In this document: positions 1 to 34,500 of the stretch, piece by piece
Layout of the letters: every line of letters starts with the position of its first letter
How positions within the stretch are numbered: the first letter of the stretch is position 1
Assembly: GCA_028280355.1 (NCBI GenBank)
Contig: JANQMB010000231.1
Location: 1 to 34,500, forward strand
Reading direction: 5' to 3'
From: Verrucomicrobiales bacterium
Lineage (GTDB): Bacteria; Verrucomicrobiota; Verrucomicrobiia; Verrucomicrobiales; DEV007
DNA: 34,500 bases
Notes under the pieces: generated by a model
Seen by the model: only the letters and a program-made list of their open reading frames with translations
What the model was told of the DNA's origin: nothing
Databases searched by the model: none
Position numbers and translations under genes: made by a program

Positions 1-1447
1 CCGACTCCGCGGCGGTTTCGGCGAGCAGGCCGGCGCGGAACGCCGCGCACATCGAGAGCAGCGGCAGACGGCGGTCCTCCTCAACCACCACGCGCAGACC
101 GTTGTCGAGTTCGAAGAGCTCCCGTCCGGGGGGGCGACCGGACACCGCCACCGCGGGCGCGGAGACCTCCTTTGCCGGGCCGACCTCGACCACGCTCAGG
201 CTGTCGTCGAGGAGGTACCGCCGCGCGACCTCCTCCACCGCCCGCGCGTCGACCACCTCGATGCGACGCAGGTAGTCGCGGGTGAAATCGAGGTTGCGGG
301 CGAGGATCCAATTGCCCCCCAGGTCGGAGGCCTGGCCGCTGGCGGTGACCAGCGTCCCGAGTTGCGTCGCCAACGCCATCCGGCGCGCCTTGGCGATCTC
401 GTCGTCGCCCACCCCCCCGTCGAGCAGGCGGCCGACCTCCTCCAGGATCGCCACCTCTGCCGGGCCGCGCTTCTCCGGGTCCAGGTCGGCGCCGATCGCG
501 AACAGCCCCCCGTCGGCCGGCGTGTAGGAGAAGGCATCGACGCGGTGCACCGCCCCCAGGCGCTCCCTCACACCGCAGTGGAGGCGCGAGCTCCGGCCGT
601 CGCCCAGCACCGTCGCCAACACGTCGAGGGCGGGCATGTCCGGGTGGGTGAGGCCCGGGATCCTCCACGCCAGCCAGAGCTTCGTCACCGGCGTCGGGAA
701 CGCTTTGAAAAAGTCCCGCCGCCCCAGCTGCTGTGGCTCCTGCGGTACGAACACCGGCGCCAGCGGGCGCCGGGGGAGCGTCTCGAAAAACTCCGCCACC
801 TGGTCGCGCACCGGACCCGGCTCGACGTCGCCGACGACCACGAACACGAGGTTGTTGGGGGCATATCGGCGGCTGTAGTAGTCGAGCACATCGTCGCGGT
901 CGAGCTGGTCGAAGACCTCCCGGTAGCCGATCACCGGCACGCCGTAGGGATGCGTCGGAAAGGCGGTGGCGAACATCTCGCGGCTCGCGACCCGGTCGGG
1001 GTCGTCGTCGCCCATCGCGAACTCGCGGCGGATCACCTCCTGCTCGCCCGCGAACTCCGCGGCAGGGACGGTCGCCCGCGCCACCACGTCCATCAGCACG
1101 TCGAGGCAGCCGCGGGCGCTCTCGCCGGGGCAATCGATGTAGTAGACCGTGCGGTCGAAGGAGGTGTAGGCGTTGATCTGTCCGCCGAGGACCCCGATCT
1201 CACGGACGACCTCCTCAGAGCTCCTCGCCTGGGTCCCCTTGAACAGCATGTGCTCGAGGATGTGTGAGAGGCCGGCGCCGAGCCACCCACCCTCGTGGAT
1301 GCTGCCGGTCTGGCACCACCCCTGCAGGCTGACCACCGGCGACGACCGGTCCTCGCGGACGATCAGCGTCAGGCCGTTGTCGAGCACGAACTTCTCGACC
1401 GGCAGGTCGGGCAGCTCCACCCCCGGGGAGATCGAGGAGCCCCCCAT
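1..1447 (-). CDS. M16 (insulinase/pitrilysin-type) zinc peptidase, tandem-domain, 3' end beyond the window
   Basis: Partial gene; about 482 codons are visible and the reading frame is still open at base 1. The inverted zinc motif HxxEH is seen as HILEH at residues 62-66, followed by MLFKGT. An ExxVI motif near residue 135 probably supplies the third zinc ligand. The N-terminal strand LDNGL (residues 22-26) recurs as LDNGL at residues 447-451, each time followed by a VxEDR pattern. A second M16 unit is therefore starting when the window ends, and the full protein should be roughly 850-900 residues. No signal peptide is visible, so a cytoplasmic site is likely, unlike the secreted M16 protein at 17286-20135. 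The ATG shares its A with the TGA stop of the upstream Minf_1886 gene, which suggests translational coupling. The substrate cannot be told. Whether the second unit keeps a zinc site lies outside the window. Confidence 0.93.
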   Translation of the reverse strand, partial: MGGSSISPGVELPDLPVEKFVLDNGLTLIVREDRSSPVVSLQGWCQTGSIHEGGWLGAGLSHILEHMLFKGTQARSSEEVVREIGVLGGQINAYTSFDRTVYYIDCPGESARGCLDVLMDVVARATVPAAEFAGEQEVIRREFAMGDDDPDRVASREMFATAFPTHPYGVPVIGYREVFDQLDRDDVLDYYSRRYAPNNLVFVVVGDVEPGPVRDQVAEFFETLPRRPLAPVFVPQEPQQLGRRDFFKAFPTPVTKLWLAWRIPGLTHPDMPALDVLATVLGDGRSSRLHCGVRERLGAVHRVDAFSYTPADGGLFAIGADLDPEKRGPAEVAILEEVGRLLDGGVGDDEIAKARRMALATQLGTLVTASGQASDLGGNWILARNLDFTRDYLRRIEVVDARAVEEVARRYLLDDSLSVVEVGPAKEVSAPAVAVSGRPPGRELFELDNGLRVVVEEDRRLPLLSMCAAFRAGLLAETAAES

Positions 1448-1881
1448 CAGCCGTCGCGGCGCGCCCCCCCCTCACAGTCGTGGGCCGCCTCCCTCTTCGC
1501 CGGCGGCAGGAACGGCACGACGAAGGCCTCGTGGAAGTCGTACCCCCCGGCGAAGTCCTCGCGGCGGTCGCGCTCGCTCTTCCCGAACGCCCCCGCGGCG
1601 ATCAGCAGGAACACCATCTCGCCCACGTCCTCACAGCACCGGACCCCCCACTCGTCCAAAACCGTCCGCGCCATCGGCCCGAAGTCGCGCAGGGCCCTGC
1701 GGCGGAACGCCTCCAGCAGCTCCCCGCCGCCGACGTGCCGATCGGCGCCGCCGGTGCGCTTGCGCTGCGCCTTCACCGCGTCCGCCAGCACCGCGTGCAG
1801 GAAATGGTAGGCGTCCGCCGAATAGCGCGGGTCCCCGGCGACCGCGGAATCTACAGCGTCTTGGAAATCAACCTTTTGCAT
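1447..1881 (-). CDS. Minf_1886 family protein
   Basis: A 144-residue protein that I recognise as the Minf_1886 family, a small conserved family typical of Verrucomicrobiota and related phyla and without an assigned function. Supporting segments are MQKVDFQDAV at the start, DPRYSADAYHFL, RHVGGGELLEAFR, FGPMARTVLDEWGV, CEDVGEMVF and REDFAGGYDFHEAF near the end. The N-terminal MQK start at 1881 fits the family. The frame is open further upstream, to 1953, but that extension is Arg/Pro-rich and would run through most of the 49-codon upstream gene. The start lies inside the last 14 bases of the microprotein gene, and the stop overlaps the M16 start by one base, so the three genes form a tight cistron. 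There is no signal peptide or membrane segment. The function is unknown; the coupling suggests co-expression with the peptidase. Confidence 0.88.
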   Translation of the reverse strand: MQKVDFQDAVDSAVAGDPRYSADAYHFLHAVLADAVKAQRKRTGGADRHVGGGELLEAFRRRALRDFGPMARTVLDEWGVRCCEDVGEMVFLLIAAGAFGKSERDRREDFAGGYDFHEAFVVPFLPPAKREAAHDCEGGARRDG

Positions 1882-2017
1882 GGACTCTGTCCGGGTCTCC
1901 CCCGGCGGCGGCCGGCGACGCCGATTTCGCCTTCCAGTAGCGGTGCCCCGCACCGACCAGGAAGGTCACCATCGCCGCGACTAAGATCGCCCGTTCGCGC
2001 ACGGTCAAGTTTCGCAT
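1868..2017 (-). CDS. Small single-pass membrane protein (49 aa)
   Basis: A 49-codon reading frame beginning MRNLTVRERAILVAAM and ending with a TGA at 1868-1870. It has a short charged N-terminus, one hydrophobic segment at about residues 10-24 (AILVAAMVTFLVGAG), then HRYWKAK and a soft Ala/Gly/Pro tail. That layout is typical of a one-pass inner-membrane microprotein with its N-terminus inside. It starts 20 bases after the stop of the 481-residue secreted protein, and its last 14 bases overlap the Minf_1886 start. This fits a real, translationally coupled gene rather than a chance frame. I do not recognise a named family. Small 'membrane helix plus charged end' genes are easily missed by gene callers. 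Confidence 0.68.
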   Translation of the reverse strand: MRNLTVRERAILVAAMVTFLVGAGHRYWKAKSASPAAAGGDPDRVHAKG

Positions 2018-2037
2018 CGTCGACGCTCTGTTTACCC

Positions 2038-3483
2038 TCAGCGGAACTCCTTGTCGAGTTCATCCAGATAGACGGACAGGCCGTCTGCCCGCGAGGGCGG
2101 CGGCTTGCGCAGCTCCTCGACCGCCTCCTTATAGTCTTCGAAGGCGCCGCTGCGCTGCCCGACCTGGGTCGCCTCGTACCAGTTGAGGTAGTCGGTGGCA
2201 TCCCCCGCTGAGCGGTGGAGGGCAACCCGCGCCGCGGCCAGCTCGGCGAGCTTCTCGTCCACCCCCCTGGTCTTGCCCCTCGCGAGCCTGTCCAGAACCT
2301 GTTGGTACTCTTGGATCAGGGGTCGGTGGAGGGGGAAGGCACGATAGCTCAGCTGCAGCAACTTCACCTCGACCGCGCCGAGCAGCTTGTCCCTGTCAGG
2401 GCGGTCGATGAACTGCCGGTATTCGGCCAGGTCGACCACCACCCTGGTCATCGGGGCGCCCTCGCCCCCCCCGTCGGCACCTCGCCGCCCCCTCTTGGGT
2501 CGCAAGACCTGCCAAAACTTCCTCCGCTCGGAGTCGCCCGCCCCCGCACCGGGCGGGACGTCCCCCTCCACCATGAAGCCCACCTCGAGGCAGCGCCCGA
2601 GGGCCCGCTCGGTCTCCAGCGGGTCGAGGATGTCCTTCACGGTCGGCTGCGCCATCGCCGCCAGCTCCAGCGTCCACCACTTCTCCAAGCTGTTTTTGGA
2701 GTCCGCCGTCCCGGGGAAATGTTTCTCGAGCAGCGCCTTCGGGGTGCCCCGGAACACGGCGAGGTCGCCGATCATCCGCCGCATTCGCTCCGCGCCCCCC
2801 TCGTGGCCGACCAGGGCGAGGACGAGACCGCAACACGAGGCCTTGTAGATCGACCTGGAGACCGAATCCATCCCCTCCGGCTTGGCGTAGATCAGCTCGT
2901 TGACGGTGAGTATCTTCCCCGATTTGAAGATCGCCGAGAATAGTTCGGTCGGCCGGTCGCGACGCCGGAACTCGATCGCCTCCGCGACGCCGATCCGCAA
3001 CCACTCCGGCAACACACCCGAACGTCCCGCGAGATCGGCGTGCGGTTTCGCACGCAAGATGTTCTCCACCAGCAACAGGCGGATCAGCTCCTCACGCAAC
3101 ACCTCGCGGGTGAACGCGTCGCCGAGCTCGACGTCGATCTGCAGGCGGTACCCGCCATCCGGTTTCTTGAAGACCCGCGAACGCACCGGCCTCCCGGCGT
3201 TGATCGCCGTGGTGCTCCCGCGGACCTGGATGACCACCGCGAAACGCCAGCGGTCGTGCTGGCGCAGCAACGCCAGGAACTCCGCCTTCACCTGCTCCGC
3301 GAAGACGCAGAACGCCCCCCGCGCCCGCGAGTCCTTGCCGCGCACGACGAACTGCCTCGAACTGCTGCGGCTCACCCCCTCCGACCCCAGCTCGGGAGAC
3401 GCCGCCGCCCCCTGGCCGTGGAGCCCCTGCGTCAGGATCAGCGCGAGCGTCACCACCAGCGGCATTGGGGGGAGGATACGCAT
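2038..3483 (-). CDS. Secreted protein resembling an inactivated gluzincin (peptidase-MA-like) metallopeptidase
   Basis: A 481-residue protein with an N-terminal signal peptide (about residues 1-24, hydrophobic PLVVTLALILT). The middle has the architecture of a peptidase-MA-like domain: a helix where HExxH would sit, about 25 residues, then the helix usually reading LPxWLxEGxAE. Here the first motif reads EELIR (residues 131-135) and the second reads LPEWLRIGVAE (158-168). Both histidines of HExxH and the downstream zinc-binding glutamate are therefore absent, although the scaffold remains. The C-terminal third is Arg/Glu-rich and helical, with a loop rich in Gly and Arg near residues 315-350. 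It is followed 20 bases later by the microprotein gene. No family name is certain. Inferred role: a non-enzymatic periplasmic protein. Confidence 0.8.
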   Translation of the reverse strand: MRILPPMPLVVTLALILTQGLHGQGAAASPELGSEGVSRSSSRQFVVRGKDSRARGAFCVFAEQVKAEFLALLRQHDRWRFAVVIQVRGSTTAINAGRPVRSRVFKKPDGGYRLQIDVELGDAFTREVLREELIRLLLVENILRAKPHADLAGRSGVLPEWLRIGVAEAIEFRRRDRPTELFSAIFKSGKILTVNELIYAKPEGMDSVSRSIYKASCCGLVLALVGHEGGAERMRRMIGDLAVFRGTPKALLEKHFPGTADSKNSLEKWWTLELAAMAQPTVKDILDPLETERALGRCLEVGFMVEGDVPPGAGAGDSERRKFWQVLRPKRGRRGADGGGEGAPMTRVVVDLAEYRQFIDRPDRDKLLGAVEVKLLQLSYRAFPLHRPLIQEYQQVLDRLARGKTRGVDEKLAELAAARVALHRSAGDATDYLNWYEATQVGQRSGAFEDYKEAVEELRKPPPSRADGLSVYLDELDKEFR

Positions 3484-3519
3484 CGCGATCGGGGGCGGGG
3501 TCGATATTCAGGGTTCGGC

Positions 3520-3531
3520 GGGCTGCAGCCC
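3520..3531. repeat. 12-bp perfect palindrome in the gap 3484-3608
   Basis: GGGCTGCAGCCC is a perfect palindrome centred on CTGCAG. One arm can also pair with a second GGGCTGC copy (as the complement) about 15 bases away, so the 125-base gap between the 481- and 192-residue genes can fold in two ways. Neither stem is followed by a T-run on the minus strand, so I do not call a terminator. It may instead be an operator or a processing structure. Confidence 0.35.
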
Positions 3532-3608
3532 CGAAAAACCCGCAGCCCTGGATCGACCGACCCTGCGAGCCGACCTCGGACAACGGGGTGGCTCGTGGGG
3601 GTGGCGGT

Positions 3609-4187
3609 CTAGGGGATGGCGCGGGGATCGAGGCGCAAACGACCGTCGGAGATGGTAATCCTGTTGGTGCGAGAAAGCATCTGTTTTTCAGGCCCCAGCA
3701 CCGCACCGATATTCTCCAGTCCACCAGAGATCAGTTTTAGGCAACCGCCGGGCACCGGGAGCCTCCCGAAACGGCCACCCGGGGCGTCGATCCGGAAGCT
3801 GTCCCCCTCCCGCACGATCTGGATCTCTGCGGAGACGGTCGAGTCGAGCCCGAGCACCTCGCGCTCGAACACCAGCTCGAGCCGCCCCTCCCCAAGGCGC
3901 ACCCAGAGGCCACGGAACTCGGCGAACACCTCGAACCCGTCCGCCTCGCGCGCCGCGACCTCCGAACGGATGTGGCGGTTCAGCTCGGCCTCGCTACACT
4001 CGAAACTCCGCCCCACGTCGAATGCGGCACCGGCCCGCTCCAGCAGCCTCGGCGACACCGGCTTCTCCCCGCCGCGACCCCCGATGTCGTCGAGGGGCTC
4101 CGGGGTATAGACCAACACGAGGGCCCCTGCCAGGGCGAGCGGCACCACGACGAACAACAGGCGGATGGCGAAACCCAACAGCTTCAT
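3609..4187 (-). CDS. Membrane-anchored periplasmic protein of unknown function
   Basis: A 192-residue protein. Residues 1-28 (MKLLGFAIRLLFVVVPLALA and a few more hydrophobic residues) form a membrane anchor or uncleaved signal, with no lipobox Cys. The rest is predicted to lie outside the membrane: an amphipathic stretch ECSEAELNRHI, then alternating beta-type segments (LWVRLGEGRLELVFERE, TVSAEIQIVREGDSFRID) ending in a short RITISDGRLRLD strand. This pattern looks like a small beta-rich lipid- or ligand-binding fold, but that is inference. It is one of the few starts here with a GGAG-type ribosome binding site (AGGAG, 3 bases before ATG). It lies between the FmdB-type gene (47 bases upstream) and the inactivated-peptidase gene (125 bases downstream), all on the same strand. 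I do not recognise the family. Confidence 0.75.
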   Translation of the reverse strand: MKLLGFAIRLLFVVVPLALAGALVLVYTPEPLDDIGGRGGEKPVSPRLLERAGAAFDVGRSFECSEAELNRHIRSEVAAREADGFEVFAEFRGLWVRLGEGRLELVFEREVLGLDSTVSAEIQIVREGDSFRIDAPGGRFGRLPVPGGCLKLISGGLENIGAVLGPEKQMLSRTNRITISDGRLRLDPRAIP

Positions 4188-4234
4188 CGTCTCCTGATCC
4201 CCCCCACCCTCAAAAGGCGCGCGGCGGAGGCCCC

Positions 4235-4561
4235 TCAGCTACCCGCCTTCGAACCCGAGAGCTTCTTCGTCCCCGATTTCGACTTTTTGGGCTTCGTCGA
4301 CGAGTCCGATTTCTTGTCGCCGGAGCCCGAAGCCTTCTCCGGCTTGTCGGCCTTGGCGCCGGCCTTGTAGGACTCGCTGCGGTAGTCGGTCTCGTAGAAA
4401 CCGGAGCCCTTGAAGATGATCCCGGCGCCCGTCCCCAGCAGGCGGGTGACCTTCCCCTTGCACTCGGGATCCGGGCACTTGCTCAGCTTGCGGTCGTTCA
4501 TCGACTGGAACACCTCGAAGGTGTTGCCACATTTCTGGCACTCGTAGTCGTAGGTCGGCAT
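4235..4561 (-). CDS. FmdB-type zinc ribbon protein
   Basis: A 108-residue protein. The first 45 residues match the FmdB regulatory-protein / CxxC zinc ribbon family: MPTYDYECQKCGNTFEVFQS, then CPDPECKGKVTRL and GAGIIFKGSGFYETDY. Two Cys pairs (residues 8/11 and about 29/34) would bind one zinc ion. The family start MPTYDYEC fixes the ATG at 4561; the frame is open upstream but that part is unrelated. The last 45 residues are a low-complexity Lys/Ser/Asp tail with repeated KxxKSK groups, which suggests a disordered, basic, possibly nucleic-acid- or ribosome-binding end. The biochemical role of this family is not settled. It is divergent from the L,D-transpeptidase gene across a 135-base gap. 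Confidence 0.92.
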   Translation of the reverse strand: MPTYDYECQKCGNTFEVFQSMNDRKLSKCPDPECKGKVTRLLGTGAGIIFKGSGFYETDYRSESYKAGAKADKPEKASGSGDKKSDSSTKPKKSKSGTKKLSGSKAGS

Positions 4562-4647
4562 GGCTCGCCCCGCCGGTTTCTGACGGCGGGCTGAATCCGT
4601 AACGCCATGAGAACCACCGCGCAACGGCAAAACTGGACCGGGCGTCC

Positions 4648-4676
4648 TTGACCATAGGAACCTCCTGATCTTTAAT
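4648..4676 (+). promoter_or_regulatory. Probable sigma70-type promoter for the L,D-transpeptidase/rhodanese pair
   Basis: TTGACC, a 17-base spacer, then TTTAAT. Each hexamer matches the consensus at five of six positions and the spacing is ideal. Transcription would start near 4683, only about 14-23 bases before the possible ATG codons at 4697 and 4706, so the leader is very short. Confidence 0.65.
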
Positions 4677-4696
4677 TCCCGTCGCCCGTCCTGGGC

Positions 4697-5332
4697 ATGG
4701 TGCCGATGTCCCGATCCCAACAACTCCTGGCCGCCCTTGCCCTCGCCGTCACCTTCTCAGGCTGCGAATCGATGCGCCCCTACGACGACATGCGGGGGCG
4801 CACGGTCTACCTGGAGTCGCTCGGCCCGGGGGCGAATTCCCGCCCCCCCCGCAACGGCGCCGGGCCGGCGGACACCGTCTCCTATTGGGACGGCGGCGCG
4901 GCGCAGGGCTCGCCATCGATCAAGATCAGCCTCGGCGACCAGAAGGCGAGGTTCTACAAGGGGGGCACCCTCGTCGGCATCTCGCAGATCTCTAGCGGCC
5001 GCGAGGGATACAACACGCCCACCGGCAACTTCAAGATCACCCAGAAGAACATCGACCACCGCTCGAACCTGTACGGCGTCTGGAAGACCTCCGACGGGAC
5101 GGTGATCAACGACGACGTCGACGTGCGCGCGACCCCCAACCCGCCGGCGGGCGCGCGCTTCGAGGGCGCCCCGATGCCCTACTTCATGCGCATCCATGGC
5201 GGGGTCGGCATGCACGCGGGTTACCTCCCCGGCTTCCCCGCCTCGCACGGCTGCATCCGCATGCCGGAGTGGATGGCCCGCCACTTCTTCAACAACGTCC
5301 GACACGGGACGCCGGTCACGGTGACCTACTGA
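4697..5332 (+). CDS. L,D-transpeptidase (YkuD domain) lipoprotein
   Basis: A 211-residue protein that forms or remodels peptidoglycan cross-links, or anchors proteins to peptidoglycan, in the periplasm. A lipoprotein signal is visible: hydrophobic LLAALALAVTFSGC with the lipobox Cys at residue 23. The YkuD domain spans about residues 74-210, with SIKISLGDQKARFYKGG at its start. The catalytic signature is complete: His173 in GMHAG and SHGCIRM at 183-189 with nucleophile Cys186. A second ATG at 4706 (MSRSQQ) is an equally good start and gives a more standard lipoprotein leader. No Shine-Dalgarno is seen at either. The rhodanese gene follows after 5 bases, so the two probably share one transcript. 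Confidence 0.93.
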   Translation: MVPMSRSQQLLAALALAVTFSGCESMRPYDDMRGRTVYLESLGPGANSRPPRNGAGPADTVSYWDGGAAQGSPSIKISLGDQKARFYKGGTLVGISQISSGREGYNTPTGNFKITQKNIDHRSNLYGVWKTSDGTVINDDVDVRATPNPPAGARFEGAPMPYFMRIHGGVGMHAGYLPGFPASHGCIRMPEWMARHFFNNVRHGTPVTVTY

Positions 5333-5337
5333 GCTCG

Positions 5338-5688
5338 ATGACGCCCCCTGACCCGGACGGGCAGATCGAGATCGGCGCCGGCCAGCTCAACGGGCTGCTC
5401 GGATCTGGCGCGGTGCCGCTGCGGCTCATCGACTGCAGGGAGCCGGACGAGTGGCAGCTCTGCAGGATCGACGGCGCGGAGCTGGTGCCCCTTTCGGAAC
5501 TCCCCGCCAAGTCCGCCGGATGGGACCCCGCCGCGGAGGAACACCTGGTCGTCTACTGCCACCTCGGCATGCGCTCCCTGCAGGCCTCGCAGTTCCTCCG
5601 CGCCAGGGGCTTCGCCAAGACTTTCAGCCTCGCCGGCGGCATCGACGCCTGGTCGACCGAAATCGACCCCTCGGTGCCGAGATACTAG
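5338..5688 (+). CDS. Rhodanese-like domain protein (single-domain sulfurtransferase)
   Basis: A 116-residue single rhodanese domain. Motifs in order: LIDCREPDEWQLCRIDGA (near residues 30-47, the CH2A-type strand and helix), VVYCHLGMRS with the active-site loop CHLGMRS (Cys74 to Ser80), and the C-terminal LAGGIDAW (98-105). The complete six-residue loop starting with Cys argues for a working sulfur- or thiol-handling enzyme that carries a persulfide on Cys74. No signal peptide, so cytoplasmic. The ATG at 5338 is chosen because the domain starts there and it lies 5 bases after the L,D-transpeptidase stop; the frame is open upstream but only through the end of that gene. The physiological sulfur donor is unknown, and the pairing with a cell-wall enzyme may be only transcriptional. 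Confidence 0.93.
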   Translation: MTPPDPDGQIEIGAGQLNGLLGSGAVPLRLIDCREPDEWQLCRIDGAELVPLSELPAKSAGWDPAAEEHLVVYCHLGMRSLQASQFLRARGFAKTFSLAGGIDAWSTEIDPSVPRY

Positions 5689-5753
5689 GGGATGCCGATA
5701 GGCCCTCGCAGCAGTCTGCGATGTTCGAGGATACGAAAAGGGGGCAGGCAGCC

Positions 5754-5824
5754 AAAAAAGGAGGGGCGGCATCTTGCCGCCTGTTCGACGCGCCCCCAAC
5801 AGGGCGGCAGGATGCCGCCCCTCC
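5754..5824 (-). terminator. Intrinsic terminator of argG with nested palindromes
   Basis: Two 26-27-base arms (5760-5785 and 5798-5824) pair with one mismatch and one bulge around a 12-base loop. On the minus strand the stem is followed at once by six T (5759-5754), the classic intrinsic terminator layout, about 100 bases past the argG stop. Each arm also holds its own short palindrome (GGCGGCA, 3 bases, TGCCGCC), so the structure can refold as two small hairpins or a cruciform. The remainder of 5689-5927 shows no gene. Confidence 0.8.
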
Positions 5825-5927
5825 GATCGCTATGCCAGTTTCAGAACAAGATTCAGGCAGCCCCCCTCCGTGACCTGGCAACCCGTCTTCAAACGCGCCC
5901 TAGAGAACGCAGGACGTTCGATGTCCC

Positions 5928-7214
<1,287 letters not shown>

Positions 7215-7224
7215 GGTGGACGGG

Positions 7225-7252
7225 ACACTAGATCACCGCTAAACCTTGTCAA
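7225..7252 (-). promoter_or_regulatory. Possible argG promoter with very short leader
   Basis: On the minus strand a perfect -35 TTGACA (7252-7247) is followed after 16 bases by TAGTGT (7230-7225), a weak -10. The start point would lie about four bases before the argG ATG, giving an almost leaderless mRNA. The weak -10 keeps the confidence modest. Confidence 0.4.
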
Positions 7253-7255
7253 TCC

Positions 7256-7627
7256 ATGCACTCGGCCACCGCAGCGGTCCTGGTCGGCATCGGCGGGTTC
7301 GCCGGTGCGGCGGCGCGCTGGGGGCTGGGCAGCTGGGTCCAGTCGTCGCTCGGCGAGGGCGTCCGCTTCCCCTACCCAACCCTCGCCGTCAACCTGCTCG
7401 GCTGCCTGGCGATCGGGATCACCTACACCCTGTGGGAGACCAACCCGGTGCTACGACTGCTGGTGACGGTCGGGTTCCTCGGCGGCTTCACCACCTTCTC
7501 CGCCTTCGGGCTGGAGACGCTGGGCCTGCTGCGCAGTGGATCCGTGGTCGGCGCGACGCTCTACGTCGGGCTGAGCGCGACGTTCGGTGTGATCCTGGTC
7601 TGGCTGGGAATCCAACTGGCGAGTTAG
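7256..7627 (+). CDS. crcB: Fluoride ion channel CrcB/FluC
   Basis: A 123-residue inner-membrane protein with four hydrophobic helices (about residues 5-24, 38-58, 66-90 and 97-120). This fits the FluC family, which works as an antiparallel dual-topology dimer exporting fluoride. The signature GFLGGFTTFSAF is at residues 73-84 and the conserved Asn of TLAVNLLG is at 46. The early GxxxGAxARW segment (about 11-22) also matches. Length is normal for the family. It has only 41 bases upstream, shared with argG; these do not resemble the fluoride riboswitch, so I see no fluoride-sensing leader. No Shine-Dalgarno is visible. Downstream, a convergent gene ends 120 bases away. Confidence 0.95.
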   Translation: MHSATAAVLVGIGGFAGAAARWGLGSWVQSSLGEGVRFPYPTLAVNLLGCLAIGITYTLWETNPVLRLLVTVGFLGGFTTFSAFGLETLGLLRSGSVVGATLYVGLSATFGVILVWLGIQLAS

Positions 7628-7635
7628 TCTAGATC

Positions 7636-7654
7636 GGCAAGCGGGGCGCTTGCC
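7636..7654. terminator. Short GC hairpin between crcB and the giant convergent gene
   Basis: A perfect 7-bp stem, GGCAAGC and GCTTGCC, around the loop GGGGC, 8 bases after the crcB stop. It lacks a T-run on either strand, so termination would be weak or Rho-assisted. The rest of 7628-7746 is AT-richer and shows nothing further. Confidence 0.35.
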
Positions 7655-7746
7655 AGATCGAACCGAACCCAAACCAGAACCAACAAAACCTAGCAGTTCT
7701 CCAAAAAAGTGCAGAAGATTCTAGACACTACCAAATTCCGCGCCCC

Positions 7747-10700
7747 CTATCCACCGGATTCGATCTTCTCGAGCATTTTCACAGCCTGGGCATGCTCGAT
7801 CTCATCGTGGGAATACCGAGCATAAATCCGAAGAGGCTTCGCCGCCTCAGCCTTGCGGTCGAGTTCGTAGAGGGCAAGCCCTCGCAGCCAGTAGAGGTGA
7901 TAGAGCGTGGGGAACCCTTCGATCGCAGTCGCACTTAGATCGGCCAGAGATTTCCAGTCGCGATTCAACAGCGCGATCTCGCAACGCGCATTCTGCGCCT
8001 GCCGTTCGTCGCCCACCTGTCTCAGATAACTTTCGAGATAGGCTTCCGGAACCAGCTCCGCCTCCCCTAGCGTCTGGGCGATTTTGAGTACGAGCCACAT
8101 CCCACTAAAGTCTTGCTCTAACCAATCACTGGTAATGATCTCTGAGATTACACTGGCCGCCTCCTCACGCGCCAACTCCTCCATATCCTCCATCCCAGCC
8201 ATTTCTAACGCGCGCAGCGACAAAGGCAACGTCGAGGCTTCGAGCAGCTCGTCCGGATCTAGAGCATCGATTGCGACCCGTAACTTCTTCTTGTCACCAG
8301 CCTTCATCAGCGATGCGAGCACTAAATTGGTCGCGCGACCAGCCAGGCGAGGGTGTTCGATCTTCGCCAGCTCGGCTTTCACATCCATCTCTCTGCCGCG
8401 CCGAATATCGCAATGCAGTTCGAAGAACTGTAGCGCCGCGGCGCTGAACGGGTGTTCCTTTGCATCGGCGAATGGTTTCGCGAGGGCAGTCAGCTTCGTC
8501 ACCACATCATCCTCATCGGTATCAAAGAAGTGACCGGCGGCGAGGATCGCAAACGAGCGTTCGAGATCATCGCCAGTCTCGCGCAACAAGGCGTCGTAGA
8601 TCTTGAGGTTGAACGCTTCATGTTCGGGACGCCCCGAAGAGATCCCTAACAGTTCCCCTCCAAATTGTGGGCTATGTAGGGGGAGAATGCCCGATTTGAA
8701 CCGGTGCGAGGCGAGAGCCAAGGAGTCTTCATATCCCAACAGCTCGGCGTCAGCGTCCCCCTTCAGCGCCTCCGAGAGGTAGCGCCCACGTTTGCCGTCC
8801 ATCGCGTCGAAGCGCTCGCTCAATATACTCGTCATAGCCTCCCGCAGCTCCACACCCTCCCTAACAGCTTTTACCTCGCGGAGCATAGACAGCCGCAATC
8901 TCGTCAGCGAAGTCTTCGCCCCAGCCTTTAGCTGCCAATCACCGACGCCCTCGCGAATCGCATCCATACGTTCGGCCTCCCCCATCAAAGCCAGCCGACT
9001 GAAAAGCAAAATCACCACACCGATTTCGAGGTCGCCAAGCGGCTCGTCCACCACCGCGCCAATGGCCACTTCGATCTCCTCGGCGGTGGAAGTGCCATGC
9101 CTTGCCAACTTCCTGTAGAAGTTTCTAATATCTTTGAGAAAGACGTTCTCGGGAGCAGGCGATGGCATCGCCAGGTAGCGATTGAGTTCGCCGACGCCCA
9201 CCTCGCGCAGCGCCTCGCCACATGCGAACAGATACATTACCCCCCTGCAATTGGGGCGCAGGCCGGGGTCATCGATCACGCCATCGAATATCTGCCGCGA
9301 TTCGTCCCACCGTTGGGCTCTAGTGCCCAGTTCATAGACAGCGTTCTCGAAGTGGCTCTCCCTCTGATCCAGAGGCAGATCAGAACTCTCCCCCCCCGCA
9401 GCCACGAGCAGCTCAAGCTTGATCCGTTCGGCATCATTTAGCCGGCTCGACTCGCCAAACGTCCTATCGAGATCCCTGACCCGCGGATCCGATAGGCCTT
9501 TAGGCAGAACGTAATCCCACCATTCCGGCCGGTTCTTGTCCATCCAACGCCCCACAGCAGCACCGAAATCATCGGAAGCCGCCCCGCTCAGGGACAGCTC
9601 CTCGTAGCGAGCTACCAGCTGCTCATGCTGCGCCTCATCCGCTTTCACCTTCGGGTGCTCGATCTCCCCCTTCAATAGCTTCTCTTCCGCCTCGCCATCG
9701 CCCAGAGCCCGGTAGACTTTCGAGAGGGAGACGACGGCGTAGGCGCGGCCGTCCTTCTCCCCATCTTCAAGGATACCCTCCAGGGCGGACTTCACCTCCT
9801 CGAGTTCTTCGCCGAGGGCCACGGCGGAGAGAGCCCAGAGACGCACCATGCCGCGACTGACAGCATCCTCATCTTCGTCAGCCCCTAAAAACTCCTCTAC
9901 GTACTCTAACATTTTCTCGTGCCAACCGAGATCGACATAGCCGACCCCCTGCCAAAGCCTCGCCTGCCGAACTACAGCGGGCTCACCGAGCTTTACTCTC
10001 TCGAGGATCTCAACGCCCATCTCACGCAAGGCCCCGGCCTCCTCCAGATCTTCCGCTTCATTGGCCAGCGAGATCAGGTAGGTGCCAAGCTGCTGCGCGG
10101 TCGACGGCAACCATCGGGCAGCGTGAGCCGTCCGATCACAGAGTTCGCCGAACCCCTCACGCTCCGGGCCGCGGAACGTCGCCCCAAAGCGCGCTCCCAA
10201 ATTGGAGAGATTCTCGAAAGTTGGCACCTCGATATGTGAGGATGATTCCTCAATGCCGTATCGTTTCCTAAATCGACACCACTCCCGCCACCAGCCGCGG
10301 GCGTCGCGCCAATAGGCGCGCGCCTTGCCGGAATCCTCGAGCAAGACCCGAATCTTCTTGGCCTGATCTTCATAGGTCATCTCCGCGACAACGCTCTCAT
10401 CGACTTCGACTAGCAATCCCCAACGTCGCAGCGCCTCAGTAGCTTTTCCTGTCTCAAGACAGACGAACCCCGCCATCACCAGCCCATCACAGACCTCCGC
10501 GTCATCGAGCCTCCCCTCCCCCTTCTTGAAGTATGATAGCGACTCGTCAAACTCACGCACCGCCACCAAGCTTGCGCCGAGATCCTCGTCGAGCGATCGC
10601 CTAAAGCTGTCCGGAAAATCCGGCGATGCTTCCATCGCCCTCAAAATTTTCAGCTCTTCGGATTCTTCTCCACGAACCCTATGATACGCGGCACGCAGGA

Positions 10701-13700
10701 ATTTGCCGTCCCAGTGGTTGTCATCGCTCACAGGGAGCCGGTCCATCGCGTCGTACAGTGATGGCAGCAGCTTGCCCCCCAACCAGCGATCATCGTCGCG
10801 CTCGTCCCACTCGACCCAGCTCGCCACGCGCCAGAGGGTTAGCGAGTAATCGTCACCGGGCTCGAAGCTTACCAGCAACTCTGTTGCGTGGCGGACGTAG
10901 GGCTTGACCTTGTCGGCCTCCCAAAGCGCCCCACACTGTTTTAGCAGCGCCGCCCTGTCGGCAAGATGCTCCTTCGATGGTGCCGTCTTGTCCCAGGCCT
11001 CATCCCGATTCGCCTCCACCACTTTCGCCAGATCGGTCCTGATGCCCTCCCAGGTGTCACGGATTCCAAAACTGTCGGCCAAACCGCGCAAGCCCGTCCG
11101 CAGGTGAACGGCGATCTCCGCCCCTTCCTCGACCGGGAGTGCCTCGAGCAATTCTGCGATCGCACCGCCACCGTCGTCTTCCCCGAGATCCCGGGCTACG
11201 GCGATCACCGCGTCGAGAACCTTAGAGAGTTCCGGGTCGCCTGCGACGACTAGCTCTGCCAGACGCGTTCCTAGTTCGCCCTCCTCCCCAAGTACGGGAG
11301 CGATTTTCGCAAGCAGCTCAAAGCATCGGATGCGGGCATCAGACTCTAGATCCAACGCTTCTCGCAATAATTTCGCCGCGCGCTCTTGCTCCTTCCGCCC
11401 CCCGCGTTTCTCCAATAGAGAGGCTGCATTATAGGAACTCCACGCACGCCGAGAATCGTAGGCACCTTGATCTCCAGCAACCTCCTCGAAGATAATCGTC
11501 GCCTCTTTCTCCTCCCCAGAGTCACGTTTGGCAAGAGCGAGCAAATAGCGCAACCAGGCGTGATCTGAAGCGGAAAGTTTACCGTCCCACTCGGCGAGCA
11601 ATGCGCTGAGTTTCTCTGCAGCTATCTCGTTGCGATCTGCGTTCCAGTCCACGAGCGCCAGCTTTGCTTTCGCATAGACGATTGTCTGCGAGTCGTCGGG
11701 GAAATACTGCAACACACGCCGCAAAGCCTCGACGCGCAGTTCCTCACTTCCGTTCTCTGGAAAACGTCGCTCGAGGAGAGCCAACTGCCCCTCACCGGTG
11801 GACAGGATTGGAAAATTCTTCAGGTCAACCACCTGAGGTACGGCAGGCGCTTCGCCCGCCCCTGCCTCTAGCAGAAGGGGCTCAGCCATCCAGCTCCGCA
11901 ACGAGCGCAGGGCATTGAACGCCGCTCCAAACTCGGCAGCCGGAACCTGCGATTTGCGGCAGTCGATCTGTAATTGGGCGCGGTATCCGTCCTCGCCATC
12001 ATGCTTCGACCACGATGCGCCTGCGCTGATCGCCGGAGATTGCACGCTGAACGGACGTGGAAGCGAGACGGGCTCTAGCCCTTCGGGAAAAACAACCCTA
12101 GCATCCACCACTATCACATCCCTCCACATGTAGAATGGAGCCTTGCGATCGCGTTCGTCACCGAGATGAACCAGCAGCCCATCGGAGAACGGGAAGGAGA
12201 ACCCGCCCCGCGTATCGTCGTTCGCCGCAGCCGGGGGCACCACGAAGTAGGCTTTCAATTCATAGCGATCCACGGCATCCCCGTGCCCCTCCGCCTTCTC
12301 GACATCAACCACCTCCGCAGCCGGGAAGAAGCCATTGATGATATCTGCCAATCCGGATACAACCCGCTGCCGATCACGCTTGGCATAGCTATCGGCATAG
12401 CTACACGCATAGTATCCTTCAGCCACCAATGTCATCCATCCCGAGAGCCCGCCAGCGCGGTCGCGCTCGATATCAAATCGGTGAGAAAGGCGCCCGGCGG
12501 ACTGGGCCGGAGTTCGCGCCCACTCGGCCGCCTCCCCCTTTATCAGCAGCACATCGCGATCGGCGTCGCTGGGCGACAACAGTCCAGGTTTGGAATACTC
12601 GACAGTGGGATCACAGAACACATAGCCGTCACTCTGCTCGATCGCGAGAATAGCGTGGTTAAAATGCCGGTGACTGGGCGACCGTTTCTCAACTTGGCCA
12701 GCGTGCCTCGTATTCACAAGCGTCAGGTACGAACGGATCCCCTTGTGGGCCAACATCGCGCGCAACAAGTTCGACTTGTCCTTGCAGTCGCCGTAGCGGT
12801 TCTCCCAAACCTCGTTGCAGTCATACGGCTGGAGCCCCGCCTGACCAAACTCCAGCCCCGTATAACGCACCTCGTTTGCCACCTTCGACAAGAGGAGGGC
12901 AAGGATCTCCCCCTCGTCCTCGATACCCTCTGTCCATCCTTCGACCTTCGCTGCCAGATCTTCTCCAATCTCGAACCTGTCCTCAATCAGACCGTTGTAC
13001 CAGCGCGCGAAGGCGTCCCAATCGGGTAGCGTGGACAACCAGACCGTCGGCGCCGTGAACTTAGAAGAAGGGCTCGACGGCTCGTACTTTTCCCCGCCAA
13101 CCCTCGCTCTCTCCCAACTCAGACGGACGCGGTCGCCCTCAAGTTCGTCGCGCTGCATTGCTGGCACCCTCCGACTACTGGATACTGCCCGCAGACGCTT
13201 CTCCATCTTCGTCGGCACATCGATCAACCTGCGCTTCGTTAAAATTGGCCAGCGAGCCCCCCAACTCATTGACGTACAAAACTCCCCGGCGATCGGGAAT
13301 CGATCCTCCTCGATGACGACTACGGCTTCAGTTACCGATCCAGGATCGACCTCAGGAAACACCAGGATCAACTCCGCGTCATCCGAGTAGAGAGATGCCC
13401 CTGCATCCCGCTGGGGAACCCGGATGATCGCCGCGTTGTCCTTGATCGGCAATGTCCGGCCATCTGCAGTCCGAGTTTGAGCCTTCGCGAGATGGATCCG
13501 CTGGGTCTTCTGACGATAGTAGTAGGTGTCCTCCGCGATCGCTTTCGCCCCGCCCTCCGTGAGAGCCTTGAACACATAGCGGATTACTTGGACGCGACGC
13601 CCCTCTTCATCGATATGGTTCAGAACCTCGTTCAACAAAACGACGCCGCCAAACGCCTCATCCATCGCGGCCTGCTCAAAATCCTCTGCGGGCTTAAGAA

Positions 13701-13875
13701 CGTCGTCGATGGGGGTGAGCAGTGCCTCTAGCCTTTCCCCATAGATAGCCGGCGGTGTACGTGACACCCCCTGCTGCTGGGCACCAGATGGCGACCCGAT
13801 CACCGGGAGAATCCCGGCAATGAGAAAGAGCAACCGATGGGGGTGAGAGCGATCTAGGCGGTGGCGACGCTTCAT
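7747..13875 (-). CDS. Giant secreted DUF3857 / transglutaminase-like protein with long helical-repeat region
   Basis: A 2042-residue protein. A signal peptide is at about residues 1-32 (RLLFLIAGILPVIGSPSGA). A DUF3857-like beta region (about 60-260) is followed by a transglutaminase core (about 280-430) with an intact-looking triad: Cys364 in RYGDCKDKSNLLRAML, His407 in HFNHAIL and Asp422 in VFCDPT. A further beta segment extends to about residue 680 (DUF3857-like proteins often end this way). The remaining 1350 residues are helical, Glu/Leu/Ala-rich and tetratricopeptide-like; the clearest unit is the last one, LYHLYWLRGLALYELDRKAE. Typical family members are about 600-1200 residues, so this one is unusually long. 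Its DNA is clearly less GC-rich than its flanks. It starts 77 bases after tpiA on the same strand. An AGGA lies 8-11 bases before the ATG. The substrate is unknown; a periplasmic or outer-membrane peptide cross-linking or hydrolysing role is inferred. Confidence 0.9.
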   Translation of the reverse strand: MKRRHRLDRSHPHRLLFLIAGILPVIGSPSGAQQQGVSRTPPAIYGERLEALLTPIDDVLKPAEDFEQAAMDEAFGGVVLLNEVLNHIDEEGRRVQVIRYVFKALTEGGAKAIAEDTYYYRQKTQRIHLAKAQTRTADGRTLPIKDNAAIIRVPQRDAGASLYSDDAELILVFPEVDPGSVTEAVVVIEEDRFPIAGEFCTSMSWGARWPILTKRRLIDVPTKMEKRLRAVSSSRRVPAMQRDELEGDRVRLSWERARVGGEKYEPSSPSSKFTAPTVWLSTLPDWDAFARWYNGLIEDRFEIGEDLAAKVEGWTEGIEDEGEILALLLSKVANEVRYTGLEFGQAGLQPYDCNEVWENRYGDCKDKSNLLRAMLAHKGIRSYLTLVNTRHAGQVEKRSPSHRHFNHAILAIEQSDGYVFCDPTVEYSKPGLLSPSDADRDVLLIKGEAAEWARTPAQSAGRLSHRFDIERDRAGGLSGWMTLVAEGYYACSYADSYAKRDRQRVVSGLADIINGFFPAAEVVDVEKAEGHGDAVDRYELKAYFVVPPAAANDDTRGGFSFPFSDGLLVHLGDERDRKAPFYMWRDVIVVDARVVFPEGLEPVSLPRPFSVQSPAISAGASWSKHDGEDGYRAQLQIDCRKSQVPAAEFGAAFNALRSLRSWMAEPLLLEAGAGEAPAVPQVVDLKNFPILSTGEGQLALLERRFPENGSEELRVEALRRVLQYFPDDSQTIVYAKAKLALVDWNADRNEIAAEKLSALLAEWDGKLSASDHAWLRYLLALAKRDSGEEKEATIIFEEVAGDQGAYDSRRAWSSYNAASLLEKRGGRKEQERAAKLLREALDLESDARIRCFELLAKIAPVLGEEGELGTRLAELVVAGDPELSKVLDAVIAVARDLGEDDGGGAIAELLEALPVEEGAEIAVHLRTGLRGLADSFGIRDTWEGIRTDLAKVVEANRDEAWDKTAPSKEHLADRAALLKQCGALWEADKVKPYVRHATELLVSFEPGDDYSLTLWRVASWVEWDERDDDRWLGGKLLPSLYDAMDRLPVSDDNHWDGKFLRAAYHRVRGEESEELKILRAMEASPDFPDSFRRSLDEDLGASLVAVREFDESLSYFKKGEGRLDDAEVCDGLVMAGFVCLETGKATEALRRWGLLVEVDESVVAEMTYEDQAKKIRVLLEDSGKARAYWRDARGWWREWCRFRKRYGIEESSSHIEVPTFENLSNLGARFGATFRGPEREGFGELCDRTAHAARWLPSTAQQLGTYLISLANEAEDLEEAGALREMGVEILERVKLGEPAVVRQARLWQGVGYVDLGWHEKMLEYVEEFLGADEDEDAVSRGMVRLWALSAVALGEELEEVKSALEGILEDGEKDGRAYAVVSLSKVYRALGDGEAEEKLLKGEIEHPKVKADEAQHEQLVARYEELSLSGAASDDFGAAVGRWMDKNRPEWWDYVLPKGLSDPRVRDLDRTFGESSRLNDAERIKLELLVAAGGESSDLPLDQRESHFENAVYELGTRAQRWDESRQIFDGVIDDPGLRPNCRGVMYLFACGEALREVGVGELNRYLAMPSPAPENVFLKDIRNFYRKLARHGTSTAEEIEVAIGAVVDEPLGDLEIGVVILLFSRLALMGEAERMDAIREGVGDWQLKAGAKTSLTRLRLSMLREVKAVREGVELREAMTSILSERFDAMDGKRGRYLSEALKGDADAELLGYEDSLALASHRFKSGILPLHSPQFGGELLGISSGRPEHEAFNLKIYDALLRETGDDLERSFAILAAGHFFDTDEDDVVTKLTALAKPFADAKEHPFSAAALQFFELHCDIRRGREMDVKAELAKIEHPRLAGRATNLVLASLMKAGDKKKLRVAIDALDPDELLEASTLPLSLRALEMAGMEDMEELAREEAASVISEIITSDWLEQDFSGMWLVLKIAQTLGEAELVPEAYLESYLRQVGDERQAQNARCEIALLNRDWKSLADLSATAIEGFPTLYHLYWLRGLALYELDRKAEAAKPLRIYARYSHDEIEHAQAVKMLEKIESGG

Positions 13876-13952
13876 CGCCGCGGATCCTAATTGACGAACC
13901 TCAAGAACGCCAGCGCAGAAGCGCTGCCGCCAATCCTACTCTTCCTTAAAGC

Positions 13953-14714
13953 CTACCCCGCGTTCTTGCAGATCTCCGAGAAGCTCCCGGGCTCCAGGCT
14001 GGCGCCGCCGACGAGCGCGCCATCGACGTCGGGCTGCGCCATCAACTCGGCGGTGTTGGCCGGTTTGACGCTGCCGCCGTATTGGATGCGGATCTTCGCT
14101 GCCACCTCCTCGCCGAAGAGCTCGCCGAGCACCTTGCGCACGAAGGCGTGGGCTTCCTGCGCCTCGTCTGGGCCGGCGGTCTTGCCAGTGCCGATCGCCC
14201 AGACGGGCTCGTAGGCGATCACCGCCTCGGCCATCTTGTCGGCGGATAGCCCCTCGAGCCCCACCTCCAGTTGGCGGCGCAAAACCGCCTCCAGCTGACC
14301 GCCCTCCCGCTCCTCGAGCGTCTCGCCAATGCAGATGATCGGCTTCACCCCCGCCGCGTGCAGCGCCTTCGCCTTGGCGTTGATGATCGCGTCGTCCTCA
14401 CCGAAGATCGACCGGCGCTCGCTGTGGCCGATAATGACATAATCGACGCCGATCTCGGTCAGCATCCCGATGCTGACCTCGCCGGTGAAGGCGCCCTTCT
14501 CTTCGAAATGGCAGTTCTGAGCCGCGAGCCCCGTCGTGTCGCTGTTGGCGAGCGCCCCCTTGGCCGCCCCGAGGGCGACGAAAGCCGGCGAGATCACGAT
14601 GTCGACGGCGCTGCTGCCACCGATGAGGTTCTCGAACTCGTCGATGAACTCGGTCGCCTCGGCGGGACCTTTGTGCATTTTCCAGTTGGCGGCGATGATC
14701 GGTCTTCGGGACAT
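13953..14714 (-). CDS. tpiA: Triosephosphate isomerase
   Basis: A 253-residue cytoplasmic enzyme interconverting dihydroxyacetone phosphate and glyceraldehyde 3-phosphate. All catalytic residues are visible: Lys12 in ANWKMHKG, His97 in IIGHSERR and Glu169 in AYEPVWAIGTGKTA. The phosphate-binding end YGGSVKPANTAEL and the GALVGGASL motif are present. Length is standard. It follows pgk by 49 bases on the same strand, so it is the third gene of a gap-pgk-tpiA set covering the triose-phosphate steps of glycolysis. No Shine-Dalgarno is visible (an AAAGAG lies just before the ATG). Confidence 0.98.
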   Translation of the reverse strand: MSRRPIIAANWKMHKGPAEATEFIDEFENLIGGSSAVDIVISPAFVALGAAKGALANSDTTGLAAQNCHFEEKGAFTGEVSIGMLTEIGVDYVIIGHSERRSIFGEDDAIINAKAKALHAAGVKPIICIGETLEEREGGQLEAVLRRQLEVGLEGLSADKMAEAVIAYEPVWAIGTGKTAGPDEAQEAHAFVRKVLGELFGEEVAAKIRIQYGGSVKPANTAELMAQPDVDGALVGGASLEPGSFSEICKNAG

Positions 14715-14763
14715 GGCTCTTTGCGGTTTCTGAAAGGTTCTACGGTCGCGGCGGACCAGTTCT

Positions 14764-15963
14764 CTAAGCGTCGTCGAGGGCGGCGACGCCCGGTAGCTCC
14801 TTGCCCTCCAACAGCTCGAGGGAGGCCCCGCCCCCCGTGGAGATGAAGGTCACCTTGTCGGCGAGGCCAAATTTCTTGATCGCGGTGACCGAGTCGCCAC
14901 CGCCGATGATGCTCACCGCGCCGCTGTCCGCGACGGCCTCGGCGACGGCCCTGGTACCCTTCGCGAAGGCGTCGATCTCGAAGACCCCCATCGGCCCGTT
15001 CCAGACCACGGTGGCCGCGTCCGCCAGCACCGCACAGAACTCGCCGATCGCCTTCTCGCCGATGTCCAGCCCCTCCCAGCCATCGCGGATGCCGCCGCCT
15101 TCGGCGTAGGGGGAGATGTTGTTGGTGTTGGCGTCGTCGGAAAAATCGTCGGCCTCGAGGCTGTCGGCGGGCAGCAGGAGGCGCACACCGGCAGCCTCGG
15201 CCTTCCCGAGCAGTTCCTCCGCGACCGGGATGTCCTCGTCGACCGCGTAGCTATCGCCGATCGCATGCCCCTGGGCCTTGCGGAAGGCGTACTGCATCGC
15301 GCCGCCGATGAGGATGGTGTCAGCCTTGTCGAGCAGCGCGTTGATGACGCCGATCTTGTCGCTGACCTTCTTGCCACCCAGGATCACCACGAAGGGTCTC
15401 GCCGGGCTCTCTAGTTCCTCCTTGAGATATTTCAGCTCGCGCTCCATCAGGAAGCCCATGGCGCACTCGCCGACGTGGGCGGCGACGCCGGCGGTGGAGG
15501 CGTGGGCGCGGTGGGCGGTGCCGAAGGCATCGTTGACGAAGACCTCGGCGCCCTCCGCCATGGCCTTCGCGAAAGCCGGATCGTTGGCGGTCTCCTCCTT
15601 GTAGAACCGCACGTTCTCGAGCAACAGGACGTCGCCCTCGCCGAGCTCGCCCGCCGCGGCTGCGGCGGCGTCGCCGACACAGTCGTCCGCGAAAGCCACC
15701 GGCCCACCGAGCAGTTCACCGAGCCTGGCCGCGACCGGGCGGAGGGAGAGTTCCGCCTTCCTCTCGCCACCCGGGCGCCCCAGGTGGCTGGCAAGGACCA
15801 CTCGCGCACCGGCGTCCACCAGATGGCGAACCGTCGGCAAAGCGGCGGTGATGCGGGTGTCGTCGGTGATGTTGCCATCCGCGTCGAGCGGAACATTGAA
15901 GTCACAACGAACGAACACTCGGCGGCCTTTGAGGTCGAGGTCGCGGATGGATTTCTTGGCCAT
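14764..15963 (-). CDS. pgk: Phosphoglycerate kinase
   Basis: A 399-residue cytoplasmic enzyme that transfers the acyl phosphate of 1,3-bisphosphoglycerate to ADP, the first ATP-yielding step of glycolysis. Recognised blocks: [12 protein letters not shown] at the N-terminus, [50 protein letters not shown], and the C-terminal nucleotide loop [13 protein letters not shown] followed by [18 protein letters not shown]. Length is normal. It lies between gap (124 bases upstream, with a strong hairpin in the gap) and tpiA (49 bases downstream). The ATG is preceded by no Shine-Dalgarno-like sequence. Confidence 0.98.
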
Positions 15964-16028
15964 TGGACAGTGATATCTTCGGGGACTGGCTGATCTCTAA
16001 GGATTTACGGAAATCTCTTTAGAGAGAC

Positions 16029-16059
16029 GAAGGGCACCCCATCGCTGGGGTGCCCCTTC
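16029..16059 (-). terminator. Strong hairpin between gap and pgk
   Basis: A 13-bp stem with one bulged base around a TCGC (plus strand) loop, 28 bases after the gap stop. On the minus strand it is followed by GTCTCTCT, not a clean T-run. Within an otherwise continuous gap-pgk-tpiA set, it more likely gives partial termination or protects the gap mRNA 3' end than full termination. Confidence 0.55.
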
Positions 16060-16087
16060 GGGATCGTTATCGGGTGCGGACGGCGGC

Positions 16088-17089
16088 CTAGGCGCCGGCG
16101 AGCAGGTACATCGCATCGATGGCGCGGTTGCTGTAGCCCCACTCGTTGTCGTACCAGCCGACGATCTTCACCAGATCGCCGCCGATCTCCATGGTGACGC
16201 CAGCGTCGAAGATGCAGGAGTGCGGGTTGCCGACAATGTCCTGCAGGACCGGGTCCTCGTCGCTGTATTCGAGGATGCCCTTCAGGGCGCCGTCGGCGGC
16301 CTCCTTGAACTTGGCGTTGATCTCGTCGGCCGAAGTCTTGGTCTTCAGCTGGGCGGTGAAGTCGGTGACCGAACCGGTCGGGGTCGGGACGCGGAAGGCG
16401 CCACCGGTGAGCTTGCCCTTGAGCTCCGGGATGACCTCGCCGATCGCCTGGGCGGCGCCGGTGCTCGAGGGGATGATGTTCACGGCCGCCGAGCGCGCGC
16501 GCCGGAGGTCGCTGTGCGGCGCGTCGAGCAGGCGCTGGTCTCCAGTGTAGCTGTGGATCGTGCTCATCACCCCGCGCTCCACGCCAAAGGCGTCGTTGAG
16601 CACCTTGACCATCGGCGAGAGGCAGTTGGTGGTGCAGCTCGCGTTGGAGACGATGTGGTGCTCGTCGGCCTTGTAGTCGTCGGAGTTGATGCCCAGGCAC
16701 ATCGTCAGATCGACGTTCTTGCCCGGCGCCGAGATGAGTACCTTCTTGGCGCCGCCGCTGCTGATGTGCAGCTCCGCCTTGTCGCGGGCGGTGAAGAAGC
16801 CGGTCGATTCGAGGACGACCTCGACGCCGTGGTCGCCCCAGGGGAGCTTGGCGGGGTCGCGCTCCTCGTACACTTTGATCGAGTGCCCGTCGACGGTGAT
16901 GCTGGTGTCGTCGTAGCTGATCTCGGCGTCGAGCTTGCCGTTGGTGGAGTCCCACTTGAGGAGATGGGCCAGAGTCTTGTTGTCGGTCAGGTCGTTGACC
17001 GCAACCACGCTCTTGCGTTGCTCGGGCGTCATCGCACGGAAAACATTGCGGCCGATGCGGCCAAATCCGTTAATTCCAAAGGTGGGCAT
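16088..17089 (-). CDS. gap: Glyceraldehyde-3-phosphate dehydrogenase (type I)
   Basis: A 333-residue NAD(P)-dependent enzyme that oxidises and phosphorylates glyceraldehyde 3-phosphate, in the cytoplasm. The Rossmann start FGINGFGRIGRNVFRA is followed by the catalytic SNASCTTNCLSP with Cys152 and His179 in MSTIHSYTGDQ. The substrate-binding blocks SSTGAAQAIG and the C-terminal WYDNEWGYSNR are also present. Length and motifs are fully standard. It is the first gene of the minus-strand gap-pgk-tpiA set and has its own upstream region of 196 bases. The usual Asp at the end of the second beta strand is replaced in part by NDLTD, which is common in bacterial enzymes preferring NAD. Confidence 0.98.
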   Translation of the reverse strand: MPTFGINGFGRIGRNVFRAMTPEQRKSVVAVNDLTDNKTLAHLLKWDSTNGKLDAEISYDDTSITVDGHSIKVYEERDPAKLPWGDHGVEVVLESTGFFTARDKAELHISSGGAKKVLISAPGKNVDLTMCLGINSDDYKADEHHIVSNASCTTNCLSPMVKVLNDAFGVERGVMSTIHSYTGDQRLLDAPHSDLRRARSAAVNIIPSSTGAAQAIGEVIPELKGKLTGGAFRVPTPTGSVTDFTAQLKTKTSADEINAKFKEAADGALKGILEYSDEDPVLQDIVGNPHSCIFDAGVTMEIGGDLVKIVGWYDNEWGYSNRAIDAMYLLAGA

Positions 17090-17116
17090 AGTACTATGGT
17101 TGCTTTCTGTTGGGTG

Positions 17117-17146
17117 ATCCTAGAGGAAGGGCCGCTACTAAAGCAA
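17117..17146 (-). promoter_or_regulatory. Possible promoter of the gap-pgk-tpiA set
   Basis: On the minus strand TTGCTT (17146-17141), an 18-base spacer, then TAGGAT (17122-17117). Both hexamers match the sigma70 consensus at four of six positions. The start would fall about 20 bases before the gap ATG. The rest of 17090-17285 shows no gene. Confidence 0.35.
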
Positions 17147-17285
17147 AGCGCCGGCCGAGCGTCAACCGCGATCATCAGGGCACGGCGGCACGACTCCGAA
17201 ACGCGTCGAAACACGCCACAACCCGCTAACGGGCAACGATGTAAGCCCCGGAGACCCGCCCAGGGCGTATCCCATCCCCGCGGGG

Positions 17286-20135
17286 CTACTCCGCCGCGCC
17301 ACCAGCGCCCTCATCCCCGCCCTCCGGGACGATGAGGGTCTCGACGGCGAGCCCGGGCGCGAGGTATTTCTTGGCGAGGGCGTTCACCTCGCCGACGCTC
17401 ACCGAGGCGTAATCGTCACGCATCGTCCGCGCCCAATCGAGTTTCTGGGGGAACTCCTGGGAGCTGAGCACCACGGTGTCGAGCCAGTAGCTGTTGTTGC
17501 GCAGCTGCTGGTCGATGCCGGTGAGGAGGGGTTTGACCGTCCGCTCCAGCTCGTCCTCCCCGGTGCCCTCCGCCGCCAGCCCCTCGCCGATGCCCCGCAC
17601 CACGGCCGCGATCTCCTCCGCGTCCTGCGGGTCCACGGTGAGGAGCGACATCAGGTACCCGAAACCGGTGTAGGTGCTGCTGGGGATGTTGCGGGCGTAT
17701 GGGCTATAGGCGTCGCCGAGCTCCTCGCGGACCTTCTTGCGCAGGCGGTCGGCGAAGATCGACCCGAGCACGCTCAGGCGGCGGGTCCTGGCGATGTCCC
17801 AGATGTCCTCGGTCGCCCAGTAGACGCCGACCATCGCCTTGGGGATCTCCGAATCGAAACCGAAGGTCTTCCCCTCGCCCCCCCCGACGAACTTCAACTT
17901 CCTGCGCTCGGCGAAGCCGGGCTTCTCCTGCCGCCTCTCCGGCAGGGCGCCGAAGGTGGCCGCCGCCGCCTCGAGCAGCGCCGCCTCGTCGAAGTCGCCG
18001 ACGATCCCGACCTCCATGTAACCCTTCGCCAGCGGCTCGGCGAGCCAGGCCTTGACCTCGTCGAGCGTCCTTGCCAGCAGCTCCTCCCTCTCGGGGAACC
18101 CGGCGCGGAAGTCGCCGCTCTTGAGGAAGGGGTCGACCTCGTTCTGCATCACCCCCATCGGCGTGTGGTCGAGCTGGGCGAAAAGCGGGTCGACCTGCTT
18201 GTGCATCTGCCGCAGGCTCTCCTCGCGGTAGCCCGGGGCGGTGATGTAGGCGCAGAGGAGCTGCAGAGCTTCGGCGAGATCCTTGTTGTTGGTGCCGCCC
18301 CGGAGGACGAAGGCGTCCTCGCCGACCGAAAAGGTGCCGCCGACCGTCTTGCCGGCGAAGATGCGGCGCAGCTCGTCGGCGTCGTGCGCCTCCAGCCCCC
18401 CGGCGGTGAAGGTCCCCGACGCCACCATCGCGAGACCGGGCTTGTCCTCCGCCGCGGTCAGCAGGCCGCCGCCAATGCGGACGGCGATAGAGATCGAGTC
18501 CTTCTCGAAGTCCGTCCGCTTCAGGTTTAAACGGACGTTGTTGGCGAACCGCAGCTGGGTGATCCCGAGGTCGCTGACCTCCTTGCGCTCGGCGATCTCG
18601 CCCGGTTTCCCGAAGTCGGTGTAGGCGAACTTCGCCGCCGCCGCCTCGGCCGGCGCCTCCACGGGCACCGCGCCGCTCTTCTTGTAGGCGGCGAGGATCT
18701 GCCCCCCCTTCCCTTCCAGCTGGGCGTTGCCGCCGACGAAGATCTGCCGGTCGTCCCCCGCCCAGACCTTGCGGAACTCCTCGAGGCAGGCCTCGCGGGT
18801 GATGGTGCCGACGTGTTTGTCGTACCACTCCATGTCCTGCGCCGGGCTGCTAAAGACGTAGCCGCTGGAGATCGAATCGACGAGTTCGTCCGCCAGGCCG
18901 CGCGACTTCCGGGAGGCGGCGCTGCGGAGGTCCTGTTCGTAGACGTTGCGGATGTTGGCCTTCACCTCCTCGAACTCGGCCTCGGTGAAGCCGTGCTCGA
19001 GCGCCCGGCGGATCTCCTGCTCGGCGACGGCCAGGGCGCCCTCCCACTTGTCCGGCTCGCAGGTGACGTAGATGCTGGCGAACCCCGCGAAGTCGAGGAA
19101 CTCGTCCGCGTAGGCGCCGCCGCCGGTGAACGGTGCGCCCTCCTTCTTGGCGAGTTCGGAGAGCCGGTTGTCGAGGATGTCGGTCGCGATCCACAGCTTG
19201 GTGTCGCGGATGCCCTTGGCCGTGTCGTCGGGGCGCCACTCGTAGGGGCGGACGGCCTCGATGCTGACCGAGGTCTCCGAGGACTCGCGCTCGTAGTGCG
19301 ACTTGGTGATCACCCCGCGCCCGGTGGTGATCTCGCCGAGGGCGGGGTCCGGGCGGGGGTCCCCCGCCGCCATCGAGCCGAACTGCGCCTCGATCATCGG
19401 CACCAGCTTCTCGGGGTCGACCGCCCCCACCGCGACGACCGCCAGGCGGTCGGGGGTATACCAGCCCTCGTAGAAGTCCATGAACGTCCCCCTCCCCGCG
19501 CCCTTGATCACCTCCTTGGTGCCGATGGGGAAACGGCTGCTGATCAGCGAGTCGGGGAGGGCGAACTTGTAGGCGACCTTCTGGGTCCGCCATTCGGCCG
19601 AGTCGCGGGTGATGAGCTCGGAGAGGATCACGCCCCGCTCCTTCTCGATCTCCTCCACGCTCATCAGCATGCCGTCGGCGTAGTCGCGGAGCAACAACAG
19701 CGAGCGCTTCAGCAGCGCCTCGTCGGGCTTGGGGAGCTCGAGCTTGTAGACCGTCTCGTCGAACGAGGTGTGGGCGTTGGTGTCGCCGCCGAACGACATG
19801 CCGAGGCGCTGGAAGTACTCGACCATCTCGCCGGCGGGGAAGTTGGTCGTGCCGTTGAACGCCATGTGCTCGATGAAGTGCGCCAGGCCCTGCTGCTCGT
19901 CGGTCTCCATGAGTGAACCGGCGTCGACGAACAGCCGCAGGCTGATCCGCCCCGGCGGCTCGGCGTTGGGCAGGATCGCGTAGCGCACCCCGTTCTCGAG
20001 CACGCCCCAGGTGACGGCAGGGTCAGGCGCGAGGTCGCTGCTGTCGTGCGCCCACTTCCCCTTCGGGGCGGACCAGCCAGCGAGGGGGAGGGTCAGGGAG
20101 AGGAGGGCGGACAGGAGCGGGGTTTTCGGGGACAT
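17286..20135 (-). CDS. Secreted M16 zinc peptidase, two-unit (PqqL-like)
   Basis: A 949-residue periplasmic peptidase of the insulinase family. The signal peptide occupies about residues 1-23 (LLSALLSLTLPLAGWSA). The first M16 unit has the inverted zinc motif HFIEH (86-90) followed by MAFNGTTNFP, and a third ligand Glu166 in KERGVI. The N-terminal strand WGVLENGVRYAILPN is typical of the PqqL-like branch. A structural linker follows, and a second unit starts near residue 530 (DLGITQLRFANNVRLNLKRTD). This second unit lacks an HxxEH where one would expect it (GGGLLTAAEDKPGLAMVASG), as is usual for the non-catalytic half. The gene stands alone: gap is downstream on the same strand with its own promoter region, and a divergent small gene lies upstream. 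No Shine-Dalgarno is seen. Substrate unknown. Confidence 0.95.
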   Translation of the reverse strand: MSPKTPLLSALLSLTLPLAGWSAPKGKWAHDSSDLAPDPAVTWGVLENGVRYAILPNAEPPGRISLRLFVDAGSLMETDEQQGLAHFIEHMAFNGTTNFPAGEMVEYFQRLGMSFGGDTNAHTSFDETVYKLELPKPDEALLKRSLLLLRDYADGMLMSVEEIEKERGVILSELITRDSAEWRTQKVAYKFALPDSLISSRFPIGTKEVIKGAGRGTFMDFYEGWYTPDRLAVVAVGAVDPEKLVPMIEAQFGSMAAGDPRPDPALGEITTGRGVITKSHYERESSETSVSIEAVRPYEWRPDDTAKGIRDTKLWIATDILDNRLSELAKKEGAPFTGGGAYADEFLDFAGFASIYVTCEPDKWEGALAVAEQEIRRALEHGFTEAEFEEVKANIRNVYEQDLRSAASRKSRGLADELVDSISSGYVFSSPAQDMEWYDKHVGTITREACLEEFRKVWAGDDRQIFVGGNAQLEGKGGQILAAYKKSGAVPVEAPAEAAAAKFAYTDFGKPGEIAERKEVSDLGITQLRFANNVRLNLKRTDFEKDSISIAVRIGGGLLTAAEDKPGLAMVASGTFTAGGLEAHDADELRRIFAGKTVGGTFSVGEDAFVLRGGTNNKDLAEALQLLCAYITAPGYREESLRQMHKQVDPLFAQLDHTPMGVMQNEVDPFLKSGDFRAGFPEREELLARTLDEVKAWLAEPLAKGYMEVGIVGDFDEAALLEAAAATFGALPERRQEKPGFAERRKLKFVGGGEGKTFGFDSEIPKAMVGVYWATEDIWDIARTRRLSVLGSIFADRLRKKVREELGDAYSPYARNIPSSTYTGFGYLMSLLTVDPQDAEEIAAVVRGIGEGLAAEGTGEDELERTVKPLLTGIDQQLRNNSYWLDTVVLSSQEFPQKLDWARTMRDDYASVSVGEVNALAKKYLAPGLAVETLIVPEGGDEGAGGAAE

Positions 20136-20219
20136 GACGGGTGGAGGATAGTCGCAGGGTTCGAGGATGCAAAGCGTCGCCGCCGGCCGATGTCGCCTGA
20201 AAATCCGGGGCGGCCGAGG

Positions 20220-20241
20220 AAAAATCGGGGCGGGACGCCCC
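20220..20241 (-). terminator. Intrinsic-terminator-like hairpin on the minus strand
   Basis: Stem GGGGCG and CGCCCC around a 3-base loop, followed on the minus strand by GA and five T. It sits in the 20136-20338 gap, upstream of the M16 gene and about 280 bases past the stop of the 121-residue membrane protein gene. It would end minus-strand transcripts that have run antisense across the small gene at 20339-20548. The rest of this gap shows no gene. Confidence 0.5.
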
Positions 20242-20338
20242 CTCCGGCACCGGGCGGACTTCCCCGAGGTGTCGGATCCGTCACCCTAGGGGTTTCGCGG
20301 CCACCGGACCGGCGGGGTAATCTTGTCACTACCTAGAA

Positions 20339-20548
20339 ATGCATATGATGAGAGAGACGCCCGACACGGCAGAAGGCGCTGGATCGCAGGAGGCGATCCA
20401 GGCGCTGCGCGAGGTCGGGACGACGAAGAAGACGCAGTATTGGTCGTTTGAGGAGATCGAGGCCGCGATCCGCGAGGCCAACTTGCTCGGGATCGACCCG
20501 CAGAAGTTGTTCGGCACCTCAACCGCCGGCGAGGACCTCGCCATCTGA
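20339..20548 (+). CDS. Small unknown protein (69 aa)
   Basis: A 69-residue soluble, acidic protein, not recognised. Codon third positions are mostly G or C, as in neighbouring real genes, which supports coding. The core SFEEIEAAIREANLLGIDPQKLFG looks like a short helix-turn-helix-like or helical hairpin unit, preceded by a disordered Thr/Glu/Gly N-terminus. ATG codons occur at residues 1, 3 and 4, so the true start may be up to 9 bases further in. No Shine-Dalgarno is seen. Its last 30 bases overlap, tail to tail, the end of the membrane protein gene on the other strand. The function is unknown; nothing nearby assigns one. Confidence 0.55.
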   Translation: MHMMRETPDTAEGAGSQEAIQALREVGTTKKTQYWSFEEIEAAIREANLLGIDPQKLFGTSTAGEDLAI

Positions 20549-20884
20549 GCCCCCCCGTCGCCCGCGCCCATAGAGCACGAGACACCAGACTCCGACGAGG
20601 ATGAGGCCGAGCGCCTCCCTGCCGGTGGAGGCCTGGTAGAGCCCGTCGCCGGGATAGAACCACACCATGAGGTTCGGCTGAACCCAAATGGCGCCCCCGA
20701 TGCAGGCGACCCCCAAGAGGCCCGCCGGCAGGGACACCACCGGATAGAACTGGGCCAACAAGGTGAACGCGGCCGCCAGATAGCACGCCGCCGGCGACAC
20801 GGGCGAGCGGTCGGCGGCACCGAAACCGAGCGCGAAGGCGAGCATCGCCATGACGGCGAGGGCGCTGAGGATCCGGAACGGCAT
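20519..20884 (-). CDS. Small multi-pass membrane protein (121 aa)
   Basis: A 121-residue protein with about four hydrophobic segments: residues 1-20 (FRILSALAVMAMLAFALGFG), 29-46 (ACYLAAAFTLLAQFYPVV), 50-64 (AGLLGVACIGGAIWV) and 90-106 (LGLILVGVWCLVLYGRG). A short loop with WFYPGDGLYQASTGREA precedes the last helix. I do not recognise the family. The ATG at 20884 (MPFRIL) is chosen because it starts the first helix directly; the frame is open upstream but that stretch is Arg/Ala-rich with no membrane character. The 3' end overlaps the small plus-strand gene by 30 bases. The NAD kinase gene is divergent, 175 bases away. Confidence 0.6.
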   Translation of the reverse strand: MPFRILSALAVMAMLAFALGFGAADRSPVSPAACYLAAAFTLLAQFYPVVSLPAGLLGVACIGGAIWVQPNLMVWFYPGDGLYQASTGREALGLILVGVWCLVLYGRGRRGGSDGEVLAGG

Positions 20885-20953
20885 CACCGACCCTAGCACG
20901 GCCGCCCCCCACCTCAAGCGGGCGTCCGGCACAGCCGCGCCAGCCACGCCCGA

Positions 20954-20986
20954 GCTCTCCAGGGAGAGCCGGCGGGATGCGCCGGC
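20954..20986. promoter_or_regulatory. Two adjoining hairpins in the divergent gap before the NAD kinase gene
   Basis: GCTCTCC and GGAGAGC pair around AG (20954-20969), and GCCGGCG pairs with CGCCGGC around GGATG (20968-20986), sharing two bases. They lie in the 175-base gap between the 121-residue membrane protein and the NAD kinase gene. They could be an operator or a leader structure; I see no clear -35/-10 pair here. Confidence 0.3.
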
Positions 20987-21059
20987 GGGAGGACGATTCT
21001 GGACGATCGCGGGTGTTGCCAAAGCCCCCATCTCCTCACAGAGTGAGAACAGCGCACCG

Positions 21060-21935
21060 ATGAGGGTATTAGTCGTCTACAAGAAAAGCGCCTGGGAGCT
21101 GTTCACGGGCTCCGAGGACCCGCACGTCGGCTCCTTCATGCGCGAGTCCGGGCGCGACGCGAAGCTCTTCGAGGAGAGCCACGAGATCCAGAAGCGGTCC
21201 CTGGACGCGGTCGTGGCGGCCGTCGAGGGGGCGGGCGCAGCGGTCGAAACCCTGTACCGCTCCGACTTGCACCCCGACCGCTTCGAGGGCCTCGACCTGG
21301 CGATCACCGTCGGCGGCGACGGCACCTTCCTGGAAACCTCGCACTGCGTCCCCACGGGGATGCCCATCATGGGGGTCAACTCCGACCCCGCCCGCAGCGT
21401 CGGCTTCTTCTCGACCTGCCCGGGCGCGGAGTTCCCCTCCCTGTTCGAACGTTTCGACCAGCTGCCCGACACCGAGCTCCCGCGGGCCGAGGTGGCCATC
21501 GACGGGGAGCGCAGCGGCCCCCCCGTGCTCAACGACGTGCTGTTCGCCAACCCGAACCCGGCCGCCACCACCCGCTACCGCATCGGCGAGCAGCGGTATC
21601 GTAACAGCGGCCTGCTGGCGTGCACCTCGGCCGGCTCCACCGCGTGGATGTTCCAGGAGGGCGGGGAGCCGATGCGGCTCGACGACCGCCGCCTGCAGAT
21701 CTACCACCGCGGCACCCGCGGCGTCCGGCCGGAGTTCGCCGGGTCGCTGGCGCTGGTTTCACTCACCCGCCGCGGCGAGCTCTTCATCGACGGCGAGCAC
21801 CTCTCGCTGCCGCTCTCGATCGGCCAGCGGCTCGAGCTCCGGCCCGGCCCGGCGCTGAGGGTGATCGGCGACCTCGCCTGCAAGCGGGAGGAGTTCATGG
21901 CCAGATACCGCGACCGCGAACACAGAACACCATGA
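21060..21935 (+). CDS. NAD kinase family protein, NADK2-like
   Basis: A 291-residue cytoplasmic protein of the NAD kinase superfamily, which phosphorylates NAD to NADP. The key motif GGDGTF is at residues 85-90. The second family site, usually TPTGSTAY, reads TSAGSTAW at 189-196. The segment GVNSDPARSVGFFS (105-118) and the SGLLACTSAGSTAW pattern resemble the NADK2 (mitochondrial-type) branch more than the usual bacterial NadK. VLNDVLFANPNPA (156-168) takes the place of the conserved Asn-Glu block, with Asp for Glu. The start MRVLVVYKKSAWELF is chosen at the first strand; the frame is open upstream but that part is unlike any kinase. The stop overlaps coaD by 4 bases (ATGA), so NADP and CoA synthesis are translationally coupled here. 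Enzyme activity is inferred. Confidence 0.85.
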   Translation: MRVLVVYKKSAWELFTGSEDPHVGSFMRESGRDAKLFEESHEIQKRSLDAVVAAVEGAGAAVETLYRSDLHPDRFEGLDLAITVGGDGTFLETSHCVPTGMPIMGVNSDPARSVGFFSTCPGAEFPSLFERFDQLPDTELPRAEVAIDGERSGPPVLNDVLFANPNPAATTRYRIGEQRYRNSGLLACTSAGSTAWMFQEGGEPMRLDDRRLQIYHRGTRGVRPEFAGSLALVSLTRRGELFIDGEHLSLPLSIGQRLELRPGPALRVIGDLACKREEFMARYRDREHRTP

Positions 21936-22426
21936 CCATGTCACCTAGGAAGGCAGTCTACGCCGGCAGCTTCGACCCGCTCACCAACGGCCACCTGTGG
22001 ATGGTGGAGCAGGGCCTCCGCCTGTTCGACCACCTGACGGTCGCCATCGGCATCAACCCCGAGAAGCGATACACCTACGGCCTCGAGGAACGGCTGGACA
22101 TCCTGCGCGCCTCGCTGCCCGATAGCGACAGCCTGGAGATCGCCCACTTCGAGAACCGCTACCTGGTCGACTACGCCGCCGAGGTCGGCGCGGGGTATAT
22201 CCTGCGCGGGATCCGCTCCGCCCAGGACTACGAGTTCGAGCGCGGCATGCGCCACATGAACGCCCAGCTCGACGGGACGATCAGCACGGTCTTCCTCATG
22301 CCGCCCAGCAGCCTATCCGAGCTGAGCAGCAGCATGGTCAAAGGGCTGGTCGGCCCCGAGGGCTGGGAGGAACACGTGCAGAAGCTCGTGCCCGCCCCGG
22401 TGTTCGAGGCGCTCAAAATCGAGTGA
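21932..22426 (+). CDS. coaD: Phosphopantetheine adenylyltransferase
   Basis: A 164-residue enzyme that transfers AMP from ATP to 4'-phosphopantetheine, giving dephospho-CoA, the second-last step of CoA synthesis. The nucleotidyltransferase motif AVYAGSFDPLTNGHL (with the TxGH-type site) is at the N-terminus. IGINPEKRYTYGLEER, YILRGIRSAQDYEFE with MNAQL, and the C-terminal LSSSMVKGL (usual form ISSSxVKE) follow. The Glu of the last motif is Gly here, a mild departure from the family. The ATG at 21932 overlaps the NAD kinase stop as ATGA; a second ATG lies two codons later. The gene ends 28 bases before the convergent 345-residue gene, with no clear terminator between them. Confidence 0.97.
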   Translation: MTMSPRKAVYAGSFDPLTNGHLWMVEQGLRLFDHLTVAIGINPEKRYTYGLEERLDILRASLPDSDSLEIAHFENRYLVDYAAEVGAGYILRGIRSAQDYEFERGMRHMNAQLDGTISTVFLMPPSSLSELSSSMVKGLVGPEGWEEHVQKLVPAPVFEALKIE

Positions 22427-22454
22427 CGGGCCTGGCTGGCGCCTCAGGAGGAAC

Positions 22455-23492
22455 CTAGCCCTCCTCGCCGGCACCCTCGCCAGCCTCCGGGTCGACCGGC
22501 GGGGTGAGGAGGCTCTTGTACTTCCCGGGCAACTTGCCGGAGGTCATGCCGTCGAACAGGACGGCGATGCCGTGGGCCTCCTTCTGCATCGAGTAGTTGT
22601 CGGGGAAGGTCGGGTCCTTCTTGATCAGGCCGAGCGACGCGAGCATCGAGCGCAGGGCCAGCCCGCGCTCGGCGCCGAAGTTGATGGTGAAGGCGCGAGA
22701 GTAGTCGGTGAGGGCCTTGGAACGGATCATGGCGATGTCGCGGGTCAGTTTCTGCCGCTCCTCGCGGGTCTCCTCCGCGCGCGGGTCGAGCTCGGCGAGC
22801 TGGGCGGCGTACTCATCGGAGATCTTCTCCGAGGAGATGCCCCGCAGGTAGGCCACCTGCGCCATGTGGTGGACGTTCAGGCTGTCCTGCAGCGGCAGCT
22901 CGTTCGGCGCGACAGTGTACTCGGGGATGTCGGCCTCTTTGACCTCGTAGTCCTGCATCATGAGGTAGAGCGGCTTCCATTTCCCCCCGGCGAGGTGCGC
23001 CCAGCCCTGGAAGAGGCGGATCTGGTCCTGCCACTTCTTGCCCAGGTTCACCTTCTGCACCCGGATGTAAGGCTCCATCATCTCGGCGAACTTGCCGGTC
23101 CGCCGCAGGCACTCCATGTAGTAGAACACCGCCTGGGCACCGATGCTGTCCTCGAGGGTCGCGATGCCCGCGTAGTCCTCCATCGCCTGGGCGAAGGCCG
23201 GGATCGCCTGGGCGTAGTCGCGGCGGTTCCAGAACTCCATGGCCTCCTTCCAGTCCTTGGGCTCACGCCAGGAGATGTTCTTGATCCTGGAGTGCGGGTA
23301 GCCGGCGGCGGCGGTGCCGTTCTCGTAGGGGCTGATGTAGAGGTTCTTCTCGTCGGCCTTGGTGACGAAGCCGGGGAAGTCGGTGTCGTCGATCAGGGTG
23401 ACGGTGACGGCGATCGGCTTGGCGATCAGCCCCCCGGCCAGGAGGGCCAGGGTGGCGGCGGCGGCGGCGAGGGTCCGGTTGATGGGTCTCAT
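22455..23492 (-). CDS. Secreted protein with N-terminal small beta-barrel-like region and TPR-like helices
   Basis: A 345-residue protein with a signal peptide (residues 1-24: NRTLAAAAATLALLAGGLIA). Residues about 27-75 alternate short beta-type segments (TVTLIDDTDFPGFVTKADE, NLYISP, SRIKNISW), which resemble a small SH3/LSm-like barrel. From about residue 78 the sequence is helical and TPR-like, starting WKEAMEFWNRRDYAQAIPAFAQAMEDY. A Pro/Glu/Gly-rich tail ends it. It follows the 977-residue TPR gene by 40 bases on the same strand and is the last gene of the Exb/TPR block. This suggests it works in the periplasm with that protein. No family name can be given. No Shine-Dalgarno (upstream bases end CACGACC). 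Confidence 0.85.
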   Translation of the reverse strand: MRPINRTLAAAAATLALLAGGLIAKPIAVTVTLIDDTDFPGFVTKADEKNLYISPYENGTAAAGYPHSRIKNISWREPKDWKEAMEFWNRRDYAQAIPAFAQAMEDYAGIATLEDSIGAQAVFYYMECLRRTGKFAEMMEPYIRVQKVNLGKKWQDQIRLFQGWAHLAGGKWKPLYLMMQDYEVKEADIPEYTVAPNELPLQDSLNVHHMAQVAYLRGISSEKISDEYAAQLAELDPRAEETREERQKLTRDIAMIRSKALTDYSRAFTINFGAERGLALRSMLASLGLIKKDPTFPDNYSMQKEAHGIAVLFDGMTSGKLPGKYKSLLTPPVDPEAGEGAGEEG

Positions 23493-23532
23493 GGTCGTGT
23501 GTCGTGTTGGGGGTTGTCGTTCGTTCCCTGCC

Positions 23533-26466
23533 CTATTCGAACTCCGGCGGCACCTGCTGTCCCTCCTCAAGGAACTGGTCGACGTGATCGGAGAAGATCC
23601 TGCGCAGCTTGGCGAAGTCCTCGGCGTACTCCGGGTCGTTGATGCCCTCCTTGAAGCGGATCCCGCCGACCCTGGCGAGGTGGAAGGCCTTCTCCGTCTC
23701 CCCCGCTGCCAACTGCAGCTCGGCGCTGCGGGAGGTGGCGGGGATCGAGTACTCGTAGTACTGCGGGTATTTCCCGATGTTCTGCAGGTAGGCGCTGAGC
23801 GCCTCCTTGACCCGGCCGCGCTTGTCGCGGGCGGTGGCCAGGCTGAACCACGCCTCCGGGCTGTTGGCGCGCCAGGACTTGTTGGAGACGTAGGCGAACC
23901 AGGCGTCCTCCGCCTCCGTCCACTTGCCCTGCTTGCTGAGGTACCGCGCCCGTTCGTAGGCGGACTCCTCGGTGAGCTTGGTGTTGCCGGAATTGGCGAC
24001 GACCCATTCGGAGTACTCGAGCCCCTTCGCGTCGTTGCCAGCACCCGCGTCGCGGAAGTAGATCTTCGCCAGCGCGTTGTAGGCGTAGTCCTTCGAGTCG
24101 ATGCCGGGCCGGCCGAGGATCTCCTCGAACCAGGCCACAGACTGCGGGGTCTGTCCGCCGGCGCGCAAGAAGTCGCCGATCCGCGCCAGCACGTATGGCG
24201 CCAGCTGCTTCTTGTCGAAACCCCTGAGCTCGTTGAAGGCGGTTCGGATCGCGGCGGTCTTCTGCGCCCCGTCCTCGAACTCCTTCTCGATGATGTCGAT
24301 GCGCGACACAAGCAGCCAGGCCTGCACGGCGTCCGGCTGGCCGCCCTTGGTCGCCATGTCCTTGAGGCGCTGGATGGTGGCCTCGGCCCCGTTCAGCTCG
24401 ACCGAGACGTCGCCGTATTTGGCGATCGCCTTCTCGAGGTCGGCGTTCTCCTGCCTCCCGAGGCGGTCGATCATGTCCTCCATCTTGTCGAGCCCCTCCT
24501 GGCCGCGGCCGACACTCTCTTCGACCAGCGCCTCGAGGGCGCTGGCGACCACCTGCGGCTCCAGGTAGTTCTCGGCGAAGTCCCGCGTGAACTCGTCGTA
24601 GTAGGCGGCGGCGCCCTCGAAGTTCTCCAGGGCGATGGCGACGGGGACCAGTTGGCTGAGCGCCTCGGCGGCGACCTGGTAGTGGCCCTCGGACTCGGCG
24701 CGGGCCTTGCCCTTCTTGTAGGACTCCTCGGCGGCGGCCCACTCCTTCTTCGCCTGCAGGACGTCGCCGCGCAGGTTGAGGCTGCGGTCGTAGATCGGGG
24801 CGTCGGGGTAGCGCTGCTCGATCTCGTCGAGCTTCACCAGGCAGTCGTCCAGCTCGTCCATGGCGAAATGGCACGTCGCCCGGTCGAGGATGGCGAAGGC
24901 CCTCAGCGAGGAGTCGGGGTACTTGCCCAGCCAGGCCTCGAGCAGCGGCGCGGCGGTCGCCCACTCGAGGAGCTTCACCTTGTTCGCCCCGTGGTAGTAG
25001 CTGGACTCCTCGAGGAAGGCGCTCTCGGGATACTTCTCGGCGTGCTGGTCGAGCAGCGGGTCGGCGTTCTCATACTGGCCGTCGTAGTAGTAGGAGCCGC
25101 CGAGGCAGAACAGGCAGAGGTCGTGCTGCAGCGACCCAGGCGGGAGCTTCGGGAGGATGTCTGAGGCGATCTTGATGCAGCGCTCGTAGTCGCCGCGGCG
25201 GAACAGCTGCTCCATCAGCATGCTCTGCACCTCCGGCTCGAGGTCGTGCCCGGGGTACTTCTTCAGGAAGATCATCCCGTGGTGCTGGGCGGAGAGCAGG
25301 TCGCCGAAGGAGAACGCGCAGCGGGTGGCGTTGTAGAGGATCTCCGGGTGGATCGGCGTCTTGACCTCCTTGCCGTCCACCTTCTCCACGCTCACCGCGG
25401 TCGGGAACCGGCGGGACATGTAGTCGTGGACCGCGTAGGCGGCGCGGAAGCTGCCGTTCTTCTCGTAGATGTAGGCGAGCAGGCGCAGGCCGGGGATGTC
25501 CACCGCCGTGCCGCCGTCGATGGTGGCCTGCAGCTTGTCGATCTCGCCCTGCACCTTTTTCTTCTGCGAATCGTTCTGGTAGAAAGCCTTGCGGTCCTGG
25601 AGCTCGGTGATGGCATCCTCGGTGCGGGGCGTCAGGGTGAAGAAGCGCAGGGCCAGCGCGTCGAGGTTGTCCTCCCCGCCGGAGGCCTCCTGCGCGAGCT
25701 TGAGGAAACGCTTGTTGAAGCTGTATTTGAAGCTGTCGAAGGGGGAGAACCGCAGCAGGCCGTCGTTCTTGTCCATGAACGACAGGGCGTCCTTCACCAT
25801 CGCCTTCTCGACCCACTGGTCGCAGAGGTCGAAGAAGGCCTTGTGCAGGAAGTACTTCTCGCGCGTGTTGAGCTGCGCGTGCGCGTCGTAGACCTTCTGG
25901 ATGTAGCCGGTGGCCTCGGCGACCTTGCCGAGCCTGGCGTGGCAGACCCCGAGGTTGGTGTAGAGCTCCGCCACCGAGTAGGTGCCGCGCTCCGGCTTCT
26001 CGCTGAGGAACTTGTTGTACAGCTTGATCGCCCCCTCGTATTCCTCGGCGCCCTGCTCCGCCCTGCCCCAGTGGTAGAGGGCGAGCAGGTGGTAGTGGTT
26101 GCGGGTCGGCGGGGTCGTCTTCGCCTTCGCCGGCGGGATCTTGTTGGGGAACTTCTTGAAGGTGATCTCGAACTGCGCGGCCGCCTCCTTGTATTTCTTG
26201 AGCTGCATCTGGCACAGCCCGAGGTGGTAGTGGATCAGGCCGAAGGCGGGACCGTAGATGTCGAACGGCTGCGCCGAGCCGTAGTCGTTGACGACCGACT
26301 GTAGCACCGAGGCCGCGTCGGCCCACTTGGCGTCCTCCATGAGTTGGACAGCCTTCCGGTAGTTGTCTTCGACGGGGTTCTGCGCGACGGCGGCACCGGC
26401 CGAGAGCAGCAGCGAGACGGCGGCGGCGAGGGCGCGGAGCGATAGCGTGGGGGGGGGGGTATTCAT
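23533..26466 (-). CDS. Large periplasmic tetratricopeptide-repeat protein
   Basis: A 977-residue protein with a signal peptide (about 1-28, ALAAAVSLLLSAGAAVAQ) and TPR units along almost its whole length. Clear examples are RKAVQLMEDAKWADAASVL, GLCQMQLKKYKEAAAQFE, AIKLYNKFLSEKPE, LGGSYYYDGQYENADPLL and DVLQAKKEWAAAEESYKK. Many repeats show the A-x-x-x-F/Y-x-x-x-x-x-x-x-P/Y-P pattern of YbgF/CpoB- and BamD-like envelope TPRs. It lies directly downstream of the two ExbD genes (183 bases from the nearer) and before the 345-residue partner, so it is probably the periplasmic effector of that proton-driven complex. Eleven consecutive C cover codons 3-6, just after the ATG; a one-base change there would knock out or re-frame the product. 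The gene may also have its own promoter near 26509. Confidence 0.93.
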   Translation of the reverse strand: MNTPPPTLSLRALAAAVSLLLSAGAAVAQNPVEDNYRKAVQLMEDAKWADAASVLQSVVNDYGSAQPFDIYGPAFGLIHYHLGLCQMQLKKYKEAAAQFEITFKKFPNKIPPAKAKTTPPTRNHYHLLALYHWGRAEQGAEEYEGAIKLYNKFLSEKPERGTYSVAELYTNLGVCHARLGKVAEATGYIQKVYDAHAQLNTREKYFLHKAFFDLCDQWVEKAMVKDALSFMDKNDGLLRFSPFDSFKYSFNKRFLKLAQEASGGEDNLDALALRFFTLTPRTEDAITELQDRKAFYQNDSQKKKVQGEIDKLQATIDGGTAVDIPGLRLLAYIYEKNGSFRAAYAVHDYMSRRFPTAVSVEKVDGKEVKTPIHPEILYNATRCAFSFGDLLSAQHHGMIFLKKYPGHDLEPEVQSMLMEQLFRRGDYERCIKIASDILPKLPPGSLQHDLCLFCLGGSYYYDGQYENADPLLDQHAEKYPESAFLEESSYYHGANKVKLLEWATAAPLLEAWLGKYPDSSLRAFAILDRATCHFAMDELDDCLVKLDEIEQRYPDAPIYDRSLNLRGDVLQAKKEWAAAEESYKKGKARAESEGHYQVAAEALSQLVPVAIALENFEGAAAYYDEFTRDFAENYLEPQVVASALEALVEESVGRGQEGLDKMEDMIDRLGRQENADLEKAIAKYGDVSVELNGAEATIQRLKDMATKGGQPDAVQAWLLVSRIDIIEKEFEDGAQKTAAIRTAFNELRGFDKKQLAPYVLARIGDFLRAGGQTPQSVAWFEEILGRPGIDSKDYAYNALAKIYFRDAGAGNDAKGLEYSEWVVANSGNTKLTEESAYERARYLSKQGKWTEAEDAWFAYVSNKSWRANSPEAWFSLATARDKRGRVKEALSAYLQNIGKYPQYYEYSIPATSRSAELQLAAGETEKAFHLARVGGIRFKEGINDPEYAEDFAKLRRIFSDHVDQFLEEGQQVPPEFE
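26449..26459 (-). repeat. 11-base C homopolymer just after the start codon of the TPR gene
   Basis: On the coding (minus) strand, ATG AAT A is followed by 11 C in a row and then ACG. It encodes the end of Thr3 and Pro4-Pro6. Tracts of this length in the first codons are the usual signature of slipped-strand phase-variable genes, but they are also common sites of sequencing error. Confidence 0.9.
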
Positions 26467-26508
26467 GGGACTTCGGTCTGTGAGGGTTACCGATGGTGAG
26501 GGTTGAAG

Positions 26509-26537
26509 AATATAGGCTCGCCAGCCTCTGATCGGAA
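26509..26537 (-). promoter_or_regulatory. Possible promoter of the large TPR gene
   Basis: A good -10, TATATT (26514-26509), stands 17 bases after a poor -35, TTCCGA (26537-26532). Transcription would start near 26502, about 36 bases before the ATG. The remainder of the 183-base gap shows no gene. Confidence 0.35.
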
Positions 26538-26649
26538 ACCGAAAACCCCGGCGGGCACCGGCCTCTCAGAACTTCCTGGCTACCTGAAACAACGTCCGGG
26601 AACGTGGGCTGTTAGGCGTCGGGGCCTCTCCGCTTCCATCTCGGGGGGG

Positions 26650-27117
26650 TCAGCCCTCCTCGTCGCGGAAGCCGGTCATCGTGATGTTGTTGATCTTCAC
26701 CGAGGCGAGGGCGTTGACGACGTCGATGAAACGCTGCGTCTTGCCGTCGTCGGAGGCGGCGACGATAACCATCGGCGTGTTGCCGGTGCTGTTGGCCAGC
26801 TCCTTGTATTCCTTGAGGCGGTCGCGCAGCGGCTGGAGCTTGTCGGGCTTGCCGGAGTTCGATGGCCCCGAGATCGGCTGGCCGTCGTAGGTGATGCTGC
26901 CGTCGGCCTCGACCTTGATGGCGACCGGGTCGACCGGGTCGGGGTTGTCGGTCGGTATCTGGGTCGGGAGGACGATCTTGAGGTCGGTCTCCTCCTTGCG
27001 CAGGGTCGAGGTGACGAGGAAGTAGATGAGCAGCAGGAAGCTGACGTCGATCAGCGACGAGATGTCGAGCTCGGGGTCCTTGTCCTTCTCGGGGGCGTAT
27101 TTGGCTCTGCGTGGCAT
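26650..27117 (-). CDS. ExbD/TolR-family protein (second copy)
   Basis: A 155-residue inner-membrane protein with a short cytoplasmic end, one transmembrane helix (about residues 21-40) and a periplasmic domain. In ExbD/TolR proteins this helix carries a proton-linked Asp, seen here as Asp24 in LIDVSFLLLIYFLV. The periplasmic part has the family strands IVLPTQ, IKVEADGSITYDGQPI and MVIVAASDDGKTQRFIDVVNAL. The start is MPRRAKYAPE. It follows the first ExbD by 7 bases, so both are co-translated. Compared with that copy the helix lacks the Pro before the Asp (SLID in place of PMID), so the two are not interchangeable duplicates and may form a heteromer. Confidence 0.95.
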   Translation of the reverse strand: MPRRAKYAPEKDKDPELDISSLIDVSFLLLIYFLVTSTLRKEETDLKIVLPTQIPTDNPDPVDPVAIKVEADGSITYDGQPISGPSNSGKPDKLQPLRDRLKEYKELANSTGNTPMVIVAASDDGKTQRFIDVVNALASVKINNITMTGFRDEEG

Positions 27118-27124
27118 GGGGGTG

Positions 27125-27574
27125 TTAGCGGTCGGTCTTGAACGAGCCGAACACGACGCTGTTGACGCCCCCGTTCGCCGCGGCCTTGGTGACCTTCTTC
27201 ACGTCCCGCACCGAGGCGTCCCGGTGGGCGCGCAGGAGCAGGGTGGCTTTGACGTCGCGCTGCTCCATCTTCTCGCGGAAGTTGTTCACCCGTTCGGTGA
27301 TCTCCTCCTCGGTGACGGTGATGCTGCCGTCCCCAAAGGTGAAGGTGCCGTCGGCGCGGATGTTGAAGATGATGCGCCCCTTGACGTCGTCCGGGCGGTT
27401 CGACTCGTCGGCGACCGGGGGCTTGATGTTCTCGTCCACCCGCACGGTGATCATGCGGGAGGCCACCATGAAGAAGATGAGCAGCAGGAAGACCATGTCG
27501 ATCATCGGCGACATGTCCATCTTGGCGTCATCTTCCGCCCGTTTGAGGACGGCGCTGAGTTTCGCTGATGCCAT
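27125..27574 (-). CDS. ExbD/TolR-family protein (first copy)
   Basis: A 149-residue protein of the same layout: cytoplasmic end, transmembrane helix about 20-40 with Asp26 in SPMIDMVFLLLIFFMV, and a periplasmic domain with IIFNIRADGTFTFGDGSI and ATLLLRAHRDASVRDVKKV. The PMID form is the classic ExbD/TolR motif. The ATG at 27574 (MASAKL) is preferred over a GTG at 27604 that would add ten residues. It starts 79 bases after the ExbB/TolQ-like gene. The pair of ExbDs would sit inside the ExbB pore and convert proton flow into motion of a periplasmic partner; no TonB or TolA gene is visible, so the TPR proteins are the likely partners. Confidence 0.95.
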   Translation of the reverse strand: MASAKLSAVLKRAEDDAKMDMSPMIDMVFLLLIFFMVASRMITVRVDENIKPPVADESNRPDDVKGRIIFNIRADGTFTFGDGSITVTEEEITERVNNFREKMEQRDVKATLLLRAHRDASVRDVKKVTKAAANGGVNSVVFGSFKTDR

Positions 27575-27653
27575 CGGTGGAAGTTTGATTGGCCCCGCCA
27601 CCACCCCCGGGGCCAGGCCGCGGGCGGATGGGGGCCTGTTATGGGTCTCCCCC

Positions 27654-28484
27654 CTAGCCTGCCTGGAGCCCCTCGGGGACCTTGGCCATCGCCTGGTCGG
27701 CGTTCACCGCCTGGTAGCTGGCGTCGAGCATGTCCGAGGAGTCGAGGTGGCAAGCTGCGACGAGGCCGTTGAAGCGGTTGCGCAGCAGGAAGTAGAAGAA
27801 GATCGAGGGGATGGCGATGACCAGCCCGCTCAGCGTGGTGACCATCGCGAGGCCGATGTCGCCGGCGAGCGAGGACGGGTCGGCCTGCCCTTCGGCGGCC
27901 AGCGTGTTGAACGCGCCCATCATACCGGCGACGGTGCCGAGCAGTCCGAGCATCGGGGCGATCTGGCCGATGACGCCGAGGTAGCCGATCCACGTCATGT
28001 GCGAGGGGTTCTCGCGGACGGTGAACTCGGCGATGGCGTCCTCGACCTGCTCCCGGCCGAGGGTCTCGGGGTCGGTGGCGTCGACGTGGGGCAGGGCGTT
28101 GGCCATCAGGCGGCCGAGGTAGGTCGGGCTGGTCGACGACACCTCGATGGCGCTGCGGACGCGACAGTTCGCCATGTGGTCGAGCAGGGCGAGCTTGAGG
28201 TCGTCCGGGTTGAACTTGGTTTTGGTGAGCTGGATGAAGTTATAGACGATGAGCGCCACCATCGCGATCGACGCGATATAGAGCGGCACCATCCACAGCC
28301 CGGCGTCCATCAGGTTGTCGAACGCGGTGGCCTTCTCCTTCGCGTCGCCGCCGTCGTCCTTGTCCTGCGCGAGCACCTCGGGGGCGGTGTAGAAAAGGAA
28401 CAGCAGCCCCCCGGCGAGCAAGACGAAGAGCGCCAGCTGCCGGCGGAATTGGGTTCGACGGAGGAGATTGGAGGGTTGGATCAT
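27654..28484 (-). CDS. MotA/TolQ/ExbB proton channel family protein
   Basis: A 276-residue inner-membrane protein. Residues 12-40 are a hydrophobic leader ending VLAQ, an added N-terminal signal-like helix not found in short ExbB proteins. The three family helices follow at about 62-86 (WMVPLYIASIAMVALIVYNF), 163-195 (with APMLGLLGTVAGMMGAF, the pore motif) and 207-235 (GLAMVTTLSGLVIAIPSIFF). The conserved Thr residues of the last two helices are present. The start ATG at 28484 gives MIQPSN; the upstream extension is unlike the family. It opens the channel-ExbD-ExbD set, preceded by a 228-base leader region with a stable hairpin. With the two ExbDs it forms the motor part of the block. Confidence 0.96.
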   Translation of the reverse strand: MIQPSNLLRRTQFRRQLALFVLLAGGLLFLFYTAPEVLAQDKDDGGDAKEKATAFDNLMDAGLWMVPLYIASIAMVALIVYNFIQLTKTKFNPDDLKLALLDHMANCRVRSAIEVSSTSPTYLGRLMANALPHVDATDPETLGREQVEDAIAEFTVRENPSHMTWIGYLGVIGQIAPMLGLLGTVAGMMGAFNTLAAEGQADPSSLAGDIGLAMVTTLSGLVIAIPSIFFYFLLRNRFNGLVAACHLDSSDMLDASYQAVNADQAMAKVPEGLQAG

Positions 28485-28535
28485 CGATTTTTGGGTTCTT
28501 GAAAAGGCTGATTGCTGCCTCCCCAGACGATGCCC

Positions 28536-28553
28536 AAGCCGCATAAGCGGCTT
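28536..28553 (-). promoter_or_regulatory. Hairpin in the leader of the proton-channel gene
   Basis: AAGCCGC and GCGGCTT form a perfect 7-bp stem with a TTAT loop (minus strand), 52 bases before the channel start. It has no T-run, so it is more likely a leader structure than a terminator of the upstream gene. The rest of 28485-28712 shows no gene. Confidence 0.4.
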
Positions 28554-28712
28554 TCAGGAACGTAGGGGGTTTGCGCAAAGAGCCGCTGATTTAGCATGGA
28601 AAGAACACCTTTACAACGCTTTTTGTCCGCACCTCTTAGCCGCGCCACCCCGGGTCACCACCAGGCGCCATCCGACCCCCAACCTGACTAGCATACAGCC
28701 CCCAGCGCCCCG

Positions 28713-29837
28713 CTATTTCGACTCCCCGAGCGCCGCCATCACAGGCTCGAGCAGTTCCTCGGCAACCTGGCGGCAGCCGGCGTCGGTCAGGAGGATCTCG
28801 CTGAGGAACGAATCGGCGTAGCGCGGGATCTCGCCCTGGAGGTTGACCCACCCCACCCCGGCCGCCTCGCACCTCGCCTTCGCCGCCCTGTAGAAACGGT
28901 TCAGCTCCGTCTCCATGACCAGCGGGGGGAGCCGCACCCCGCTGCGCTTGCCCTGGACCGGCGCGGTGGGGTACCAGGGCTCGGTGAGCCGCTTCGCCTC
29001 GGCCGGGCCGAGGGTGGACTTATAGATCGTCGGCTCCCCGACCACCAGCAGCTTGGCGCCGCGCTTGCCGGCGAGTTCGACAAGGCCGTCCAGCCCGAGC
29101 AGGTACTCCTCGAGCGGGTCGTCACCGGTGCGCACGATACGCTGGGCCATCGGGCGCTGGGAGTAGTTGTAGTTCATGGTCGCCAGGTAGTTGCGATAGA
29201 AGTTAGGCTCGGCGAGCCGCGCCTGGAGGGAGCGCTGTGAGCGGGCGCGCCTCCAGTTGCGCACGATGCGCAGCAGGTGGGAGGCTTTGGCGAGCTGGTA
29301 TTTCCACCCCGGCGGCTCCGCCTCCCGCATGCGCTGGAGCGCCCCCGGGTCGAAACGGTAATCGCCGTATTTCCCGATGGCGTCACCGAACCCGAAAGAG
29401 GCGATGATGAGGTCCACATCGTACTTGTCGGTGACCTTCTCCGCCCGGACGAGCCCGGAGAGGATCCCGCCCCCCTGGAGATCGGCCAGGGCCGCGACCT
29501 CGACCTTCTTCCCGGACGCCTCGGCGATCCCGGAGGCCAACAGCCCCCACCAGGTGTCGGGCGCGGACTGCAGCAACAAAGTCGTCCCACCCCCACCCAC
29601 ACAGAGGATGCGCAGGTTCTCCGAACGCCGCTTGCCCGACCAGCCGACCTTCCGCAACAGGTCACCGTCGTAGCGGAAATCGACGCTCGATTTGATCCCC
29701 TTCAGGTCGTTGGTGAACACCAGCCTCCCGGAGGGCTCCATCGGGACGGGGAAGGCGAAGCGGACGATGAGCTCCGCCAGCAGCAGCAGCGCGGCCGCAA
29801 CGCCGCCGAGGATCAACAGGATTTTGACAGGTCTCAT
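28713..29837 (-). CDS. Membrane-anchored SGNH/GDSL-like protein lacking catalytic residues
   Basis: A 374-residue protein with an N-terminal membrane anchor (residues 4-28: VKILLILGGVAAALLLLAEL). The fold signature of SGNH hydrolases is visible: the first strand and loop RILCVGGGGTTLLLQS, where active members read GGSTT, then TWWGLLASGI, a DVDLIIASFGFGD block (usually carrying the Gly/Asn of the oxyanion hole), and a C-terminal LLTDAGCRQVAEELL that in active members is preceded by D-x-x-H. Here the catalytic Ser is Gly (residue 83 or 84) and the Asp/His pair is missing (SEILLTD). The fold is thus kept while hydrolysis is probably lost. It lies 54 bases after the three-repeat secreted gene and before the proton-channel gene. 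Role unknown; a binding function is inferred. Confidence 0.75.
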   Translation of the reverse strand: MRPVKILLILGGVAAALLLLAELIVRFAFPVPMEPSGRLVFTNDLKGIKSSVDFRYDGDLLRKVGWSGKRRSENLRILCVGGGGTTLLLQSAPDTWWGLLASGIAEASGKKVEVAALADLQGGGILSGLVRAEKVTDKYDVDLIIASFGFGDAIGKYGDYRFDPGALQRMREAEPPGWKYQLAKASHLLRIVRNWRRARSQRSLQARLAEPNFYRNYLATMNYNYSQRPMAQRIVRTGDDPLEEYLLGLDGLVELAGKRGAKLLVVGEPTIYKSTLGPAEAKRLTEPWYPTAPVQGKRSGVRLPPLVMETELNRFYRAAKARCEAAGVGWVNLQGEIPRYADSFLSEILLTDAGCRQVAEELLEPVMAALGESK

Positions 29838-29891
29838 TGGGGTCGCAGCCGGTTAGGCGCTCGAGTATAGGGGGACCGGACCAGGAATCAA

Positions 29892-31235
29892 TCACCCGCG
29901 TGGCGCCGCCCCGGCACCCTTGATGGTGAAACGCAGCACCGTCAACAGACGCCCGTCGACGGAGACCCGGACTTTGTAATGCCCCTCGTCCCAGGGCGTC
30001 CCGGGCGGTGCCGGGGCGAACGAGTGCCTCCGGCTGGCGGTCTTCCAGGAGGGCTGGATGGTGAAGTCGCCGGCCGATTCTGCCAGGGTTCCCCCGCCCG
30101 GCCCCACCCACTCCCAGGCGACCTTGTGGCTATGCTCGGTGGTGTAGTTGGGGTTGTTCACCACCACGATCTCCGCCCACAGATCGCCGGTGTCCCCCGG
30201 GTCGAAAACCTCCAGATACTCCCGGCGCGCGCCGCCGGGGGCGGCCGCGGCCTCCCCCCCATCGCCGGCGGGGTAGACGCCCGCGTCGAGCAAGCCGTAA
30301 TGCACGACCCTCGGACGCGTGCGCGGCTTGGTCAGAGGGTCGGTGACGACGAAATGCCGCTCGGCGATCACCCGGTTGTCCTGCTCGAGCTCGAAACGGT
30401 ACCGGCCGGGCTCCCAGTTGCCTGCCGCCTGCCAACCGACGCCCTCGACGAGGACCACCTCCTCCACCTCCGGCGCCACGACGCTGGTGCTGGCCGCGGC
30501 GGCCATCAGCGATCCGTCCGGGCGGTAGTAGTAACCGACGATGTTCGGCCGCTGCGCGCGCACGTTGTGAAGCCGGTTCCTGGCGCGCACCACCCAGTAG
30601 ATCCGGCGCGCCCGCGAGCGGGCGAAACTGGTGCCCGGCCTCTTCGTGATGCCCGGCCTGAAAAAATCGCCCCCCTCGTAGAAGGCGAGCGACTCGATCT
30701 CCAGCTCGTCGATGCCAGGTTCGATCGCCGCCTCCCCGTCGTGGATGTAGAACGCCGCCTCCCCGACCTTCTCGCCCTCCAGCCAGACCTTCACCCGGTA
30801 GGTGCCGACGTCCCACTTGCCGCTCTCCGGCCACCCGAAACTCTGTGAGGTCCAGGTGTACTTCCAGTCCGGCGGCACGACGATGGACCTCTCGTGGGCG
30901 CTGATCAGCTGTCCCTTGAAGGTGTAGAGCCCGACCACCACGCTGTAGTCGTACTCGTTGTCGCCGAGCCGCAGGTTCTTGAACACCGTCTGCGCCGAGA
31001 TGTATCCCGCGGAGCCCTTCTCGAAATCGCGGCGGTACTCGACGCCCGCGACCCCCTCCCCCGAAGCCTGAGGTCCCTTCGTCCCGGCCCCGGCGTGAAA
31101 CTGGATAGCGTGGAACGCGAGGCCGGCCTCCCCCCCACCGTCGGCACCGGCCGAAGAGACCGCCGGGGCGAGGGCCGACACCGCAGCCAGGGCGGCCAGG
31201 GCAAATGCCCGTGGAATCTCGATCGCGGAGGTCAT
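29892..31235 (-). CDS. Secreted three-repeat beta-sandwich protein
   Basis: A 447-residue protein with a signal peptide (about 1-30, ending VSSAGA). Three tandem units of about 130-140 residues each end in the same pattern, W-x-x-G-x-Y-x-V/F, a turn, then F-x-I/V: SGKWDVGTYRVKVWL (Trp141), AGNWEPGRYRFELEQ (Trp274) and GTPWDEGHYKVRVSV (Trp415). Each begins with a conserved surface strand (LAFHAIQFH, IESLAFYEG, VVHYGLLDAG). This is an Ig-like beta repeat as seen in surface and adhesion proteins. No enzyme motif is visible. It lies divergently from the FHA-MoxR gene and 54 bases before the SGNH-like gene. I cannot name a family; a ligand-, protein- or sugar-binding role outside the cytoplasm is likely. 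Confidence 0.8.
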   Translation of the reverse strand: MTSAIEIPRAFALAALAAVSALAPAVSSAGADGGGEAGLAFHAIQFHAGAGTKGPQASGEGVAGVEYRRDFEKGSAGYISAQTVFKNLRLGDNEYDYSVVVGLYTFKGQLISAHERSIVVPPDWKYTWTSQSFGWPESGKWDVGTYRVKVWLEGEKVGEAAFYIHDGEAAIEPGIDELEIESLAFYEGGDFFRPGITKRPGTSFARSRARRIYWVVRARNRLHNVRAQRPNIVGYYYRPDGSLMAAAASTSVVAPEVEEVVLVEGVGWQAAGNWEPGRYRFELEQDNRVIAERHFVVTDPLTKPRTRPRVVHYGLLDAGVYPAGDGGEAAAAPGGARREYLEVFDPGDTGDLWAEIVVVNNPNYTTEHSHKVAWEWVGPGGGTLAESAGDFTIQPSWKTASRRHSFAPAPPGTPWDEGHYKVRVSVDGRLLTVLRFTIKGAGAAPRG

Positions 31236-31328
31236 TAGGTGGAACAGGGTCGAAGTTTAGTTTAAAGAGGCAGCCGACGACAGCGATTATATACGCGCCC
31301 GACACCCGCGGGACCAACACAAGCGACC

Positions 31329-32681
31329 ATGCCAAGCATCCTCTTCACCAAGGGTCCACTCCTCGACCAGAGCTACCCGCTCGGCGACTCCGGGCTGACC
31401 ATCGGCCGCATCGAGGGCTGCGACATCCGCCTCGAGGACGACACCCGGGTCTCCGGCCGCCACGCCGAGATCCGCCAGGGCGAGGGGGGCTGGTGGGTGT
31501 TCGACCTCGGCAGCTCGAACGGCACCAGGCTCAACGGACAGACCGTCGAGTCGAGCGCCCTCGGGGCCGGGGACTACGTGTCGATCGGCGAATCGGCCTT
31601 CCAGTTCCAGGGCGAAGGCGGGGAGATCGACGGGGCCCCCGTGGCAGAACAGGCCGACGACGACGACCCGGCCGAAGCGGGCGACGACGCCGAGCTGGTG
31701 GCCGAGCTCAACCGCGCCTATACCGAGATGAAGGCGGCGCTCGGGAAGGTCATCGTCGGCCAGGAGGAGGTCATCGAGCAGATGCTGATCGCCATCTTCT
31801 GCCGCGGCCACGCCCTGCTCATCGGCGTGCCCGGGCTGGCGAAGACGCTGCTGGTGAGCACCCTCAGCAGGGTGCTCGACCTGGGCTACAAGCGGGTGCA
31901 GTTCACGCCGGACCTGATGCCCGCCGACATCACCGGCACCGAGGTGCTGGAGGAGGACCAGTCGACCGGCGCGCGCAGTTTCCGCTTCGTGAGGGGGCCG
32001 ATGTTCGCCAACATGGTGCTCGCCGACGAGATCAACCGGACCCCGCCGAAGACGCAGGCCGCCCTCCTCGAGGCGATGCAGGAACACCACATCACGGTCG
32101 GCGACACCACATACGACCTGCCGGAACCGTTCTTCGTGCTCGCCACCCAGAACCCGATCGAGCAGGAGGGGACCTATCCCCTGCCCGAGGCCCAGCTCGA
32201 CCGCTTCATGTTCAACATCGTCGTCGGGTACCCCAGCGCCGAGGACGAACAGCGCATCGTCAAGCAGGTGACCGGGACCTACCGGGCCGAGATCGAGGCC
32301 TCGCTCGACGCCGGCGACGTCCTCAAGCTGCAGGAGGTGGTGCGCAGGGTACCGGTCGCCGACCACGTGGTCGAGTTCGCCACCGCGCTGGCGCGCGCCT
32401 CGCGCCCGGGGGAGGAAGGCGCGCCGGACTTCGTGCGCGAGATGGTCGGCTGGGGCGCCGGGCCGCGGGCCGGGATCAACCTGATCGCCGCCGCCAAGGC
32501 CCGCGCTGTGCTGCGGGGCCGCTACCACTGCACCACCGCCGACGTGAGGGCCGTCGCCGCCCCCGTCCTGCGCCACCGCATCATCACCACCTTCAACGCC
32601 GAGGCCGCGGGGGTCACCAGCGACGAGGTCATCCGCATGCTGCTCGAACACGTCGGGGCCTCGCACGACGTGGAGGTATAA
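31329..32681 (+). CDS. FHA domain - MoxR AAA+ ATPase fusion
   Basis: A 450-residue cytoplasmic protein. Residues 1-95 are an FHA domain: [15 protein letters not shown], then RVSGRHAEI and [13 protein letters not shown] (26-70), which binds phosphothreonine. An acidic linker (about 108-124) joins it to a MoxR-type AAA+ ATPase: VIVGQEEVI, Walker A GVPGLAKT (166-173), Walker B VLADEINR (230-237), sensor 1 ATQNP (272-276) and the arginine-finger region LDRF (290-293). The usual lid ([14 protein letters not shown]) and C-terminal VLRHRI are present. MoxR ATPases work with VWA-domain proteins to mature or load protein complexes, and the next two genes encode such partners. The start is the first ATG after a divergent gap of 93 bases; no Shine-Dalgarno. 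MoxR proteins usually lack an FHA domain, so phosphorylation control is inferred. Confidence 0.96.
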
Positions 32682-32705
32682 TTTCCTAACAAAGACACCT
32701 TAGAG

Positions 32706-33638
32706 GTGGCCAAATCCCTCAGAGAGATCGACTACATGTCCCTCCTGCCGGAGGAGACCGCGGCGTCCCTCAAGCGGCTCGGGCTCTCGGCCCGCGGCAA
32801 GATGGAGGGCTCGATCAACGGGCGCCACGTCAGCCCGAACAAGGGCTTCTCCGTCGAGTTCGCCGAACACCGCCAGTACGCGCCGGGCGACGACCTGCGC
32901 AACCTCGACTGGCGGGTGTACGGCAAGAACGACCGCTACTACATCAAACAGTACATCGAGGAGACCAACCTGCGCGCCACGGTGGTGCTCGACGCCTCGG
33001 GCTCGATGGCCTACACGGGGGCGGAGGCGGCTGAGCTCGGCGGCCGCCGCCCCTCGAAGTTCGTCTACGCGCAGCACATGGCCGCGGCCCTGGCCTACCT
33101 GACCATCGGCCAGCGCGACGCGGCCGGGCTGGTGACCTTCGACACCGAGGTCCGGGAGTACCTGCGCCCGGCGGGCAAGCCCAGCCAGGTGCGGCAGATC
33201 CTGCAGAGCCTCTACCGGACCGAGCCCGGCGGCGAGACCGCGGTGGGCGAGGTCTTGCACGACGTGGCCGAGCGCCTGCCCCCGCGCGGGCTGGTGATCC
33301 TCATCAGCGACCTGTTCGACGGCCCGGAGAAGATCGTCGAGGCGCTACACCACTTCAGCTTCCGCCGGCACGAGCTGGTCGTCTTCCACGTCATGGCCGA
33401 CGAGGAGCTGAGCTTCCCCTTCAAGAAGTTCAGCGACTTCCGCGACCTCGAGGTCGGGGGCGAGCGGATAAGGGTCGACCCTGCGGCCATCAAGGCGGAG
33501 TACCTGGAGCAGGTCCGTTCTTTCGTCGGCGAGATCGAGAGGGGCTGCGGCCAGCTCCGCGCCGACTACGTCCCGGTGAACACCCGGCGGGGTTACACCG
33601 ACGTGCTCAGCAGCTACCTCGGGAGGCGGAGGACGTGA
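32706..33638 (+). CDS. DUF58 (VWA-type) protein
   Basis: A 310-residue protein of the DUF58 family, the usual partner of MoxR ATPases. The family motif YAPGDDLRNLDWRVYG (about 58-73) is followed by KQYIEETN and a VWA-type metal site (MIDAS) in VVLDASGSMAY, with Asp96, Ser98 and Ser100. Further VWA elements are GLVTFDTEV and LVILISDLFDG. No membrane segments, so cytoplasmic or peripheral. The start is a GTG at 32706, 24 bases after the MoxR stop; an ATG ten codons in (32736) would remove only the poorly conserved end. It probably works with the FHA-MoxR ATPase and the membrane VWA protein downstream. Confidence 0.96.
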   Translation: MAKSLREIDYMSLLPEETAASLKRLGLSARGKMEGSINGRHVSPNKGFSVEFAEHRQYAPGDDLRNLDWRVYGKNDRYYIKQYIEETNLRATVVLDASGSMAYTGAEAAELGGRRPSKFVYAQHMAAALAYLTIGQRDAAGLVTFDTEVREYLRPAGKPSQVRQILQSLYRTEPGGETAVGEVLHDVAERLPPRGLVILISDLFDGPEKIVEALHHFSFRRHELVVFHVMADEELSFPFKKFSDFRDLEVGGERIRVDPAAIKAEYLEQVRSFVGEIERGCGQLRADYVPVNTRRGYTDVLSSYLGRRRT

Positions 33639-33657
33639 CCGCCCGACACGCCAACCC

Positions 33658-33677
33658 GGCGCCCCGGGGGCGGCGCC
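33658..33677. repeat. GC-rich inverted repeat between the DUF58 and BatA-type genes
   Basis: GGCGCC repeats at each end of a 20-base stretch and can pair with itself around CCGGGGGC. It fills part of the 59-base gap. With no T-run and a gene immediately downstream, its role, if any, would be mRNA processing or slowing. Confidence 0.3.
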
Positions 33678-33697
33678 CACCGCAAGCCCGATAGCCG

Positions 33698-34500
33698 ATG
33701 CTGTTCCTCAACCCGGCCCTCGCCCTCGGCCTGCTCGGGATCTCGATACCGATCCTGCTGCACATCTTCAACCGCAAGTCGGCGAAGGTCTTCGACTGGG
33801 GGGCGATGCGCTTCCTGCTACAGTCGATGGCCAGCCGCACGCGGCGCATCGAGCTCGAGGACGCCCTGCTCATGGCCGCCCGCTGCCTGGTCTTCGCGAC
33901 GCTGGCGCTGGCGCTGGCGAGGCCGTTCTCGCCACCCGGCTCGCTGGTCCCCTGGGTCGTCGTGTTGCCCCTGCTGCTGGTCGGGATCGCCGCCTTCGGG
34001 GTCGCCTTCGCGGTCTGGCAGAACGGGAAGTTGCGCGCCTGGCTCCTGTTCGCCTCCCTGCTGGTCTTCGCCCTGGTCGGGGCGGCGATCTTCTTCGAAC
34101 AGCAGTGGAACCTGCGGCGCCTGGGGGGCGGCGGCGAGCAGGACGTCGTGCTGATCATCGACGCCTCGACCTCGATGACCGCCGACGCCGGCGGCGGCCG
34201 CAGCCTGTTCGAGCGGGCGGTCGGGGAGGCGCGCGAGATCGTCAACGGCAGCGGCCGGGCGACCGCCTACTCGCTGGTCCTCGCCGGCCCGTCGCCGGTG
34301 GTGCTCAACCGCTCCCCGCTGACCGACCGCGACGAGCTCGAGACCCTGCTCTCGGGGGCGCGCGCCTCGGACGGGGCGATGGCGCTGACCGAGGCCCTGC
34401 GGGAGGCCTCGGTCCTGCTGTCGGGTGGCGAGCGGGGCGGCAAACGCATCCCGATGCCTGCTCCCTGGACGAGTTGGGTGTCCTCGATCGTCAGGTCGGC
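33698..34500 (+). CDS. BatA-type membrane VWA protein, 3' end beyond the window
   Basis: Partial, 267 codons visible. The N-terminus MLFLNPALALGLLGISIPILLHIFNR matches the BatA/aerotolerance-type N-terminal domain (residues 1-77), with transmembrane helices at about 5-22 and 56-76. Two more helices follow (84-106, 113-133). A VWA domain begins at residue 148 with VVLIIDASTSM (MIDAS Asp155, Ser157, Ser159). In the family the next core strand usually reads like RRIVLxxDGQ; here KRI (around base 34450) is followed by PMPAPWTSW and a change of codon style, so the last 50 bases may be disturbed. It is the third gene of the FHA-MoxR / DUF58 / BatA set and would be the membrane part of that complex. 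Confidence 0.9.
   Translation, partial: MLFLNPALALGLLGISIPILLHIFNRKSAKVFDWGAMRFLLQSMASRTRRIELEDALLMAARCLVFATLALALARPFSPPGSLVPWVVVLPLLLVGIAAFGVAFAVWQNGKLRAWLLFASLLVFALVGAAIFFEQQWNLRRLGGGGEQDVVLIIDASTSMTADAGGGRSLFERAVGEAREIVNGSGRATAYSLVLAGPSPVVLNRSPLTDRDELETLLSGARASDGAMALTEALREASVLLSGGERGGKRIPMPAPWTSWVSSIVRS

Follow-up and report, generated by a model that had tools for sequence, protein, structure and literature searches.

The gene at positions 7747–13875 of the window, the whole 34,500-nucleotide stretch of Verrucomicrobiales DNA analysed here, was probably acquired horizontally as a single-gene insertion between crcB and tpi. Its product, judged by its homologues, is an ordinary-sized member of a length-conserved, unnamed fused family, in which a DUF3857-transglutaminase head is followed by ~1400 helical, TPR-like residues. 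The initial annotation had left a choice between horizontal gain and relaxed codon choice in a lineage-specific gene; the empty site in four relatives and the mismatch in codon usage and GC3 favour the former, and relaxed codon choice is disfavoured. The locus presents a very long single gene among housekeeping genes of conserved order; no mobile element was found next to it, and the empty site in relatives serves as a control.

Architecture of the encoded protein

The frame of 2042 residues given in the initial annotation is open and lies on the minus strand (Table 1). In the window protein the Pfam family Transglut_core (PF01841) scores 18.3 bits at residues 313–397, against a cut-off of 23; DUF3857 and Transglut_core are each matched at E ≤ 0.01 in all 17 aligned members (window protein included). 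The Cys-His-Asp triad described at the outset is intact, the residues being C364, H407 and D422, which are invariant in all 27 aligned head-bearing rows [25 fused (including the window protein) and two head-only]. The cysteine sits within the motif YGDCKDKS. A 12-sequence profile matches the solved chain 3kd4 over positions 110–378 (E = 2.7e-9).

Table 1. Features of the gene at 7747–13875 and of its flanks (positions in the window).
Feature	Position	Strand	Basis
Whole gene, DUF3857-transglutaminase-like-TPR protein, 2042 aa, probably exported	7747..13875	-	Open frame; GC 0.591, GC3 0.68
Probable Sec signal peptide, residues ~1–33	13777..13875	-	Translation judged by eye only
DUF3857 domain, residues 92–257	13105..13602	-	Pfam PF12969, 78.8 bits (cut-off 24.6); refound at DNA level
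Transglutaminase-like core, residues 313–422, including C364, H407 and D422	12610..12939	-	PF01841 below cut-off; triad; 3kd4 profile match
Second beta-rich stretch, residues ~455–640	11956..12513	-	Secondary structure of low-confidence model (mean pLDDT 40.6)
Helical, TPR-like solenoid, residues ~645–2042	7750..11943	-	All-helical low-confidence model; 17-sequence profile
C-terminal module, residues ~937–2042, also stand-alone in relatives and on contig C335 of the window's genome	7750..11067	-	Sequence comparison
crcB, left flank of insertion	7256..7627	+	Pfam PF02537; same place in G014, G031, G016, G030
Left junction, GC 0.51, hairpin core 7637–7653	7628..7746	.	Hairpin single in genome
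Right junction, 77 bases, tpi stop to gene start codon	13876..13952	.	Sequence
tpi, right flank; upstream gap-pgk-tpi run in same direction	13953..14714	-	Pfam; collinear in relatives

The earlier estimate of about 1350 helical residues was about right. In our low-confidence models the helices set in at around residue 645, and residues 930–2042 are modelled as entirely helical (mean pLDDT 47.6). The models of both halves of the protein are poor (mean pLDDT 40.6 and 47.6) because they were built from the window protein and L002 only. A profile of 17 full-length sequences, the window protein among them, matches TPR proteins, and TPR families are recognised in up to nine of the 17 members; in the window protein itself the best TPR score in Pfam is 10.9 bits (cut-off 35). 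An identification as Mul1B was dropped (13.3 bits, cut-off 75), and the matches include no dedicated Pfam or NCBIfam model for the fused transglutaminase-TPR family.

Length and distribution of the family

The protein had been thought exceptional in length, an idea that the homologues do not uphold: 20 of the 24 other fused homologues aligned are 2012–2098 aa long, and these come from several families of the phylum. The remaining four fused rows measure 2283, 1703, 1885 (truncated at a contig end) and 1328 residues (truncated where the fetched stretch stops; the open frame is 2016). G148 (on two contigs), G149 (open frame 1684) and G337 (cut) were left out of the alignment and trees. Of 74 genomes searched within the bacterial family, six carry the fused form at E ≤ 1e-40 (that of G148 lies on two contigs). 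At the same threshold a sample of 387 genomes from across the phylum gave 12, the window's genome among them; both counts are lower bounds, few candidates having been scored per genome.

There appears then to be, in Verrucomicrobiota, a family of ~2000-residue enzyme-scaffold proteins for which our search found no Pfam or NCBIfam model of its own. Among the papers listed from the open-licence part of PubMed Central none dealt with the fused family; DUF3857 itself is nearly absent from that text (one paper among the 5.39 million covered).

Composition and codon usage

The lower GC content claimed in the initial annotation is borne out by 1-kb windows (0.575–0.605 GC inside the gene versus 0.637–0.717 clear of it), by the GC3 of seven successive gene segments (0.63–0.72) and by comparison with host genes. 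The gene has a GC of 0.591 and a GC3 of 0.68, the sampled host genes 0.685 and 0.90 (sd 0.047, n = 140). For this host set a home-made codon-model script called the genes of the window and of 20 contigs, of which those of >200 aa were kept; such picking under-represents odd genes. The step in GC coincides with the gene borders (GC3 of crcB 0.91, of tpi 0.90; spacers 0.51 and 0.57). The claim had been drawn from two 60-base counts, 28 G/C inside the gene and 48 in another gene of the window, which are exact but as samples are both extreme rather than typical: 60-mers average 35.5 G/C within the gene and 40.4 elsewhere in the window. In a separate set of 110 ORFs [≥300 aa, taken longest-first with no codon model from 259 kb of the window's genome] only two fall below the gene in total GC, and these sit together in a single island of L043. 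That island, together with other, shorter low-GC stretches elsewhere, means that the genome has further foreign-looking pieces.

Under host codon usage the gene has a log-likelihood of −1.381 per codon, which is worse than that of any of the 140 scored host genes (mean −0.824, sd 0.135, minimum −1.223). The host ranks 29th among 35 genomes for codon fit, 28 of the 34 others suiting the gene better. The difference in GC3 between gene and host is −0.215 in the window's genome, as against −0.110 to +0.073 (mean −0.030) in 18 relatives, where host GC3 was taken from 3 to 15 genes each, except for G000 (the window's genome) and G005; G148 was excluded as the wrong ORF had been picked. Low GC is hardly a trait of the family. 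In composition the gene is foreign to its host, as looked for in a horizontally acquired gene.

The same data bear on a different explanation, by which the gene is resident and its codons relaxed: it would be ancestral to G000 and G005, would have moved within the genome and would have lagged while the genome rose to a GC3 of 0.90. A family that on average lies slightly below host GC3 (mean −0.03) suits such a history. The other relatives of the gene in the same genome do not, since the paralogue on C335 has a GC3 of 0.92 and a partial DUF3857 gene on C165 one of 0.87. We regard a resident origin as unlikely, and return to it with the site and the nearest homologue below.

The crcB–tpi site

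The order argG-crcB-tpi-pgk-gap-M16 of the window is kept in four relatives (G014, G031, G016 and G030), in which the spacer from crcB to tpi is 21 to ~80 bases long with no gene between. A homologue of the gene is absent (E 1e-8) from all 20 pgk regions fetched, which are 3.9–13 kb each and a subset of the 56 genomes with pgk, the G005 region ending inside pgk. The site is empty in four of these 20 regions, those that keep the crcB–tpi order. In G011, which is also near by PGK (79%), neither crcB nor argG follows tpi, and argG sits on another contig.

The four empty sites argue against a resident gene. They could also have arisen by loss, if the gene were ancestral at the site and had been deleted in all four relatives, an account that overlaps with that of a resident gene. 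Losses are likely in general because the family is patchy (fused form in six of 74 genomes of the bacterial family), but loss would leave the composition unexplained and the spacers are short (21 to ~80 bases) at all four empty sites; we consider it very unlikely. The initial annotation had named, as the pattern that would speak against its reading, homologues of the same length and the same lower GC at this place in all relatives; the length is indeed shared, the place and the lower GC are not.

An artefact of assembly, in which 6 kb of DNA from a different organism ended up in the contig, has to be weighed for a draft genome of 370 contigs that is 85.6% complete. Both sides of the gene are, however, collinear with relatives, exactly one gene and its spacers lie between them, and entry and exit of the chimera would both have to be intergenic. 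A chimera is very improbable, and insertion of a single gene by horizontal transfer is the reading that we retain.

Several observations count against a transfer. No integrase or transposase was found among the neighbouring genes searched with Pfam, and there is no tRNA gene in the window. At the junctions no flanking repeats were found, the longest word common to both being 8 bases and inverted. The hairpin beside crcB was considered as a mobile repeat and ruled out by its single occurrence in the genome. Scans for promoters and terminators gave signals no higher than shuffled sequence. The fused gene has no conserved neighbours either, in that no gene family is common to more than three of the 20 loci compared (a set that included the mis-picked G148 locus and the G005 contig, which has no neighbours); the exception is the close pair G133 and G157, which have most neighbours in common.

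Nearest homologue and search for a donor

The nearest homologue of the window protein (62% identity) is found in G005, a genome of the same bacterial family with a sampled GC of 0.603 and GC3 of 0.76. By PGK, too, G005 comes closest of the 57 genomes searched (two PGK pieces, at 80 and 84%), so that in the gene tree, whose deep forks are poorly supported, the nearest kin lies in the nearest genome. With G018 and the head-only rows set aside, the fused proteins of G000, G005, G020 and G125 fall on one side of a branch with a support of 76, which neither demonstrates nor rejects their grouping; no deep-level transfer is claimed from it. Downstream of the G005 copy 199 bases can be seen, and they contain no match to crcB; the upstream side is cut off. 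This short stretch is weak evidence that the G005 copy lies at another location. An open tail within it matches none of the loci compared.

At fourfold sites the identity between the G000 and G005 copies barely exceeds chance (excess 0.09, compared with 0.096–0.24 for other shared genes). A recent transfer from G005 was rejected on this ground, and G005 cannot have been the direct donor. A resident gene would account for the nearest homologue being in the nearest relative by PGK, and a fourfold divergence that equals or exceeds that of other shared genes would be compatible with vertical descent followed by a move. Yet between G000 and G005 fourfold sites have almost reached saturation, and a resident gene had therefore time to reach host composition.

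Gain from an unsampled lineage of ~60% GC is favoured instead, because over the same time resident host genes would have reached a GC3 of ~0.9. The composition of the gene likewise points to a donor lineage with a GC near 60%. Searches found no such donor: contigs queried with six short patterns gave L002 alone, viral contigs gave no match, and whole genomes gave nothing nearer than G005. The plasmid search matched 21 records, none with a coverage as high as 80%; in the ten that were listed the match is confined to the head and spans at most 27% of the query.

The C-terminal module as a stand-alone protein

The last 1100 residues occur as a separate protein in 13 of 74 genomes of the bacterial family, including the window's genome (contig C335). 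The stand-alone proteins (L035, L057–L061 and L063–L065) are 1141–1203 aa long, some being cut by contig ends, and align to window residues ~940–2040 with 22–30% identity. rsmI lies directly upstream of the module in nine of the 11 genomes with that side visible. In G024, G016, G031, G014, G190, G155, G203 and G228 the module is preceded, always in this order, by a TPR/YfiO-like gene, lptE and rsmI; in G011 rsmI is seen upstream before the contig ends. The lptE/rsmI neighbours were not found near the module in G007 and G002; its upstream side is cut by a contig end in G000, G030 and G039 (from another family).

In a tree of the module (unrooted, with long branches present and a G528 row that fills 37% of columns), the window protein and its G005 homologue fall into one group with seven stand-alone proteins from the same family (SH-aLRT 98 by a quick method). 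The two forms are interspersed in the tree, whose starred branches require at least three switches between fused and stand-alone. As a tentative proposal, which we hold with some reserve, the helical 1100-residue module might be an envelope-biogenesis scaffold in its own right, with links to lptE and rsmI; its enzyme head would have been gained or shed repeatedly, and a fused copy re-imported into the genome beside a headless one. If this were true, a single cell would have the scaffold in two versions, one 'enzyme-armed' and one 'unarmed'. Of the findings at this locus, the occurrence of the scaffold both alone and fused most merits further study.

Proposed function and comparison with known proteins

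Reasoning from its domains, the window protein may be an exported cysteine protease or acyltransferase carried on a scaffold. The gene starts 77 bases downstream of gap-pgk-tpi, reads the same way and may be expressed together with this glycolytic run. The protein would be secreted into the envelope, where the solenoid could hold a protein partner or select the substrate, or else anchor the enzyme; C364 would then form a thioester with the partner and cleave or cross-link it. In Xanthomonas a DUF3857 gene adjoins lolA (available part of PMC6341742), a neighbourhood that would fit an envelope role only loosely.

The closest known likeness is with DUF3857-Transglut_core proteins such as 3kd4 (deposited as 'Putative protease'), which have the same domain order, DUF3857 and then the core, and a Cys-His-Asp triad; in contrast to these, the window protein adds ~1400 helical residues. 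The triad is common to the wider superfamily of transglutaminase-like cysteine proteases, which includes LapG, NATs and vasohibins. In that superfamily, according to the available part of PMC4866520, the substrate is attacked by a cysteine thiolate to which histidine and aspartate lend support, and similar thiolate chemistry would be expected of the window protein. The profile also matches TPR solenoid proteins (consensus TPRs, LapB and MamA) over single stretches, although, unlike theirs, the repeats of the window protein are too divergent for the Pfam TPR models. The stand-alone module proteins are without the enzyme head, and the copy in the same genome has a host-like composition, unlike the window gene.

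Headless and head-only relatives of the fused protein

The head of the 2042-residue protein (DUF3857 and transglutaminase-like core) and its helical module also occur separately (see table). The stand-alone module of the same genome, which is truncated by the contig end, has a GC3 of 0.92. The two genomes that carry the head-only proteins at L068 and L067 also encode the fused form; the Pfam search of head-only proteins covered, of this pair, the L068 protein.

Features within and outside the window
Feature	Location	Strand
Stand-alone helical module, same genome	L035:7067-10492	-
Head-only DUF3857-transglutaminase protein, ~1,300 aa	L068:5739-9614	
Head-only DUF3857-transglutaminase protein, ~1,300 aa	L067:6396-10313	
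RHS-repeat protein, 2155 aa, GC3 0.81, same genome	L053:3099-9566	-
FHA-MoxR ATPase, DUF58, BatA/VWA gene	window 31329-34500	+
TPR protein (977 aa), ExbD, 160-aa gene, ExbB, two further genes	window 23533-31235	-

Elsewhere in the same genome, an island with a GC of ~0.48 (L043:3031-6328) contains, among other things, a Dyp-type peroxidase gene. Additional low-GC stretches lie at L044:17501-20000 (1-kb windows of 0.49-0.53) and L051:17501-20000 (0.58-0.61).

Other gene rows of the window

The BatA/VWA gene that belongs to the MoxR row is incomplete, extending past the contig end. Two genes of the ExbB/ExbD row had no Pfam match above the cut-off, and the row as a whole looks like an energised TolQR-type cluster.
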